In this document: positions 1-64,000 of the stretch, in pieces
Numbering within the stretch: the stretch's first letter is position 1
Layout: every line of letters starts with the position of its first letter
DNA from: Pseudophaeobacter sp. EL27
GTDB taxonomy: Bacteria > Pseudomonadota > Alphaproteobacteria > Rhodobacterales > Rhodobacteraceae
DNA length: 64,000 nt
Assembly (NCBI RefSeq): GCF_900313025.1
Contig: NZ_OMPQ01000004.1
Coordinates: forward strand, 125,606 to 189,605
Direction: 5' to 3'
Notes under the pieces: generated by a model
The model's input: only the letters and a program-made list of their open reading frames with translations
The model's database searches: none
Told to the model about the DNA's origin: nothing
Translations under genes and position numbers: made by a program

Positions 1-312
1 TACATCAGGTCGGACAATGGCCCTGAGTTCATTGCTGAGGCCGTCAGAGACTGGATCAAGGCGGTTGGGGCAAGGACTGCCTACATCGAACCCGGGTCAC
101 CCTGGGAGAACGGATATTGTGAGAGCTTCAACGGGCGGATGCGCGACGAGTTGCTGAACGGTGAAATCTTCTACTCGCTACGTGAAGCCCAAATCATCAT
201 TGAAAGATGGAGGAACCATTACAACACCAAACGACCACATAGTGCTCTGGGCTACCGCCCACCTGCGCCAAAGGTCATCGTTCCGATGGACCAAAGGCCA
301 ATCATGCACTAA
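1..312 (+). CDS. IS3-family transposase OrfB, C-terminal part (cut by window edge)
   Basis: The frame is open from base 1 to the TAA at 310-312 and encodes about 103 residues of an rve/DDE integrase core. It contains the DNGPEF block with the second catalytic Asp, a GSPWENGY...ESFN segment carrying the catalytic Glu, and a C-terminal YNTKRPHSALGYRPP box typical of IS3-family OrfB. The visible part has no stop or frameshift. The sequence just after the stop (about 320-360, a run around GTGGACCACTCAAGTGGGGC) looks like an IS terminal repeat, so the element probably ends there, about 50 bases before the MoxR operon. The 5' part is outside the window, so intactness cannot be judged. Confidence 0.9.
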   Translation, partial: YIRSDNGPEFIAEAVRDWIKAVGARTAYIEPGSPWENGYCESFNGRMRDELLNGEIFYSLREAQIIIERWRNHYNTKRPHSALGYRPPAPKVIVPMDQRPIMH

Positions 313-398
313 CTTTCAATGTGGACCACTCAAGTGGGGCGGCTCAGGAAACTGTGCTTAACCCGCGGTCTTGTTTCTGATAACTGGCATCTGGACGT

Positions 399-1583
399 TT
401 GGTTGGAGAGTTTGTTTTGGTTGATCTCGTTGCAAAAGTTAAGAGGATAATTGATCAGGGTGCAGGCGCTCTTGTGCAGCGCCGCACGGTCTTTGAACTT
501 GTCATTCTCGGCGTCCTTGCACGTGAGCATGTGCTCTTAATCGGTCCTCCTGGCACTGGCAAATCCGCGGCGGTGCAAAGCGTTGCGCAGCATCTTTCTG
601 GAACCTATTTTGAGTATTTGATTGGCCGCTTTACAGAACCGTCTGAGTTATTCGGCGCTCTGGATCTAAAGGCGTTGCGAGAGGGCGAAATGCGCCCTGT
701 GACTCATGAAATGCTGCCCGAGGCCAACATCGCCTTTCTGGACGAGGTCTTTTTAGGGTCGACCGCAATACTAAACACTCTTCTTGGCATCCTCAACGAG
801 CGTACGTTTAAACGCGGTTCTCATAAAATGGACGTGCCGCTGTGGTCCTGTGTGGCAGCGTCAAATGCGCTACCCGATGATCCTATGCTTGGCGCTTTTG
901 CCGATCGATTCCTGCTGACGACTTTTGTGAATCCGGTTGAGCCGGATCAAATTACCAACCTCTTGCAAACAGGGTGGCAATTTGGGCAATCAGAACAGTC
1001 CGCTTCTGACACGCTTTCCCCAGACGATGTCGCAACCCTAAGTGCGGGTGTGCTTGAAACCGATCTGTCACAGATTCTCGAACCCTACGCCCATATTGTC
1101 CGCAAGTTGGCCGTTCGTGGGATGGTTCTGTCGGATCGACGTATCGTCCGGGGGCAAAAGCTAATTGCAGCAGCTGCCCTTTTGGCAGGCCGCAAAACCG
1201 CAACAGTGGCTGATCTTTGGCCCGTGATCTACATGGTGAATGATCAAGCGCTGCAAGATCAGGTCAAAGATCTGTTGGCCGATGAACTACAAGCCGGTGA
1301 AAACCCAATATTGCGCGACAGTGTTCAAGCAGCCAGCTATGGCCCTGCGGCTTACGCCGTCGACCTTGTCTCTGAAGGACAAAAGCTATTGGATACACGC
1401 CCCAAACTTGCGCTGGATGGCGAGGATGAAGGTTGGCAAATTCAGGTCGAAGGTTTGCTGGCCCGGATTGACGCAGGTTTCACACAAGATGACTTGCCGG
1501 AAAATCTATCTCTTTTGCGATCGGGCTTGTTGGCAGCTTTGAACGTACCGGCAGAGAACACCGATGCCAGTTCTGTCTCTTAA
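399..1583 (+). CDS. MoxR-type AAA+ ATPase of a MoxR-vWA-bpX ternary system
   Basis: AAA+ ATPase of the MoxR/RavA group, 394 residues. Walker A GPPGTGKS is at residues 49-56, Walker B IAFLDEVF at about 111-118, and a sensor-1-like AASNALPDD near 155-163, followed by the usual MoxR helical lid. These ATPases typically remodel a von Willebrand A partner. It is the first gene of four that overlap end to start, and the partner vWA-like protein is two genes downstream. No ATG start is available. The frame opens with TTG at 399, but TTG 417 is better placed 6 bases after GGAGAG (405-410). By family knowledge such MoxR-vWA-beta-propeller triads are predicted NTP-dependent conflict systems; that role is inferred from context, not shown. 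Confidence 0.88.
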   Translation: MVGEFVLVDLVAKVKRIIDQGAGALVQRRTVFELVILGVLAREHVLLIGPPGTGKSAAVQSVAQHLSGTYFEYLIGRFTEPSELFGALDLKALREGEMRPVTHEMLPEANIAFLDEVFLGSTAILNTLLGILNERTFKRGSHKMDVPLWSCVAASNALPDDPMLGAFADRFLLTTFVNPVEPDQITNLLQTGWQFGQSEQSASDTLSPDDVATLSAGVLETDLSQILEPYAHIVRKLAVRGMVLSDRRIVRGQKLIAAAALLAGRKTATVADLWPVIYMVNDQALQDQVKDLLADELQAGENPILRDSVQAASYGPAAYAVDLVSEGQKLLDTRPKLALDGEDEGWQIQVEGLLARIDAGFTQDDLPENLSLLRSGLLAALNVPAENTDASSVS

Positions 1584-1995
1584 ACCTTGCGCAACCAGCA
1601 CGGAGCCGCCGGTTGGTGTCATCATCGGTGATCTAGAAACCTCGGGTGTTTGGAACCGTTTGCCACGATATGGGCAACTCAAACTGGCGGTTTTGACTGG
1701 GCGGCTTGTCTTATTTGGGCAGGAAAAGAAACCGGATCTGCCCTGGGTCGACGGTGCAACCTATCTGCGCGATCTAGGCCAACGGGTCTATTGCCCTGTT
1801 CAGTTCGAGGTAAACTCCCCGCCCTCAATCTGGCCTGACATGGCCGAAAAACTTCGCAGGCAATCGGGCGCAACGGACACAATTTTGCTTGAACAGGGGC
1901 AAACGTTGACCCTGTCCGATTTAGGCAACGCCCAGTTATGCAATGATATCGACCTTGGTGCCGTTCAAGCCCAAGCTTTGAAAGCTCTACTCTGA
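1564..1995 (+). CDS. Small ternary-system protein, bpX-type domain
   Basis: 143 residues with no catalytic motif and no signal or membrane segment. The pattern is beta-rich, with the phrase LPWVDGATYLRDLG around residues 58-71, which resembles the small domain that sits between MoxR and the vWA protein in MoxR-vWA-beta-propeller systems. The start overlaps the end of the ATPase gene by 20 bases and the stop shares one base with the next start (TGATG), so it is translationally coupled to both. The role is unknown; an adaptor between ATPase and vWA protein is inferred from position only. The family match is by impression of motif and context, and the exact bpX class is not assigned. Confidence 0.65.
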   Translation: MPVLSLKPCATSTEPPVGVIIGDLETSGVWNRLPRYGQLKLAVLTGRLVLFGQEKKPDLPWVDGATYLRDLGQRVYCPVQFEVNSPPSIWPDMAEKLRRQSGATDTILLEQGQTLTLSDLGNAQLCNDIDLGAVQAQALKALL

Positions 1996-3815
1996 TGCGG
2001 ACGGCACCTGTTCCAGTTCTTGATCAGTTCTCTGAACTTTTCTCCCAGATGTCTCCTTCATTGCAGGATGTACTCAATGGGATTTTGAAGGATTTTGATG
2101 CCTTTGGCGATCTCGCTTCGCGGCCACAGCCCACAGGTTGGGGGAGGGGTCTGGGCTATGACGGGATTCAAAACGCCGGTGATCTCCAAGATCTGATGCT
2201 TTCAGAATGGGCTATGTACAACCTGGAGCGAGCTGAATTCCTGCGCCGTTTTGCCGAGCGTGAAAGCCTTTTTCGGCGTAAATCCTTTGAGATGCGTAAA
2301 AGCGGGTTGGCCCGATGTGTTTTGGTTGATGTGGGCGCTTGGATGTTGGGGCACAATCGTCTGATCGGCCTTGCCGGGCTGTTTTGGCAGGCGGATGTCG
2401 CCAAACGCAGTGGGCAAGAATTTCTCTGGCGCACCAGTGCGCAATCTGGTGAATGGCAAACTGATCTAACCATAGAAAATGTCACAAACTATCTAGGACA
2501 AATCTCGCAAAGCGAGATGACGGAAAGCCACGTCGAAAAATTGTTACTCAGTCTGCCAAACCTCGATGCGTCCGAGCTGTGGTTCATTGGTTCAGACCAT
2601 CCCGCGACCATTGCGTTTCACCATATGTTCCGCACTGCTCTGCTGCTAGGACGGCCCTCTTTGCCTAGTGATAATGAGCCGGCTATGGCCCGTACATCTC
2701 TTTGGACAAACAGGCGTCTACACACCAGAAAACCGGTTCGCTATCCTTTAGACGAGTTGTGCATCGCAGCATTGCGAAAACCATTTGCACCCAAAAAAGT
2801 CGCGCCAAAATCCACAGACAAAATCCCGACTGAGAACTCCTCAAATGGACGTTTTCCGACCCATTGGAGCGCAGCCTTGCATGTTGCTCTCTATCCCGAA
2901 GGGGTTCTTATTGATCCCAAGGGTCATAACAAGTGGCTACAGCTAACTGGCCGTTTGATCGGCGTAGAACGAAAAACGCCCACTCATTTTCTGTTTCTCA
3001 TCGAAACGGTCCACGGTAGCTATATGGTCAAGGAAGTGGACTTTAACAATGATTATGTAAAGATAACCAACCACACCCTACGCTTGGCCAAGGGCATACA
3101 CAAACGCATCGACTACCCTGACAGGTCTATTCCTCTTTTCACAATTTTCGGAGGCCATTGTATCGGTCCTGATCAACGCGGAGAGGCACTCGAACTGGTC
3201 AAGAAAGCCGGGCACTTTTTGCTCAGAGGCAAAAGGAACCATGCTAGTTGTGTTCATTTTGGTTACGGTTACCGTGTCATCCATATTCCAAATATTGGAA
3301 CAGCTGGCGCGCACCTAAAAGTCAGCGATACATTTAACGGTCGCACCAAATTTCATGCGCCCCTTCCATCACGCCTTGATAAAGCGGTGTTTGACTACAT
3401 TCTGGTTGCAGACAGCGCGCAGGCATTGCTCGTGCGCGAAGGCGATGTTGACGAAGGCACCGCCTATGCTGTGATTGAGCCCCATAGCGAAGACCAAATC
3501 ATGTTCCCCAAAGGTCACGAACCAATTCTGATGCTTAGCCCAACCAAGGGCTATTGTTTTCACCGTGATCAGTCAGCCATTTTTCAGTATACGGTGCGGA
3601 GCGGTCGTGTAGATTTACGACGGTTGACCTGTGAACTGCCAAGAATACCAGACGCGCTTACCCACACTCACGGGCGGAGAGTAGAGGGCATCATCCTAGA
3701 TAAGGGTATCCCGCACCAAGTTCTGCAGGTCTCATTCTCCAAAACTAAAACGCACATCATAACATTCGACCTATTTGAAGCCTTAGGGGAGGCCGCGACG
3801 ATATGCGAAACTTGA
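1995..3815 (+). CDS. vWA-like protein with beta-rich C-terminal half (ternary system)
   Basis: 606 residues. The N-terminal part is helical. Residues about 106-200 look like a von Willebrand A fold: the strand ARCVLVDVGAW followed by MLGHNRLIGLAGLFW, and a later strand ending LWFIGSDHP. The metal-binding MIDAS motif DxSxS reads D112-V-G-A-W, so both serines are missing and metal binding is doubtful. Residues about 285-600 are a run of short beta strands with Gly/Asp turns, consistent with a beta-propeller-like module. The gene is coupled to its neighbours (one base shared upstream, 13 bases shared downstream). In MoxR systems the vWA protein is the usual client or effector adaptor of the ATPase. 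The fold assignment is inference; a structure prediction would settle it. Confidence 0.68.
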   Translation: MRTAPVPVLDQFSELFSQMSPSLQDVLNGILKDFDAFGDLASRPQPTGWGRGLGYDGIQNAGDLQDLMLSEWAMYNLERAEFLRRFAERESLFRRKSFEMRKSGLARCVLVDVGAWMLGHNRLIGLAGLFWQADVAKRSGQEFLWRTSAQSGEWQTDLTIENVTNYLGQISQSEMTESHVEKLLLSLPNLDASELWFIGSDHPATIAFHHMFRTALLLGRPSLPSDNEPAMARTSLWTNRRLHTRKPVRYPLDELCIAALRKPFAPKKVAPKSTDKIPTENSSNGRFPTHWSAALHVALYPEGVLIDPKGHNKWLQLTGRLIGVERKTPTHFLFLIETVHGSYMVKEVDFNNDYVKITNHTLRLAKGIHKRIDYPDRSIPLFTIFGGHCIGPDQRGEALELVKKAGHFLLRGKRNHASCVHFGYGYRVIHIPNIGTAGAHLKVSDTFNGRTKFHAPLPSRLDKAVFDYILVADSAQALLVREGDVDEGTAYAVIEPHSEDQIMFPKGHEPILMLSPTKGYCFHRDQSAIFQYTVRSGRVDLRRLTCELPRIPDALTHTHGRRVEGIILDKGIPHQVLQVSFSKTKTHIITFDLFEALGEAATICET

Positions 3816-6800
3816 CGCCTCCACCTGTTTCCCGCCCCGCCGCCCCGTTGCCGCCGCGAGATTGGCTGTGGTCCGACGCGGCGGATTATGATGGTCTTTT
3901 TTGGCCTGGCCTGAACCTTGAGACCGGCTCAGATCGGCTTGAGCCATGGTTATTGCGCGATCTGCAACTCTGGCAATCAGAACATGACCTGATTGCGATT
4001 TTTCAGATACCGCAATGGCTTACCCCAGATGAGTTCGGCGTGGCCTATCCCCTGAAGAAGATGCGATCAGGCGGTTTTGGGTCCTATGTCGACGCCACCC
4101 CAAGCCGCGACGAAATCCAAATTTACTCAAGCGGTCGCGTACAGTTCTTAGATCTCAAGGCAGCCCGCCAAGTTGATGTCGCGGCCTTGTGGCAAGTTCG
4201 GATCACCGCAATTGAAACTGCTCGCCCGCTGCCAGTGCTTTCCAAACCCAAACCTCCCCTCACACCAGCAACAGAAAATGTCCTCCTCGATGAGGTCATG
4301 GATGACGACCCGATGGACGACATCCGAACTGTCGTGAACAATGCCGCAGACGAGACCCCCTACGAACGCATCGCTCGGCGCATCCCCGAGATTAAGCACA
4401 AGACCACAATTCTATTTTTCTGGCTTTTGCTCCTCGCGGGCGCTTTTTGCTGCTTTGTTTTGGTTCTAATGCTTCTTAGTCCTCCTGAGACGACATCCGG
4501 CAATATAGTATCAGATGCATCAGATCCCGCGCCTTTCCTTGTCACGCTTGTCGGTGTATTGCTCATCGGCGCGCTTTTTATGGCAGTGCTCCGAAACCTC
4601 CCAACCCGGAGGGGGGCACAAAGAGTGGTCGGACCTGCGTACAACAGCACCGCACGATCAGGTCCAGCGCAAACAAATTCTCACTCTGGGCAATCGCCTA
4701 AATCTGGTCTCGGTAGCCGCCTAAAAGGTTGGCTAATGTGGAATTCGGGTGCCGGCAACAAATTGCGTCGGCAACTGGAACGACGTCTTGCCGAAACCGA
4801 ACGCCTGTTGCGCGACGGTCAGGTCGATGCAGCCCTCAAACGCGCCCTGGCAATGGGCGCAAACAGCAATGAGCCACCAAAGGGGCTGGCTACACGGCTA
4901 CCCGAAATCCGCGGTAATCTGGACCTCAAACTCAGCAGAACAAGTGGTGGCAGCAGCTTCTTGATGGGGTCGGACGGGTTTGACGGAGTGGTCAACCGGT
5001 ATCGCCAACTCGCAAACGATCTTGAAAAAGACCGAGACTTTAAACGGGCGGCTTTTGTCCTATCCGATCTCTTAAATGATGATCATGGCGCGTTACAGGT
5101 CCTCAAACGTGGTGAACTATTTGAAGAGGCCGCAAAATTCGCTGCCGGCCACAATATGGACGTCAAAGAGATTGCTGTTCTTTGGTATTTGGCAGGGAAA
5201 CGCGACATCGCGGTCCTCATGGCCCAACGCCACGACAGCATGAAAGAGCTTGTCTCAGCCGCCGAAAGTCGGAACAAGAATGCCGGACTGTTCTTTCGTG
5301 CGGTTTGGGCCGATCACTTGGTCGCCCACAAGGATTTCCGTCAGGCACTTCAGATTACGGATCAAGTAAAAGCACTTGAGGCGCAACGATTGCCGTGGCT
5401 TGCTGACGCCTTTGCCGACGGGCAAGCCAACGACCCCGAAATCATGCACCGGGCCATTATTGTCTTGCCATGGAACAAAGCAGCCCTTGAACCAAATCAT
5501 CTCCCCGATCCATCTCAGATTGGCGGGCAGATTGAAGGCTATTTACGCGAAAGCCTAGAAAATCCCCAAAAGTCGGCCGAGATTTTGCATTTCGTCACCA
5601 AGGCGCATCAAGAGAAGCACGTTGGGCAGTCTGAATTCCTATCCTCCCGCGGCCGTGTCCTTGTAGATCAGCTTGTAAGAGTGGTGGTCGCGGCTGGAAT
5701 CCCAATTGACCAAAGTGACCTCAAGAGTTGGGGCAAGCTGGCTAAGGCGATTGGCCTTGTAGTTATGGCCGAAGATCTGAAAATGATCCGTCGTAAAGGT
5801 CTACCTTCACCAGGCCGCGAAAAGCGTTTAGTGCGATTGTCGCCCCAACCCAAAGACAATTGGCGCCATATCGCGCACGGAGGGCACAACCGTCTGATGG
5901 CAGCCAGTGGCGATGGCAAACTGGCGGTCCTGCGCATGGACGGGCATGTGGAGTGGAGCGACTTTGTTCCCCGCATTGAGGGATTAGTCCGCATCCATAG
6001 GGGCCGCTATGTTTTGATCGTTGTGCAAGGTCGAGAGAGTGAGAAACGCATTATTCGTTTTGATACCGTGAGAAAAACGCACCTTGAGATCGGGTCTTTG
6101 CCTCTAGAAGCGTGGGATCACTCCACTACGGATCAGCTATGGATGGTGTTTTGCAATGGAAGAATCCAAGCCCTAAATGTTGCCCTGTTATTGGGAGAAA
6201 TTCCTGGCTTTGAAGAACTATGGGGGACAACAATCAAGGAGCCCGTCAAAATTCTCGGATTCCAAACTGAGGGCCACAGTATCGGATGGTTCATGCAACG
6301 CGATGACGGAGAGCGGCTGGGTGTAATTGAACAATGGACAGCACCCAAATCGACCCTCGCGTTTACGGCTTGGCTCATTGAATACCTTCGACCAGAAGGC
6401 GGGGTTCGCTTCTCGTCCGATTACCAAAGCCAAATCTATTGTAAGACCATCGGATATGAGAATTACCGTTTCTACAATCCCCTCCAAGCAGATGTAACGA
6501 CTGTGAACATCGACCTCACAAGGGTTGAATACTCTTGGGATGAGGAAGAACGAATTTCACGCGACATCGACGCGGACGGCGGCCTGCGCAACACCGCGTC
6601 TATCTTTTTTTCCCCTCGGGGCTGTCGCATCAGCATTCCTGACCCGGACGACAGTGGCGAGATATCAATTGAAGTACAGAAGGCGCCTCGAAGTCCAACA
6701 GTTTTCCGTGCGAAAGGGTTTAGCCTGACACGAGTAGAAGCAGCCCCAGACAGCAATATTATTCTGCTCCTCAGCTCCGAAGGCTGGCTCCTTTCAATAA

Positions 6801-6835
6801 ACAAAGACACGTTAGAAGTAACCGAGATTTCTTAG
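3803..6835 (+). CDS. Large membrane-anchored bpX/beta-propeller protein (ternary system)
   Basis: 1010 residues. Residues 1-135 form a compact domain rich in Trp and beta strands. Two hydrophobic segments follow at about 202-225 and 245-264, a hairpin that would anchor the protein in the inner membrane with both large parts on the same side. Residues about 310-640 are helical-repeat-like, with TPR-style Ala/Leu spacing (for example around DAALKRALAMG). Residues about 690-1010 are a series of beta blades (GDGKLAVLRMDGHVEW, DQLWMVFCNGRIQALN and others), consistent with a C-terminal beta-propeller. The gene overlaps the vWA gene by 13 bases and ends the operon. The propeller is the expected sensor or effector-recognition part of the triad. 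No nuclease or lipase motif is visible. Confidence 0.7.
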   Translation: MRNLTPPPVSRPAAPLPPRDWLWSDAADYDGLFWPGLNLETGSDRLEPWLLRDLQLWQSEHDLIAIFQIPQWLTPDEFGVAYPLKKMRSGGFGSYVDATPSRDEIQIYSSGRVQFLDLKAARQVDVAALWQVRITAIETARPLPVLSKPKPPLTPATENVLLDEVMDDDPMDDIRTVVNNAADETPYERIARRIPEIKHKTTILFFWLLLLAGAFCCFVLVLMLLSPPETTSGNIVSDASDPAPFLVTLVGVLLIGALFMAVLRNLPTRRGAQRVVGPAYNSTARSGPAQTNSHSGQSPKSGLGSRLKGWLMWNSGAGNKLRRQLERRLAETERLLRDGQVDAALKRALAMGANSNEPPKGLATRLPEIRGNLDLKLSRTSGGSSFLMGSDGFDGVVNRYRQLANDLEKDRDFKRAAFVLSDLLNDDHGALQVLKRGELFEEAAKFAAGHNMDVKEIAVLWYLAGKRDIAVLMAQRHDSMKELVSAAESRNKNAGLFFRAVWADHLVAHKDFRQALQITDQVKALEAQRLPWLADAFADGQANDPEIMHRAIIVLPWNKAALEPNHLPDPSQIGGQIEGYLRESLENPQKSAEILHFVTKAHQEKHVGQSEFLSSRGRVLVDQLVRVVVAAGIPIDQSDLKSWGKLAKAIGLVVMAEDLKMIRRKGLPSPGREKRLVRLSPQPKDNWRHIAHGGHNRLMAASGDGKLAVLRMDGHVEWSDFVPRIEGLVRIHRGRYVLIVVQGRESEKRIIRFDTVRKTHLEIGSLPLEAWDHSTTDQLWMVFCNGRIQALNVALLLGEIPGFEELWGTTIKEPVKILGFQTEGHSIGWFMQRDDGERLGVIEQWTAPKSTLAFTAWLIEYLRPEGGVRFSSDYQSQIYCKTIGYENYRFYNPLQADVTTVNIDLTRVEYSWDEEERISRDIDADGGLRNTASIFFSPRGCRISIPDPDDSGEISIEVQKAPRSPTVFRAKGFSLTRVEAAPDSNIILLLSSEGWLLSINKDTLEVTEIS

Positions 6836-7157
6836 GGCACTTAACCGCAAAGTCCGCGGATTGTGAGTTCGATCATCTCCAATTTTTGCTTGCGCAGCGA
6901 AGGACCGGAAAGCGGGCTGCGACCGCAGCATCTTGACCCGCAGGTAAACGGCAGGAATGGGCCGATTGTGCCGCTCTGGCAAGCCCGTGCCCTGACTTTG
7001 CATAGGTCGCAAACTGCGCATTGCTGACCTTAAGGGCTCCCGCGACGCAGCTGAACCTTGAATGGCGCTTCAACCGTTCTTGCGAGAAGCCCGCGCAACT
7101 GCAGCGAATGACCAGAAACCGCTCTTCGATACAGCCATGCATACGCACCCGTCACCA
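6836..7157. other. Intergenic, no supported gene
   Basis: About 320 bases between the ternary operon and the toxin-antitoxin promoter. Short open frames exist on both strands, but none has a ribosome site or a recognisable product, and codon use is poor. The middle part (GGACCGGAAAGCGGGCTGCG... through the CAGGTAAACGGCAGGAATGG block) has the look of a degraded intergenic sequence that recurs in Rhodobacteraceae genomes. That is recollection, not a comparison made here. Confidence 0.4.
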
Positions 7158-7197
7158 TTGACTTTCAGAAAACTACACTATATTTTCTGACAAGGAG
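7158..7197 (+). promoter_or_regulatory. Promoter and operator-like inverted repeat of the AbiE-type pair
   Basis: TTGACT (7158-7163) and TATTTT (7181-7186) make a -35/-10 pair 17 bases apart; TATATT at 7179 is an alternative -10. A perfect 8-base inverted repeat, TCAGAAAA (7165-7172) and TTTTCTGA (7183-7190), spans the spacer and covers the -10. The ribosome site AAGGAG (7192-7197) lies 7 bases before the ATG at 7205. An operator over the promoter fits the negative autoregulation known for AbiEi antitoxins. Confidence 0.6.
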
Positions 7198-7204
7198 ATA
7201 GATT

Positions 7205-7801
7205 ATGATCACGTCGAAGATCAAACAACGCATTATCGGAAAAGGCCGCGGCGCAATCTTTGCACCGTCGGATTTTCTGGATATCGGATCCCGCGCCAGC
7301 GTGGACCAGGCGCTGTCGCGTCTGGCCGATCAGGGTGTTATCCGGCGCCTGACACGTGGGCTATACGACTATCCCAAGAAAAGCCTGCGCTTTGGCTATC
7401 TATCGCCGTCCGCAGACGATGTCGCGCAGGCTGTGGCTCGCAAGGACAACCAGGTCCTGCAGCCCTCCCCTGCCATGGCCGCCAACCAGTTGGGGCTTTC
7501 AACTCAGGTCCCGTCCAAACCGACCTACATGACCGATGGGCCAACACGGACCAAGACAGTCGGCCGGCAGGTAATCCAGTTTCGCAATGCGTCCTCCAAG
7601 ACGCTTGTCGGTGCTGGCCAAAAGACCGGTGCCGTGTTTCAGGCGCTACGTTATGTCGGCAAGGACCGGGTCGATGATCAAGTGATTGGCAAGTTGGCAC
7701 GCTCACTTGATGACAAGGATCGGGCTCTGCTTTCCAAGCAAAGCACGCATGTGCCGGCCTGGATGCATCCTGTTGTGCAGCAGATCGTTGCACACGCCTG
7801 A
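7205..7801 (+). CDS. AbiEi-like antitoxin / DUF6088-type transcriptional repressor
   Basis: 198 residues. The N-terminal half is a winged helix: the region around IFAPSDFLDIG and the segment SVDQALSRLADQGVIRRL followed by TRGLYDYPK match the helix-turn-helix of AbiEi/DUF6088 proteins. The rest is the mixed domain seen in this family. It ends 2 bases before the nucleotidyltransferase toxin gene, the standard antitoxin-toxin order. By family it should repress its own promoter, and the inverted repeat at 7165-7190 is the likely site. Antitoxin action in the AbiE group is type IV (no direct toxin binding) in the studied case; whether that holds here is unknown. Nothing suggests truncation. Confidence 0.85.
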   Translation: MITSKIKQRIIGKGRGAIFAPSDFLDIGSRASVDQALSRLADQGVIRRLTRGLYDYPKKSLRFGYLSPSADDVAQAVARKDNQVLQPSPAMAANQLGLSTQVPSKPTYMTDGPTRTKTVGRQVIQFRNASSKTLVGAGQKTGAVFQALRYVGKDRVDDQVIGKLARSLDDKDRALLSKQSTHVPAWMHPVVQQIVAHA

Positions 7802-7803
7802 GC

Positions 7804-8811
7804 ATGGATCAGTTTGCCAACGACACCCCTGAACAACGAGACGAGGCCTTCCAAGAGGCCGCGGCGCAGCTCGGGATGTCCAAACCCATTATTGAGAAAG
7901 ACTTCTGGGTCTGCTGGTCCTTGAAGCAACTCTTCGCCCTGCCCTCCTTTGGCGATCACATGATCTTCAAAGGAGGGACATCTCTTTCCAAAGCCTATGA
8001 CGTGATCCATCGCTTCTCGGAAGATGTGGATCTATCTCTAGATCGGGCACGGCTCGGTTTCGAAGGCGACCGCGATCCCGAAAACCCCGAACTGTCCGGC
8101 GGAAAGCGCAAATCCTTGCTGCAGGAGCTCCAGGAGGTCGCAGAAGCGGAGGTCTCCGGTCCGCTCATGGCTGAGACTAAGGCCGCGTTTGATGCCGGTC
8201 TCGATCAGAGTTTTTCCCTGACAGTTGACCCAAGCGACGCACAAACCTTGCTCTTCGTCTATCCATCCTTGTCGGACAGTGTCGGCGGTTACGTCAAACC
8301 CATTGTTCGTTTCGAGTTTGGAGCACGGGGCGTCCATCTGCCGGCCGAGGTTCGCGAGATATCGCCATATGTTCATCAAGCCTTTCCTGATTTGCTGGGA
8401 TCTGGCGGGGTAGATGTTAAAGTGCTGGGTGTCGAGCGGACCTTCTGGGAAAAGGCCACGATCCTGCACATGCTCTATCATCAGGATCCCACCAAACCCC
8501 TCGCGGATCGGATGTCGCGCCACTACTATGACATGGCCCAGCTCATCGGCCACGAGGCCAAGGGGCGCGCTGTCGGCAGCCTTGATTTGTTGGAACAAGT
8601 CGCTCATCACAAATCGGTTTTCTTCAAAGCAGCTTGGGCCAACTACGAAGATGCCAAACCAGGTTCCCTAAGAGTGATGCCGAATGCGGAACTCGCTGTC
8701 GCCTTACGTCGGGACTATTCTGGTATGCGGGAGATGATCATTGGGGATGCGCCGGGCTTCGACGACATCCTCGGTGCGATTGAAGCTTTCGAGGCTGAAA
8801 TCAATAGCTGA
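7804..8811 (+). CDS. AbiEii-type nucleotidyltransferase toxin
   Basis: 335 residues. The nucleotidyltransferase fold signature is complete near the N terminus: GGTSLSK at 57-63 and EDVDLSLD at 73-80, the two acidic residues of motif hDxDh being D74 and D76. A later VERTFWEKATILHML segment near residue 210 is the conserved Lys-containing motif of the AbiEii/AbiGii family. AbiEii toxins transfer nucleotides to cellular targets; related enzymes (MenT) modify tRNA. The gene follows its antitoxin by 2 bases and is full length. With the MoxR operon just upstream this makes a small defence island. Phage defence as opposed to plain stabilisation is inference. Confidence 0.88.
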   Translation: MDQFANDTPEQRDEAFQEAAAQLGMSKPIIEKDFWVCWSLKQLFALPSFGDHMIFKGGTSLSKAYDVIHRFSEDVDLSLDRARLGFEGDRDPENPELSGGKRKSLLQELQEVAEAEVSGPLMAETKAAFDAGLDQSFSLTVDPSDAQTLLFVYPSLSDSVGGYVKPIVRFEFGARGVHLPAEVREISPYVHQAFPDLLGSGGVDVKVLGVERTFWEKATILHMLYHQDPTKPLADRMSRHYYDMAQLIGHEAKGRAVGSLDLLEQVAHHKSVFFKAAWANYEDAKPGSLRVMPNAELAVALRRDYSGMREMIIGDAPGFDDILGAIEAFEAEINS

Positions 8812-9054
8812 CCCATCGGTTTAGGAACACACCGCACTAGTACCGCACCTCCTCATACACTGGGACGCCCTCAAAGTTCTCCCAATAGACGCCAACCGCG
8901 CGGAAGTTGATATTGGGGCAATCCCCACCCCGCCGAACGCGGTGGACTGCGGACTGCGGCGGTGCATTCCAAGACAATGATCGGATCGGCAGAGACCTGT
9001 CCGTCGTCAGATTTTTTGGGTCCAAAGGCGGCCTAAACTAAGCGAGAGTTTGGC
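8812..9054 (-). other. Intergenic with a possible gene-end relic (8837-9025, minus)
   Basis: On the minus strand a frame of 62 codons runs from TTG 9025 to 8837 and ends in a protein-like tail (VGVYWENFEGVPVYEEVRY). It is preceded by an in-frame TAG five codons upstream and has no ribosome site, so if it is coding it is the truncated 3' end of an unrecognised gene. Nothing else is seen here. Confidence 0.3.
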
Positions 9055-9279
9055 TCATCTGGTTGATTTGACTATGCTGCGCGTTGCCTGTGATACCTCA
9101 AAGTACTTCAACACGGTGGCTAGAAGATGGGTGTGATTACCGTCAACCGCTTCTAAAAGAAATTCTTGAATATCTGCCAGAGATACCTGTGACTGTCTGG
9201 CGGCCCTTTGACACCGGGCGAGAATATCGAACGCGTTGTCGCTACAGGTGGTCAAGTCGATTTGTGCCATTTTCTTCAT
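9055..9279 (-). CDS. Small hypothetical protein, 74 aa
   Basis: A well-formed small gene: AAGGAG at 9288-9293 sits 8 bases before ATG 9279. The 74-residue product is mostly helical, with the segment VSLADIQEFLLEAVDGNHTH and two cysteines (positions 12 and 23). No signal peptide or membrane segment is present. I do not recognise the family. It lies alone between the toxin-antitoxin pair and a nuclease relic. The strong ribosome site argues that it is expressed; a function cannot be given. Confidence 0.55.
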   Translation of the reverse strand: MKKMAQIDLTTCSDNAFDILARCQRAARQSQVSLADIQEFLLEAVDGNHTHLLATVLKYFEVSQATRSIVKSTR

Positions 9280-9621
9280 GCATGGAGCTCCTTATATAAC
9301 TGTTTGTGAACACTTTTCTATCACTGGGATGTTTCGCTAAGATTTAGAGAACCCTGAAGATGAAGATAGGACGCTAGTCGATCACAAGTAGGTTTTCGTG
9401 TTCGAAGAGGAATTGGCGGCTTGTGACAGCGTTATTCAACAGGGGCGGGATGCTGACCTTCGCTGCGCTCACCACGAAGGTCAGCAACACGAACGAAGCA
9501 AGGTGTGAACCGCTCTTTGGAGAGCGAAATCTATTGATGAGTTGATCCGGGAGCGGTCATTGGTTTTGCGTAATACGAACGGCAGCAACGGGCCGATAGC
9601 AGCTTTGGGTGAGGCGGCGAA
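9280..9621. other. Intergenic with one strong stem-loop
   Basis: No supportable gene. A perfect 11-base inverted repeat, GCTGACCTTCG (9452-9462) and CGAAGGTCAGC (9475-9485) with a 12-base loop, is the only structure. It lacks a T-run, so a terminator is not proven. The segment upstream of the 74-aa gene (9294-9350) would carry its promoter. Confidence 0.4.
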
Positions 9622-9996
9622 CTAAATCTCCACAGGCAGTTCTGTTGCATCAATCTCAGCGAGACGTTCGGAAAGTTCCTTTCTCTTCGCCAAAGTCTCG
9701 TAAAATTCCTGAGCTTCAATATCGGTATGAAAATCCGCGTCAGGTGCTAGTCGCTGCACAGCTTCTTCGACCTCGGCTAGGGTCACTCGAAAGAACTCCT
9801 TGCGCATATTTGCTGCGTTAATCCGTTGGTCGGAAAACTTGGTGTGCAAGGCGGCTTCAAGTGCAGGTGCCTCTTCGGAGTATATCATCGCATGCGTATC
9901 GAACAAAAACGGCACTGACGCATCGCCCAACTCACGTACACGGTCAGAGGGGTCCAGCCTTCTTGTTAGGCCAATCTTTACAACATCTCCCCAATC
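9622..9996 (-). pseudogene. C-terminal remnant of a GIY-YIG (T5orf172-type) nuclease
   Basis: The frame opens immediately after a TAG at 9997-9999 and runs 125 codons to 9622. Its first residues read WGDVVKIGLTRRLDPSDRVR, then ELGDASVPFLFDTHAMIYSE and LHTKFSDQRINAANMRKEFF, which is the second half of the T5orf172/Mug113 GIY-YIG domain (the KIG-x-T segment, conserved Arg and conserved Glu). The GIY and YIG strands and everything N-terminal are gone, and there is no start codon with a ribosome site (only an internal TTG at 9930). It is therefore a truncated relic of a roughly 350-500 residue protein. Catalysis is not expected. Confidence 0.75.
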
Positions 9997-10025
9997 CTAC
10001 AATTAGTTGCCATGTTAATTACCTA

Positions 10026-10083
10026 TTGACAGCATCAAACCGCCAAGGTTAACCTTTCTTTAGTTAACATGTGAAGGTTGAGG
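10026..10083 (+). promoter_or_regulatory. Putative hpa operon promoter with palindrome AAGGTTAACCTT
   Basis: TTGACA (10026-10031) is a consensus -35. Seventeen bases on, where the -10 should be, lies the perfect 12-base palindrome AAGGTTAACCTT (10045-10056), and a second GTTAAC follows at 10063-10068. Palindromes over a promoter fit repression by a MarR-type HpaR, but no such gene lies in the window. AAGG (10074-10077) is the ribosome site for hpaF, 7 bases before ATG 10085. Confidence 0.45.
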
Positions 10084-10084
10084 A

Positions 10085-10489
10085 ATGCCCCATTTTCAGA
10101 TTGAATACTCGGAAAACCTGGAGCGACGTGTCGATATTTCTGCCCTCTGCGAACATATTCGCGCCCAGGCTGCTGAAATCGACACCTTTTCGCTGGCAGG
10201 CATCCGCGTCCGTGCCACCCGTGTTGATCACTATGCAATTGCAGACGGTAATCCGAAGCACGGTTTCATCGATATCTCTATCCGACTGCGTGCAGGCCGC
10301 GCGCCCGAAGTGAAACAAGAGGCAACACGGCGCATCTTCGACGCTGCACAGAGCTTTCTTGCCCCGGTCATGGCCACGCATTCCATCGCCCTCTCGCTCG
10401 AGATGCGTGATATCGATCCCGACCTTTCTCCAAAAACCGGCTCCATCCGCGACCATCTCGACCACCCTTCGCAGGAGGTATCCTCATGA
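10085..10489 (+). CDS. hpaF: 5-carboxymethyl-2-hydroxymuconate delta-isomerase
   Basis: 134 residues, the usual size of this family. It isomerises 5-carboxymethyl-2-hydroxymuconate to 5-oxo-pent-3-ene-1,2,5-tricarboxylate in the cytosolic homoprotocatechuate meta-cleavage pathway. The mature N terminus PHFQIEYSENL gives the catalytic Pro (residue 2) of the tautomerase-like fold once Met is removed. It overlaps hpaE by 4 bases (ATGA) and leads the operon hpaF-E-D-G-H-I. Confidence 0.93.
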   Translation: MPHFQIEYSENLERRVDISALCEHIRAQAAEIDTFSLAGIRVRATRVDHYAIADGNPKHGFIDISIRLRAGRAPEVKQEATRRIFDAAQSFLAPVMATHSIALSLEMRDIDPDLSPKTGSIRDHLDHPSQEVSS

Positions 10490-12000
10490 CCGCTCTGAAC
10501 GACAATATTTCCAAACTCAGCAAGCTCCTGGCCCGCTTTCAGGAAGCTGGCATCCAGAACCGGATCGCAGGTGAGGACCGCCCCGGGTCTGCTGGCACTT
10601 TCCAATCAACCTCCCCCGTGGACAAATCGATGATCTGCGATGTGGCGCGTGGCACAGACGTCGATATCGATGCAGCCGCAGAAGCAGCCAAAATCGCTTT
10701 TCCCGCTTGGCGCGACATGCCCGCAACCGAGCGCAAAAAGATCTTGCTTCGCGTTGCCGAAGGTATCGAGGCCCGTGCCGAAGAAATCGCACTATGCGAA
10801 TGCTGGGACACTGGTCAGACCCTGAAATTCATGTCCAAGGCTGCCCTGCGCGGCGCCGAAAACTTCCGCTATTTTGCCGACCAAGTGGTGCAGGCCCGCG
10901 ACGGCCAGCACCTGCAGTCCCCCACATTGATGAATATCACAACCCGCAAACCGATCGGTCCGGTAGGCGTCATCACCCCCTGGAACACTCCCTTCATGCT
11001 GTCGACCTGGAAGATCGCCCCGGCGCTGGCTGCTGGCTGCACCGTGGTCCACAAACCCGCCGAAGACAGCCCGCTGACCGCCCGCCTGCTGGTCGAAATC
11101 GCCGAAGAAGCGGGGCTGCCCCCCGGCGTGCTCAACACCGTCAACGGCTTCGGCCATGACGCGGGCAAACGCCTCACCGAACACCCCGCCATCAAGGCCA
11201 TTGCCTTTGTCGGCGAAAGCCGCACGGGCTCCATTATCACCAAGCAGGGTGCAGATACCTTGAAACGCATGCATCTGGAATTGGGCGGAAAAAACCCGGT
11301 CATCGTCTTTGACGACGCCGATCTCGACCGCGCGCTGGATGCGGTGATCTTCATGATCTTTTCCATCAACGGCGAACGCTGCACCTCCTCTTCGCGCCTA
11401 CTGGTGCAGGATACTATCCGCGCAGAGTTCGAGGCCAGGCTGGTTGAACGCATCAACACTATCAAAGTCGGCCACCCGCTTGATCCCGCCAGCGAAATTG
11501 GCCCTCTGATCAGCGAGGAACACTACAACAAGGTGACCTCCTATTTTGACATCGCAGTCGAAGACGGCGCCACCATCGCTGCTGGCGGAACCAAACTGGG
11601 CGATGAGGGCTATTTTGTCCGCCCCACCCTCTTCACAGAGGCCAACAACAAGATGCGCATCGCCCAGGAAGAAATCTTTGGCCCCGTCCTCACCTCCATC
11701 CCCTTCAGCACCGAGGAAGAAGCGCTGGAGCTGGCCAATGACACCCAATACGGGCTCACCGGCTATCTCTGGACCAGCGATCTCACCCGCGCCCTGCGTT
11801 TCACCGACCAGCTCGAAGCCGGAATGATCTGGGTGAACTCGGAGAACGTCCGCCACCTGCCCACCCCCTTTGGCGGCGTCAAAGCCAGCGGCATCGGTCG
11901 CGACGGCGGCGACTGGAGTTTTGACTTCTACATGGAGCAAAAACACATCGGCTTTGCCACTGGTCAGCACAAAATCACCCGCCTGGGCGCCTCTACCTGA
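10486..12000 (+). CDS. hpaE: 5-carboxymethyl-2-hydroxymuconate semialdehyde dehydrogenase
   Basis: 504-residue ALDH-superfamily enzyme that oxidises the ring-cleavage product CHMS to the dicarboxylate with NAD. The catalytic Cys is C299 in INGERCTSSS, and the general base is E265 in LELGGK. TPWNTPFML and the C-terminal NSENVRHLPTPFGG motif are the cofactor and substrate regions. A GGAGG ribosome site precedes the ATG, which overlaps the hpaF stop. The length is normal for HpaE (about 490-505). Placement between hpaF and hpaD makes the substrate assignment firm. Confidence 0.95.
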   Translation: MTALNDNISKLSKLLARFQEAGIQNRIAGEDRPGSAGTFQSTSPVDKSMICDVARGTDVDIDAAAEAAKIAFPAWRDMPATERKKILLRVAEGIEARAEEIALCECWDTGQTLKFMSKAALRGAENFRYFADQVVQARDGQHLQSPTLMNITTRKPIGPVGVITPWNTPFMLSTWKIAPALAAGCTVVHKPAEDSPLTARLLVEIAEEAGLPPGVLNTVNGFGHDAGKRLTEHPAIKAIAFVGESRTGSIITKQGADTLKRMHLELGGKNPVIVFDDADLDRALDAVIFMIFSINGERCTSSSRLLVQDTIRAEFEARLVERINTIKVGHPLDPASEIGPLISEEHYNKVTSYFDIAVEDGATIAAGGTKLGDEGYFVRPTLFTEANNKMRIAQEEIFGPVLTSIPFSTEEEALELANDTQYGLTGYLWTSDLTRALRFTDQLEAGMIWVNSENVRHLPTPFGGVKASGIGRDGGDWSFDFYMEQKHIGFATGQHKITRLGAST

Positions 12001-12009
12001 TGACCCTAA

Positions 12010-12085
12010 CCCGGCTTCATTTGGCCAAAAATATCCCGGGGTGAGATTTCATGCTTGAAATCGAGGGGCTGGCCCCTCCCCCACC
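12010..12085. repeat. Roseobacter-type intergenic hairpin element
   Basis: The gap between hpaE and hpaD carries a phrase around TTGGCCAAAAATATCCCGGG (about 12021-12040) followed by a 6-bp stem GAGGGG/CCCCTC (12063-12078, loop CTGG). I recall very similar AAATATCCCGGGG-plus-GGGGC/GCCCC units between genes in many roseobacters. A related GAGGGGCGGATTCACC phrase recurs at 18543. Possible processing or attenuation signal; function unproven. Confidence 0.45.
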
Positions 12086-12102
12086 TTAAAAGGAGAAACC
12101 CT

Positions 12103-12954
12103 ATGGGAGAAATCGTTCTCGCCGCCAAAATGACCCATGTGCCAACCATGCTCATGTCCGAGCAGGACGGTCCCATCAAGGGCAAACGTCAGGCTGCCAT
12201 TGATGGCCACGCAGAAATTGCGCGACGCGCCAAGGCGCTCGGTGCCACCACCGTGGTAATCTGCGACACCCATTGGGTGATTAACGCAGGTTTCCACATC
12301 AACGCCAACTCCCACTTTGAGGGGCTGTTCACTTCAAATGAATTCCCCCAGTTCATTCAGAACCTTCCCTACGCCTATGACGGCAACCCCGCCCTGGGTG
12401 AGGCCATCGCCAAGGCGGCCACTGACAAGGGCGCCTATACGCTCTGTCATCAGCTCGACAGTCTGGAGCTGGAGTATGGCACCCTGGTGCCAATGCGTTT
12501 CATGGCCCGCGAACATGACATGAAGGTGGTCTCCGTTGCGGCCTGGGCCACGGTCCATGGTCACGATGAGAGCCGCATCGTCGGCGAGGCGATCCGCGAA
12601 GCCATTGAAGCCTCCGATGAAAAGGTTCTGCTGGTTGCATCCGGCTCTCTCAGCCATAAAATCTGGCCCAATAAAGACTATGCCGCCAACAATGGCACCT
12701 TTACCATCTCCTCCGAGTTCAACCGCCAGATGGACCTGCATGTGCTGGAGATGTGGAAACAGGGCGACCATGCCACCTTCCTCAAAATGCTCGGCGAATA
12801 TGCCCAGTTCTGCTGTGGCGAAGGCTCGATGCATGACACGGCGATGCTGTACGGGGCCCTTGGCTGGGACAAATACGCTGGTAAATGCGAGGTGGTGACC
12901 GAATACTTCCCTTCCTCCGGCACCGGTCAGACAAATGTGATCTTCCCGGTCTAA
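12103..12954 (+). CDS. hpaD: 3,4-dihydroxyphenylacetate 2,3-dioxygenase
   Basis: 283 residues, exactly the length of the class III (LigB-type) homoprotocatechuate extradiol dioxygenase of E. coli C. It opens the aromatic ring of homoprotocatechuate next to the diol using Fe(II) and O2. His-rich motifs near the N terminus (MTHVPTM, CDTHW, FHINANSHFEG) supply the metal and acid-base ligands of the LigB fold, and SGSLSHKIW near residue 180 is the second conserved block. The start is fixed by AAGGAG at 12089-12094. A longer frame back to 12055 would run through the hairpin and is rejected. Third gene of the hpa operon. Confidence 0.94.
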   Translation: MGEIVLAAKMTHVPTMLMSEQDGPIKGKRQAAIDGHAEIARRAKALGATTVVICDTHWVINAGFHINANSHFEGLFTSNEFPQFIQNLPYAYDGNPALGEAIAKAATDKGAYTLCHQLDSLELEYGTLVPMRFMAREHDMKVVSVAAWATVHGHDESRIVGEAIREAIEASDEKVLLVASGSLSHKIWPNKDYAANNGTFTISSEFNRQMDLHVLEMWKQGDHATFLKMLGEYAQFCCGEGSMHDTAMLYGALGWDKYAGKCEVVTEYFPSSGTGQTNVIFPV

Positions 12955-13022
12955 CCGGGCAATTCAGCAATCAACACGTTTCAGGGCAGCGCCAAGAGGG
13001 CCAGCCGTGAAGGAGGAACAAG

Positions 13023-13880
13023 ATGCGTTTTGCAACCTATACAGCCGAGGGTGAGACCTTCTACGGCGCCGTTACCGACAGGGGCATGATCGCCCTGAAT
13101 GAAGCCTGCCCACAATGGGCAACGCTTTATGATGTGATTGCCGATCATGGCCTGACAGAACTAGAGAAACTGGCCACAGGCAAGCCCGTGACCCACACGG
13201 ATTTCACCTACGAGATGGTGCTGCCCAATGCACCACGGATCCTGTGCGTTGGGGTGAACTTCCCGGATCGCAACGCCGAATACAAAGATGGCAGTACCCA
13301 GCCCAAATACATGTCGCTCTTCCCGCGCTTTGCCAGTGGCTTTACCGGCCACGGGCAAAACCTGCAGCGCCCGCCTGAAAACCACACCCTGGACTATGAG
13401 GGCGAAGTTGCCATCGTTATTGGCAAGGGTGGCCGCCGCATTGGCCAGGACGACGCCTATGACCATATCGCCGCCCTGACGCTCTGCAACGAGGGCACCA
13501 TTCGCGATTGGGTGCGGCATGCCAAATTCAACGTCACCCAGGGCAAGAACTGGGACAGGTCCGGCGCCATCGGCCCCTGGTTGGTGCCCTTTACCGACGC
13601 CAAGCAGCTGGATGACGCCCGCATCATCACCCGGGTTAACGGCGAAGTCCGTCAGGACGATGTGTTGTCGCGGATGATGTTCCCCATTCGGCGCGAGATC
13701 GAATACATCTCCACCTTCATGACGCTTCAACCTGGTGACATCATCATTACCGGCACCCCCACAGGCGCGGGCGCGCGGTTTGATCCACCACGTTACCTGA
13801 AACCCGGAGATGTGGTCGAGATCGAGGTCGAGGGCATCGGCACCCTGCGTAATGGTGTCGAGGACGAGGTGCTAGCATGA
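13023..13880 (+). CDS. hpaG: OPET decarboxylase / HHDD isomerase (FAH family)
   Basis: 285-residue fumarylacetoacetate-hydrolase-fold protein. In the hpa pathway it decarboxylates 5-oxo-pent-3-ene-1,2,5-tricarboxylate and isomerises the product to 2-oxo-hept-3-ene-1,7-dioate. Family signatures: ILCVGVNFPDRNAEY, the metal-binding DYEGEVAIVIGKGG (acidic ligands E/E/D) and the C-terminal GDIIITGTPTGAG loop. GAAGGAGG precedes ATG 13023, and the stop overlaps hpaH by 4 bases. The E. coli HpaG is a tandem duplication of about 430 residues; this is the single-domain form. Confidence 0.88.
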   Translation: MRFATYTAEGETFYGAVTDRGMIALNEACPQWATLYDVIADHGLTELEKLATGKPVTHTDFTYEMVLPNAPRILCVGVNFPDRNAEYKDGSTQPKYMSLFPRFASGFTGHGQNLQRPPENHTLDYEGEVAIVIGKGGRRIGQDDAYDHIAALTLCNEGTIRDWVRHAKFNVTQGKNWDRSGAIGPWLVPFTDAKQLDDARIITRVNGEVRQDDVLSRMMFPIRREIEYISTFMTLQPGDIIITGTPTGAGARFDPPRYLKPGDVVEIEVEGIGTLRNGVEDEVLA

Positions 13881-14677
13881 CCCCACAGGATCACGCCCAG
13901 GCCGCCGCCGACCTGCTCGAGGCCGAACAGTCAGGCGCGCAGATCGGCCTGCTCACCAAGCGCCACCCGGACATGGGCATGGATGATGCCTATGCGGTGC
14001 AAAACGCCATCTATCGCGCCAAACTGGCGGCGGGTCAAAAGGTGATCGGCTGGAAGATCGGACTGACCTCCAAGGCGATGCAATATGCGCTGAACATCGA
14101 CATCCCCGACAGCGGTATCTTGTTTGATGACATGCTGTTTGAAACCAGTGCTACCGTGCCAGCGGGCCGGTATATCCAGCCCCGCATCGAGGCCGAGATC
14201 GCCTTTGTAATGAAAGAGGCCATTGGCGGCGCCAATGTCACTCGCGATGAGGTCATTGCTGCCACGGATTACGTGACCCCCTCGATTGAGATCCTGGATA
14301 CGCGGATCCTGCGCGCCGATCCAGAGACAGGCCAGACGCGGTCTGTCTATGACACCATCAGCGATAATGCCGCCAATGCAGGTATTGTACTCGGCCGCGA
14401 GCGCCACGCCGTCGACGCCCATGATCTACGCTGGGTCGGGGCCATCACCAGCCGCAATGGCGAGGTTGAAGAAACCGGTCTAGGGGCCGGGGTTCTGAAT
14501 GATCCGGTTGAAAGCGTGGTCTGGCTGGCGCGGCGCATGGCGCAATATGGCCAGAGCATCGAACCCGGTCAGGTGATCCTGTCGGGCAGCTTTATCCGGC
14601 CCGTTGAATGCCCCACAGGTGCGGATATTCACGCGGACTTTGGCGCCTTTGGGTCGGTTGACATTCGCTTCGCCTAA
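13877..14677 (+). CDS. hpaH: 2-oxo-hept-3-ene-1,7-dioate hydratase
   Basis: 266 residues, the normal length for HpaH/MhpD-like hydratases. It adds water to 2-oxo-hept-3-ene-1,7-dioate to give 4-hydroxy-2-oxoheptanedioate, the aldolase substrate. Conserved blocks: VIGWKIGLTSKAMQ, SGILFDDMLFE, the metal-ligand region RIEAEIAFVMKE, and ILSGSFIRPVECPTGADIHADFG split over the C terminus. Coupled to hpaG (ATGA) and followed by hpaI after 42 bases. Confidence 0.94.
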   Translation: MTPQDHAQAAADLLEAEQSGAQIGLLTKRHPDMGMDDAYAVQNAIYRAKLAAGQKVIGWKIGLTSKAMQYALNIDIPDSGILFDDMLFETSATVPAGRYIQPRIEAEIAFVMKEAIGGANVTRDEVIAATDYVTPSIEILDTRILRADPETGQTRSVYDTISDNAANAGIVLGRERHAVDAHDLRWVGAITSRNGEVEETGLGAGVLNDPVESVVWLARRMAQYGQSIEPGQVILSGSFIRPVECPTGADIHADFGAFGSVDIRFA

Positions 14678-14719
14678 GGCTCCTGTAACACCAAACATTC
14701 CCGCATAAGGACATTGCTC

Positions 14720-15778
14720 ATGCCCGCCCCGCACAATCCGTTCAAAGCCGCCATGAAAGCCGGAAAGCCGCAGATGGGCTGCTGGCTGGGACTGGCTGAT
14801 CCTTATGTGGCGCAGATCAGCGCCGGGGCCGGGTTTGACTGGTTGTTGATCGATGCCGAGCATGCGCCCAATGATCTGCGCTCGATCACCGCGCAGATGC
14901 AGGTGCTGGCCGGGTTTGACAGCCATGCCATTGTCCGCCCCACCATCGGCGAGACCTGGATGATCAAACAGTATCTGGATGCCGGCGCCCAGACCCTGCT
15001 GATCCCCATGGTCGAAAGCGCCGAACAGGCGCGTGAGTTGGTACGGGCCGTCACCTATCCGCCCCATGGCATCCGCGGCGTTGGCTCTGCCTTGGCACGG
15101 GCCTCTAATTTTTCGGCTATTCCGGATTATCTGCAGACCGCAGATGCCGAGATCTGCCTGCTGGTGCAGGTGGAAAACCGCGCGGGCATGGCGGCGCTGG
15201 ATGAGATCCTGCAGGTCGAGGGCGTCGACGGGGTCTTCATCGGTCCGGCGGATCTGGCGGCTGACATGGGCTATATCGGCAATGCCGGCGCCCCCGAGGT
15301 GGAGGCAGCGGTGCTGGAGGCCATGGGCAAGATCGTCGCCTCAGGCAAGGCTAGCGGCATCTTGACCCTGGACCCTAAGATGCAGCGCGCCTGTCTGGAT
15401 GCCGGCGCCACCTTTGTGGCCACCAATATCGACGTCACGCTCTTTGCCGCTGCGATGCGTAACACCGCCAAGGCAGCGCTGGCGCTGCTGCCGGACCAGA
15501 ACGCAACGGGTGGCGCACAAACTGAAAGCGCCAGTCGTTACCTGCAACAGCTGTGCAAACACTGGTCCCATAAAGGTACGGCTGAGTTTGATGCGGATAA
15601 GGGCAGTGTGCGTTTTGCCAGCGGCAACCGGGTTGAAATGAGCGCCTCAGCCGAACAGCTGAAGATCTCCGCCACCACAGGGCCGCGTGGCGATCTGGAA
15701 CAGTGGAAGCAGGTGATTACAGATCACCTGGTGCGCTTTGCCTTCCGAGAAGAGCTGGTCATTGAATGGGCGGAATAA
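14720..15778 (+). CDS. hpaI: 4-hydroxy-2-oxoheptanedioate aldolase fused to a DUF2218-like domain
   Basis: 352 residues, about 90 more than a normal HpaI. Residues 1-258 are the class II pyruvate aldolase of the HpcH/HpaI family: DAEHAPND with catalytic H48, R73 in IVRP, the metal ligands Glu in VQVENRAG and Asp in FIGPADLAADMG. It releases pyruvate and succinate semialdehyde, closing the hpa pathway. Residues about 269-352 (ESASRYLQQLCKHWSHK... FREELVIEW) match my knowledge of the stand-alone DUF2218 family. The join is in one continuous frame with no repeat or stop. Start ATG 14720 has AAGGA at 14707-14711; a TTG two codons earlier is unlikely. Followed by a hairpin at 15787-15806. Confidence 0.9.
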   Translation: MPAPHNPFKAAMKAGKPQMGCWLGLADPYVAQISAGAGFDWLLIDAEHAPNDLRSITAQMQVLAGFDSHAIVRPTIGETWMIKQYLDAGAQTLLIPMVESAEQARELVRAVTYPPHGIRGVGSALARASNFSAIPDYLQTADAEICLLVQVENRAGMAALDEILQVEGVDGVFIGPADLAADMGYIGNAGAPEVEAAVLEAMGKIVASGKASGILTLDPKMQRACLDAGATFVATNIDVTLFAAAMRNTAKAALALLPDQNATGGAQTESASRYLQQLCKHWSHKGTAEFDADKGSVRFASGNRVEMSASAEQLKISATTGPRGDLEQWKQVITDHLVRFAFREELVIEWAE

Positions 15779-15786
15779 GCTGTCAG

Positions 15787-15806
15787 CCCCAGCGACGATG
15801 CTGGGG
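15787..15806. terminator. Hairpin between convergent hpaI and ugd
   Basis: CCCCAGC (15787-15793) pairs with GCTGGGG (15800-15806) over a 6-base loop, in the 55-base gap between two converging genes. There is no T-run on either side, so termination strength is uncertain. Its position suits a bidirectional terminator. Confidence 0.55.
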
Positions 15807-15833
15807 CGGCCGGGCTAAACTGCGTAGTAGGTT

Positions 15834-17000
15834 TTAGTCGGTACCCGACAGGTCGCGCGTAAAGATCTTGGCCTCAACATCGCGGATGTCATCAGTCACC
15901 CGATTGGCCACGATGACATCAGACACCTGCTTAAAGGCCTCCAAATCCCCCACCACAGCTGAGCCAAAAAACTCATCCTCCTGCAAGACAGGTTCATAGA
16001 CGACGACCTTGATCCCTTTGGCCTTGATCCGCTTCATGATGCCCTGGATTGAGGAACGGCGGAAATTATCCGATCCGGCCTTCATCACCAGACGGTAGAT
16101 GCCAACCACGTTGGGCGCTTTGGCGATAATCTGCTCTGCAAGGAAATCCTTCCGGGTATGGTTGGCATCCACAATTGCCCGGATGAGGTTCTGCGGCACC
16201 TCGGAGTAATTCGCCAGGAGCTGCTTCGTGTCCTTGGGCAGGCAGTAACCGCCGTAACCAAAGGAGGGATTGTTGTAATGATTGCCGATCCGGGGATCAT
16301 AGCCGATACCCTCGATGATCTGACGCGCCTCCATGCCACCCGCCATCGCATAGCTGTCCAGCTCATTAAAAAACGCCACGCGCATGGCGAGATAGGTATT
16401 GGCAAAGAGTTTGATCGCCTCGGCCTCGCTCGGATCAGTAAAGAGAACAGGCACGTCTTTCTCAACGGCGCCCTCGATCAACAAATCAGCAAATCTGCGG
16501 GCGGCTTCTTGCTGTGAGCCAACAATGATCCGCGAGGGGTGCAAGTTGTCGTAGAGCGCCTGACCTTCGCGCAGAAATTCAGGGGAGAACATCAGGTTAC
16601 TGATTCCAAGTTCGGCACGCAGTCGCTGAACAAAGCCCACAGGAATGGTGGACTTGATGACAATTGTGGCCTGCGGGTTGACCGCCAGAACCTGACCAAT
16701 CACCGCCTCAACACTGGAGGTGTCGAAATAGTTGTTATCGGTGTCATAATCGGTTGGCGTCGCAATGATCACAAACTCTGCATCACGATAGGCCGCCTCT
16801 GCGTCAAGCGTTGCTTCCAACTGCAAGGGGCTGTCGGCAAGAAAGGCCTCGAGCTCTGCATCAACGATGGGACACTCACGGGCATTGATCATATCGACCC
16901 GCTCTTTTGTCACATCCACCGCTGTTACTTGATGGTTTTGAGCTAGCAAAACCGCATTCGACAGGCCTACATATCCAATTCCAGCAACGGCAATCTTCAT
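15834..17000 (-). CDS. ugd: UDP-glucose 6-dehydrogenase
   Basis: 388 residues, the length of the short E. coli-type Ugd, which oxidises UDP-glucose to UDP-glucuronate with two NAD. The NAD site GIGYVG is at 7-12; IATPTDYD and KSTIPVGF are the family blocks; the catalytic Cys is C253 in [12 protein letters not shown], with Lys following for substrate handling. UDP-glucuronate feeds exopolysaccharide or LPS. It diverges from a second nucleotide-sugar dehydrogenase across 198 bases, which suggests a shared regulatory region for surface sugar supply, although no glycosyltransferases lie nearby. Confidence 0.93.
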
Positions 17001-17198
17001 TTCACACCTACACTACTCTTCCCCATGCGGTCACGTATGTAGTCGAAATGAACAGCCAAGCCAAACCGTTAAGGACAACCCTGATCAATCGACGTGACCT
17101 TCGCTGTAGCAGGGCTGGTCGCGGACCCACCGAGTGGCTATATGAGCACTAATAAAGACGCTTTCCCATGGATCGTCACAGAAGTGCAGGAGCAAAGC

Positions 17199-18458
17199 AT
17201 GCAGGATCAGATTTGCATCATTGGCCTTGGCTATGTTGGCCTGCCTCTGGCGGCGGCTTTTGGTCGCCACCGCCCTACCCTAGGCTTTGACATCGACAAA
17301 GAGCGCATCACCGAGCTGCGCGCTGGAGATGATCAGACCGGCGAAACCTCTGTACAAGAGCTCGCCGAAGCAACCCAACTGGCGCTCACGTCTGACCCGG
17401 GCGAAATTGCCGAGGCCAGGATCTATATCGTCACCGTGCCCACCCCTGTGGACACTAGCCACCGTCCCGATCTGCGCCCCTTGCTGGCGGCCTCAAAAAC
17501 CGTTGGAGCAGTGTTGAAACCCGGCGATCTGGTGATCTATGAAAGCACCGTTTACCCTGGTGCCACAGAAGAAGATTGCGTGCCGGTTCTGGAAGCAGAA
17601 TCCGACCTGCGGTTTAATCAGGATTTTTACGTCGGCTACTCGCCAGAGCGGATCAATCCCGGTGACAAAAACCGCCGCTTGCCCGATATTGTCAAGGTAA
17701 CCTCCGGCTCGACCCCCGAAGTCGCCCTGCGTGTCGACGCGCTGTACAATGAGGTTGTCACTGCCGGCACCCATCTGGCGCCCAGCATCCGTGTGGCCGA
17801 GGCCGCCAAGGTGATCGAAAACAGCCAGCGAGATATCAATATCGCCCTGATCAACGAGCTGGCAATGATCTTCAATCGGATGGGCATCGACACTGAAGCG
17901 GTGCTGCAAGCTGCCGGCAGCAAGTGGAACTTCCTGCCCTTTCGCCCTGGTCTGGTCGGAGGGCACTGCATCGGTGTTGACCCCTATTACCTGACGCACA
18001 AAGCCGAGAGCCTTGGCTATCACCCGGATATCCTGCTGGCCGGGCGCCGGTTGAATGACGGGATGGGCACCTATGTTGCTCAACAGATGATCAAGGCTCT
18101 GGTCAAACGCGGCAAACCGATGTGCCGGGTACTGGTCATGGGGCTCACCTTCAAGGAAAACTGCCCCGATCTGCGCAACACCCGTGTCATCGATGTGGTG
18201 CGCGGTCTAGAGGACTACGGGTTGATCGTAGATGTGCATGATCCCCATGCCGATCCTGCTGCTGCACGGGCCAATTTAGGGTTGGATCTTGTAAGTCACC
18301 CAGAACAGAACGCCTATGATGGCATCATCCTCGCAGTCGCTCATACCGAGTTCACCGAGATGCAGGAAAGTGAATTTCGGGAATTTGGAACGGCAGATAC
18401 AGTGCTCTACGATCTGAAATACATCCTGCCAGCTGAAGCTTCAGACATCAGGTTGTAA
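17199..18458 (+). CDS. Nucleotide-sugar dehydrogenase, TviB/VipA (UDP-HexNAc) type
   Basis: 419 residues. NAD site GLGYVG at 9-14; VTVPTPVD and YESTVYPG with a Glu-Glu-Asp turn; catalytic C257 in [15 protein letters not shown]; and the C-terminal [16 protein letters not shown] motif that marks the UDP-N-acetylhexosamine dehydrogenases (WbpA/TviB). It probably makes a UDP-HexNAc uronate for a polysaccharide. The start is set by AGGAG (17188-17192) six bases before ATG 17199. A longer frame from 17094 adds a non-homologous leader and is rejected. Substrate choice (GlcNAc or GalNAc) cannot be read from the sequence. Confidence 0.88.
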
Positions 18459-18669
18459 TCAATAAAGACGGAAAACTGAATTTTCCACCGGAATGCCGAG
18501 ACCCTAACACCAACGCCTAAAGAGGGGCTTTGGTGTACAAATCGAGGGGCGGATTCACCTTGTGAATTCAGCATGATCGCTGGGAGATATGAGTAATGGT
18601 CCCCGACAACATATAGGACGACAAACTAGACGTCATACAATGACAGTTTGAAGCGCCCCGCCAGAGTTC

Positions 18670-18996
18670 ATGAATACGGATCAGGGAAGCCAGGTCACAT
18701 CATTTGCGTGGGCGGATCGGCTGCGCAAGTCGGGTCTTCGCATATCGATGGATGGAAAAGGCAGGTTCTTGGACAGCATCTTCGTCCAACGGTTGTAGTG
18801 GTCTTTGAAATATGAACGCATCTACCTGCATGCTTGAGAAAGCGGATCAGAGGCCAGGGCGGGCATCGGCAAGTGGATCGACTTCTATAATCACAAACGC
18901 CCACATGCCGCCCTTGGCGGCAAACCACCCGCTGTGATCTACTGGCAGAGAATTGAAACAACCAAACCCGATCAGCAGGTGCAAAGAGTAGCTTAA
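18670..18996 (+). pseudogene. IS3-family transposase OrfB relic with two nonsense codons
   Basis: One reading frame from ATG 18670 to TAA 18994-18996 matches the C-terminal third of an IS3 OrfB: NTDQGSQVTSFAWADRL, RISMDGKGRFLDSIF, then KYERIYLHA, ARAGIGKWIDFYNHKRPHAALGGKPP. It is interrupted by TAG and TGA where the family has Trp codons (in LWRSLKYE and HAWE). Both look like G-to-A transitions, so the piece is dead without any frameshift. The text after the stop (AAATGGGGAGTAGCTCACC, to about 19039) resembles an IS end. The 211 bases before it (18459-18669) contain no gene. Confidence 0.82.
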
Positions 18997-19093
18997 ACTA
19001 CGCCAGAAATTGTCCAATAAATGGGGAGTAGCTCACCCCTTTCGGGGGGCTAGATCTAAGCGCTCCATGCAAAAAGGCGATGCTGGCACGGAA

Positions 19094-19123
19094 AACCCCC
19101 GTTGCCATCTGACAACGGGGGTT
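19094..19123 (-). terminator. Terminator hairpin after rpsU
   Basis: AACCCCCGTTG (19094-19104) and CAACGGGGGTT (19113-19123) form a perfect 11-bp stem with an 8-base loop. Read on the minus strand it lies just past the rpsU stop and is followed by TTTT, an intrinsic terminator of modest T-run. Confidence 0.8.
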
Positions 19124-19154
19124 CTGTTTGTTCAGCATCAAGAGCTGAATTAGA

Positions 19155-19355
19155 TCATCCTTCGCGTTCCAGCTTTTTGCGTGCCAGCTTACGGGCACGA
19201 CGGATCGCTTCTGCTTTCTGACGCGCGTTTTTCTCGGAAGGCTTTTCGAAATGTTGCTTGAGCTTCATTTCACGGAAGACGCCCTCCTTTTGGAGCTTTT
19301 TCTTTAGAACTCGGAGGGCCTGGTCGACATTGTTGTCGCGAACACTAACCTGCAT
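19155..19355 (-). CDS. rpsU: 30S ribosomal protein bS21
   Basis: 66 residues beginning [14 protein letters not shown], the standard bS21 start; a frame extending 21 codons further upstream is non-homologous and rejected. Highly basic C terminus ([14 protein letters not shown]). bS21 binds the 30S platform near the anti-Shine-Dalgarno region and helps initiation. Its gene is single and core, which supports a chromosomal location. Followed by a terminator hairpin at 19094-19123. Confidence 0.96.
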
Positions 19356-19483
19356 GTGGTTTACACCAACTTTCTTGTTTGGGGTTGCGGTGATCTGAAT
19401 CTGCTGACCAAGTAGCAACCCTAGACCATCTTGTACAGCAAGGACGGCTATGCGGATGAAACTACCTTTGCGCCGATATCCGC

Positions 19484-20086
19484 CTAATTTATCATAAAAA
19501 CATCATATCGCGTTGTTTTGCCGATAATTTGGTGAGAGCATTTCTTAACGCCTTCAATAGGATCAGCCTTAGCGGGCCACTTTAGAACCACTCGTTTACG
19601 CGCATGTTTGATCGCCAATCGTACCAGATCAGCAGCGTCATCGTCGGAGCCGACGATCTCGCGGACTTGACGTAGCTCCTGCTTCACCAGTGCCGACTTT
19701 TTCCGTTCAGGGTGCATTGGATCAATCAGAATTGCTTCGGCGGCCAATTCTGGGATCACATCCAGAGCGTCTCCCTTCAGCAGGGTCATGCGGCCAATAA
19801 TTTCGCGAAACTGACCACCCTCTCTTGCTGCGCGCTTCATGCCTCGATCTAACAATGCGTGCATTTTCTCTGAGCGTTCGATCAAAGTGACTTGCGCACC
19901 TAAGGACGCTAAAAGAAATGAGTCCCGGCCCAATCCTGCAGTCGCATCAACGATCATAGGAGTTTTACCCCCTCGCAACCCCATAGCCTTGGCTAAATCT
20001 TGGCCACGACCACCACCGAACCGAAGACGGTGGCCGACTGCGCCTTCGACAAAATCGACGCGAAGTTCTCCTGCAACTTGCTTCAA
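19484..20086 (-). CDS. rsmJ: 16S rRNA m2G1516 methyltransferase, possibly frameshifted at its 5' end
   Basis: The 200 residues cover the SAM-dependent domain of Rsm[21 protein letters not shown], the SAM site [17 protein letters not shown], and the catalytic-type [17 protein letters not shown]. Typical RsmJ is about 250 residues, so roughly 45-50 N-terminal residues are missing. The frame has an in-frame TAA two codons before its only possible start, TTG 20086, and no good ribosome site. In the adjacent frame, just upstream of a run of five A, the sequence reads [13 protein letters not shown], which would join naturally to [14 protein letters not shown] single-base frameshift in the A-run (about 20086-20092), real or a sequencing error, would explain this. 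Upstream in that frame no clear start is visible. Confidence 0.8.
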
Positions 20087-20352
20087 TTTTTATCCATTTT
20101 CTGTCCCGAAAGAGCATCAATGCTCGTGCGTTTCGATCTGTAGCGCATTTCTGTATTTCCCGCAGCCCCAAAAAATGGCCATTAGTGCAGTAGCAGAATT
20201 TGACACGATGAGCCCATAATGTTCTCTATCCTGTCAACGTAATTTCTCACTTATCGGGCTGTTTTAACGTCTGAGGTTGCCTTTATTCTCTTCGAACTTG
20301 CTGGCTCATGATGGGGTTGGCTGGATGTGGAGTGGCAATGTTGAAACCGCGA

Positions 20353-21269
20353 TTAGTTGGTTGTGGACCTGTCGCGCTTTTGTGCCCCCCAAGTGCTCGT
20401 TTGAGCCACTTTCCTTTCGAAAGCGACGGGACTTTTCCAGCCCAATGCTAAATGGCGTCGGCGCAGATTGTAGAAGCCGTTGATGTATTTGAAGATGAGC
20501 AACTCGGCCTGCCTACGGGTGCCCCATGTGTCTCGCCAGATCAGTTCAGCTTTGAGCGTCTTGAAGCACGTTTCGACCAATTGCCCGGCAGTGCATGACC
20601 TGGCAGGCCTTCGAGACATTACCCAGCTCCTCTGCCAGGTTCAGCAGACCGGTTTTGTGTTTAATGATCTTGTCGGTAGTATCCAACATCGTGGTTTCCT
20701 CGTTTTGTGGCTGGAGTGCACCACCATCAAAACGAGCAACCATCATCTCGATCAAGCGACGCGCCGTTCCCAGTTCTGTTCGCTGAAAGCGGGGGCGGTG
20801 TCAGATCAGGTCGGAACAAATCAGATAAACGACTTTCTGCTTGAGCAACCGCCATAACCTTGATGAGGATATTATCGAGATATCGGCCTCTGCCAGCCAT
20901 TGAGATTTTGGCATCAGCTTCGGTTAAAGTGGTGATCCATACCGCTCCTGTGAACTGAGATCCTTGGTTCGTATTCATGATCGCGGGCTTACCGAATTTG
21001 ACGATAGCTTCTTTCAGGGCTTTTACACGAAAGTTGGCGCCCGGTGTGTTCGATAGTCTTCAGGAGAACACCTTACGCGTAGCCCAATCCTTAATCGCAA
21101 CCAAGTACAGGAACCCATGGCGGACTAGAATAAAGGTGACATCGCTACACCCAGCATGGATTGGCCGCGTGACCGTCAGCCTCGCTATCTTCACATGAAG
21201 TTCTTTGACGACAGCCTTGTAGTCTTCCGCTTTCCTGAACCTATTCGAAAAACTACCTCCCTTCGTCAT
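20353..21269 (-). pseudogene. Decayed IS3-family OrfB with an IS481 fragment inside
   Basis: Read on the minus strand, 21269 to about 20850 encodes scattered pieces of an IS3 OrfB catalytic core (VTFILVRHGFLYLVAIKDW, then NTNQGSQFTGAVW and ISMAGRGRYLDNILI) in different frames with stops. The C-terminal part reappears at 20619-20353: FKTLKAELIWRDTWGTRRQA, INGFYNLRRRHLALGWKSP. Between them, about 20790-20594, lies the beginning of an unrelated IS481-type transposase. So an IS481 element entered the IS3 copy, and most of it and part of the host element were then lost. No piece can be active. Confidence 0.78.
20594..20689 (-). pseudogene. N-terminal fragment of an IS481-family transposase
   Basis: ATG 20689, preceded by a GAGGA ribosome site, starts MLDTTDKIIKHKTGLLNLAE followed by ELGNVSKACQVM, the helix-turn-helix opening of IS481 transposases. 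Similarity stops after about 32 residues, where the sequence returns to the surrounding IS3 OrfB. Nested and non-functional. Confidence 0.7.
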
Positions 21270-21402
21270 TCCTGTATCCTGTCGTCGATCTTAAATTCAT
21301 CATAGCTCGCTGGCCAGTTTTGCCAGCACACTTCAAATGTGCCGGGTCACAGGAAAATCACACAGCCTAACTAAACTGGGGGATAGGCAGCGACGCAGGC
21401 AG

Positions 21403-22323
21403 ATGAAAAGGGATTTTCGAGGCATGGCAGCACCCAATGACAGGCCAGAGAGAAAAAATGAAGACGCCAACCAGCTGCTGGCGCACTGGACCCGTCATGA
21501 CTGGCGCGAGGTTCTGACGGCGCCCAATCTGTGCGTTCTGCAGGCGCTCGCGATAGCTGGCGCCACAGCCAGCGGGGCCGGTGATACGCGCGAAGAGGCG
21601 CTGGAATGCTGTCTTGGCGAAACGGCGGAAATCGCGGCGCAGGCGGCGCTACGCGCTGCAGGCTTACCACCGGTTGCAACCGGGCATTCAGGCGTTGCCG
21701 CCCATTCGGATGATCAGGCGGCGCAGCGACTCGCAGTGTTTGAGGCACATGAACGCGCTGCCATCTGGTCCTGGTGGCTGGGCCAAACGGCGGCGCGGCC
21801 CGTGGCGCCGGACTGGGTGGCGGAGCGCAGGATTGACGTCTGGCTTGACGGGATGCGGCAAGGCGCCGTTCAGCGCCGCAAGACAGGTGTCTGGCTGCTG
21901 GATCATCCAGGCCCGGTTTCGGTGGCTGTCGGCCACGCGCATGGGGGCTCCGGTCAGGACCCGATCCTGGGCTTTGGCGCCGATCTTGATCCGGAGCGCT
22001 CGGTGCGCAAGGCCTTGCGCGAGACATTGTTGATGGAACTCAACCTAGGTGAAGTCCTGGCGGCGCGCAGCGGTCATAGCGACCAGGACACCAGCGCCAT
22101 CGAAAACAAGATTGCACTCTACGTTCGGCGCTGCCCCGCGCTGCTGGGGACGGGCGGGTGGATTGAACCTGCCGAAACGCCGCCCGGCGCCGATGCGGCA
22201 ATATTTGATGGGGTGACGCTGCGGGACATTACTCCGACGGACCAGCTGCGCCGGGTCTGGAGTTGCACATTGCCAAACAGCGGCGATTTCGACCTGCATG
22301 GGCAGGGGTCGCCCTTCATGTAA
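21403..22323 (+). CDS. Short stand-alone YcaO-like enzyme
   Basis: 306 residues from ATG 21403. YcaO enzymes use ATP to activate amide backbones (azoline, thioamide or amidine formation) or act on ribosomal S12. The three acidic ATP/Mg motifs are present in order: GAGDTREEALECCLGETAE (E73/E76), LAVFEAHERAAIWSWW (E114, E117, R118) and FGADLDPERSVRKALRETLL (E207, E212). The C terminus ends GQGSPFM, where many YcaO proteins end in a Pro-rich tail. It is shorter than usual (about 380-450), and no fused E1-like or ThiF domain is present. No precursor peptide or TfuA partner is obvious nearby. It leads an operon with a haem peroxidase (14-base gap). ATG 21424 or an upstream in-frame codon at 21337 are alternative starts. 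The family call is from motifs only. Confidence 0.7.
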   Translation: MKRDFRGMAAPNDRPERKNEDANQLLAHWTRHDWREVLTAPNLCVLQALAIAGATASGAGDTREEALECCLGETAEIAAQAALRAAGLPPVATGHSGVAAHSDDQAAQRLAVFEAHERAAIWSWWLGQTAARPVAPDWVAERRIDVWLDGMRQGAVQRRKTGVWLLDHPGPVSVAVGHAHGGSGQDPILGFGADLDPERSVRKALRETLLMELNLGEVLAARSGHSDQDTSAIENKIALYVRRCPALLGTGGWIEPAETPPGADAAIFDGVTLRDITPTDQLRRVWSCTLPNSGDFDLHGQGSPFM

Positions 22324-22337
22324 CCGGGAGATTTTGA

Positions 22338-23726
22338 ATGACCATTGCACCCAAAGTCGACGAAACCAGCACCGCCTTTCAGAGCGAAGCCGGTCACTGC
22401 AAGGATCAGAGCTGGGTCAGCGATCACAGTTGCACAGGGGTGGCCTCAGAAGACACCAGTGGCAGCGGGGCGGTGGGGCGAGGTGTTATAGATTTTGCCG
22501 GACAGGATTGGCGTGAGGCCTGCATCGCCTCAAAACAACACATTCCAGCAGGGTACACCTATCTGGGCCAGCTGATCGGGCACGATATGGGCCACAGTGT
22601 CCCGAACAGCCAGGTGCCCTACGCGGTCCGCCCCGGCGATGCCACCGATCACCGGCCCAAGCGTCACAACGCCATCGAAAACCCGCTGACACTGGAAACC
22701 CTTTATGGTGCTGGTCCTCGCGTTCTGCCGCATCTCTACGATCAAAAGACCCAGCTGTTCCGCATCAACCCCATGAGCGTCATCACGCTACCCCACCTTA
22801 CTGACGATCCTAGCGTCCGCGCTATCGCCGATGCCCGAAATCGCGATGTTCACATCCTGCATCGCATGACGGCGATCATGATGCGCTACCACAACCACAT
22901 CGCCCAGCAGTTCTATGACGCGCTGTCATCAACTTCGAAAGAACGCCGCCACCTGGCTTTTTCTCTGGCGCGCAACCATGTGTTACACAGCTGGATAGCA
23001 GTTATCCGCGAGGATTTCCTGCCTCAGTTCCTGGCCCCCGAAGTCGCAGCAATCCCGATGAGGGAGTTGAGAAAGTTCGAGGTCATCGACGCGATCACCA
23101 TGCAACATGGGGTGATGCGCGCCTTTCATACCTTGCCACGCAGGGCCTACAAGTTTCCAGAACTACGCGATCTTGGGGCTTTGGTACTGCGCTCCTCCCA
23201 GCACAATGAGCGCAAGCTGAGCAGTTGGCCGCTCGACTGGTCGCTGTTCTTCGACCCCGCGCGGGAGGGCACCAAGACCGGGATCTCAGCCAGCTTTTCG
23301 CCAGCGTTCCGGCCTCGGGGCGGAGTGACCATCGACAAGCTTGATGCACGCACCGCGCGTGATCTTGGTCCCCAGCGGCTGGATGGTTCGGACATCCAGC
23401 AGGTATTGGCACTGATGCCGTCGAAATGGTCCGAGCGTCTTGCTCCAGCCGCACTTGCCCGGGATTTTACCCAGAAAGTGGCCAAACCTCAGGGGCTTAA
23501 GCTGACCGAGGGCGAAGTCAAGCGTTGCCATATCCACCTCATCCTGATGATCGAAGCCCAGCTTTATGGTGAAAACGGTCGCTTTGGCCCGCTGGGCAGT
23601 CTGCTGCTACGCTGCAAAATCGAAGAGGCCATCGCCAATGTGCGCATGGTTACCCCCAGCGCGGTTGCGCCAATACTGCCCCGGCCCAACCGCTTCATCC
23701 AGATAATCAATACCGTAATTTCCTGA
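22338..23726 (+). CDS. Animal-type haem peroxidase family protein
   Basis: 462 residues. The core motifs of the An_peroxidase superfamily (myeloperoxidase, LPO, bacterial homologues) are visible: distal GQLIGHD (Q78, H82, D83), the Asp/Arg block IADARNRDVHILHRM near 163-177, MRYHNHIAQQF (183-193), REDFLPQFL (224-232), and a proximal His in GVMRAFHTLPR (H264). These are catalytic elements for H2O2-dependent oxidation or halogenation with haem. No signal peptide is present; residues 1-48 are a low-complexity Cys/Ser/Thr/Gly-rich stretch. The usual REHN reads RYHN, so the Glu that makes an ester bond to haem in mammalian enzymes is absent. Second gene of the YcaO operon. Substrate unknown. Confidence 0.8.
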   Translation: MTIAPKVDETSTAFQSEAGHCKDQSWVSDHSCTGVASEDTSGSGAVGRGVIDFAGQDWREACIASKQHIPAGYTYLGQLIGHDMGHSVPNSQVPYAVRPGDATDHRPKRHNAIENPLTLETLYGAGPRVLPHLYDQKTQLFRINPMSVITLPHLTDDPSVRAIADARNRDVHILHRMTAIMMRYHNHIAQQFYDALSSTSKERRHLAFSLARNHVLHSWIAVIREDFLPQFLAPEVAAIPMRELRKFEVIDAITMQHGVMRAFHTLPRRAYKFPELRDLGALVLRSSQHNERKLSSWPLDWSLFFDPAREGTKTGISASFSPAFRPRGGVTIDKLDARTARDLGPQRLDGSDIQQVLALMPSKWSERLAPAALARDFTQKVAKPQGLKLTEGEVKRCHIHLILMIEAQLYGENGRFGPLGSLLLRCKIEEAIANVRMVTPSAVAPILPRPNRFIQIINTVIS

Positions 23727-23741
23727 CGAGGAGGGGACAAG

Positions 23742-24476
23742 ATGGACAAATACATCATCGTAGGCCGCAAGGTCGATGGCGGCGGAACCAAGTATCTGCA
23801 CCAAGACGGCGACATCAGTGCTGACCCGATTAAAGAGGGCGTGCCCGGCGAGGCCCTGGATGTGGAGTTCATCGGCAGGACCGTGGTTGAACTGTCGCGC
23901 GGTGGTCCGCTGGACGAGGACACAACCGCCTATAAATGCGCGGCTGAACAGCTGCGTCAGGCTATGGCGGTCGTACCAATGGATCAGATGCATGATCTGA
24001 ACGATCCCGCGATCACACAGATTCACGACAAGTTCCAGCTCAAACTGCAGTGGGACGAACGCCGGCCGGACACGGATGGTGTCGACGTGAATTCTCGCAC
24101 TTTGGTCATCCCAGTGCAAAACACTCTGGCTGAACGCGCGGCCTATTTCAGCACCCAAGCCAACCAGCCGGGCTATGAGCCGCCGCTGACCTACACGCTT
24201 GACCACCTGATGGTGAAGCACTTCTATGACGGCCTACTCGACAAGGCTCTGAGCGACGTACAGGCAGGTGCGGCCGATCTGTCAGATGACACAAAGGAGG
24301 CCATCAAGGCGCAGGTGAATGCCAGTTGGGCCGCTTCAACCGCGCTCGACAATGACCTTGGATCCGAAGAAGAAGAGGAAGATCCGACCCGCAAATCCAT
24401 GGCGCGCATTCTTTCCTCGCCATTGTCAGCCTTCCACCGTGCTGTGGGTATCTACATCACCAACATGTGCGACTAG
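23742..24476 (+). CDS. Uncharacterised 244-aa protein of the YcaO-peroxidase operon
   Basis: I do not recognise this protein. It has 244 residues, starts MDKYIIVGRKVDGGGTKYLH, is acidic overall, and has an extreme acidic run GSEEEEEDP near residue 206. No signal peptide, membrane helix or Cys-rich metal motif is visible, although the C terminus ends ITNMCD. The start has a GAGGAGGGGA ribosome site, 15 bases after the peroxidase stop. The last 51 bases overlap, tail to tail, the 3' end of the regulator gene on the other strand. Options include a substrate or carrier protein for the two enzymes, an immunity protein or a scaffold; none is supported by sequence alone. Confidence 0.75.
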   Translation: MDKYIIVGRKVDGGGTKYLHQDGDISADPIKEGVPGEALDVEFIGRTVVELSRGGPLDEDTTAYKCAAEQLRQAMAVVPMDQMHDLNDPAITQIHDKFQLKLQWDERRPDTDGVDVNSRTLVIPVQNTLAERAAYFSTQANQPGYEPPLTYTLDHLMVKHFYDGLLDKALSDVQAGAADLSDDTKEAIKAQVNASWAASTALDNDLGSEEEEEDPTRKSMARILSSPLSAFHRAVGIYITNMCD

Positions 24477-26366
24477 CGCTTCTGCCGGCAAAGGCTGTGC
24501 CGCAACATCGTAGAGTGTGTGGCGCAGATCCTCGCGCACATTTTCACTGCGTAATGGAAAACAGGCGACATACCAGTCAATCACGTCGTGCAGATCCGGC
24601 GCTTCGGCCGCGTGCCACAGAGCGCAGATTTCCTGGTGATATTGCTCCAATCGTTGACGCGCGGCCTGCGTCTTGCCCTGCTTGGCCAGGGCTGCGCAGT
24701 GCCAGCCGCCGGTGGTCGACATAAGGCCATCTCCGCCAGCGCAATGCTGGGCTGCGGCTGCAAAATCCCCCAGCAGATAGGTGGTCGCTGCCAGGTAGAT
24801 ATTGTGAAACGGTTCCAGCGTTTCGGGCAGTCGCTCGAGCTCGGACAACATGGTGCGGGCGCGAAGCTCGTTGCCGCAAAATGCAAAACCCAGCATGCTT
24901 GATGCGAGGGTCTGCGTGTTCTGCGGGTTTAGCTGCAGGGATTGCTCAAAATGGAACTCGGCCAGGTCGAACTCATCCTTGTGGCAATAACACCAGGCCA
25001 GAACCCGATGCGCCCGCGTGTCCATCGCATCCGCCGCAACCGCATCCAGCGCATGGGTCAGCGCCTTGTCGCGCAGGTTTGGATCTTGGCGAGTACCGGG
25101 GCGCAGGATATGGCGGATGTTGTAAATCCCCGCAAGTTCCGCATGGGCCGGGCCAAATTTCGGAGCCTCTTGCGTAATGCAGCGCAGCAGCGCCTCGGCA
25201 CGGAGCTCGTCTTCATGCGTCCAGGTCCCTTTCAGCGCCAGGGATTGAAGCCAGCGATCATATAGTTCGGCGCGCCCGTCCTTGCCCTGCCTGTCTGCCA
25301 CCACCACTTGCAAGGCGTTGCTGATGTTCAATATCAACATCCGGACCTTGCCGACCCAGTCGTTATACGGATCCTCCATGATCTCCGACCAGATCAGCTC
25401 GCGATTGCGCGGGTGTACTATCTCGACCAGGAAGCGGTACTGTCCATCCAGTTGGAACAGGCGCGGCCGGATCGCCAAAAAGTCGTTGTCTTCGGGCTCC
25501 GAGGCAATGACCTGCCATTCGCGAAACCTCCCCAGTCTGCTGCGAAGATCAGTTGCCAGAACAGTCTGAAAACTGCTGTCGCGGTCATCGAGTGGCCCCT
25601 GATCGGGCACCTCGACCACCAATGTTACCCGGCTGGGCCGTGCCCGCTTTGACGCGCCCTTGCCTGGGCCGCCCTCGGGGTTCAGCTTGATCGCCGCTAG
25701 CAATTCGATTGTGCTGCTTTCCGGGTCTTGGTCATAGGCCGCGTCCAGGGCCTGATAGAGTAGATTGTAAAGTTCGATCGCCCGGTTTGGGGCGCCTGCG
25801 TTCCAATACTGAAGCATCAAAAATCGCGCTGCCGCCTCGTGGCAGGGATCCAACTCCAGCAAAAACTGCGCCGCCTCTTGCCCCAGCTGCCTGTTAGGGC
25901 GGGCCATCACCTGTTCCAGCGCAGCGCAAAGGCCTGACAGTGCTGTATTGCGGGCAATCGCCAACCAACTGTCGAAATTGTCCGAAATGCCCAACAGCTG
26001 TTCGAACACGTCCAGCAGGTCCAACCCGGTGCGCCGTGCCGCCTGGAACAGATCAGGATTGGACAAGCCTTGCGCCACATCCTCAAACAGGCGCCAGTCG
26101 CGCGGACAATCCAGCATAATTTGGCCATTGCGTGTGATCAGAGGAAAGTGGAACTGGTTCTCTGAGGTAACACGCAAATGCCGCACAGTTTGGCGTAGTG
26201 ACGCGCGCGCCTTGGCCAACTGAGCCTCCTGCCAAAGCAAGTCAATAATCAGTTCGCTGCGTCGTTCTCGCCCCGGTTCAATCACCAGGTAAACTGCCAA
26301 CGCCCGCGCCTTTCTCAGCTTTATCTCTGACAGGAATTCAACAAACGTTTCCGGCGAAATTTTCAT
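24426..26366 (-). CDS. SARP-like transcriptional regulator with BTAD and TPR regions
   Basis: 646 residues. Residues 1-70 form the winged-helix/BTAD opening of SARP-type activators: LRKARALAVYLVIEPGRERR, then IIDLLWQEAQLAKARASLRQ and TVRHLR. Residues about 100-230 are the helical BTAD continuation. The middle (about 250-350) resembles the adenylyl-cyclase-like/TolB-N type segment seen in CadC-like regulators, and residues 390-620 are TPR-like repeats. It converges on the YcaO operon and overlaps the last gene by 51 bases. As the only regulator between the two flanking IS relics, it is the best candidate controller of the cassette. The input signal is unknown. No clear Shine-Dalgarno precedes ATG 26366. 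Confidence 0.8.
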   Translation of the reverse strand: MKISPETFVEFLSEIKLRKARALAVYLVIEPGRERRSELIIDLLWQEAQLAKARASLRQTVRHLRVTSENQFHFPLITRNGQIMLDCPRDWRLFEDVAQGLSNPDLFQAARRTGLDLLDVFEQLLGISDNFDSWLAIARNTALSGLCAALEQVMARPNRQLGQEAAQFLLELDPCHEAAARFLMLQYWNAGAPNRAIELYNLLYQALDAAYDQDPESSTIELLAAIKLNPEGGPGKGASKRARPSRVTLVVEVPDQGPLDDRDSSFQTVLATDLRSRLGRFREWQVIASEPEDNDFLAIRPRLFQLDGQYRFLVEIVHPRNRELIWSEIMEDPYNDWVGKVRMLILNISNALQVVVADRQGKDGRAELYDRWLQSLALKGTWTHEDELRAEALLRCITQEAPKFGPAHAELAGIYNIRHILRPGTRQDPNLRDKALTHALDAVAADAMDTRAHRVLAWCYCHKDEFDLAEFHFEQSLQLNPQNTQTLASSMLGFAFCGNELRARTMLSELERLPETLEPFHNIYLAATTYLLGDFAAAAQHCAGGDGLMSTTGGWHCAALAKQGKTQAARQRLEQYHQEICALWHAAEAPDLHDVIDWYVACFPLRSENVREDLRHTLYDVAAQPLPAEALVAHVGDVDTHSTVEG

Positions 26367-26559
26367 GATCTTACTATGCTATGAGAGGAGTGCCCGAGCA
26401 ATGTATCATTCTTCACGACGTAGGAGTTATTTTGCACGGCTGGAATATTTTGATTGGTTGGGTATCAAGTTGTCCGCATAAAAATGAACTTTGCTCAGCT
26501 TGCAGCGTCAAGGATCGGGTCAAACCTGTTGTTCTTGGGAGCTAAAAGTTGAAATGGAT
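26367..26559. other. Intergenic upstream of the SARP-like gene
   Basis: No gene or obvious repeat. It should hold the promoter of the SARP-like regulator, but I find no convincing -35/-10 pair. Confidence 0.35.
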
Positions 26560-26840
26560 TAGCTATTCGGACAGGTCGACAGCTCTGTTAAGATGTAGTC
26601 TGGGTGGTTTCATGCGGTCTGTTGGGGTCGTCTGCGTTGAAAAATGCGGCGTCGGGGGTTCGCTTGCCGAGACCCGAGGTGTGGGCGCTTTGGGGTGTCA
26701 AAGCTGATCCAACCCTTGATCACGCGTTTGGCTTGAAAGCCGCCCGGTAATTCATGTTGGGATGAATAGCGCCTACAGAGGTCATCAAAGAAAGGGTCCT
26801 GGATCGGGCCGCATGACAGCTCTAACGCGCAAAGACTCAA
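26560..26840 (-). pseudogene. IS3-family transposase C-terminal relic
   Basis: Minus strand: a frame with YSSQHELPGGFQAKRVIKGW followed by ISFDTPKRPH is the C-terminal RPH box of an IS3 OrfB (normally YETGFQAKRVI...FYNTxRPHSAL). The continuation RTPDAAFF is in a different frame, so a frameshift has occurred. No other IS parts are seen; 26841-26945 is featureless. With the relics at 20353-21269 it brackets the YcaO-peroxidase block. Confidence 0.65.
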
Positions 26841-26945
26841 AAGCCGCAGTTCAGGCCTTGCTCACACTGTCGTTTTTGCGGTGAATACTGGTATTTCTGC
26901 GAGCGGGTCACTCCAAAGTAAGCCGCCCGCAGTTCAAAAAAGATG

Positions 26946-27806
26946 TTATTGGGTCAGGGTCCGGACAGTCTGGGTCTGAATGCCAAGCTTTTCGATACCG
27001 AGGCGCATCGTTTCACCACCCGACAAATAGGTTGGTGGCTTCATTCCCATGCCGACGCCAGGCGGCGTACCGGTTGAAATGATGTCGCCGGATTGCAAGC
27101 TCATGAACCGTGAACAATACGATATCAGGTGCGGAATTTTGAAAACCATCGTCGCTGTGGATCCATTCTGGTAGCGGGTGCCATCAACCTCTAGCCACAT
27201 CGAAAGGGCGTCATAGTCGCCAACCTCGTCAGGCGTGACCAACCATGGTCCAGTTGGCCCGAAGGTGTCGCACCCTTTGCCCTTGTCCCATGTGCCTGCA
27301 CGCTCGATCTGGAATTCACGCTCAGATACATCGTTGATAACGCAGAACCCTGCGACGTGACCCATTGCATCGGACTCAGCGATATAGCTGCCGCCTTTGC
27401 CGATGACGACGCCCAGTTCGACTTCCCAGTCGGTCTTTTTGGAGTCGCGTGGGATAAGGACGTCGTCATCTGGTCCCACAATGGCCGAAGTCCATTTGTT
27501 GAAAATCACCGGCTCCGTTGGAACCTCCAAGCCGCTTTCAGCGGCGTGATCTGCATAATTCAAGCCGATGCAAACAAATTTTCCTGTCTGACCAACGCAT
27601 GGCCCAAGACGCAAATCGACCTGCGGTCTGCCCTCAACGATGGGTAAGGATGCAACATCCAGGGACTTTAAGCCCGCAATCGAGTCTGGAAGAAGTGCTG
27701 CCCCGGCGATGTCATCAACATGCCCCGAGAGGTCGCGGACGCGCCCCTCCGCATCAAGACAACCAGGTTTTTCCTGACCTTTGGGGCCGTAGCGTAATAG
27801 TTTCAT
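26946..27806 (-). CDS. FAH-family hydrolase, probable 2,4-diketo-3-deoxy-L-fuconate hydrolase
   Basis: 286 residues from ATG 27806 (GAGGA just upstream); a longer frame to 27971 is rejected because the extension is non-homologous. FAH fold: CIGLNYADHAAES, the metal ligands in TDWEVELGVVIGKGG and the loop GDIISTGTPPGVGMG. It is the last gene of the minus-strand fucose operon. In the non-phosphorylative L-fucose route an FAH enzyme cleaves 2,4-diketo-3-deoxy-L-fuconate to pyruvate and L-lactate, and every other step of that route is encoded beside it. Ureidoglycolate lyase or an hpaG-type activity would be the guess without context. Confidence 0.85.
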   Translation of the reverse strand: MKLLRYGPKGQEKPGCLDAEGRVRDLSGHVDDIAGAALLPDSIAGLKSLDVASLPIVEGRPQVDLRLGPCVGQTGKFVCIGLNYADHAAESGLEVPTEPVIFNKWTSAIVGPDDDVLIPRDSKKTDWEVELGVVIGKGGSYIAESDAMGHVAGFCVINDVSEREFQIERAGTWDKGKGCDTFGPTGPWLVTPDEVGDYDALSMWLEVDGTRYQNGSTATMVFKIPHLISYCSRFMSLQSGDIISTGTPPGVGMGMKPPTYLSGGETMRLGIEKLGIQTQTVRTLTQ

Positions 27807-27873
27807 GTGGTCCTCGGACATCAAAGAAAGGGAAGCTGTCGCAGCCCCAGGAAGGGCGGCGACAGTGGTAAGA

Positions 27874-28821
27874 TCAATCGTACAGGACGGCGTGGATCTT
27901 AGCGTCGTCAATATTGGATTGGTCGTAGTAGTAAAAGCCAGTGTCGATGATCTCTGGCAGTTCTTCGCCATTCATCGCGGCAACCGCGGCACGAACGGTT
28001 TCGTAGCCAATGCCAACAGGGTTCTGTGTGATCGCACCGGCCATAAGGCCTTCTCGGATTGCATCTGTCTGGGCTTTACCCGAGTCATAACCGATGATGG
28101 TGACGCCTTGCGCATTCATTTCACGCACTGCATTTACGATCCCGATTGCGGAACCTTCATTGGTGCCGAACATACCGCCCAAACCAGGTTCGGCTGTCAA
28201 GATGGCCTTCGCAACCTCGGTTGACTGCAACTGATCACCTGCGCCGTACTGAACACTGACAACTTCGATGTTTGGATATTCATTTTTCATCCGGTTCAGG
28301 AAACCATCGCGACGATCGATGCCGGTGCGGCTGGTTTGGTCATGGGCCACAACGGCGACTGTCCCTGTACCGCCAAGGAACTCGGCCATTTTGTCAGCAG
28401 CCAATGAAGCAGCGGCGACGTTGTCAGTGGTGGCCGTAGAGACCGGAATGTTACTGTCGACGCCACTGTCAAACGCAATCACAGGGATGCCAGCCTCGGT
28501 GGCCTGACGCAGCAGTGGAATAGCGGCTTGACTATCCAGCGCGGCAAAACCGATCGCAGCAGGGTTATTGGCCAAAGCAGCCGCCAACATGTCGATCTGA
28601 CGATCCACCATGGTTTCATTGTCCGGACCTTCGAACGTGATGCGAACACCAAATTCTTCAGCAGCCTGATCTGCCCCAGCTTTTACAGCTTGCCAGAACT
28701 GGTGCTGAAAGCCTTTTGAGACCAGGGGTATATAGATTTCGTCCTGCGCAAATGCGGCGGGTGCCGATGCGAGAGCGACTGAGACGCTTAAGGCGCCAAT
28801 GAGGGTACGACGTGACAACAT
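27874..28821 (-). CDS. Sugar ABC transporter periplasmic binding protein (probable L-fucose)
   Basis: 315 residues. Signal peptide MLSRRTLIGALSVSVALASA with an AFA cleavage site near residue 25; a Tat-like RR is present but the core is Sec-like. A type I periplasmic-binding fold of the RbsB class follows (KGFQHQFWQAVKAGADQAA, IAFDSGVDSN, IGYDSGKAQTDAIREG). It captures sugar for the permease and ATPase upstream in the same operon. Ligand identity is inferred from the surrounding fucose genes. Confidence 0.9.
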   Translation of the reverse strand: MLSRRTLIGALSVSVALASAPAAFAQDEIYIPLVSKGFQHQFWQAVKAGADQAAEEFGVRITFEGPDNETMVDRQIDMLAAALANNPAAIGFAALDSQAAIPLLRQATEAGIPVIAFDSGVDSNIPVSTATTDNVAAASLAADKMAEFLGGTGTVAVVAHDQTSRTGIDRRDGFLNRMKNEYPNIEVVSVQYGAGDQLQSTEVAKAILTAEPGLGGMFGTNEGSAIGIVNAVREMNAQGVTIIGYDSGKAQTDAIREGLMAGAITQNPVGIGYETVRAAVAAMNGEELPEIIDTGFYYYDQSNIDDAKIHAVLYD

Positions 28822-28879
28822 GATGCTTCCTCTCCTAGGTTGTCGTTTGACCCGGTTCTCCTCCCGGGTATTGGGCTTA

Positions 28880-29887
28880 TTAGGCTGCCCTATTGCGGCG
28901 CATCATGTCGGCGTAAACCGCCAGAATAATGATCGCACCAGTGACGACGGTTTGCCATTCTTGAGCGACGGACAGCACTCGCAACCCGTTGGTCAGAACA
29001 GCCATAATCAATGCACCGATAAGCGAGCCGAGGATTGAGCCGCGACCGCCTGAAAGGGAGGTGCCACCGATAACCACTGCTGCAATCGCTTCCAGTTCAT
29101 AGCCAAGCCCAAGGGCTGGTTGTGCAGAGTTCAAACGCGACGCGATCAGCAGGCCAGCGATACCAACGATCGCCCCTGCCAGCGCATAGATCACAATCTT
29201 CCAGCGGTCGGTATTTACTCCGGAAAGGCGCACGGATTCCTCGTTTGAACCCAGGGCAAAACAGTATCGACCCAATACAGTGCGGTTCAGGATATAGGCA
29301 GTCACCGCAGCGACGATGAACAAGATCAAGACACCATTCGGGATTTGCAAGCTGGGGATGATTTCACCAATCAGCGACCCGCGCGAAATCTCACTAAAGC
29401 CGGGAGTGTCGTTGAAATAGATCGGCCTTGTACCGGAAATCACGAGGCTCAACCCCTTCAGGATAAGCATGATGCCAAGCGTCGCGATGAACGGTGGAAT
29501 AGCCATCTTGGCAACAAACGTGCCCGAACAGGCCCCGCACAGCGCCCCGGTTAGTACCGCCGCAATTACTCCGAACATTAGCGGAAGCCCTGCGTAGGTT
29601 AGCACCACGCCGGTGATCACTGCACAAAATGTCATCATGGTGCCGACCGAAAGATCGATCCCTCCGGTGATGATGACCAGCGTCACAGCGATCGCCAGCA
29701 CGCCGTTCACCGAGGTCGCCTGCAAAATAGCAATCATGTTAGAGGTCTGCATGAAATTGGGCGAGGCAATCGAAAAGCCGATCAAAAGGATGATCAAACT
29801 TGCAAAGGCCAATACCCGCTGATGGGTTCCCGCCGCTACGATTCGAGCGAGCGTTGACTTGGGCGCATCTAGTGTAGTGGTCGTCAT
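28880..29887 (-). CDS. Sugar ABC transporter permease (RbsC class)
   Basis: 335 residues with 8-10 hydrophobic segments and the BPD_transp_2 signature: [40 protein letters not shown] and [20 protein letters not shown]. The start ATG at 29885-29887 overlaps the ATPase stop by 4 bases; frames reaching back to 30001 are overlap artefacts. It forms the membrane channel of the putative L-fucose importer. Confidence 0.92.
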
Positions 29888-31410
29888 TTCTGATCCTCTG
29901 CGCCAACCAGTGCGGGATCGCGCTGCGTGGCCAATTCCATGATTTGTTCCTGAGTAGTGTTTTCGCCGCCGGGCAAAATGCCGGTCAAACGGCCTTCGCA
30001 CATTACTGCGATGCGGTGGGACAAGCGCATGACTTCGGGCAGCTCAGAGGAGATGACGATGATCGCGCGGCCTTGTGCGGCGAGGTCTTCGAGCAATGCA
30101 TATATTTCTGATTTCGCGCCGACATCTATGCCGCGTGTGGGCTCATCAAAGATCAATACATCACAGTCGCGCAGCAACCATTTGGCGATGACGACCTTTT
30201 GTTGGTTTCCTCCTGATAACAGTCGGACTTCTTGCATGTCCGAGGGCGTGCGAATGCCAAGCTGATCAATGAACTTGACCGCTGTGTCTTTCATTGTCGC
30301 TTCGTTCAGTACGCCTACGCGGCTGGTGAGCTTGTCCAGACTAGCCATGGCGATGTTGGCACGAACAGTCATGTCCACAGCCAACCCAAAGTGTTTTCGA
30401 TCCTCGGACAAATACCCGATGCCTGCTTCGACAGCAGTGTGGGGCGTGCGTATGTTGACCTTCTGGCCATCAATTAGGATCTCACCAGCATCGCGGGGGT
30501 CCGCGCCAAAGATGATCCGCGCAACCTCTGTACGGCCTGCGCCCATCAAACCGGCAAAGCCCAAAATCTCGCCTTTGCGCAGGTCAAAGCTAACGTCGAG
30601 AACGTCCTTACCGCGCGAAAGGTTGCGCACCTCCAAAGCAACAGCGCTTTGCGAAATCTCAGGGATTACGGGCGTATTTTGCGTGACTTCGCGGCCCACC
30701 ATAAGCTGGATAATCTGTGACAGCGGCGTCTCTGCAGACTCGAGCGTATCGATATAGGCTCCGTCACGTAGAATGGTCACCCGGTCGGCGATACGTTTGA
30801 TTTCATTCATACGGTGGCTTATGTAAACGATACCGACACCGTCATTTTTCAGCGTCTCGATCACCTTGAACAACTCGTTGATTTCAGTGTCGTTCAGCGC
30901 TGCTGTCGGTTCGTCCATAATCAGAACGCGTGGGTCATACGACAGCGCCTTGGCGATCTCGATCAACTGTTGGCGCGCGATTGTCTGGGTGCGAACCAGC
31001 GTGCGCGGGTCCATTTTAAGGTTCAGTGAGGCAAAAATCTCTGCGGTCTTGGCGTTCAGCGCAGTCTCGTCCAACCGTCCAAATGCGCGGCGGGGTTCGC
31101 GCCCGATCAGCACGTTTTGCGCCGCTGTCAAATCGTTCATCAGGCTTAATTCCTGATGGATGATGCCAATACCAAGGTCTTGTGCCGCGCGAGGTCCGTC
31201 CGGCGTCACCGGATTGCCATCCACAAACATCTCACCGCCGTCACGAGCATAGATGCCGGACATAATTTTCATTAGGGTCGATTTGCCAGCGCCATTCTCG
31301 CCCATAAGAGCATGAACTTCTCCCGGGCGCAGATCAAACTGCACAGACTTTAGGGCATGCACGCCGGGGAAGCGTTTTTCGATGCCTCTCATTTCGACAA
31401 TATTTGTCAT
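29884..31410 (-). CDS. Sugar ABC transporter ATP-binding protein (RbsA class, two ABC domains)
   Basis: 508 residues with two nucleotide-binding domains. Domain 1 has Walker [13 protein letters not shown] near residue 40 and Walker [12 protein letters not shown]. Domain 2 has a degenerate Walker A region ([12 protein letters not shown]) with LSGGNQQK and [13 protein letters not shown], as usual in monosaccharide importers. It energises the permease and binding protein downstream. The 30-base gap after the SDR gene places it in one operon with the catabolic enzymes. Confidence 0.94.
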
Positions 31411-31440
31411 GGTTTCAGCCCTCCCAAGCCAGTGATCGCG

Positions 31441-32187
31441 CTAGATCGTGCAGCCACCATCGACCAAAACAGATTGACCCGTCATGAACTGGCCGCCGCT
31501 GGACAGCAGCAGAACAATCATTGGTGTCAGATCATCAACCGTGGACAAGCGACCCATGGGTTGGCGTGCGATAAAGTCTTTTTCCGCCTGTACCGGGTCC
31601 AGTGCCGCAGTGATGCGGCCCCGCAAGGCGGGTGTATCGACGGTACCAGGGCAGAGGGCGTTGCAGCGCAAATTCTGCGTAACAAAATCCGCGGCAATCG
31701 CTTTGGTCAGGCCAATCACGGCTGCTTTGGTTGCCCCATAAGCTGTGCGATTGATAAATCCCTTTTCCGAAGATGCCATGGATGACATGTTCAGGATTGA
31801 GGCTGTCCCTTCGCTGTCTGCGCGGCGCAAAAGGCCCGGCACAAACGCGCGACACATCCGCACCATTGATGTGATGTTCAGGTCCAACGAAAATTCCCAA
31901 GCGGCATCATCAAGCTCAAGAACTGAGCCGTGGTGAACGACTCCGGCGCAATTAAACAATCCATCCAAATCAGGAAGATCCGCAGCCAATGCGTTGATGG
32001 CATCCACGTCCGTGACATCCAGCACGCGGGTTTCGATACCATCGACGCCGTCTAGATTGGCCAGCAGATCCGCATTAATGTCAGTCGCGATCACAGTTGC
32101 ACCCGCCGCAGCGCAAGCTCGTGCGCTCGCCGCACCAATACCCTGCCCAGCAGCCGTAATTAGAATTGTTTTGTTGTTCAGTGTCAT
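31441..32187 (-). CDS. SDR dehydrogenase, probable 2-keto-3-deoxy-L-fuconate dehydrogenase
   Basis: 248 residues. Rossmann motif TAAGQGIGAASA at about 11-22, the NAD adenine site after ATDIN, the NNAG-equivalent FNCAG, catalytic Ser in NMSSMASS and YGATK (Tyr-x-x-x-Lys). The start at ATG 32187 is supported by GAGGA 5 bases upstream. In the L-fucose pathway this enzyme oxidises 2-keto-3-deoxy-L-fuconate to the 2,4-diketo acid that the FAH hydrolase cleaves. It lies 14 bases after the dehydratase gene. The substrate is by context. Confidence 0.88.
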   Translation of the reverse strand: MTLNNKTILITAAGQGIGAASARACAAAGATVIATDINADLLANLDGVDGIETRVLDVTDVDAINALAADLPDLDGLFNCAGVVHHGSVLELDDAAWEFSLDLNITSMVRMCRAFVPGLLRRADSEGTASILNMSSMASSEKGFINRTAYGATKAAVIGLTKAIAADFVTQNLRCNALCPGTVDTPALRGRITAALDPVQAEKDFIARQPMGRLSTVDDLTPMIVLLLSSGGQFMTGQSVLVDGGCTI

Positions 32188-32201
32188 ATCGTTCCTCATT
32201 T

Positions 32202-33725
32202 TCACATCATCGCGCCAATCTGCCACGGCACGAATTCCACGCCACCAAAACCCAGGCCTTCGCTTTTGGTCTGCTCGCCGGATGCGATGCTTATGAACAT
32301 CTCAAAAATCTCATTGCCTTTGTCATTCAGGCTGACGCCGTCGCTGACGATGTCACCGCAATTGATGTCCATGTCCTCGGACATACGGGCGTACATTTCG
32401 GAATTGGTCGCGACCTTGATACAGGGTGTCGGCATATACCCCGAAACAGATCCGCGCCCTGTCGTGAATACAATCAGGTTTGCACCGGACGCGATTTGCC
32501 CTGTTACTGAACAGGGGTCGAAACCGGGGCTATCCATAAAGACAAAGCCCTTCTTGTCGATTTTTTCTCCAAACAGATAGACATCCGTCAGCGGCGCGCT
32601 GCCGCTTTTGGCGACGGCACCAAGGGATTTTTCGAGGATTGTAGTCAGCCCGCCACGCTTGTTGCCGGGGCTGGGGTTATTGTCCATCTCACCTTTGTTG
32701 CGGGCGGTATAGTCCTCCCACCAACGGACCCGTTCGATCAGCTTTTCGCCGATCTCGATCGATTCCGCGCGACGAGTCAGCAGGTGTTCTGCACCGTAAA
32801 TTTCTGAAGTTTCAGACAGGATCGTTGTGGCACCATGTTGCACCAGCATGTCCGAAGCCACCCCCAGTGCTGGGTTGGCCGTGATGCCGGAATATCCATC
32901 CGACCCGCCGCACTGCATTCCCAGCATCAACTCGGAAATCGGGGCTGGTTTGCGGGATGCCGTGTTTGCAAGTTCGGCGATACTGCGGAGTTCTTCTAGT
33001 CCTTTTTCAATCGTCTTGCGTGTGCCACCCGTCTGTTGAATAGTCATGTACCGCAGCGCACCATCGGCACGAATTTCACGTCCTCCCACAAGGTCTGCAA
33101 TCTGCATGACCTCGCAGCCAAGGCCAATCAACAAAATACCGCCGAAATTGGGGTGCTGGGCATAACCGGACAGCGTGCGAAACAACGTGTCGTAGCCTTC
33201 GTTGTTCCCAGACATCCCGCAACCAGTGCCATGAGTGATCGGGACAATGCCGTCGATGTTCGGGTAATCGTCAAGCAAGCCGGACTTTTCTGCCGCTTCT
33301 GCAATGAATTTGGCCACTGATCCGGAACAGTTTACTGACGTCAGGATGCCCAGATAATTGCGTGTGCCGACACGGCTGTCAGCACGGTGATAGCCGTTGA
33401 ATGTGCGAATTTTCGTGGAGGCCGCAAGCGGTTTGGCATCACGTGCATGGGCATAGTCGCGGCTGTGTTCCCCCATGCCGAGGTTTTGGATATGCACATG
33501 CTCGCCCGCTGCAATATCCGCAGTGGCCTGCCCGATCGTCTGTCCATAACGCAACACGTTCTGGCCGGCACTGATCGCGGAAATTGCAATCTTGTGGCCC
33601 TGCTTGATGGGTTGCAGCAGCGTAACACCCGTCGCGACATCCACCTCACCCGCTGCAATGTCAGCCAACGCGACAGCAATATTGTCATGCGGATGCAGGG
33701 TCAGTATGCGGGAATGTTGTGTCAT
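32202..33725 (-). CDS. UxaA-family sugar-acid dehydratase, probable L-fuconate dehydratase
   Basis: 507 residues of the altronate/galactarate dehydratase (UxaA/GarD) family: an N-terminal SAF domain (about 1-95: LHPHDNIAVALADIAAGEVD...) and the C-terminal catalytic part with RVGTRNYLGILTSVNCSGSV, HGTGCGMSGNNEG and MQCGGSDGYSGITANPALG. The conserved Cys/His ligands typical of these Fe-dependent enzymes are present. In the studied bacterial fucose pathways L-fuconate dehydratase belongs to the enolase superfamily; here no such gene exists and this protein occupies the slot. First gene of the minus-strand operon, divergent from the GntR gene. Confidence 0.85.
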   Translation of the reverse strand: MTQHSRILTLHPHDNIAVALADIAAGEVDVATGVTLLQPIKQGHKIAISAISAGQNVLRYGQTIGQATADIAAGEHVHIQNLGMGEHSRDYAHARDAKPLAASTKIRTFNGYHRADSRVGTRNYLGILTSVNCSGSVAKFIAEAAEKSGLLDDYPNIDGIVPITHGTGCGMSGNNEGYDTLFRTLSGYAQHPNFGGILLIGLGCEVMQIADLVGGREIRADGALRYMTIQQTGGTRKTIEKGLEELRSIAELANTASRKPAPISELMLGMQCGGSDGYSGITANPALGVASDMLVQHGATTILSETSEIYGAEHLLTRRAESIEIGEKLIERVRWWEDYTARNKGEMDNNPSPGNKRGGLTTILEKSLGAVAKSGSAPLTDVYLFGEKIDKKGFVFMDSPGFDPCSVTGQIASGANLIVFTTGRGSVSGYMPTPCIKVATNSEMYARMSEDMDINCGDIVSDGVSLNDKGNEIFEMFISIASGEQTKSEGLGFGGVEFVPWQIGAMM

Positions 33726-33778
33726 CAGCTGGGTATCTCTGGCTTAGGGGTTTTTGCTTTAGTAGGGTAAGTGCTAGC

Positions 33779-33819
33779 TTGACTCGATGCACCCGTCAAC
33801 TAACATGTCAGTTAAAGGA
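33779..33819 (+). promoter_or_regulatory. Promoter with palindromic GntR operator between the fucose operons
   Basis: TTGACT (33779-33784) and TAACAT (33801-33806), 16 bases apart, make a promoter toward the GntR gene. The near-perfect palindrome AACT-A-ACATGT-C-AGTT (33798-33813) overlaps the -10 and abuts the AAAGGA ribosome site (33814-33819). This is the expected place and size for a GntR/FadR-type operator that would repress the regulator operon and, across the 102-base gap, the divergent dehydratase operon. Confidence 0.65.
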
Positions 33820-33827
33820 CGACAATT

Positions 33828-34538
33828 ATGACCAACCAAAGGCTCGCGCTCGATATCAACAGTCTGGATGGCCCTTTGGGCCAGCGGGTTTATACGGCGT
33901 TGCGAAATAAAATTCTGACCATGGCGTTTGAACCGGGCTTCGTGCTGCGCAAGGGCGCACTTTGCGAGCAACTGGGGGTCTCCCGCTCTCCGGTCACGGA
34001 GGCTCTAAACAGACTTTCGTCGGATGGGTTGGTCGACATAATCCCTCAATCGGCCACGCGGGTTTCGCAATTTTCAATGTTCGAGTTGCGCGAAGAAAGT
34101 TTCCTGCGCGAAGCGGTCGAAATTGCCGCTGTCGCAAAGGTTGCAAAGGAACGAACTGAAAAACAGCTGACAGTTTTATCCCGAAATCTGAAAATGCAGA
34201 AACTTTTGGTGGAAGATGAGGATTTTCAGGGATTCTTTGAGGCTGACCTGGAATTTCACGAGTTGATTTTAGCCTTCACCGGTTTTCCGCGCGTTAGTGT
34301 CACCGCCGGACAACTGTCGCTGCAACTGCATCGCGCGCGGGTGTTGATTTTACCTGAACGGGGGCGCCCCGCTGAAGCGGTCGCCGAACATGAAGACATT
34401 CTGGCCGGAATCAAAGCGCGCTCTGCCGCTGCCGCGAGTTCTGCGATGTCGCTCCACCTTCGGCAGTTAATGACCCGCCTTGAACCGTTGGAACGCCAGC
34501 ACCCTGAATACTTCCGCCCCAACCGAGAAAGTAACTAA
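33828..34538 (+). CDS. GntR-family (FCD) regulator of the fucose locus
   Basis: 236 residues. An N-terminal winged helix with LRKGALCEQLGVSRSPVTEA followed by LNRLSSDGLVDIIPQ, and a C-terminal FCD all-helical domain with the metal-ligand pattern (D/H residues in ADLEFHELIL, HEDILAG and HLRQL). Such proteins bind a sugar acid and release the operator. It is divergent from the dehydratase-transport operon and leads the second operon, its stop sharing one base with the next start. Confidence 0.9.
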   Translation: MTNQRLALDINSLDGPLGQRVYTALRNKILTMAFEPGFVLRKGALCEQLGVSRSPVTEALNRLSSDGLVDIIPQSATRVSQFSMFELREESFLREAVEIAAVAKVAKERTEKQLTVLSRNLKMQKLLVEDEDFQGFFEADLEFHELILAFTGFPRVSVTAGQLSLQLHRARVLILPERGRPAEAVAEHEDILAGIKARSAAAASSAMSLHLRQLMTRLEPLERQHPEYFRPNRESN

Positions 34539-35587
34539 TGAAATTGGTCCAACCCACTGCTCTCAACCAGCGCACCCGGTTGCCGGTCAACTTATCGCCG
34601 CTCGGATTTGGTGGTGCGCCGCTTGGCAATCTCTATCGCAAGATCGAAGACAGTCACGCGCAAGCGACCCTTGATGCCGCATGGAACGCGGGCATCCGGT
34701 ATTTCGACACCGCACCACAGTATGGGCTGGGGCGTTCAGAAATGAGGGTTGCCGAAGCGCGATCGCGGTTTGACCCTGATCAGCTCGTTCTGTCGACAAA
34801 AGTCGGTCGAATTCTGGAGGACTGCACCCCCGATGAGGTAACCCCCGAAGCATTTGTAGACGTGCCGCAGAAACGCATTGTTTTTGATTTCACCTATGAC
34901 GGGATCATGCGCAGCTATGAAGACAGCATCGTCCGACTTCGCACAGATCGGATCGACATGTTGTTCTTGCATGACATTGATGCCGGCAACCATGGGCAGG
35001 CCTTTGAGGGCAACAATCTTCGCCAGCTGTTTTCTGAGGGCGGCTATCGCGCCCTATCCGAGTTGCGCGAAGCTGGCAAAGTTTTCGCCATCGGCGCGGG
35101 TGTGAACACTTGGCAAATCTGCGAACGGCTTTTGGGTGAGGCGGACTTTGACGGATTTCTACTAGCTGGGCGCTATACGTTGTTAGAACAGGATCCCCTT
35201 GATACCTTCCTGCCGTTATGTATCAAACGCGATGTTGGGATCATCCTTGGCGGGCCCTACAACTCTGGCATCCTCGCTACGGGGCCGATTGTGGGCGCGC
35301 GATTTGATTACGCGCCCGCATCCGACGCCATTTTGCAACGTGTCCGCGCCCTGAACGAGGTCTGCGCCTCACACAACACCCCGCTCATCGCCGCCGCGCT
35401 TCAGTTTCCATTGGGCCATCCTGCGGTTAAATCCGTGATACCGGGTGCATCAAGCCCCGATGAAGTGCGTCAGAATGTCGAAACTTTCGAAAGGCTCATC
35501 CCTTCAGATCTTTGGTCGGATTTGAAATCCCAGGGGTTGATCCGTGAGGATGCCCCTACCCCTCTGGAGCAGCCTGATGCTTCGTAA
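34538..35587 (+). CDS. Aldo/keto reductase, probable L-fucose dehydrogenase
   Basis: 349 residues of the AKR superfamily, in the D-threo-aldose/L-fucose/pyridoxal dehydrogenase branch. Visible are LGFGGAPLGNLY at the start, IRYFDTAPQYGLGRSE (catalytic Asp and Tyr), the Lys in LSTKVGRIL and HDID for the catalytic His. It oxidises L-fucopyranose to L-fucono-1,5-lactone. Coupled to the GntR stop and overlapping fucU by 11 bases. Confidence 0.9.
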   Translation: MKLVQPTALNQRTRLPVNLSPLGFGGAPLGNLYRKIEDSHAQATLDAAWNAGIRYFDTAPQYGLGRSEMRVAEARSRFDPDQLVLSTKVGRILEDCTPDEVTPEAFVDVPQKRIVFDFTYDGIMRSYEDSIVRLRTDRIDMLFLHDIDAGNHGQAFEGNNLRQLFSEGGYRALSELREAGKVFAIGAGVNTWQICERLLGEADFDGFLLAGRYTLLEQDPLDTFLPLCIKRDVGIILGGPYNSGILATGPIVGARFDYAPASDAILQRVRALNEVCASHNTPLIAAALQFPLGHPAVKSVIPGASSPDEVRQNVETFERLIPSDLWSDLKSQGLIREDAPTPLEQPDAS

Positions 35588-36008
35588 CATCCCCGCCATA
35601 CTCTCGCCCGATGTGCTTTGGACCCTGCGAGCCATGGGCCACGGTGACGATTTGGTCATCGCAGATGCGAACTTTCCGGCAACCGCACTAGGTGCACGCT
35701 GTCACCGTCTTGACGGATTGTCAGCGACAGACGTTTTACAGGCGGTTCTCACAGTCCTTCCATTGGATCGGTTTGTACCCGCTCCGGCTGTGGTGATGGA
35801 AGTTGTCGATGATCCCGAAATAGTTCCTCCTATCGTGACCGCGTTTCAAGACATCACAACGACCACAGCGGACAACCCCGCCACCTTAGACAGGCTGGAG
35901 CGCTTTGCATTTTATGGCCGCGCAAAGTCCGCCTTTGCAATAATCCAGACTGGCGAGACGCGGCTTTATGGCAATATTATCCTAAAGAAAGGAGTGATTG
36001 CCGCATGA
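35577..36008 (+). CDS. fucU: L-fucose mutarotase (RbsD/FucU family)
   Basis: 143 residues, the typical FucU size. MLRNIPAILSPDVLWTLRAM and GHGDDLVIADANFPA carry the active-site His and Asp, and TRLYGNIILKKG closes the fold. It interconverts the anomers of L-fucose to feed the dehydrogenase. ATG 35577 lies inside the end of the upstream gene; a frame from 35544 adds unlikely residues. Overlaps the next gene by 4 bases. Confidence 0.93.
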   Translation: MLRNIPAILSPDVLWTLRAMGHGDDLVIADANFPATALGARCHRLDGLSATDVLQAVLTVLPLDRFVPAPAVVMEVVDDPEIVPPIVTAFQDITTTTADNPATLDRLERFAFYGRAKSAFAIIQTGETRLYGNIILKKGVIAA

Positions 36009-36826
36009 TCATCGACGCGCATCAACATTTTTGGCAACTCGCACGCGGTGATTACGGTTGGCTAACGCCAGAACTGGGGCCTCTCTATCGGGATTTCATG
36101 CCAGACGATTTGGTCCCCCTTATCGCTCAGGCCAACGTGGCCGGAACCGTCCTGGTGCAAGCAGCTCCCACGGTAGCCGAAACGAAATTCCTTTTGGAAA
36201 TCGCTGACACGACGTCCTTCGTATTGGGCGTTGTAGGTTGGACCGATTTTACCGCCCCAACAGCTGCCAAAGACATTGCGCGACTTGCACAACATCCTAA
36301 ATTGGTTGGCCTGCGACCAATGATCCAGGACATCGCCGATGATGACTGGATGTTGCGAGCTGACCTAACGCCAGCATTCGATGCAATGATCGACGCTGAC
36401 CTGACATTTGATGCATTGGTGTTACCCCGACACCTCCCGCGCCTTCACAAATTGCTATCCCGCCACCCTAATTTGCGGACCGTAATCGACCACGGCGCCA
36501 AGCCCGACATTTCTGGTGGCCAGTTCGAGGGATGGGCAAAAGACATCGCCCTCCTCGCCGAAGAAACAAATGCGAGTTGCAAGTTGTCTGGCCTTTTGAC
36601 CGAAGCGGGTGATGACTGGACCACTTCCGACCTCGTGCCCTACGTCTCACTATTATTCGACCATTTTGGCGCGCAAAGGCTGATCTGGGGAAGCGACTGG
36701 CCGGTTCTGACGATTGCGGCCAACTATGGGACTTGGATAGAGGTTGCGAGCTCTCTCATTTCAGGTGAACCTGCCAGAGAGGCAATTTTTGGATCAAACG
36801 CCGTTGCTGCGTACAATCTTTCATAG
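36005..36826 (+). CDS. Amidohydrolase-family L-fuconolactonase
   Basis: 273 residues of the COG3618 amidohydrolase group. The metal-site motif IIDAHQHFW at the N terminus (HxH), then LVGLRPMIQD, TVIDHGAKP and the C-terminal LIWGSDWPV (catalytic Asp). It hydrolyses L-fucono-lactone to L-fuconate. It ends the plus-strand operon GntR-AKR-fucU-lactonase. Together with the divergent genes it completes the route from L-fucose to pyruvate and lactate. Confidence 0.92.
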   Translation: MIIDAHQHFWQLARGDYGWLTPELGPLYRDFMPDDLVPLIAQANVAGTVLVQAAPTVAETKFLLEIADTTSFVLGVVGWTDFTAPTAAKDIARLAQHPKLVGLRPMIQDIADDDWMLRADLTPAFDAMIDADLTFDALVLPRHLPRLHKLLSRHPNLRTVIDHGAKPDISGGQFEGWAKDIALLAEETNASCKLSGLLTEAGDDWTTSDLVPYVSLLFDHFGAQRLIWGSDWPVLTIAANYGTWIEVASSLISGEPAREAIFGSNAVAAYNLS

Positions 36827-36914
36827 AAATGTCTTTGCAGAGATCCGAGCGAAAGATCGCCTTTGAGGGTATCAGGCGCGATAGCCCCGATCAAACACTT
36901 CGCCCCCAAGGGCC

Positions 36915-37524
36915 TCAAACCCAAAGCTGGCGCGCCGCCCCTGCATGCGCTTTGATGGCATCCCAATCATCTGCTTGCACCACAGGTTTGAAGGTGCGAC
37001 CCAACTGCCTCCAGCGCAGATGACATTGGGTAAGGACAGGTAGTATCTGGATTTTCCGGGTTAATCCCCCTGTTGGGCAGAACGAGCCCCGGGGCAGAGG
37101 GGCGCTGATGGTTTTGATTGCGGAGACACCTCCCGAGGTCTCGGCGGGGTCGAATGTCAGCATGTCATAGCCGCGCTCCGGCAGATACATCGCTTGCGCT
37201 AGCGGCGCCCAGCAGCAAAGGCAGATCCATGTCTTCGCAGGCCGTCAAAAGATTGTCCGTTGCGCCAGGCGAGACACCACCTGGCACTTGAGCCATTACG
37301 CGGATCACGTCCAGAGCAGCAGGGGTGCGCAGGGTGACTTCAAGTTCAGGAAGGCCGCCACGTATCAGCGTCTCTCCCAAAGGGCCGGCATGGGCGACAT
37401 CATGGCCAACGAGAGCCGGTACAATGGGAGCCAGTTGACAGATTTCCCAACAGTAGCCGGCGGCGTCTGTTGGGGTGATAGGCAACGGTTTGGTCTCCGC
37501 ATGCACTGGCACCAGCGTCAGCAA
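36915..37524 (-). pseudogene. eda: Broken KDPG/KHG aldolase gene
   Basis: Minus strand. LAPIVPALVGHDVAHAGPLG, LIRGGLPELEVTLRTPAALD and then MAQVPGGVSPGATDNLL, where the usual GAGT...A-rich stretch of about 25 residues between VPGG and SPGATD is missing, an internal deletion. Near 37190 the frame shifts and MYLPERGYDMLTFDPAE continues the barrel (the FFPAE motif is altered). Near 37080 the frame shifts again after FCPTGG. The Schiff-base Lys region is damaged. The product would have been 2-keto-3-deoxy-6-phosphogluconate aldolase. Not functional. Confidence 0.85.
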
Positions 37525-37583
37525 TGCCTATTGCCGGGTGGCAGGAAAGATCAAGCTTGGCTGTCGAATAGGAAACTGGCCTC

Positions 37584-37866
37584 TCAAAAAGCTTCAGCAA
37601 TTGCACCTCGATGCCCGACAACCTGCGATGCCCGCGTATGCCCAGCCTGCATTGCATTGCTCAGGCTGCCGCCAGTTAGGAAAGATGCCAGAAATGCACC
37701 GCCAAAACTGTCTCCTGCGGCGGTTGTATCAACAACCTTCAATGCGGGTGAATATTTTACGGATGGGTCTATGCCTGCATTGATTGGCAGCGGCCCACAC
37801 ACTCCGCGTTTCAACGCACCTGTCGGAACCCCATACTGTTCAAACCGTTCGAGCACTGCTCGGGTG
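37584..37866 (-). pseudogene. kdgK: C-terminal remnant of a PfkB-family 2-keto-3-deoxygluconate kinase
   Basis: Minus strand, about 94 codons: ALKVVDTTAAGDSFGGAFLA is the PfkB signature 2 with catalytic Asp, followed by LTGGSLSNAMQAGHTRASQV. The N-terminal two thirds of the kinase are absent upstream (37867-38097 shows no related frame). It lies just upstream of the broken eda, the usual kdgK-eda order, so a whole phosphorylative keto-deoxy-sugar unit has decayed beside the intact fucose route. Confidence 0.82.
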
Positions 37867-38097
37867 TGATGCCGCTGCCCTGACCAGGAGCGACCTTGCC
37901 CCTCTTCATCCAGTCATTCAGCGTTTGCGGCGCCTACTCGAGGGCTGACTTCACCATACGGACCGAGGCGCCCAGTATTGTTCAAGCGATACCAGAAACG
38001 CCTAACCAAACACAGATTTCTGGTCTCCCCCCCTGCAAGTAAACATGTGCCGCGGCCAGCGAATGAGCGGCAAGGGAAATCGTCATGACATTTCCCT

Positions 38098-38250
38098 GAT
38101 CGTGTCCATCTTCAAGTCGCTGAAAGCCGAACTGATTTGGCGCCAGAAACGGGCGACCCGCTGACAAGCGGAAGGAGCAATATTCCAAACATCAATGGGG
38201 TCTAAAACCCGTGAAGACGGCATTTATCCCCTAGCTTTCGAGAGACCGGA
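38098..38250 (+). pseudogene. IS3-family OrfB C-terminal scrap
   Basis: Plus strand: VSIFKSLKAELIWRQKRATR, an in-frame stop, then QAEGAIFQ and a frame ending in PLAFERP, which align with the FFKSLKAELIW...RRQAE...SPLAFER tail of IS3 OrfB with internal loss. It probably caused or accompanied the truncation of kdgK. Bases 38251-38653 hold no gene, only a perfect 9-bp stem CCAGTTGGC/GCCAACTGG at 38362-38383 with loop GGTT. Confidence 0.6.
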
Positions 38251-38653
38251 ACTTTTTCATGCCAAGTCCAGTTTTGGTTGATGTGCTTCCGAGAACTGAA
38301 GAGAAATCATGTCTCTGACCCCCCCTATGCCAAAGCGTAGTGGGTTTGAGGGTACAGCTGCCCAGTTGGCGGTTGCCAACTGGCGCGCACGACAGCGGAA
38401 ACGGATCAAACACACAGAATAGTGCTCGCGTGTCATCGCGCTGCGCCACAAAAGACCTGTCCCATAGTGTACATAGGTTGATTACCTTTGACCGCGGCAC
38501 AGAGGTTGTAGATTAGCAGCACCCTCAGACCCAGCAGGGACGCAAACCTGGTTCTGCGAGCCTTTTTCAGCTTGGTAAAAAGCACCTTTGAAAACACAAA
38601 CCCTGAGGGTGGGCTTCATACGCAGATCTTTTGAGGGGCCGGAAAGGATGGTT

Positions 38654-39346
38654 TCATCGATCCATAGTCCGTCCCACGGCCTCATCGGCCTGGCTGGTGA
38701 TCTCATTCAATGCAGACTGCAGGCTCAAGCGCAGGGCTTCGGCCTCATTCTCATTTGGCTTTTTGGGCACCGGATCGGTCCATTCCTGACAAATCAACAC
38801 CCCGCGCGAAAAGGGCATGGGTAGCATCTGCTTGTCCCAGGTGGGCATCTTTAGAACCCGCCGCTCGGCAAAGGCGACTGTAAAAACGCGGCAGCCTGTC
38901 ATCCGCGCCCAGGTGATCGGAACCCCGGAAGAGATGCGTGCAGGGCCGCGGGGACCATCTGCTGCAATACCAATCGAACACCCCTCTCTAGTGCGCCGCA
39001 ACACTTCTCGGGAGAGAGCCACATGACGTTTGTGACTGGACATCGGTATGGTTTCAAACCCCAGTCGCACCAGAATCTGCCCTGCCAGCCTGCCGGCACG
39101 AGCGGCAGAAGTCAGCGCGCAAATACGACCCAAAGACGTGTCAAACAGATAGGGCGCCATGATCAGTCGCTGGTGCCACAGCACAAAAATCACAGGCTCT
39201 CCTCGCGAAACGGCAGCATCCATTTCTTCAAACCCAGTGCGTTGCCAGCGTGAGTTGCGATAGGCAAAACTGACATAGGCCGCAAACAGGCCTTCAAAAA
39301 ATCTATTGAAGCGAGGGTTATCGGCAATTTTTTTTCGTAGGCTCAA
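38654..39346 (-). CDS. DUF374-type lysophospholipid/lipid A acyltransferase-like protein
   Basis: 230 residues. VIFVLWHQRLIMAPYLF has the HxxxxD-like acyltransferase-fold His, and GIAADGPRGPARISSG is the diagnostic DGPRGP box of DUF374, a relative of the LpxL/PlsC acyltransferases acting at the inner membrane. The N terminus MSLRKKIADNP starts at TTG 39346, supported by AAGGGA seven bases upstream; no ATG is available. Substrate not determined. It precedes, on the other strand, the tRNA-Trp gene. Confidence 0.85.
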   Translation of the reverse strand: MSLRKKIADNPRFNRFFEGLFAAYVSFAYRNSRWQRTGFEEMDAAVSRGEPVIFVLWHQRLIMAPYLFDTSLGRICALTSAARAGRLAGQILVRLGFETIPMSSHKRHVALSREVLRRTREGCSIGIAADGPRGPARISSGVPITWARMTGCRVFTVAFAERRVLKMPTWDKQMLPMPFSRGVLICQEWTDPVPKKPNENEAEALRLSLQSALNEITSQADEAVGRTMDR

Positions 39347-39487
39347 AAGCAGGTCCCTTTTTGCCAGTCATAGAATACTCAACCGGCAAGAACCAGTCCA
39401 CTCGCCAGCTTACGCAAAAACTGGGAGCATTCTGTAGATTTCCCTCTTGCGAGTCAGGCAGAGGTGGCTTAGGAACACCGACACTGC

Positions 39488-39563
39488 AGGGGTATAGCTC
39501 AGTTGGTAGAGCGACGGTCTCCAAAACCGTAGGTCTCGGGTTCGAACCCTGATGCCCCTGCCA
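39488..39563 (+). tRNA. tRNA-Trp (CCA anticodon)
   Basis: 76 bases with encoded CCA. The acceptor stem AGGGGTA/TGCCCCT is 7 bp with one G-T pair, discriminator G. The D-arm AGCTCAGTTGGTAGAGC, the anticodon loop CTCCAAA with CCA, and the T-arm GGGTTCGAACCC are all regular. A T-run follows at about 39570-39576 and may end transcription. In many alphaproteobacteria tRNA-Trp is followed by secE-nusG; here IS debris and an unrelated operon follow. Confidence 0.97.
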
Positions 39564-40203
39564 GTTTCCTTTTTTTGCTGGTGCCAAAGAAGCATACACG
39601 TGCGAATTTAGCATGTGTCATGCGAATTTCTGTCAATGTGTTTCTCCTCATTGGAGAAGAATGCCTCTACTTATGCGGCTCGTAGTTTCTTGAGCAAGAT
39701 TTTCCGGTTTTGAGAGAACTGGCTTTCCATGGTTGCTGACGTGATAAAGCGTTTGTGAAAACTCTCTGCATCCTTTGGTGCAACACAGACCCGATGGGAG
39801 GTGCCTTCGAGGTTTGGTTTGAATGTCGCTGGTGTGTGGTCCGCAAGCGCCAGTCGTTCGAACCATCCTTGAGTTCGCACGCCAACCTGCCGGTCGGTGG
39901 ATGGAATGGGCCGAGAAGCGCAACCTGCGGCTTGAATACATCCAGCCAGGCAAGCTTGTATCGCCGCATCACTGTAAGCCTGCTGACGCCCCTTCTTACC
40001 GGATGGACAACGAACCGCGCTGCTTTAGAGCTCGGTTGTAGTCACGCCAGTTGCTCATAGTCGACCGCTACCACGCTGGATTTACGACATGAATCCTAGA
40101 TCAGACCCATTTGTGCAACAAAGTCTATGTGGCCCCAAACCAAGCCCCGAAAATCACCGACTTCACGTCCCTTCAGGCTGGCTGCAAAATGGGAAGTTTA
40201 GGA
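39564..40203. other. Intergenic after tRNA-Trp with an IS3 scrap
   Basis: No intact gene. On the plus strand about 39870-39960 reads EWAEKRNLRLEYIQPGK, the part of an IS3 OrfB core just before the catalytic Glu, without flanking transposase sequence. The rest shows short frames with no recognisable product. I found no repeat of the tRNA 3' end that would mark an integrated element. Confidence 0.5.
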
Positions 40204-42624
40204 TCATGCCCGCAGAATACTCCCGTCTGCATCAAAGGGGGGCGCAGGCAGAATCTTCGCCCTGTGCGGCTGCCCCAGAACCATGATTTCCACCTCATCC
40301 CCCGGTCCGGCGTCTTTTACAAAGCCAAGGGCCAGCGACATGCCAACCGTGTAGCCATAGGCCCCCGAGGTCACGCGGCCAATCCCTTTGCCATCTTTGA
40401 ATATAGGCTCTCCTCCGGTGGCATCGGCGTTCGAGGCCGTCACAGAAGCCTCGTCTAGCTGCAGCAACACCAGCTGTTCGCGTGCGGGTTTTGCCATCAC
40501 CTCCAATGCGGCCTGTTTGTTGAGGAAATCCTTCTGCGTCTTGCACAACCGGTCCAGGCCAACCTCTTGTGGGTAATATTCAGGCGAATACTCCCGCGAC
40601 CAGGATCCATAGCCCTTTTCAACCCGCAGAGACATTAGTGCTCTGGATCCAACGGGTCCGGCACCAACCTCTTTTCCCGCCTCCAACAAAGCCGCATAGA
40701 GCTGCGCCTGATCCTCGGTTTTGCAATGCAATTCCCAGCCCAGATCGCCGGTGAAAGAGACCCGAAGCGCCAGAACCTCAACTCCGCCAAGCTCAATCAT
40801 CGCCGAACGCATAAAGGGAAAATCCGCAGTCGCAAGCGAGGCATTGGTCATGCGCTGCAACATCTCGCGCGATTTGGGGCCCGCGACGTTGAAGCCGCAC
40901 ATAGCCTCGGTTTGGCTTTCCCAAGTGGTGCCTGCTGGCAATGGCACCTGTTTGAAGAACCGCTTGTGATAGCGTTCCGCCAGGCCCGAGCCTATGACCC
41001 AGAATTCATCCTCCGCCACGCGGGTCACGGTGAAATCCCCGGCAATTCCGCCGCGTTTGGAAATCAGCGGCGTCAGGCAGGAACGCCCCACAGTTTTGGG
41101 CATGTTATTGGCAAAGACAGCATTCAGCCAATCGGCGGCACCGGGGCCCTTGCAGCGGTATTTGGCAAAGTTTGAAATGTCGATAATGCCGGCCCGATCG
41201 CGCAGCATCCGACATTCCTTGCCGACTGGCTCCCACCAGTTTTGGCGAATGAAACCATTGGTGTCTGTGGCGCCCGGTGTGTCCGCGTACCAAAGCGGGT
41301 GTTCCCAACCGGCATTCAGCCCAAAAACTGCGCCCATATCGCGCTGTATCTCATAGATGGGCCGGACCCGCGCCGGCCGGCCAGCACTACGCTCTTCGTT
41401 GGGGAAGTGGATGGCAAAGCGATGCGCATATTGATCCTGCACCCGCGCCTTGGTGAACTCTTTGGTGGCCCAACCGTCAAAGCGTGCCATGTCCCAGGCA
41501 AACATATCGTATTGCGTCTCACCCTCAATGATCCATTGCGCCGCCATCAGCCCCATCCCGCCGGATTGCGAAAAGCCTGGGATAATGCCGTTGCAGCAGA
41601 AATAACCGTCCATTTCAGGCACCGGCCCCATCAGCACATTCGCGTCAGGCGACCAGATCATCGGTCCGTTGATCACCCGCTTGATGCCGGCTTCGCCAAC
41701 GGCGGGAACTCGCTCGATTGCGTTCATCATGTTTTCTTCGATCCGCTCCAAATCATCAGGGAACAGGTCATGGGCAAAATCCAATGGCGTGCCTTCTTCC
41801 GCCCAGAACTTCATGTTCTTCTCATAGGCGCCAACCAGTAGCCCCTGCCCCTCTTGCCGTAGGTAGTATTCTCCGTCCCGATCCGAAACAGAGGGCAAAC
41901 GGCGATCGGCGCCTTCAACATCTGCCATGGTTTCGGTGACAAAATACTGATGCTCGGTTGGCTGCAACGGCAACTCGATTCCGGCCAGTTTTGCCACCTC
42001 ACGGCCCCAAAGCCCGGCGGCATTCACTACCCAGGGAGTTTGGATATCCCCTTTGGGTGTGCGGACAATCCAGGTGCCGTCATCCTGCTGGTCTGTCGCC
42101 GTGACCGGCGTAAAACGATGAATGTCCGCCCCCCGTTGGCGCGCTCCCACTGCATAGGCATTTGTCACGCCTGAGGGGTCAACATTGCCGCCATCAGGTT
42201 CATACATAACACAGCGAATGCCGTCATAGTTGACCATCGGGTTCAAGCGTTGCGCCTCTTCGATGCTGATCTCGTAGAAATTCATGCCATAGAGCTTGGC
42301 CTTGGCCGCCTGAAGCCGCAGCTGATGCTCCCGCTCTTCTGTCTGTGCCAAATACAGTGATCCTGGCTGGAACACGCCGCAGCTTTGTCCGGTCTCGTCT
42401 TCCAGCTCATTGTAGAGCGTCATTGTGTAATGCTGAATGCGCGAGATATTGGTACTGTCATGCAGCCCATGAATATTGGCCGCGGCATGCCAGGTCGAGC
42501 CCGAGGTCAGCTCATCGCGTTCCAGCAGGATCACATCGGACCAGCCAAGTTTTGTCAGATGATACAGGATCGAACAGCCAATCACCCCTCCGCCGATGAC
42601 AACGGCCTGTGCTTCTGTACGCAT
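40204..42624 (-). CDS. FAD-dependent oxidoreductase with GcvT domains (DMGDH/sarcosine dehydrogenase-like)
   Basis: 806 residues from ATG 42624 (AGAGGA 8 bases upstream); ten further upstream codons are rejected. Residues 1-370 are a DAO-type FAD fold with AVVIGGGVIGCSILYHLTKL and an STWHAA motif, where the His usually carries covalent FAD in dimethylglycine/sarcosine dehydrogenases. Residues about 430-705 are a GCV_T tetrahydrofolate domain and about 715-800 GCV_T_C. Such enzymes demethylate N-methyl amino acids and pass formaldehyde to THF. With the Rieske oxygenase and ALDH upstream it suggests stepwise N-demethylation of a betaine. The exact amine is unknown. Confidence 0.88.
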   Translation of the reverse strand: MRTEAQAVVIGGGVIGCSILYHLTKLGWSDVILLERDELTSGSTWHAAANIHGLHDSTNISRIQHYTMTLYNELEDETGQSCGVFQPGSLYLAQTEEREHQLRLQAAKAKLYGMNFYEISIEEAQRLNPMVNYDGIRCVMYEPDGGNVDPSGVTNAYAVGARQRGADIHRFTPVTATDQQDDGTWIVRTPKGDIQTPWVVNAAGLWGREVAKLAGIELPLQPTEHQYFVTETMADVEGADRRLPSVSDRDGEYYLRQEGQGLLVGAYEKNMKFWAEEGTPLDFAHDLFPDDLERIEENMMNAIERVPAVGEAGIKRVINGPMIWSPDANVLMGPVPEMDGYFCCNGIIPGFSQSGGMGLMAAQWIIEGETQYDMFAWDMARFDGWATKEFTKARVQDQYAHRFAIHFPNEERSAGRPARVRPIYEIQRDMGAVFGLNAGWEHPLWYADTPGATDTNGFIRQNWWEPVGKECRMLRDRAGIIDISNFAKYRCKGPGAADWLNAVFANNMPKTVGRSCLTPLISKRGGIAGDFTVTRVAEDEFWVIGSGLAERYHKRFFKQVPLPAGTTWESQTEAMCGFNVAGPKSREMLQRMTNASLATADFPFMRSAMIELGGVEVLALRVSFTGDLGWELHCKTEDQAQLYAALLEAGKEVGAGPVGSRALMSLRVEKGYGSWSREYSPEYYPQEVGLDRLCKTQKDFLNKQAALEVMAKPAREQLVLLQLDEASVTASNADATGGEPIFKDGKGIGRVTSGAYGYTVGMSLALGFVKDAGPGDEVEIMVLGQPHRAKILPAPPFDADGSILRA

Positions 42625-42821
42625 GTCTTGGTTCCTCTTAGGTCTTTGATCCATCTTTGGAAAAGCAAAAGATCACTGTTTTCCGCATGTTTTGGGTGAA
42701 ACAGAGGCCCAAAGCGGGCCGCTGGTCAATGGTTCATCAGATCGCCGTTACAGAACTTAATCTGAGGCTGCCGCAACAGGCCCGGTCTGTTTTATTCGCG
42801 CCGGAAACTGTCGTAATCAGG

Positions 42822-43064
42822 TCAAAACTCAAGCAATTTGGCCCGCCCTTGATCCGCCAGACGTTTGTTCAGGTCGCGCGTCTCCGGGGCTCCGGCTTCC
42901 AGCGCAAAGACAAAGGCATGGGTCAGGTAGAAACAGGCGGCATCCACATCCTGTCGGTCTTCAGAGCGGTCCCCGGCCAAGGTATAGAGCCGGATCAGCT
43001 CACTGGCGTCATTCGCCGCATGGGCCGCCAAAAGAGCGGTATCGAGGTCCTCTGGTTCCATCAT
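42822..43064 (-). CDS. Small conserved-looking protein, 80 aa, coupled to the aldehyde dehydrogenase
   Basis: 80 residues, acidic and helical (MMEPEDLDTALLAAHAANDA, then LIRLYTLAGDR and YLTHAFVFALEAG). The start codon shares its A with the upstream stop (TGATG), so translation is coupled. No domain recognised; the helix spacing resembles a single TPR-like hairpin pair. It lies within the betaine-type operon between the dehydrogenase and the FAD/GcvT enzyme, so an accessory role there is inferred. Confidence 0.65.
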   Translation of the reverse strand: MMEPEDLDTALLAAHAANDASELIRLYTLAGDRSEDRQDVDAACFYLTHAFVFALEAGAPETRDLNKRLADQGRAKLLEF

Positions 43065-44515
43065 CAGCCCTTTAGTGAGATCGCGATGTTCTTGGTTTGA
43101 ACGTAATTATACAGGGCTTCCAGACCCTTTTCGCGACCAAAACCGGATTTCCCGACACCACCAAATGGGGTGGAAATGCCGCCCGCGAACCACTCATTCA
43201 CAAAGACTTGCCCTGCCCGCAGCTTTCGGGCGGAGCGATGGGCGCGGGCCAGATCACGCGTGAAGACTCCTGCAACCAGGCCAAATTCAGTGCCATTGGC
43301 TATCGCGATTGCCTCAGCCTCTGTGTCAAAGGGGGTTATGCAGGTGACAGGGCCAAAGATCTCCTCCTGTGCAACCCGGCTGGCGGGATCGACATCCGCC
43401 AGAATTGTCGGCGCCATAAAGTAGCCCCGGCGATCCAATCGCGTACCACCGGCAGCGACGCGTGCGCCGGTTTGTCGTGCCATCGAAGTGATCTCTTCAA
43501 TCCGCGACAATTGCTGCTTAGAGATGACAGGCGTGTGGTCCGGGTTTTTCAAGCCGTGATCAATGCTCAGCCCATTGGAGAGTTCGGCGGCGCGTTCAAC
43601 CACTTGATCATAGATCGAGCGATGCACCAAAACCCGTGCCATGGCGGAACAGACCTGACCAGCATTGTAGAAAATGCCGCTTTGCAAACTGGCGATAAAC
43701 CCGTCCAAGTTGGCATCTTCAAAAACAATTGCCGCTGACTTCCCTCCCAGTTCCATCAGAGAGGGCGTCACTGTTTCGGCGGCTGCATGCAGGATTGCCT
43801 GACCAGTCGGCACCGAGCCGGTAAAGACGATCTGGTCGATCTCTGAACTGGCGACCAGACGCACGCCAAGATCAGATCCGATGCCATTCAGGATCGACAC
43901 CGCGCCATTGGGAACTTCGGCGCGTTCCAGGGCAAGACCCAGCATCGCCAGGCCGATGGGGTCGAGTTCCGGCGATTTGATTATGGTCGAATTGCCCGCA
44001 GCGATCGAAGGCGCCAGCGAGCGCGCCGCGATGGAAACAGGGAAGTTCCACGGAACAATCTGCGCCGAAACCCCAAAGGGTTCATAGACCGTGTAGTCTG
44101 CATAATCCGGGCCGAGCGGGATCGATTTACCTTCGATCTTATCCGCGACACCGCCGTAGTATTCAAAATACTGCGCCGCTTCTTCGAACTCATCCTGAGC
44201 CGCCTCAAGCGTCTTGCCGCTTTCACGGCACAGCAGTTCGGCTCCTTCCGCGGCGAGATCGCGAATTTCAACCGCGACTCGGGCCATCAACCGCCCACGA
44301 GCAGAGGGCTGCATGTCAGCAAGATCGCCACGGTCAAATGAGGCCCGCGCAGCACTCAACGCTTTGTTCAGCGTCTCTTCGCCCGCTTGGGCGCAATCGG
44401 CGAGATGTTCCTCAGAACCGGGATCCTCGACAGCTATTGTCGCGCCGCCGTCACCTTCGACCCAGGTGCCGGCCAGAAAATTTCTGGCCAGCCCATCTTT
44501 TAGAAAACCGTTCAT
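43064..44515 (-). CDS. Aldehyde dehydrogenase
   Basis: 483 residues of the NAD(P)-dependent ALDH superfamily. IVPWNFPVS (cofactor), FTGSVPTG, the general base in LMELGGKSA, and catalytic Cys in FYNAGQVCSAMARVLV. The C-terminal motif NEWFAGGISTPFGGVGKSG is complete. The start overlaps the oxygenase stop by 4 bases. It would oxidise the aldehyde released by the Rieske enzyme (for example malic, betaine or carnitine-derived semialdehyde). The substrate cannot be read directly. Confidence 0.9.
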   Translation of the reverse strand: MNGFLKDGLARNFLAGTWVEGDGGATIAVEDPGSEEHLADCAQAGEETLNKALSAARASFDRGDLADMQPSARGRLMARVAVEIRDLAAEGAELLCRESGKTLEAAQDEFEEAAQYFEYYGGVADKIEGKSIPLGPDYADYTVYEPFGVSAQIVPWNFPVSIAARSLAPSIAAGNSTIIKSPELDPIGLAMLGLALERAEVPNGAVSILNGIGSDLGVRLVASSEIDQIVFTGSVPTGQAILHAAAETVTPSLMELGGKSAAIVFEDANLDGFIASLQSGIFYNAGQVCSAMARVLVHRSIYDQVVERAAELSNGLSIDHGLKNPDHTPVISKQQLSRIEEITSMARQTGARVAAGGTRLDRRGYFMAPTILADVDPASRVAQEEIFGPVTCITPFDTEAEAIAIANGTEFGLVAGVFTRDLARAHRSARKLRAGQVFVNEWFAGGISTPFGGVGKSGFGREKGLEALYNYVQTKNIAISLKG

Positions 44516-45666
44516 GCGGTGCGGCCCTTTGCGACCTGCGAGGCGACCCAGTGGTGGAAATTATGTGTTGGCCCATCCATTGCAGGGGAGAAACGGCCAC
44601 CGTCAAACAGCTCACCATGGCGCCCCTTTTGCATGCCCTCTACAACAAACACGTCTTCTTCGAATACAGTTTTCCAAAGCTGCGCATTTGAGGCGCGCAG
44701 CCCATCATATTCCGGCGTCTCTTTCTCGCTTTTGGCGTAGTAGAGCTCGATATGCTCTACCGTGTTGCTGCAATCCACCGGCTCCAGCACGATGGCGAAG
44801 CTGTGGTCACGCTGCACGCCTAAGAGAACATTCGGGTAGACTGCAACATACTCCGCGCCTTCGTCCCATTGCGTGCTCAGTCCAGAAAAGTCAGGGAATT
44901 TTGCACCGTCCTGGTCCTCCAATTGCCGATAAACCAGTGTTCCTTGCCCAGAATACTGATCGCGCTCCTCGATATTGTAGTGATCTTCAAGACGTGAGTA
45001 GCTGTTCAGGCCGGGGTGAACCCAGGGCAGGTGGTAGCTTTCGCAGTAATTCTCTACCGCGAGTTTCCAGTTGGTTTTCACCGACAATTTAAACGAAGAG
45101 GCTTCACCGCCATGATGCTGAGGCTGTTCGAACTCTTTCCAACGCTCCATAAGCGCGCCATTTGCGGTTTCAAACTCTTCAGCCGTGCCGTCCACATTCA
45201 CAAAAACCACATCGCGCCAGATATATGAGCGTATACGGAACAAGCCGAGCTCGTCCATTTTGACGTCATCATGCGTGTTCTGGCCGGGGCCACCAACATG
45301 AGGTGTCGTGCGCAATGCGCCGTTCAAACCATAGCACCAGCTGTGATAGGGGCAGCGGATCGCGCCGCGGATTTTTTGAGGTTTATCCACCAGGATCATG
45401 CCACGATGCCGACAGGTATTCTGAAACACGCCCACGCTACCATCGCGATCACGCACCATCAAAAGCGGCATGCCCAGAAACTCGACGGGTTTGGCATCCC
45501 CGGCCTCAGGAATGTCCTTGCCAAAACCGACACCAGCCCAGTTGGCAAAAAGAACAGAGCGCCGCTCTTCTGCAAAAATGGCCGGATCAATATAGTGTTC
45601 GTTGGGCAGACCATTGGCGGTGTTCACCTCGGTCAATACGGATGACAGTGGGCTATGAGTGTTCAT
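44512..45666 (-). CDS. Rieske non-haem iron oxygenase, alpha subunit (quaternary-amine type)
   Basis: 384 residues from ATG 45666 (AAGGGGAG 5 bases upstream). The Rieske 2Fe-2S ligands are C85, H87, C105 and H108 (CRHRG...CPYHSW). The mononuclear iron site shows the E-x-Y-x-x-x-H-x-x-x-H pattern ENYCESYHLPWVH, with a later acidic cluster FEEDVFVVEG. There is no beta subunit gene, as in the glycine-betaine, carnitine and stachydrine monooxygenases (GbcA, CntA, Stc2). The matching flavin/2Fe-2S reductase is encoded at 46900-47844. It probably hydroxylates an N-methyl or side-chain carbon of a betaine. Confidence 0.88.
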   Translation of the reverse strand: MNTHSPLSSVLTEVNTANGLPNEHYIDPAIFAEERRSVLFANWAGVGFGKDIPEAGDAKPVEFLGMPLLMVRDRDGSVGVFQNTCRHRGMILVDKPQKIRGAIRCPYHSWCYGLNGALRTTPHVGGPGQNTHDDVKMDELGLFRIRSYIWRDVVFVNVDGTAEEFETANGALMERWKEFEQPQHHGGEASSFKLSVKTNWKLAVENYCESYHLPWVHPGLNSYSRLEDHYNIEERDQYSGQGTLVYRQLEDQDGAKFPDFSGLSTQWDEGAEYVAVYPNVLLGVQRDHSFAIVLEPVDCSNTVEHIELYYAKSEKETPEYDGLRASNAQLWKTVFEEDVFVVEGMQKGRHGELFDGGRFSPAMDGPTHNFHHWVASQVAKGRTA

Positions 45667-45762
45667 GTGTCTCCCCTTCAAATGCAGTTGCGCTTGCATC
45701 ACATCTGGCGGAGAGACCCGGGGCCCTCAATATCGGAAAAGTTCACCCATGGTTTAACCTAT

Positions 45763-46668
45763 CTAAACCGAACCTCCGGGTACTTCGCTAAGCAACCAAG
45801 ACTTGAGAGTTTCTGCGCTGGTTGAGGATGTGTCACTGGAGTATTCAACAAGGTGAAATTCATGCGGTGCTGGCAAACTGTGTTGTCCGATCACCGCCAG
45901 TTTCCCGGTTTTCAGCATTGGTTCAACAAGCCTGCGCCAGCCAAGCGCCAGTCCTGCCCCTTTGCGGGCGAGCTGCAAAGCCACCGAATAGCTGGTGACC
46001 CGTGACCCGACAGAAAGCTCTCCGTCAAAACCGAGTTGTTGGAACCATTCCGACCAGGTCGTCCAATTGCGGGCGTCACTGTCCAAGTGAATGAGCCGTT
46101 CCTGCGCAAGATCCTCGAGAGAAATATTGGCATAGGTCTGTGCCAGGTCCGGGGGGCCCACGGCAACAAGCTCATCGCGGTAAAGCGGACGATGGTGCAA
46201 CGGCGAGTTACGATCTCGGCCATAGCGAATGACAAAATCAACGTCAGCGCGTGCGTTAAAAGGGAAATCCTGTGTGATTTGATGGATGTTTACATCTGGG
46301 TGTTCCCGCCAAAACCGAATGATAGCAGGCGAAAGCCACAGGGCGGCTACCGCGGTTGTTGACCCTACGGTGATTTTTTCCGCGGCTCCGTTTTCGCGAA
46401 TGATCTCAAGCCGTTTTGAGATGCGCCCAAAAGACGAGGCCAGGGTTTCAAACAGGGCATGCCCATTTGCGGTCAGTTCAACGCCTCGGTGGCGCCGCTC
46501 AAATAATGCCGAGCCAAGCTCGCCTTCCAGGGCTTTGATCTGATGGCTCACTGCCCCTGGCGTCACGGACAATTCCTGCGCAGCCGTCTTGAAGCTCAGA
46601 TGCCTTGCGGCGGCCTCGAAGGCAGACAGGGTCGTCAATGGAGGTAGATTGTAGTGGCGTCTGGACAT
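45763..46668 (-). CDS. LysR-family regulator (GcvA-like)
   Basis: 301 residues. N-terminal helix-turn-helix: PPLTTLSAFEAAARHLSFKT, AAQELSVTPGAVSHQIKALE, then a periplasmic-binding-fold effector domain. The LPPLTxLxAFEAAAR opening and the YGRGxxP-like stretch are typical of the GcvA subgroup. It lies upstream of the oxygenase operon on the same strand and diverges from the reductase gene across 231 bases (46669-46899), the likely binding region. It would activate both sides in response to the amine. Confidence 0.9.
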   Translation of the reverse strand: MSRRHYNLPPLTTLSAFEAAARHLSFKTAAQELSVTPGAVSHQIKALEGELGSALFERRHRGVELTANGHALFETLASSFGRISKRLEIIRENGAAEKITVGSTTAVAALWLSPAIIRFWREHPDVNIHQITQDFPFNARADVDFVIRYGRDRNSPLHHRPLYRDELVAVGPPDLAQTYANISLEDLAQERLIHLDSDARNWTTWSEWFQQLGFDGELSVGSRVTSYSVALQLARKGAGLALGWRRLVEPMLKTGKLAVIGQHSLPAPHEFHLVEYSSDTSSTSAETLKSWLLSEVPGGSV

Positions 46669-46899
46669 GGGGCCTCCCAGAGGTTGGCATCGACAGGTGA
46701 GTATAGCTAACTTTTATATGAGTATTTTTGCTGTTGAACACCAGCAACCTTTGCGACGATTTTCTGACGCACCCTGAGGTCAAAATTGGGGTGGAAAACC
46801 CAGAGAAATGACATCCTTCCCTGCCAGGAGCCTCAACATCTGAACGTTTTGGCGCTTTTGACCTCAGATTGAGGTATCGGCAAACAAAGAGGAATTCAA

Positions 46900-47844
46900 A
46901 TGGACACCCAGACTGCACGGCTTATCAAAAAGACCAAACTAAGCCCTGACACCATGGATTTTTGCTTTGAACTACGTGAGGGCCGTTTTTCCGGCCTGGA
47001 ACCCGGGGCACATGTGGATGTACGGCTAAGTGACGATCTTGTGCGGCAGTACTCTATCTGGAGCTGGACCCAGGATGGGCGCCAGATCAATATTGCAGTC
47101 AAATGTGAGGCAGAGGGTCGTGGCGGATCACTGGCCATGCATCAGCTGGAAGAAGGAGCGTCGGTGGAAATTGGCAGTCCCCGCAACCACTTCCAACTGG
47201 AAAGCAATGATCGCTATGTCACCTTAGTGGCCGGTGGCATTGGCGCGACACCGCTTGTCGCCATGGCGCGGCAACTGCTGAACACCGGACAGCGCTTTCA
47301 GGTCTATTATCTGGTTCGATCTAAAGAATACGCCGCGATGGATGCCAAGTTCCGCGCCCTTGGGCTGGATGAATGGTATCACCTGCACTGCGATGACACC
47401 GATGGTCAGATAGACCTGAGTTCAGCAATGCAGGCAATTCCCGCGGGCAGCGATCTATATGTTTGTGGGCCAGAGCCTATGTTGAACGCTGTCCTGGAAG
47501 CCGGCAGCGCTATGCGCGGTGGCACAATTCACTTCGAACGTTTTGCTGCTGCATCGGAAGTGGACCAGGCTCCGACACGCGGGTTCGACATCGAGTTGAA
47601 CTCTTCCGGCCAAGTGTTCCACGTTTCAAAGGAAGATAATGTTCTCAACGTGTTGCGCGCCAATGACATCGCAATCGATTTCGGCTGTTCCGAAGGGCTG
47701 TGTGGGTCCTGCATTGTTGATGTCGTTGAAGGCGAAGTGGATCATCGCGACGGCATCCTGACCCCAGAGGAACAAGCGCTCAACAAATATATGTGTGCCT
47801 GTGTGTCACGCGCAGCGGGGAACAAGCTAATTTTGGATCTCTAG
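46900..47844 (+). CDS. Phthalate-dioxygenase-reductase-type flavoprotein with C-terminal 2Fe-2S domain
   Basis: 314 residues. The flavin-binding FNR barrel with RQYSIWSW (RxYS), the NAD domain starting VAGGIGATPLVAMAR and CGPEPML, then a plant-type ferredoxin domain with ligands in GCSEGLCGSC and a final Cys in KYMCACVSRA. Domain order is that of VanB/PDR/GbcB/CntB reductases. It hands electrons from NAD(P)H to the Rieske oxygenase encoded across the LysR gene. Bases 47845-48057 hold no gene. Confidence 0.93.
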   Translation: MDTQTARLIKKTKLSPDTMDFCFELREGRFSGLEPGAHVDVRLSDDLVRQYSIWSWTQDGRQINIAVKCEAEGRGGSLAMHQLEEGASVEIGSPRNHFQLESNDRYVTLVAGGIGATPLVAMARQLLNTGQRFQVYYLVRSKEYAAMDAKFRALGLDEWYHLHCDDTDGQIDLSSAMQAIPAGSDLYVCGPEPMLNAVLEAGSAMRGGTIHFERFAAASEVDQAPTRGFDIELNSSGQVFHVSKEDNVLNVLRANDIAIDFGCSEGLCGSCIVDVVEGEVDHRDGILTPEEQALNKYMCACVSRAAGNKLILDL

Positions 47845-48057
47845 AGGAAGCCGGAAAGATACGGCGGGCGGGCGGTACGACGCGTGAGCGATCCAACATG
47901 AGCATCGGCGACATGACACCCGCAAGGAAACTGAAAATGGCCATACGAATTCTACGGCTGTGCCCCATAAAAAATTGGGGGTTTCTGTGTGAAGCATGCA
48001 AGCTCGAGACAAGCTACCACTTGCGAATAGCTATGCTTTCCCGTTTGATCCAATTTC

Positions 48058-48870
48058 ATGAAATATCTGAAACGCAATCTCCCCCCCCTGACCGCTTTGT
48101 TGGCCTTTGAGGCTGCTGGGCGCCTAGGCACATTCACTGCCGCTGCCGAGGAGCTAAATGTTTCGCGCGAGGCGGTAAGCCGACAAATCCGCGCCATGGA
48201 GAGCCACCTGGGCGTTATCCTGTTCAAGCGGGATGCCAATCGGGCGCTTTTAGGACCTCTTGGGGAAAGGTTCTATGCAACTGTATCTCCAAACCTGCAG
48301 GCCATCGCCGTGGCTGCCCGGGAGTTGGCTGGGGATGCTCCAACAGAGGTTTTGCCACAGTCGCCGACACCAGAGGTGCACGAAGACGATTCCTTGCCGA
48401 CGCTTCTGATAGTGGATGATACGCCAACGAATATTCACCACCTCTTTGGTCTGCTCAGTGATAACTACCGGGTGATTGCCCAAACATCTGGTGCTGAGGC
48501 CCTCTCGTATCTTTCTGGTGAGCCGGTGGATTTGATCCTGCTGGATATTCGCATGCCTGATTTGGACGGGTATCAGGTTTGCGAACGGATCAAAGCAACC
48601 GCAAGCCTGGCTGATATTCCCATCATTTTTGTCACAAGCCTGGATGATCCAACGGATGAAACCCGCGGATTGGAGCTAGGGGCCTGCGATTTCATCACCC
48701 GGCCCATCGTTCCTGTGGTTTTGCGGGCGCGTATTCGCAGCCACATCGAGTTGCGTCAGGCTAGGATAGCCCTGGAAAACCTTTTGGTCCGCCGTGCCGA
48801 TAGGCTGCAAAAGGCAGAAGATATGTTGGCTCGGTTGGTGGTCGAAATTGGCCAGTTTCAATCCTCTTGA
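48058..48870 (+). CDS. LysR-type HTH fused to a response-regulator receiver domain
   Basis: 270 residues with an uncommon architecture. Residues about 8-72 are a LysR winged HTH (PPLTALLAFEAAGRLGTFTA, VSREAVSRQIRAMESHLG). The LysR effector domain is absent; after a linker (90-112) comes a CheY-like receiver, LLIVDDTPTN (acidic pocket D120/D121), the phospho-acceptor D163 in LLDIRMPDLDG and FVTSLDD (T193). The usual Lys of the KP motif is Arg (R215 in ITRPI). The DNA-binding part precedes the receiver, opposite to most regulators. The 3' end overlaps the convergent kinase gene by 13 bases. It most likely receives phosphate from that kinase. Confidence 0.88.
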   Translation: MKYLKRNLPPLTALLAFEAAGRLGTFTAAAEELNVSREAVSRQIRAMESHLGVILFKRDANRALLGPLGERFYATVSPNLQAIAVAARELAGDAPTEVLPQSPTPEVHEDDSLPTLLIVDDTPTNIHHLFGLLSDNYRVIAQTSGAEALSYLSGEPVDLILLDIRMPDLDGYQVCERIKATASLADIPIIFVTSLDDPTDETRGLELGACDFITRPIVPVVLRARIRSHIELRQARIALENLLVRRADRLQKAEDMLARLVVEIGQFQSS

Positions 48871-51566
48871 AGATAGGTCAATAGGCGGGCAAAGGCTGTT
48901 TCCGCGGTGATAAAGTCCAGACCTTCTAAGGCCTGACTGAGATCTTTGAATGCGGCAGCGCCCTGAGGGGTCAAGTTCAGCGTTTCCAATCCACGAATGG
49001 CCTCCAGGGCGGACATATCGTGTTTGGAGATCAATTGCCCAATCTGCTCCAGGGATAGATGCGGGTTTGCTGCTTTCTCGTCCACCAGCGGCAGCGCTTT
49101 GGTTATCAGTGGCTGTAGCCTTTCAATTGCTGAGATTACGGCCACGACATCTGGTTTCACCTCTCCCACACCGCGCACTGTTTCCGCCAGATCCATCGCG
49201 CCCATGGTAGCCGCAGCGCCCCTGATGACATGCAGAAGTTCATGCAAAGAGGCGGGGTCCGGGCTGCTCTCCAAGATCTGCAGTGACTGGTGCCAAACCG
49301 CCAAATCGACATGAAATCGACTGAGATTGCGCCCATAAAGAGCCCTATCCCCTCCCGCATGCAACACCCCGCGATCTGCATCAAAAACGCGGTCCTGAGA
49401 GGTGTTGTCAGACCGTGATACCTCTTTTTCCAACACGAGGCGTAGCTGAGCAGGGTTAACTGGTTTGGACAGAAAATCGGCGAAACCTGCCGTGATGCAT
49501 CGCAGGTTCTCCTCAGGCGTAGCGTTGGCAGAGGCAGCAATAACCGGAGCGAGGGACGCGCCAAAATCCACCTGAAGCACCTCGAAGGCGCGATGCCCAT
49601 CCATGTGCGGCATGTGCAGATCCATCAAAATCACATCCGGCATGGCTTGGGCCACCTGATCCAATGCCTCCAATCCGTTGCAAGCCGTTCGCACATTGGC
49701 CCCCAAGGCTTCGATCAGCCCGACAAAAACGGACAGGTTGATCCGGTTGTCCTCGACGATGAGCACGTCCCTTGAGGCGAGGGGCAGGCCTTCGGGGGGA
49801 GAGATTTCGCCGGCCTCCTGCAGGCCATCCAGAGCCTCCTTGAATTCCCGTTTGGTGATGGGAAGCTCTATATGTTCACACAGGCCGGTGCCGTTTTCGC
49901 TTTGTGAAAAGGTGACATGGCGACTGCTAACTTGGATATGAAATGTCGGACATTCCGCCTCTGGGTTGAGGCCAAGTCGGTATGAGATTTGTCTGATTTG
50001 CTGTACGGGACCGCTGGAGCCCGTAATGCAAAGCCCTGTTTCCGTTGGGGGTATGGCAGCACCCCGTCGGGTCGGCGGGGTGATACTCAAGCGAAAGCAC
50101 GAGCCTTGGCCAAGAGTGCTCTCCACATCAAGCTTTGCCCCCAGTGCCTCGGCTAGCCGCTGAGCGATCGGCAGGCCAAGCCCGGTACCGCCAAACTGCC
50201 GCGTGGTTGAACTGTCGGCCTGACCAAAGGGTTTGAAGACCTCCGCCAATTGATCGGGCGCAATGCCGATGCCAGTATCGCGGACCCTGAACACCAGCGT
50301 TTCTTCAACATGATGGACCGAAAGACAGATCTCACCACTCTCAGTAAATTTGACCGCATTGGAGGCCAGGTTCATCAAGATCTGTCGCAGTCGCAGCGGG
50401 TCCGTGCGGATGTCTTGCGGGAGACCCTGCTGATAGTCCCATGTCAATTGCACAGGTCTATCTCCCAACAAAGCGCGAGTTTGGGTCAGCACATCGTCCA
50501 GCAGGTCGTCGAGATCAAACCAGACCTGTTCGGGGCTCAACCGGCCTGCTTCGATCTTGGACAAATCTAGAATGCTGTCGATATTTTCCGAAAGCTGCGC
50601 CGCAGCAGCCTGCATATCCGTCAGGTGACGCAGAGATTTGCGGCTTTGGCCCATTTCCAGCAGAATCCCAGAAAGACCGACGATGGCATTTAAGGGGGTG
50701 CGCAACTCATGGCTCATATTGGCAAGAAAGACCGATTTTGCGCGTGAAGCCTTTACGGCTTCGTTGCGGGCCTCCAGGAGTTCTGTGGTGCGTTCATCCA
50801 CCAATTCCAGCAAATTATCGCGACTGGCTTCCAACTCGGTTACGGTTCGGCGAAAGGCACGGGCAAGCCGGGAGATTTCATCCTGACGTGCGCTGTCGAA
50901 CATCCGTTGATCACGGCCTTTGAGCTGGAAGGAATGACCATCACGCACCCTGAGCGCTGCCGCTTGCAGTCGCGCCAATGGTCGGATGACAACCAGTTGA
51001 ATCATCAAAAAGATAACCCCGGTCACCAAAAGTGTCTGCAGAATACTCGAGCCAAGTACGACATAGCTGCGCGCCACCATGTCCTGTTGGACGGCGCGAT
51101 AGGAAAAATCGACGATCAGTTGGCCAATCTCTTGTCCATCACGCGGGTTGGACAACACATAAGAGCGGCTCTCAAATTCGATGCCGCGTTTGAACAAAAC
51201 TGCCAGCCAGGACTGGATTTCGACTTCCGGTTTCCGCGCGGATAGATCAACCAGCCCACTGCTGTTTCGAAGTGCGTCACTAAGCAGAGGATCTTCCACA
51301 CGCAGGCCTTGGATTACCGGAACCTCGAACAATCCGTTCATAATGGAACGCGCATCGGGCACGTCCACTTCCCAATAGGCGCTTTCGAGCTGCGGCAGTG
51401 TGGCGCGAATGATGCGTTCGGCGTTCAGCCGGGCTGTGTCGATGCGTTGCCCATGCTCCAGAAGCAGCAAAACCAGCCCCAGGATCAGTCCTGACAAAAC
51501 CCCAAGAATGGCTGCAGCAAGCGCAATCTTGCGGGTGATACCGATGACTTTGAAGGGCAGTCTCAT
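48858..51566 (-). CDS. Hybrid sensor histidine kinase (HAMP-HisKA-HATPase-REC-Hpt)
   Basis: 902 residues. Transmembrane helices at about 13-37 and 170-195 flank a periplasmic region of about 130 residues. HAMP and coiled coil at about 196-275. HisKA with H286 in MSHELRTPLNAI, HATPase with N-box NAVKFTE and DTGIGIAPDQ / GGTGLGLPIAQ. Then a receiver (VLIVEDNRIN, DVILMDLHMP, KPV) and an Hpt domain with the His in HVIRGAAATMG. This is a phosphorelay kinase of the BvgS/TorS type, but the ligand-binding domain is a separate protein encoded just upstream (4-base ATGA overlap). The expected final receiver is the LysR-REC protein. Confidence 0.93.
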   Translation of the reverse strand: MRLPFKVIGITRKIALAAAILGVLSGLILGLVLLLLEHGQRIDTARLNAERIIRATLPQLESAYWEVDVPDARSIMNGLFEVPVIQGLRVEDPLLSDALRNSSGLVDLSARKPEVEIQSWLAVLFKRGIEFESRSYVLSNPRDGQEIGQLIVDFSYRAVQQDMVARSYVVLGSSILQTLLVTGVIFLMIQLVVIRPLARLQAAALRVRDGHSFQLKGRDQRMFDSARQDEISRLARAFRRTVTELEASRDNLLELVDERTTELLEARNEAVKASRAKSVFLANMSHELRTPLNAIVGLSGILLEMGQSRKSLRHLTDMQAAAAQLSENIDSILDLSKIEAGRLSPEQVWFDLDDLLDDVLTQTRALLGDRPVQLTWDYQQGLPQDIRTDPLRLRQILMNLASNAVKFTESGEICLSVHHVEETLVFRVRDTGIGIAPDQLAEVFKPFGQADSSTTRQFGGTGLGLPIAQRLAEALGAKLDVESTLGQGSCFRLSITPPTRRGAAIPPTETGLCITGSSGPVQQIRQISYRLGLNPEAECPTFHIQVSSRHVTFSQSENGTGLCEHIELPITKREFKEALDGLQEAGEISPPEGLPLASRDVLIVEDNRINLSVFVGLIEALGANVRTACNGLEALDQVAQAMPDVILMDLHMPHMDGHRAFEVLQVDFGASLAPVIAASANATPEENLRCITAGFADFLSKPVNPAQLRLVLEKEVSRSDNTSQDRVFDADRGVLHAGGDRALYGRNLSRFHVDLAVWHQSLQILESSPDPASLHELLHVIRGAAATMGAMDLAETVRGVGEVKPDVVAVISAIERLQPLITKALPLVDEKAANPHLSLEQIGQLISKHDMSALEAIRGLETLNLTPQGAAAFKDLSQALEGLDFITAETAFARLLTYLQED

Positions 51567-52306
51567 CGGGCAAGATGGCTGCGCAGGATACTGTCCATCC
51601 GACCCGAGGCCTGCATGAGATCCAGCTCTTTTTGCAAGCGTTCCGCCATCTCTTTGCCGCGAGGGGTGCGGGGAAAGCCAACGTAGCGCGAATACTCTGA
51701 AAGGGGGGTTGGTAGAAATCGTAGCTTTTCCAGCGCGTTAAGCTCGCTGGCGACATAGAGTAGGGTTGCGTAACCGCCGACGACAAGATCCGAGCGCCCC
51801 AACAGAAGCTTACGAATATTGGTGAAATCATCCAGCGATTCCTCACGCAGCAGGTCGGGGTGATTGTCGAAGGCTTCTTCATAGATAAACCCGGCAACAA
51901 CACCCACCACCAGGCCCTCAAGGTCTTCCAGTTCTGTTATGTCCTGTATCGGGCTGTCTGACGTGGTGACAAATACGGTGCGGGTGCGACGTAGAGGACC
52001 AACCATATGCCAATTGGCAAACCGCTCTGGCGAGGGGGCCAGTTGAAAGATCACGTCCAGCTCGCCGGATTCAAAAGCGAGCAAAACGCGTTTCCAGGGC
52101 ATCGGGCGATGCTCCAATTCAACGCCGATGCGGGCGGCCGCTTCGTTCATGATCTGCACGTCAATGCCTGCGTATTCATCACCGACTGAATAGTTGAATG
52201 GAGCAAACCCCTCCATCGAACCTGCAACCCAGGTTTCCGCACAGAGCGGCATGGTCAAAAGGCCAAGCGCCCCAAAACTCGTGACGATCCGTCTCAACCA
52301 GTCCAT
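51563..52306 (-). CDS. Periplasmic solute-binding protein (SBP_bac_3-like), probable kinase co-sensor
   Basis: 247 residues with an N-terminal signal (hydrophobic core about 8-20, cleavage around LCAETW). Type II binding fold: GSMEGFAPFNYSVGDEYAGI, DVQIMNEAAARIGVELEHRP, LLAFESGELDVIFQLAPSPE. It is encoded in one unit with the hybrid kinase rather than with a permease, and overlaps its start by 4 bases. Binding protein and kinase together replace the fused sensor of BvgS-like proteins. The ligand is plausibly the amino acid taken up by the divergent ABC system at 52489-55746. Confidence 0.85.
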   Translation of the reverse strand: MDWLRRIVTSFGALGLLTMPLCAETWVAGSMEGFAPFNYSVGDEYAGIDVQIMNEAAARIGVELEHRPMPWKRVLLAFESGELDVIFQLAPSPERFANWHMVGPLRRTRTVFVTTSDSPIQDITELEDLEGLVVGVVAGFIYEEAFDNHPDLLREESLDDFTNIRKLLLGRSDLVVGGYATLLYVASELNALEKLRFLPTPLSEYSRYVGFPRTPRGKEMAERLQKELDLMQASGRMDSILRSHLAR

Positions 52307-52488
52307 TGCGTGGCCTATCCCCGTTTTCTAGTTCCAGGCAATCTATCCGCAGCTGACTGCACAAGACAAGAAAATCGCCAAATTCGGAGGCGGTCAAAAA
52401 GTTACGCTGGCAGAGGAATTTTTTGGTCACTCACAGGGTGAAATTTTGCCTGCTAATTGGTCTTCAGGATATTCCGAGGGAGGAAAAC

Positions 52489-53322
52489 ATGAAGACATTA
52501 CTCGCAACCGCTGCCGCAACCAGCATCGCCCTGGCACCAGTGGCCAGCAGCGCCGCCGAATGCAGCAACGACAGCTGGACCCGCATTCAAGAGCGCGGCA
52601 AAATTGTGGTTGGCGTCAAGGCTGACTATAAGCCCTGGGGTTTCCGCGACACCGACGGATCCATCATTGGCATGGAAATAGACATGGCTAGGGATGTGGC
52701 CGAAACCATGGGTGTCGAACTGGAGTTGATGCCTGTTGTGGCCTCAAACCGGATGCAGTTTCTGGAACAAGGTCAGATCGACCTGATGATCGCCACCATG
52801 ACCGACCGGGCAGATCGCCGCGAGATCGTCGGCATCGTCGGGCCCAACTATTATACCTCCGGCACCAATATCCTGGCCCCCAAGTCGCTGGGTTTCACCG
52901 CCTGGGATGATCTGCGCGACAAGCCGGTCTGTGGCGTGCAGGGCGCATTCTACAACCAAATCATCGAAGACAAATACGGCGCCCAGATCGTTGCCTTTGG
53001 CGGCTCAGCTGAGGCCCGCCAGGCCCTTCGTGACAAAAAATGTGTCGCCTTTGTCTATGATGATTCCTCTATCGGTTCCGCCATCGCCTCAGGCGAATGG
53101 GCAGAGTTTGAAATGCCTTTGGCCTCAGAAGACGACAGCCCCTGGGGCCTAGCGGTTCCAAAAGCGGAAGAAGCCTGTGTCTTTGGTCGCTTCATGGCCG
53201 GTATGCAATATGCCTGGCACCAGGACGGCAGCCTGATCGAGTGGGAAGCCAAATGGGGCATCAAGCCAACGGCCTATCTGCAGGGCCTGAACGACAAGCT
53301 GTCTGATCACATCACTGAATAA
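52489..53322 (+). CDS. Polar amino-acid ABC transporter substrate-binding protein
   Basis: 277 residues. Signal peptide MKTLLATAAATSIALAPVAS with cleavage near SAA. The binding fold follows: GKIVVGVKADYKPWGFRDTD, IGMEIDMARDVAETMG, and MIATMTDRADRREIVGIVGP, the standard PAAT-family motif. A strong GAGGGAGGA ribosome site fixes ATG 52489; a frame from 52423 is rejected. First gene of a four-gene transporter operon, divergent from the binding-protein/kinase unit (about 180 bases between starts). Confidence 0.93.
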   Translation: MKTLLATAAATSIALAPVASSAAECSNDSWTRIQERGKIVVGVKADYKPWGFRDTDGSIIGMEIDMARDVAETMGVELELMPVVASNRMQFLEQGQIDLMIATMTDRADRREIVGIVGPNYYTSGTNILAPKSLGFTAWDDLRDKPVCGVQGAFYNQIIEDKYGAQIVAFGGSAEARQALRDKKCVAFVYDDSSIGSAIASGEWAEFEMPLASEDDSPWGLAVPKAEEACVFGRFMAGMQYAWHQDGSLIEWEAKWGIKPTAYLQGLNDKLSDHITE

Positions 53323-53351
53323 CCAACAACAATAAGGGGGAAGATGCGGCC

Positions 53352-54107
53352 ATGACCGGATTTGAAGCATTCTTTCTGCAATTGGCCGAGGACTTCCCCC
53401 GTTGGAATTTCATCTGGCTCTATGATGAGAAACAGGCCGGACGCGTTTTGTCCGGCCTGTGGATGACAATAAAGCTGAGCCTGGCCTGCGTGATCCTGTC
53501 CCTGATCATCGGCATTATCGGCTCCTGGCTTCAGGGCGCGCGGAACCGGTTTCTGCGCGCCACAGTGCAGGGCTATATCCAGTTCTTCCGCAACACGCCG
53601 CCGCTGGTGCAGCTGCTGTTTTTCTACTTTGCCCTGGGGCAGTTCACCCCGGTCGTGACCGGACCGGATGGCTGGACCGAAGTCCCGATCATCTCAAATG
53701 CAGGCTGGGCGATCATTTCCCTGTCGTTCTTTGCGGGCGCCTTCAACGTCGAAATCTTCCGGGCAGGCATCGAAGCGGTGCCGCATTCCACCCGCGAAGC
53801 AGCCGAGGCGCTGGGGATGAGCCGCACCCAGACCTATACCAATGTGGTGTTTCCCCTGGCACTGCGGGTTTCGATCCCGGCGCTGAACAACAACCTGGTC
53901 AATCTGGTCAAAACCACGACCCAGGCCTTTGCCATCGCGGTTCCCGAACTTCTGTATGAAAGCGTGTCGATTTGGAACGATTTTCCCTCGGCCCAGAACC
54001 CAACGATGTTGCTGCTTTTTGTGGTCTATATCGCGCTGGTCGGGGTGCTGGTCTTTGGCATGAACTCCTGGGAACGCAACATGAGGATCCCTGGCTATGG
54101 GCAGTAA
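53352..54107 (+). CDS. Amino-acid ABC transporter permease 1 (HisMQ family)
   Basis: 251 residues with about 5 membrane segments. FFRNTPPLVQLLFFYFALGQ is the start of the HEQRo-type permease core, and EAAEALGMSRTQTYTNVVFP is the EAA loop that contacts the ATPase. It overlaps the second permease by 11 bases. It forms half of the membrane channel for a polar amino acid. Confidence 0.93.
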   Translation: MTGFEAFFLQLAEDFPRWNFIWLYDEKQAGRVLSGLWMTIKLSLACVILSLIIGIIGSWLQGARNRFLRATVQGYIQFFRNTPPLVQLLFFYFALGQFTPVVTGPDGWTEVPIISNAGWAIISLSFFAGAFNVEIFRAGIEAVPHSTREAAEALGMSRTQTYTNVVFPLALRVSIPALNNNLVNLVKTTTQAFAIAVPELLYESVSIWNDFPSAQNPTMLLLFVVYIALVGVLVFGMNSWERNMRIPGYGQ

Positions 54108-54984
54108 CTCCATCCCCGGCGTCAGCTCTGCGCCCCGCAGTGACTTGGCTGTCCTGAAACCCTTCACTCCGGCGGGTCATGCCTATGATGAGATGTTCCT
54201 GCTGCGCTGGCTGGCCTCCGTTCCGCCACAGGTGATTGTCCTTCTGCTGTTGATCTGGCCCGCAGCTGCCTTTGCCCAGTCCGGTGTCTATGGCATGCCT
54301 GATGCCTTTGCGGCGCTCTGGCGTTGGATCCCCTTTCTGACCCTGCAGGGCTTTGTCTTCAACGTGGTGATTTCGATCTTTGCCATGTTGATCGGCACCC
54401 TGGCTGGGGCTGCGCTGGGGCTTGGGCAGATCTCCAACCGGATCTGGCTGCGACGTTTGGCCTGGGGCATCACGCAGTTGTTTCGCAATGCGCCCTGGCT
54501 GGTGATCCTGTTCATCGTATTGTTGGCCTTCCCGTTTGAGATCAATGTCTTTGGTTTCATCATCCCAGTACCTGCCTGGATGAAAGCGGTCATCGGCCTG
54601 TCCTTACCAATCATGGCCAATATTTCCGAGATCGTGCGCGGTGCGGTGATGTCTGTGCCCTCGGCGCAATGGGAAGCTGCTGAATCGCTATCTTTCAGCC
54701 GCACCCAGACTCTGTGGCAGATCATCCTTCCACAGTGTTTCAAGCGGATGATCCCGCCTTGGATGAACTGGTACGCGATCCTGACCATGGCCACACCGCT
54801 CTGTTCCCTGTTGGGCGTCGGAGAAATCATCACCTTCTCGCGGCAGGCCATGGAGGCTGAGAACAATCGGCCGGAACTGCTGGTGCCCTTCTTTGGCTAC
54901 GCTTTGGCGCTGTTCTTTGCCTATTGCTACCCGATTGCCCGCTTCACCATCGCGCTGGAAAAGCGCTTTGCCGTCAAACTCTGA
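54097..54984 (+). CDS. Amino-acid ABC transporter permease 2
   Basis: 295 residues, with an N-terminal extension of about 35 polar residues before the first membrane helix and 5-6 helices in all. LFRNAPWLVILFIVLLAFPF and the EAA-like loop WEAAESLSFSRTQTLWQII mark the HisMQ family. Partner of permease 1; followed by the ATPase after 12 bases. Confidence 0.92.
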   Translation: MGSNSIPGVSSAPRSDLAVLKPFTPAGHAYDEMFLLRWLASVPPQVIVLLLLIWPAAAFAQSGVYGMPDAFAALWRWIPFLTLQGFVFNVVISIFAMLIGTLAGAALGLGQISNRIWLRRLAWGITQLFRNAPWLVILFIVLLAFPFEINVFGFIIPVPAWMKAVIGLSLPIMANISEIVRGAVMSVPSAQWEAAESLSFSRTQTLWQIILPQCFKRMIPPWMNWYAILTMATPLCSLLGVGEIITFSRQAMEAENNRPELLVPFFGYALALFFAYCYPIARFTIALEKRFAVKL

Positions 54985-54996
54985 AAGGTCTGGATC

Positions 54997-55746
54997 ATGA
55001 CAAACTGGACACCCGAACAACCGATCATTTCGATCCACAACGTGCGCAAATCCTTTGGAGTTGTCGAAGTGCTCAAGGGCGTGAGCATGGATATCATGAA
55101 GGGCGAGGTGATTTGTATCATCGGGCCCTCAGGGTCAGGGAAATCGACCCTGATCCGCTGTATCAATGCGCTGAACGATATCCAGGGCGGATCCATCACC
55201 GTCGAAGGTCAAGAGGTGCATGACGACGATCTCGACCGGCTGGAGCTGCGCAAAAAGGTTGGCATGGTGTTCCAGCAGTACAATCTGTTTCCGCATAAAT
55301 CAGCCCTGGAAAACGTCATGATGGCGCCGATCAAGGTGCTCAATGAGGATCGCGCCGAAGTCGAGACCCGCGCCCGCGCCCTGCTCAAGAAAGTGCGCCT
55401 GGAGGGCAAAGAAGACAACTACCCGGGCGAGCTGTCCGGGGGCCAACAGCAGCGTGTTGCTATTGCGCGCAGCCTGGCAATGCGCCCGGATGTCATGCTG
55501 TTTGACGAGGTAACCGCCGCTCTGGATCCTGAAACGGTCAAAGAGGTCCTGGTGACGATCAAAGATCTGGCGGCAGAGGGCATGACCTGCATCCTGGTCA
55601 CACATGAGATGGGCTTTGCCCGCGAAGTGGCCGACCATATCTATTTCACCGACAAGGGAGTGATTGTCGAACACGGATCTCCATCGGAATTCTTTGACCA
55701 CGCCAGTGATCCACGAACCCAAGAGTTCCTGAGTCAGATTCTTTAG
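54997..55746 (+). CDS. Amino-acid ABC transporter ATP-binding protein (GlnQ class)
   Basis: 249 residues. Walker A GPSGSGKSTLIR near residue 43, Q-loop MVFQQYNLFPH, signature LSGGQQQRVAIARSLAMRPD, Walker B VMLFDEVTAALDPE, switch His in VTHEMGFA. Domain and length are normal. The last gene of the importer operon; IS relics begin 160 bases downstream. Confidence 0.96.
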   Translation: MTNWTPEQPIISIHNVRKSFGVVEVLKGVSMDIMKGEVICIIGPSGSGKSTLIRCINALNDIQGGSITVEGQEVHDDDLDRLELRKKVGMVFQQYNLFPHKSALENVMMAPIKVLNEDRAEVETRARALLKKVRLEGKEDNYPGELSGGQQQRVAIARSLAMRPDVMLFDEVTAALDPETVKEVLVTIKDLAAEGMTCILVTHEMGFAREVADHIYFTDKGVIVEHGSPSEFFDHASDPRTQEFLSQIL

Positions 55747-55904
55747 CACAGTAGGATTGCTTAGCTTCGGGTTCCCGAAAGAATCTGCAGTTCAGTTCCC
55801 AATACATCCGGTTTACCTGATATCTCGAACGACGGCTTTGGACCTGTTGCGATTTGCTGCCGCGCCTTTGATAGCATTTACTGCAGCAATCGAGATAAAC
55901 AAAG

Positions 55905-56323
55905 GGACTGAAACGGACGGGCGAATTCCGCAAGACGCGGTAAGGGTCGCGTTGACCAGTGGGCAGAGGCGTTTGCAGGTGGCTGACGATCTAGGTGTCG
56001 GCATGTCGACGCTGAACAAATGGATCACGGCACACCCACTGCCCTGCAGTGCATGGTTACATGCACGAAAGGGCAGGAGCACCGATCTGCGTTTTCCACT
56101 GGTCGTATGTGCCGGATCAAGGATGCCCGCCCAGGTGGTTTGCCTGCGTTCCCTACTCGGCCTGCAAGCCGTCGGCAGCGATCTGACATGGTGACGCTGG
56201 CGCATATCAAGGAACAATCACGTCTCTGTCCGGGCTCTCATGGCCGTCCCAGGATGACGAGGAACCCAAAGAGATCGGCCTGAATGCGGGCATCGCCGTG
56301 TTGGCCGCCCCCTCGCGGTGAGG
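55905..56323 (+). pseudogene. Relic of an IS3-family element (OrfA/OrfB pieces)
   Basis: About 55905-56035 encodes an OrfA beginning (LKRTGEFRK, then after a one-base frameshift DAVRVALTSGQRRLQVADDL and GVGMSTLNKWITAH). About 56195-56320 carries an OrfB piece in shifting frames (LAHIKEQSRL...GSHGRPRMT, EIGLNAG). It stops at the left end of the next IS (56324), so that element inserted into or recombined with this one. Bases 55747-55904 hold no gene. Confidence 0.65.
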
Positions 56324-57552
56324 TGCCCCAAGTTTCCTAGACGCCTGCCTTTTCCAGTTTGAGCTGTCTTTCTTCGAAGTCAACGGGTGACAGCATGCCG
56401 TTGTTCGTGTGCTTGCGTTTCGGGTTGTAGAATAGCTCTGTGTCCTCAAAGATGTCCGCCGCGCATCTTCGCGGGTTTTGTATTTCCGTCGCCTGACCTT
56501 CTCCCGCTTCAAGAGCTGAAAGACGGGCGGTTCCAAACCGGCGTCAGTGAGGCGTTCAGTTTATTTGATCGACACATTTTGGCTGCCGCGATCCGAATGA
56601 TGGATGAGTTTCTCAGCTGGCCTGCGCGCATGGATCGCCTGTTCGAGCGCATCCAGAACAAATTGCGGGTCCTGTGTTGTTGATGCCTTCCAACCGACGA
56701 TCCGGTTGGCAAAGGTATCAATGACGAACGCGACATAGACGAACCCACGCCAGGTCGAGACGAACATGAAGGCTGACACCCAAAGCTCGTTTGGCATTGA
56801 AGCCCTGAACTCACGATTGACCTTGTCCAGCGGGCATTGATCCGCAGGCTGACCACAGGTCGTCTTGATCTTCTTGCCGCGCCTGGCGCCTTGAATGCCG
56901 AGTTGCCGCATCAAACGCTCAACCATGCAACGAGCGATATCAATCTTCTCGCGTTTCATTGCATGCCACAGCTTTCTTGCGCCGTAGACAGATCGGTTTT
57001 TCGTCCAGACGTTCTTCATCTCCTTGCGCAGATACGCATCGCGCTTAGCACGCTCAGAAGCCCGGTCAGGATTACGTTCAATGGCCAAGCGTTCATAGAA
57101 AGTCGAAGGGGCGATTTGCAGAACGTGGCAGATCGGCTCGACCCCATGCTCCCCTCGAAAGTCTTTGATGAAGGCAATCATTTGCGAAATGGGCGGTCGA
57201 GTTCCGCCTGTGCAAAATAAGCAGACGCCTTTTTTAGGATCTCATTGGCCTGACGCAACTGCCGGTTCTCGCGCTCAAGTTCCTTGATGCGATCTCACTC
57301 AGCCGTTGTCGCGCCATCGCGTTTGCCGGTATCCGTCTCATCCTGCTTGACCCAGATGCGCAAGCTGTCCCTGCTGCACCCAACCTTCTCAGAGATCGAA
57401 AATATTGCCGCCGATCTGCTCGCGTATTCTCTCTCGTGATCCAATACCATCCGCACCGATCGAGCGCGCAGTTTCTCTGGGTAGCGTGTTCCGTTCTTCG
57501 TCTTTCCCATGACCCAGTATCCTTACTTCTGGGTCTCCGGAAAACAAGGGGC
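56324..57552 (-). mobile_element. IS3-family insertion sequence, inactive copy
   Basis: About 1.23 kb with imperfect terminal inverted repeats (TGCCCCAAGTTTCC at 56324 against CGCCCCTTGTTTTCC read inward from 57552). On the minus strand OrfA starts at ATG 57510 (MGKTKNGTRYPEKLRARSVR), has a premature TGA after about 71 codons, then continues [20 protein letters not shown] to about 57190. The -1 slippage string AAAAAAG of IS3 elements lies at about 57228-57234. OrfB (57181-56561 and on) contains the first DDE parts (HHSDRGSQNVS) but has lost about 20 residues including the catalytic Glu and then shifts frame (LLKREKVRRRKYKTREDARR). It cannot transpose alone. Confidence 0.82.
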
Positions 57553-57695
57553 GGTTCACCCAGTGAAATCATAGGTGGGCATTTCCTAGCGCCTTATGAT
57601 TCGCAACCTCCACCGCCTAACGTGGCCCGGAAACTCTCTTTATCGTCAATTACTTAAAGGCTCTTCGGCTGCCTGATATGCGCATTAAGACCAAT

Positions 57696-59255
57696 TCAGG
57701 AGATCTGACGCTGTTGCCCTTGCCAGTATGGTTTGCGCAACTCGGTTTTCAGCACCTTATTCGCTCCGGACAGGGGGAAGGGATCTGTGCGGTATTCGAT
57801 GCTGCGTGGGCATTTGTATCCGGCGATCAGAGTGTGGCAGTGCGCTTGCAGCTCTTGGGTGGTGACAGCAGCATCCGGGTGCAGGATGACAAGGGCATGG
57901 ACACTTTCGCCCCATTGATCGCTGGGAATACCAATCACTGCACTTGTTGCGACGGCGGGGTGTTGGCCCAGTGCATTCTCTACCTCAGCGGAATAGACGT
58001 TTTCGCCGCCTGACACGATCATGTCCTTGACCCGGTCCACCAGAAAGACAAATCCGTCCTCGTCCATATAGCCCGCATCCCCGGTCATGACCCAACCATC
58101 GATAATGGTTTCGGCGGTTACCTCAGGTTTGTTCCAATAGCCAAGCATGGTGGTTGGCCCTTTGACGGCAATTTGGCCGACATCTCCCTTGGCGACTTCT
58201 TGTTGCTGATCATCGACAATGCGAATTTCGCAGACCCGTGTCGCCCGTCCGGCGGAGCGCAGCTTACCTGCTTTGGGGCCTTCAAACACATGGTACTCAG
58301 AGGGTAAAATGGTCGCCACCGGACTGAGCTCGGTTTGCCCAAAGGCCTGCAGAAACGAAACATTGGGAAATTTCTCAAAAGCCTCTTTCAGAACGGCCTC
58401 GGTGATTGGCGAAGCGCCATAGGCAATCTGGCGCAAAGACGAGATATCCGTCTGCGCCAGCCTGTCGCTTTGCAGCACCATCTGCAACATGACCGGCACC
58501 AGCAAGACCTGGTCTGGTTGATGTTTCTCGATCGCCTCCAGGGTGCCTTCGGGCGTGAACATCGGGATGATGACATGGGTGCCTGCCATCAGGGTAACAG
58601 CGGTGAACCACAGCAGGTCGGCGATGTGAAACATTGGTGCCGCGTGCAGATACACGGTTCTGTCGTGCATATTGATGTCATGGGCATTTGCCACCGCGCC
58701 CACATACATGTTGGTATGAGACAGCATCACCCCTTTGGGAAACCCGGTGGTGCCCCCGGTGTAAAAGACGCCGGCCAGATCATCGCCGTTGCGTTCGGCA
58801 TCCTTGGCGGGTTGGGCAGCGGAGATCAGCGCTTCGTAGTTTTGCATGCTCTCTGGCGTCTCGCCGTCTCCGGCATAGATCAACGTCTTCAGGCCTGCCA
58901 CTTGTGGTTTCACCTCGGCGGCCAGGTCTTTGAAGGTCTCATCACAGATCAGGATTTCGGCCCCGGCATCGTTGAGCGCATAGGCGCATTCGGCAGGGCT
59001 CCAACGGATATTCATCGGCATCATCGCGCCACCGCCCCAGACCACCGCAAAATAGTATTCGATAAAGCGATCCGAGTTCAGCGAAACCAGAGCGACACGG
59101 TCACCGGGCTTCATACCCAACCCTTGCAGCGCGCCCGCCAGACGGGCCACACGGTCCAGCATCTGGTTCCAGCTTTGTTGGCGGTCCTGGAATATCGTTG
59201 CAATCCCATCGGGATTGATCTGGGCGGCCCGTTTGATCATAGACGTGATCTGCAT
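57696..59255 (-). CDS. AMP-forming acyl-CoA synthetase
   Basis: 519 residues of the ANL superfamily. The P-loop-like GVFYTGGTTGFPKGVMLSHT (AMP binding), the A5 motif AFGQTELSPVA, the A7/A8 region VMTGDAGYMDEDGFVFLVDR followed by KDMIVSGGENVYSAEVE, and a C-terminal catalytic Lys in SGANKVLKTELR. It activates a carboxylic acid (medium/long chain or dicarboxylic) to its CoA ester. Start ATG 59255 is preferred over an upstream codon at 59297 by alignment of the N terminus. It diverges from the carboxyltransferase gene at 59473, hinting at a shared pathway. Confidence 0.92.
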   Translation of the reverse strand: MQITSMIKRAAQINPDGIATIFQDRQQSWNQMLDRVARLAGALQGLGMKPGDRVALVSLNSDRFIEYYFAVVWGGGAMMPMNIRWSPAECAYALNDAGAEILICDETFKDLAAEVKPQVAGLKTLIYAGDGETPESMQNYEALISAAQPAKDAERNGDDLAGVFYTGGTTGFPKGVMLSHTNMYVGAVANAHDINMHDRTVYLHAAPMFHIADLLWFTAVTLMAGTHVIIPMFTPEGTLEAIEKHQPDQVLLVPVMLQMVLQSDRLAQTDISSLRQIAYGASPITEAVLKEAFEKFPNVSFLQAFGQTELSPVATILPSEYHVFEGPKAGKLRSAGRATRVCEIRIVDDQQQEVAKGDVGQIAVKGPTTMLGYWNKPEVTAETIIDGWVMTGDAGYMDEDGFVFLVDRVKDMIVSGGENVYSAEVENALGQHPAVATSAVIGIPSDQWGESVHALVILHPDAAVTTQELQAHCHTLIAGYKCPRSIEYRTDPFPLSGANKVLKTELRKPYWQGQQRQIS

Positions 59256-59472
59256 GTTGCGACCTTTCAGTTTGCTGCGATGCGGAATGCTAGCCAAAGT
59301 TGATCACCTGAACCGTGCAAGTCAACGCTTTGACCGGTTGGAAAAATCCATTTTTGATGTGACGGAACGTCCTTTGCACAGGGCGGCGCAACTGGCGCAT
59401 GCTGAAGCCTGACCCTTTTCGAAGACCTACCAGGACCAGTGATTTCAGGTCCAAAAACCCAAGAGGCCTGAC

Positions 59473-61257
59473 GTGAAAACCATCAAAGCGGAAAACCCTG
59501 CCATTGTCTCAGAAATCCGCGTGGCGGTGGGGGATGAGGTGGCGACTGGCACAGTTTTGCTGGTGACGGAGCTGATGAAAATGCAGCATGAGATCCGCGC
59601 CGGTGAAAGCGGGGTGATCACCTCCCTGCATGTGTCGACCGGGGATGAGTTGCGTGGTGGCGAGCCGCTGATCAGCTTTGAACCGGCTGAGGTGTCGTTG
59701 CAGGTGTCGCAGGATACACAGGGGCAGCGGTTGGACTTTAGTGAGTTTGAAGCGCGTATGGCACTGCTTGCGGATAGTAGCAGGGCAAAGGCGGTTACCA
59801 AGCGCCATCAATCTGGCGGCCGGACAGCGCGGGAAAACATCGAGGATCTGTTCGACCCCGGTTCGTTTACGGAATACGGTGCTCTCGCGGTTGCTGCCCA
59901 ACGCACCAAACGCCCGCTGTCGGAGCTGCAGTCGCGCACTCAGGGGGATGGGATTATTTGTGGTACCGGGACTGTGCAGGGGCGGCCCGTGGCTGCCATG
60001 GCGGTTGACTACATGGTTATTGCTGGCACCCAGGGCTACAATCACCACCGCAAGATGGACCGCTTGATTGAGCGTGCCGGGCGGGACAACCTGCCAATTG
60101 TTCTTTTTGCTGAAGGCGGCGGCGGGCGGCCAAATGACTATGACATGGCCCCCCTCATGGTGGCCGGGCTGAATGTTCCCTCTTTTCGCCACTTTGCCGC
60201 TTATAAGGGCCCCAAAATTGGCATTGCGGCCGGGCTGTGTTTTGCCGGAAATGCGGCGCTATTTGGTCTGTGCAATCTTCGTATTGCCACCCAAAACAGC
60301 TGGATCGGCATGGGGGGACCGGCGATGATCGAAGGCGGAGGCCTGGGCATAGTGCAGGCCCATGACATAGGGCCCTCCGAAGTTCAAAAGGCAAACGGTG
60401 TCATTGATCTGTTGTGCGCGGATGAGGCCGGGGCGGTGGCCGCTGCCAAGGTGCTGCTTGCGCTGCCGCATATGGATGACGCAGATGAGGCTGATCAGGC
60501 GGGCCCACCGGTGGTGGCCCTGCGCAGTGTTGTCCCTGCGGATCTCACCCGCGCTTATGACATGCGCGAGGCACTCGACGCGTTGGCGGATCCGGGTAGT
60601 TTTCTGGAACTGCGCCGCGACTTTGGCCAGGGGATGATCACCGGCTTCATCCGCATAAAGGGACAGGCCTTTGGGGTTCTGGCGAATAACCCGCTGCATT
60701 TAGGTGGAGCCATCGATGCGCCTGCCGGCGACAAAGGCGCCCGGTTTCTGCAACTCTGTGATGCCTGGGGGCTACCCGTCGTGACCCTGTGCGACACACC
60801 GGGTTTTATGGTGGGGCCTGCGATCGAAGAGACGGGACAGGTGGCACATATCTCGCGGCTGTTCCTTGCAGGGGCCCATTTCAGCCAGCCTTTGGTGACG
60901 GTTATCCTGCGCAAGGCCTATGGGTTGGGGGCGATGGCAATGGCTGGGGGCGGCTTTGACCGACCACATTATTGCTGCGCCTGGCCAACAGGCGAAGTCG
61001 GGGCCATGGGGCTGGAAGGGGCCGTCAAGCTGGGGCATCGGGACCATTTGGCCGCTATAGAGGACCCAATAGAACGCGAAGCCGAGTACCAGCGGTTGGT
61101 GGCCGAGCTATACCAAAACGGCTCAGCCTTGAATGCAGCAAGCCTTCTGGAGTTTGACGCGGTGATTGATCCGGCCCAGACCCGCGAAGAAATCTCACGC
61201 GTTGTGGCCACTGTCAGCCCCAGCAGTTGCAGTGACCGTTATGTGGATGCTTGGTAG
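59473..61257 (+). CDS. Acyl-CoA carboxyltransferase fused to an N-terminal biotin carrier domain
   Basis: 594 residues. Residues 1-72 are a biotinyl/lipoyl domain with the attachment Lys K36 in TELMKMQHE; the usual AMKM reads LMKM. Residues about 100-590 are the two carboxyltransferase lobes: RTARENIEDLFDPGSFTEYG, GTVQGRPVAAMAVDY, then FLQLCDAWGLPVVTLCDTPG, FMVGPAIEETGQ and AMAGGGF. It should move carboxyl from biotin to an acyl-CoA. No biotin carboxylase lies in the window, so that subunit must come from elsewhere. Biotin-carrier plus carboxyltransferase in this order, without carboxylase, is unusual. The acyl-CoA ligase next door could supply the substrate. Confidence 0.9.
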   Translation: MKTIKAENPAIVSEIRVAVGDEVATGTVLLVTELMKMQHEIRAGESGVITSLHVSTGDELRGGEPLISFEPAEVSLQVSQDTQGQRLDFSEFEARMALLADSSRAKAVTKRHQSGGRTARENIEDLFDPGSFTEYGALAVAAQRTKRPLSELQSRTQGDGIICGTGTVQGRPVAAMAVDYMVIAGTQGYNHHRKMDRLIERAGRDNLPIVLFAEGGGGRPNDYDMAPLMVAGLNVPSFRHFAAYKGPKIGIAAGLCFAGNAALFGLCNLRIATQNSWIGMGGPAMIEGGGLGIVQAHDIGPSEVQKANGVIDLLCADEAGAVAAAKVLLALPHMDDADEADQAGPPVVALRSVVPADLTRAYDMREALDALADPGSFLELRRDFGQGMITGFIRIKGQAFGVLANNPLHLGGAIDAPAGDKGARFLQLCDAWGLPVVTLCDTPGFMVGPAIEETGQVAHISRLFLAGAHFSQPLVTVILRKAYGLGAMAMAGGGFDRPHYCCAWPTGEVGAMGLEGAVKLGHRDHLAAIEDPIEREAEYQRLVAELYQNGSALNAASLLEFDAVIDPAQTREEISRVVATVSPSSCSDRYVDAW

Positions 61258-61282
61258 GCGGGGGAAACACCAGCATTGCCCC

Positions 61283-61558
61283 CAGCTGAGCCTGCGCCGT
61301 CAAATTCAGCTGCTGACGCTGACCCGATCCTATTGGCCCTATGTGCCGAAGGACGAGAGCGCCGAGAACCTGCGGTTTATGGCGGTGATCGACAAGCGGT
61401 TCTTGGAGACGCCGTGGTCCAGATCGCGCCAAATGGCACGTCATATGAAGCGCAACACCCAAGCCTGCCGGCGGCATAGTGCCCGACGTTTGATGCGGCT
61501 CATGCGGCTGCTGCCGATCTACCAGGAGCCCGACACCAGCAAAACACCCGCCGCATAA
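61283..61558 (+). pseudogene. IS3-family OrfB N-terminal relic
   Basis: Plus strand: LSLRRQIQLLTLTRSYWPYV, ESAENLRFMAVIDKRFLETP, RQMARHMKRNTQACRRHSAR and RLMRLMRLLPIYQEPDTSKT match the N-terminal HTH_21 part of an IS3 OrfB (normally ...RRQCELLGLSRSGYY...). It stops before the DDE domain, where an IS6-type fragment begins on the other strand. Only 26 bases separate it from the carboxyltransferase stop. Confidence 0.75.
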
Positions 61559-61694
61559 CTCCGCGTTCAGCGAGAAGATCTTCGACATCGGCGGTGCTGG
61601 GCGCAAAACGATGGTAGACCCAGACGGCACAGGCGGTGATTTCACGCGGGAAACGAAAACCTTTCAGGCGTAGCATTTGGGGCGGGATTCTCAT
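61559..61694 (-). pseudogene. N-terminal fragment of an IS6-family transposase
   Basis: Minus strand from ATG 61694: MRIPPQMLRLKGFRFPREIT, then AVWVYHRFAPSTADVEDLLA and ERGVM, the standard opening of IS6-family (IS26-like) transposases, including the FP-x-E-I-x-x-x-V-W-x-Y pattern. It is cut at 61559, where the IS3 relic begins, so two unrelated IS pieces abut. Bases 61695-61816 hold no gene. Confidence 0.8.
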
Positions 61695-61816
61695 GCGTGA
61701 GCGGTAACCAGTTCAGAACGCGCAAACAAGTTGCCAATGCCCTTCCCATCCATGTCAGACAATCTTGGCCAGTTCACAGCCGCGACCGCTGCCCCAGTGG
61801 CCTATGAACTCCCAGT

Positions 61817-62779
61817 TCACAAGACTGCCCGCACCCTGTCTTGATCATAGTTGGCTCCGCATAGCAGCACCACATTCACCTTGCCTTCAAACCGGTCAGG
61901 ATCCGAGAGAATTGGGGCCAGGGCCAGGGCAGCCGCCCCTTCGACGATCATGTTTTCTGTCCATGCTAGGGCCTTCAATCCCAGGGCAATTCCATCCTCG
62001 GCAATATGAATGATCTCGTCGATTACCTCACTGGCCATCGGCAGGGTAAGCGACCCTGCATCTACGCCGCCAGCCACGCCATCGGCCAATGTGTCATGAT
62101 GCTCGGTTTCGACAATCTTGCCAGCCTTGATAGCCGCCGCCAGGGCCGCTGTGTTGACCGCGCTGACCCCGATAATACGGGTGCCTGGGGATATCGCCTT
62201 GATCACCGCTCCCACCCCAGAGATGAGGCCCCCACCGCCCATGGAGATAAACAGGTTATCGATCTGAGGCAGCTGTTCAATCAGTTCCAAACCAATAGTA
62301 CCCTGCCCCGCAATGACTTCAGCGTCGTTGTAAGGAGAGGCATAAGTATAGCCCTGGGTCTGTGCAAGCCTACGCGCGTGCTCTTCGGCCAGAACACCGT
62401 CGGACCCTTCAATAATCAGCCGGGTGCCATAGCTTTCAATCTTTTCCCGCTTTTGAGCAATGGTATTGGAAGGTACCACCACTGTTAGATCATGGCCCGT
62501 TTTCTGCGCAGCAACGGAGCAGGCAATACCGTGATTGCCGGTAGAGGCGGTAATCACCGGGCGGTCCGTCGGCAAAGACGTCAGCTTTGCACTTGCGCCT
62601 CGAAACTTAAATGACCCAGTTGTCTGCAAATTTTCAGTTTTGTAAAAAAGTTGGGTTCCCTGGTTTAGGACCATACGCGACGCCAGCACCGGCGTCTTTC
62701 GAACCATTGGAGCGATACGGCGCCTGACAGTGGCTGAGCGTACTGCAGACTGCAGGATGAGAGTACTGGGGCTGGTCAT
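61817..62779 (-). CDS. eutB: PLP-dependent threonine-dehydratase-like enzyme, ectoine-utilisation EutB type
   Basis: 320 residues of the fold type II PLP family. The PLP Lys is in GSFKFRGA, the phosphate loop is SMGGGGLISG, and TASTGNHGIACSVAA is the substrate loop. By pairing with an ornithine-cyclodeaminase-like gene that overlaps it by 4 bases, it matches EutB of hydroxyectoine/ectoine degradation, where it is proposed to dehydrate hydroxyectoine-derived compounds. A plain catabolic threonine or hydroxy-aspartate dehydratase is the alternative. Other ectoine genes (eutD/E, doeA/B) are not seen; the downstream side is occupied by IS relics. Confidence 0.78.
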   Translation of the reverse strand: MTSPSTLILQSAVRSATVRRRIAPMVRKTPVLASRMVLNQGTQLFYKTENLQTTGSFKFRGASAKLTSLPTDRPVITASTGNHGIACSVAAQKTGHDLTVVVPSNTIAQKREKIESYGTRLIIEGSDGVLAEEHARRLAQTQGYTYASPYNDAEVIAGQGTIGLELIEQLPQIDNLFISMGGGGLISGVGAVIKAISPGTRIIGVSAVNTAALAAAIKAGKIVETEHHDTLADGVAGGVDAGSLTLPMASEVIDEIIHIAEDGIALGLKALAWTENMIVEGAAALALAPILSDPDRFEGKVNVVLLCGANYDQDRVRAVL

Positions 62780-63753
62780 GATTTCACCTTTTGGGTTGTC
62801 TGCTGTCGGAAGGCCTGCACTATTGTCAAAGCTGTTGCCGCATCCAAAGCAGCAAGACCGCTCAGATCTGCAATTGTAATCGCCCGATCATCAAGCCGGC
62901 CTGGGTGGGCTCCTGAAAGCACATGGCCCAATGCGACCAGATCTTTTTCTGCAACTCTCCCTGCGGCGAAGGCGCTTTGAAACTCCCCCTCATGCAGGGC
63001 TTGCTCCGCCAGATCACAAATCAGAAGATCAGCCCGGGCGACCAGATCGACATCCAATTCCTGTTTGCCAGGACAGTCGGCACCCACTGCAGTGATATGC
63101 GTGCCCGCTCGAACCCAGTCTCGAAAAATCAATGGTGTTTTTGAAGGGGTAATTGTGATGATGGCGTCAACCGCACCCGCAGCGGATTGCAGATCTGTTA
63201 CCGGCCTCGCCTCAAGCCCCGCAGCGCTTAGCCTATCGGCTGCGGCTTTGGCACGATCGGAATGACGCGCCCAAATTTTGAAAGTCAGCGGTATTTCTCC
63301 GGCAAGACGTTGCAGGGACTGGGCCTGGTGCAAACACTGGATCCCCGCCCCGACAATCAGCACGTCGCGATAGCCCTTACGCGCCAAAGCATGGGTTGCA
63401 AGCGCCCCAGAGTACCCAGTGCGCAGGTCCGTCAGCCATCCGTCGTCTTTTAGAACCGCCAACGGTTCACCAGTCTGCGCACTGAATACAAGGAGCATTC
63501 CGTTGGATGTTGCCAGCCCGCGCTCTGGGTTGTCGTAAAACCCGGTGGCAATCTTGATAGCAAAGCCTTCGCTGCCGGTGATGTAGCCAGTTTTTACATG
63601 ACACTCGCCATTCGCAGCTTTAAAATCGAGCCATGCAACAGGGGGCGATTGGACCCGACCTTCGGCCTGCGCGATATAGGCGTGACGAACGGCCTCTGAC
63701 CCGGCGTTATTGTCCACCAACTTCTGTATGCCAGGCCTGTCCAGTTCAATCAT
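62776..63753 (-). CDS. eutC: Ornithine-cyclodeaminase/mu-crystallin family protein, EutC type
   Basis: 325 residues. Substrate-binding N-terminal lobe with CHVKTGYITGSEGFAIKIAT, then the Rossmann motif VLIVGAGIQCLHQAQSL and the late SGAHPGR loop. EutC acts with EutB in ectoine catabolism in several proteobacteria, and the gene order eutC-eutB with a 4-base overlap fits. GGAG upstream of ATG 63753 is a suitable ribosome site. Divergent from the aminotransferase gene at 63866, with a palindrome between them. Confidence 0.78.
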   Translation of the reverse strand: MIELDRPGIQKLVDNNAGSEAVRHAYIAQAEGRVQSPPVAWLDFKAANGECHVKTGYITGSEGFAIKIATGFYDNPERGLATSNGMLLVFSAQTGEPLAVLKDDGWLTDLRTGYSGALATHALARKGYRDVLIVGAGIQCLHQAQSLQRLAGEIPLTFKIWARHSDRAKAAADRLSAAGLEARPVTDLQSAAGAVDAIITITPSKTPLIFRDWVRAGTHITAVGADCPGKQELDVDLVARADLLICDLAEQALHEGEFQSAFAAGRVAEKDLVALGHVLSGAHPGRLDDRAITIADLSGLAALDAATALTIVQAFRQQTTQKVKS

Positions 63754-63800
63754 CTTCAGTCTCCAAAGCGTATTGACGCAGCTTGTAGACTGAAATATCT

Positions 63801-63814
63801 AATTTGTACAAATT
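63801..63814. promoter_or_regulatory. Perfect palindrome between eutC and a divergent gene
   Basis: AATTTGTACAAATT is a perfect 14-base palindrome centred in the 112-base gap between two divergent starts. The TTGTACAA core is the style of site bound by GntR/MocR-type regulators, and ectoine catabolic genes in roseobacters are known to be governed by the MocR/GntR protein EnuR. No such regulator gene is within the window. Confidence 0.55.
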
Positions 63815-63865
63815 GGTCAATCTGGAAACCACAGACTACCCCGCTGATGGAAAAGGACCTTCCGA

Positions 63866-64000
63866 ATGAGAAATGAAGCCTATCACACGTTCAAGGTGGA
63901 ACAGTATCTGTCAGAGCTGGAACACGGAGTTGTTTACAACTTTTCAGAAAGCGGTGTGCATCCCATGTCGCTGCAAGAATTGGCAGATATGGCGGAGATC
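63866..64000 (+). CDS. Class I/II PLP aminotransferase, N-terminal part (cut by window edge)
   Basis: 45 codons are visible from ATG 63866, with AAAAGGA 8 bases upstream: MRNEAYHTFKVEQYLSELEH, GVVYNFSESGVHPMSLQELA. The NFSESGVHPMSL segment is the N-terminal arm I associate with aspartate-aminotransferase-fold enzymes. The rest lies beyond the window, so the catalytic Lys cannot be seen. Divergent from eutC and possibly co-regulated. Confidence 0.6.
   Translation, partial: MRNEAYHTFKVEQYLSELEHGVVYNFSESGVHPMSLQELADMAEI

Follow-up and report, generated by a model that had tools for sequence, protein, structure and literature searches.

What does a YcaO enzyme modify when its gene neighbour is an animal-type haem peroxidase? 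The question is raised by a locus of Pseudophaeobacter sp. EL27, contained in the 64,000-nucleotide stretch of DNA analysed here (the window). Peptide antibiotics and methyl-coenzyme M reductase are the known settings of YcaO chemistry, and the known partners of YcaO enzymes are flavin, E1-like or TfuA proteins. An earlier note on this DNA had proposed that YcaO and a haem peroxidase work together in modifying a peptide or protein, and this is well supported by the conservation of the unit and by the intact active-site residues of both enzymes. The note also took the pairing to be possibly undescribed, and the portion of the open-access literature consulted contains no description of a system combining YcaO and a haem peroxidase.

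Organization of the locus

The features of the locus, in window coordinates, are as follows.

21403..22323, + strand: YcaO protein, 306 aa (PF02624; alternative upstream start at 21337)
22338..23726, + strand: predicted animal-type haem peroxidase, 462 aa (PF03098; family profile A3)
23742..24476, + strand: Cys-tailed orphan protein (P0003), 244 aa (no family match; profile A6; probable substrate or precursor)
24438..24473, + strand: C-terminal tail RAVGIYITNMCD of the orphan (Tyr238 at 24453-24455; Cys243 at 24468-24470)
24426..26366, - strand: putative BTAD/TPR (SARP-like) regulator, 646 aa (convergent to the operon; sub-threshold BTAD and TPR)

As described previously, the first three genes form a tight row, separated by 14 and 15 bases, and the regulator gene converges on them; its 3′ end overlaps the end of the orphan gene (gene 3) by 51 bases. 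GGGAGA is present upstream of the peroxidase gene (gene 2) and GGAGG upstream of gene 3, and the start codon of the YcaO gene is uncertain, being either the ATG at 21337 or that at 21403. An integrase-core fragment adjoins the four-gene unit.

The YcaO protein

The profile search planned beforehand for the first protein returned PF02624 at 46.5 bits (E 4.1e-12; cut-off 25.7), and the acidic residues named in the earlier note are conserved, upholding its description as a YcaO protein with acidic ATP motifs. Residues E73, E76, E114, E117, R118, E207 and E212, which we take to form the ATP site, show little or no variation among 15 relatives, are kept in 56–58 of 59, and align with the ATP-site residues of TruD and LynD. 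A PDB search with the YcaO family profile (A1) has TruD, LynD and MusD as its best matches, and the archaeal YcaO structures 6ci7 and 6pe3 are matched with lower scores; by sequence, the family thus appears to be nearest to the azoline- and thiazoline-forming enzymes. The window protein scores 40.3 bits against the SagD-type subfamily TIGR03604, below the cut-off of 219.25, the Lys of the TruD/LynD SGKG motif is replaced by Ala (SGAG), and the C-terminal PxPxP, a feature of cyclodehydratase YcaOs, is absent, the protein ending in GQGSPFM.

The haem peroxidase

The second protein, previously read as an An_peroxidase type, matches PF03098 marginally above the cut-off (26.3 bits versus 25; E 3.6e-6), and the family profile A3 matches dual oxidase 1 (E 3.2e-5); membership of the animal-type haem peroxidase family is thus shown by computation, and haem binding and peroxidase activity are predicted from it. 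Residues Q78, H82, D83 and H264 are kept in all 54 tail-linked peroxidases and R167 in 53 of them, corresponding presumably, by comparison with myeloperoxidase, to the distal Gln/His/Asp, the Arg and the proximal His. PF03098 peroxidases of bacteria and animals resemble the cassette enzyme in the profile match and in these residues, whereas the cassette enzyme is tied to a YcaO, to a protein with a Cys tail and to a regulator, and occupies its own branch of the tree. In a tree of 59 rows, 30 peroxidases from tail-bearing cassettes are split from 29 others by a branch with a support of 100; a single clade of all YcaO-linked peroxidases was rejected (p 2.6e-5). Many related peroxidases have no YcaO nearby, namely 50 of the 111 distinct genes in the set. 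A scan of genome contigs using a single peroxidase sequence as the query gave no relative.

Conservation and spread of the unit

The possibility that the three genes are adjacent only in this genome was tested, and they are adjacent in many. Among 390 genomes of the order Rhodobacterales they are found together in seven more, with protein identities of 32–45%, and the orphan family (profile A6) occurs in exactly the 8 of 390 genomes that have a YcaO-peroxidase pair of the window type, which answers whether the 244-aa protein co-occurs with the pair. A wider set of 59 distinct loci with a YcaO-peroxidase pair extends to Bradyrhizobium, Stappia, Belnapia and Stella, and the four-gene neighbourhood is present in many Alphaproteobacteria. 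Pairwise distances of the four proteins correlate across 29 loci, reaching 0.95 for the peroxidase versus the tail protein. The unit is accessory, as it is absent from a genus mate (G097), and some of its relatives are plasmid-borne.

Clustering of neighbouring frames of at least 100 aa within 8 kb at the 59 loci, from which fast-changing or distant genes could escape, yielded no fifth family that recurs like the four. In the same clustering no E1-like/RRE or ocin-ThiF partner, FMN dehydrogenase, peptidase, transporter or TfuA-like family was seen to recur. None of the four proteins has a PADLOC match at E 0.1, and a role in anti-phage defence was set aside.

The regulator

The regulator family was found by profile in 15 of 15 loci of the Rhodobacterales type. 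The earlier note had named this gene a SARP/BTAD regulator; its convergent position stands, and plasmid relatives at the same position are annotated as 'BTAD domain-containing putative transcriptional regulator', but BTAD (19.5 bits; Pfam cut-off 22.1) and Trans_reg_C (12.3 bits; cut-off 26.2) both fall below their cut-offs, and TPR is likewise sub-threshold. We therefore call the protein SARP-like through the annotation of its relatives only.

A conserved Tyr-x4-Cys tail

Searches of Pfam, NCBIfam and PADLOC gave no match for the orphan protein, in agreement with the earlier finding that it lacks a recognised domain. The protein beside the YcaO-peroxidase pair ends in a near-invariant Tyr-x4-Cys followed by one or two residues in 55 of the 59 loci, and most residues of the window tail, RAVGIYITNMCD, do not vary in a set of 7 relatives, nor in one of 18. 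The residues ahead of the Tyr, which lie outside the search pattern, are also restricted (Val/Ile/Met, Gly/Ala and Asp/Ile in 53 of 53). Two families carry the tail on bodies of 120–250 aa and have little in common beyond it, the alignment between them being weak (E 0.011; probability 3.8%). This tail had been overlooked in the earlier note.

The tail accompanies YcaO closely. Among 61 distinct YcaO-linked peroxidases it is encoded directly downstream in 52 and is fused to the enzyme in one, whereas only one of 50 YcaO-free peroxidases is followed by it, on a contig that ends at the expected YcaO position; with contig-cut rows excluded, the counts with and without tail are 53/7 versus 1/46 (Fisher p 1.5e-21; the rows are not independent). 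The single tail-peroxidase fusion among the 59 loci, L064, scores 24.3 bits against PF03098, slightly below the cut-off. Conservation of the tail as a by-product of the overlap between gene 3 and the regulator gene was rejected from the overlap lengths, as among 51 convergent pairs the overlap is at least 40 nt in eight, shorter in 16 and absent in 27.

Since its Tyr-x4-Cys tail is near-invariant, the orphan is the likely substrate of the system, and we regard it as likely that the tail is the part acted upon. The orphan resembles RiPP precursors in having a conserved, predicted modifiable C-terminal core (55 of 59 loci). Known RiPP precursor families gave no match for P0003 or for the tail portions of another 10 proteins, and 20 members of family A5 match no precursor family, with two weak single NCBIfam matches at most. 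The predicted structure of P0003 is a weak model (pLDDT 67), and that of the tail protein of L166 is better (pLDDT 82); a PDB fold search with both models gave no match at E 0.001, and thus none backing a precursor role.

Comparison with known systems

Pathways for cyanobactins and linear azol(in)es (TruD, LynD, MusD) share with the cassette the YcaO ATP-site residues and a Cys in the presumed core. They use an E1-like/ocin-ThiF partner, peptidases, transporters and, where azoles are made, an FMN dehydrogenase; none of these was seen to recur here (clustering, 59 loci), whereas the window cassette has a haem peroxidase as a fixed partner and lacks both the SGKG Lys and the C-terminal PxPxP. 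Thioamide-forming systems, in which TfuA is the partner of YcaO, are similar in that a YcaO is seen without an E1-like partner, and the lower-scoring archaeal matches are of this kind; the cassette differs by the addition of the haem peroxidase and the Cys tail, and no TfuA-like family was seen to recur within 8 kb. In borosins the precursor core lies at the C-terminus of a methyltransferase, and split forms exist; the cassette likewise has a C-terminal core on a large protein, either separate or, in L064, fused to an enzyme, but its enzymes and core are different and the fusion is a single case among the 59 loci.

Proposed mechanism and alternatives

We think it probable that the four genes constitute a stand-alone post-translational modification system acting on the tail protein. 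Gene 3 would provide a ribosomally made substrate protein, of which the last dozen residues are modified, and the regulator would control expression. As this YcaO is nearest to thiazoline-forming enzymes, it would bind ATP and, at the penultimate Cys, activate a backbone amide, with a thiazoline as the most likely result; we favour this Cys as the YcaO site, by a modest degree. The peroxidase, with hydrogen peroxide, would oxidise the same tail, either by dehydrogenating the thiazoline to a thiazole, in known pathways the task of an FMN dehydrogenase, or by oxidising the conserved Tyr, which precedes the Cys by five positions; we offer either option tentatively. The earlier note had likewise suggested that the peroxidase might oxidise, or else halogenate, the product of YcaO. 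No further gene is equally recurrent in the clustering within 8 kb and the product may therefore stay on its protein, for which we judge the chances to be even.

The conserved part of the orphan is a short, core-peptide-like C-terminal stretch, and the nearest solved YcaOs (TruD, LynD and MusD) act on RiPP precursors, such that the modified tail might instead be cleaved by a protease encoded elsewhere and exported, the body serving as a very long leader. Release of this kind is unlikely, given that the body is large, that no additional family is as recurrent as the four in the clustering at the 59 loci, and that the tail is fused to an enzyme in L064. The fusion is also compatible with gene 3 encoding a scaffold that joins YcaO and peroxidase while another molecule is modified, and a docking or signalling tag could be common to two families with different bodies; however, a docking motif should rarely require a Cys exactly beside the C-terminus, Cys is the classical YcaO target, and no alternative candidate substrate recurs in the clustering, making this role for the tail quite improbable.

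The frequency of YcaO-free relatives (50 of 111 distinct genes) and locus L208, where the nearby peroxidase is of the ordinary type only, would fit a modification pair consisting of YcaO and the Cys-tailed protein alone, with the peroxidase as an independent oxidative-stress enzyme. We find this very improbable in view of the branch separating the tail-cassette peroxidases (support 100), their distance correlation of 0.95 with the tail protein (29 loci) and the L064 fusion. That unrelated genes came together by chance in a mobile region is suggested by the accessory nature of the unit, the adjacent integrase-core fragment and the plasmid-borne relatives, but is scarcely credible and is refuted by the conserved gene order, which is kept at 32–45% identity in seven other genomes and at 59 loci overall.

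Modification of the tail on its own protein, the preferred reading, has a further version that we raise as a minor possibility: in a new class of modification system, YcaO and the peroxidase could jointly turn the Tyr-x4-Cys tail into a protein-bound redox group, such as a Tyr-Cys crosslink or a Tyr-thiazole, the modified protein then being a cofactor-bearing partner of the peroxidase, a role suggested by the L064 fusion. If the system operates as proposed, a haem peroxidase as the fixed partner of YcaO would give peptides or proteins with an activated amide a new route of oxidation. With the Tyr-x4-Cys tail, all systems of this class can be searched for, and the tail also points to the substrate. 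The genes are present in species that can be cultured, among them Paracoccus denitrificans DSM 413 (L149) and Phaeobacter inhibens P78 (L111), which opens the question directly to experiment.

Atypical loci

A few loci depart from the common arrangement. L118 and L119 encode a YcaO, a peroxidase of the ordinary type and a protein ending in RSCASC or RCCAAC in place of the Tyr-x4-Cys tail; a likeness of these small proteins to nitrile-hydratase-type leaders was considered, but no profile supports it. The tail of L063 has the Cys and is missing the Tyr. L208 has the YcaO, regulator and tail, and in L192 the tail, regulator and peroxidase are together, with the YcaO gene located ~8 kb away.

The YcaO-peroxidase cassette

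Pfam profile searches support the earlier note's reading of gene 1 as a YcaO (E 4.1e-12) and gene 2 as an animal haem peroxidase (E 3.6e-6, barely above the cut-off), and gene 3, said there to have no recognised domain, indeed finds no match in Pfam, NCBIfam or PADLOC.

Genes of the cassette in the window
21403-22323 (ATG 21337 a possible alternative start): gene 1, YcaO, PF02624
22338-23726: gene 2, animal haem peroxidase, PF03098
23742-24476: gene 3, orphan, no family match
24426-26366, minus strand: gene 4, regulator, TPR and BTAD, both under Pfam cut-offs

Genes 1 to 3 are set 14 and 15 bases apart, genes 2 and 3 each preceded by a plausible ribosome-binding site, and the YcaO match is the only one at E 0.001 in the window's genome. 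An integrase-core fragment (rve_2; 20353-20619, minus strand), a mobile-element remnant, sits between the housekeeping genes and the cassette.

Among PDB structures the YcaO profile ranks TruD (E 1.2e-23), LynD and MusD above archaeal YcaOs; the nearest solved YcaOs form thiazolines at Cys. Seven ATP-site positions are conserved in 56-58 of 59 sequences, and the window YcaO has Ala where TruD and LynD have the Lys of SGKG.

Conservation and distribution

The arrangement extends beyond one genome. Close YcaO relatives (E < 1e-20) occur in seven of the 390 genomes sampled from the order in addition to the window's own, and close peroxidases and gene-3 relatives adjoin the YcaO in the same 7/390. 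Co-occurrence of gene 3 with the pair, which the earlier note had left to be checked, is found: A6, an 18-row profile of the window-type protein, recovers exactly those eight genomes of the 390. Two genus mates are in the sample, one with the cassette (G149) and one without (G097). A more distant version is present in seven additional genomes (L060-L064, L075, L079), giving at least 15/390, a minimum because the wide stretches inspected came from 26 of 46 peroxidase-matching genomes, plus G107 and G368 via their YcaO. The regulator family is present at all 15 loci (at least 590 bits), with weaker relatives (187-248 bits) at three peroxidase-only loci. One locus (L065, G305:C9:4639-5004, also L015) has a YcaO-like stretch with four in-frame stops, possibly a relic.

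At class level, 45 of 385 genomes match the YcaO family profile, and at 20 such places inspected a peroxidase lies alongside in 5 (L115-L119) and is absent in 15. On plasmids, YcaO, peroxidase and gene 3 are found in one common set of 6 records; the four genes are consecutive in those of Phaeobacter inhibens P78 and Paracoccus aminovorans. The Paracoccus sp. SMMA_5 plasmid (L113) carries the cassette without an adjacent regulator and encodes a BTAD regulator resembling the window's elsewhere. Other Paracoccus cassettes have next to them an additional YcaO-like frame of greater length (77-79 bits; L149:14767-16332, L114:14840-16405 and L141:14770-17160, all minus strand).

A shared C-terminal tail

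The gene-3 protein ends in AVGIYITNMCD. At distant loci the protein of the peroxidase-adjacent gene shows no evident relationship to gene 3, yet has the same type of end (e.g. RVGDYTIAQC-K, RIADYALRKC-V). Of 9,101 frames of at least 35 codons from 29 sources, those with the strict pattern Tyr-x4-Cys-x-end were 14 cassette proteins and 4 further frames.

Genome contigs were scanned with a peroxidase profile, and the best 80 of 488 relatives together with earlier loci gave 119 peroxidase rows, or 111 distinct ones after removal of 8 found twice. Tails were scored downstream, accepting one or two residues after the Cys, and a peroxidase was called YcaO-linked if a YcaO lay within 6 kb. Among the matches listed, the 61 YcaO-linked peroxidases have a tail directly downstream in 52 and fused in 1; it is absent in 7 and the contig end cuts 1. 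The 7 include one with the tail upstream (L174), one with it elsewhere in the locus (L208), and second peroxidase copies adjoining a tail-bearing one (L172, L210). The 50 peroxidases without YcaO among the matches listed have a tail in 1, none in 46 and are cut in 3; the single positive (L162) is on a contig that stops where the YcaO is expected. Counted among these 50 is a Dongia locus (L192) that has a peroxidase, a regulator and a YcaO ~8 kb away; its tail continues for three residues beyond the Cys.

Counted per locus among the matches listed, 55/59 have a tail, ending Tyr-x4-Cys-x in 54 and with two residues after Cys in L116; the four without are L063 (Cys, no Tyr), L118, L119 and L161 (cut). 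Loci were chosen by YcaO or peroxidase similarity, the tail playing no part in selection, and are not independent events because many are related. Conservation reaches positions before the Tyr that lie outside the search pattern (Gly/Ala and Asp/Ile each 53/53, Val/Ile 52/53). Overlap with the regulator gene as the reason for tail conservation was ruled out by comparison of convergent pairs.

The tail is common to A6 (about 240 aa) and a second family, A5 (20 rows, roughly 120-190 aa), whose profile gives no match in the window's genome. In the class sample of 385 genomes A5 matches G618, G481 and G484, every one with a cassette, and marginally G677 (E 0.002, inside a 730-aa frame). Alignment of the two profiles is weak (E 0.011, probability 3.8%), and a common origin is therefore possible at most. 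Predicted structures, one per family, matched nothing in the PDB by fold at E 0.001. In L064 the peroxidase has an A5-type domain joined to its C-terminal end (44% identity to a Thalassobaculum protein); in this fusion (L064:12422-14449, minus strand) the distal Arg is replaced by Phe.

Tail-cassette peroxidases

All 54 tail-cassette peroxidases conserve the proximal His and, on the distal side, Gln, His and Asp; the distal Arg is conserved in 53/54 (absent only in L064). Ordinary-type relatives outside tail-bearing cassettes conserve them as well, and residues common to both show that the tail-cassette peroxidases are predicted to be competent, but do not indicate specialisation. A Tat-like RRxFM near the start of one (L171:9647-11419, plus strand), the sole case in 54, would suggest its export.

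On a tree of the 111 peroxidases among the matches listed, the YcaO label needs 8 changes versus 36.8 in shuffles. A second, quick tree with long branches held 59 rows (35 of the 61 YcaO-linked and 24 of the 50 others), taking every second row after exclusion of near-copies, L060, L063, L162 and L168. In it a branch with support 100 separates 30 tail-cassette peroxidases from a group made up of the 24 others and five exceptions: those of L118, L119 and L208, and the additional copy in each of L172 and L210. A single clade of all 35 YcaO-linked peroxidases was rejected (p 2.6e-5), as expected because of these exceptions. In L118 (8575-12078) and L119 (2722-6281) a YcaO lies beside an ordinary-type peroxidase, and a divergent small protein ends RSCASC or RCCAAC, perhaps an independent pairing with a different Cys core. 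L208 (1-6772) has a YcaO cut by the contig end, a regulator and a Cys-tailed protein, the only nearby peroxidase being ordinary-type. For the four proteins, distances are correlated across 29 window-type loci (Mantel r from 0.76 to 0.95, each at p 0.001), a correlation to which shared ancestry contributes.

Proposed modification and neighbouring genes

The reading that these sequences make most likely is that the YcaO would act at the penultimate Cys of the tail and the haem peroxidase would oxidise the tail, an action that its conserved Tyr suits. Clustering of frames of at least 100 aa within 8 kb of 59 loci, from which a fast-changing protease, exporter or partner may escape, revealed no recurring usual oxidising partner of azoline-type YcaOs; the peroxidase occupies that place. 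The wide families are the peroxidase (59 loci), YcaO (55), regulator (53) and, with 30 and 18 loci, both types of tail protein; the remaining clusters are frames antisense to these genes, few-locus families and a probable ABC ATPase family (11 loci, also 7 loci without YcaO).

No description of a YcaO-haem peroxidase pairing was recognised in accessible portions of the open-access literature, a scope outside which subscription papers and preprints fall, and the pairing is provisionally considered new. The peroxidase in PMC8776678 is of Dyp type with encapsulin, and a term search of PMC4603692 gave no occurrence of 'peroxidase'.

Elsewhere in the window, 26946-34538 encodes a periplasmic sugar-type binding protein, permease, ABC ATPase, FAA hydrolase and GntR/FCD regulator, and looks like an ordinary catabolic cluster. 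Two divergent, adjoining UDP-glucose/GDP-mannose dehydrogenase genes occupy 15834-18458, and a single reading frame at 14714-15778 (plus strand) joins an HpcH/HpaI aldolase to DUF2218, an unusual fusion.
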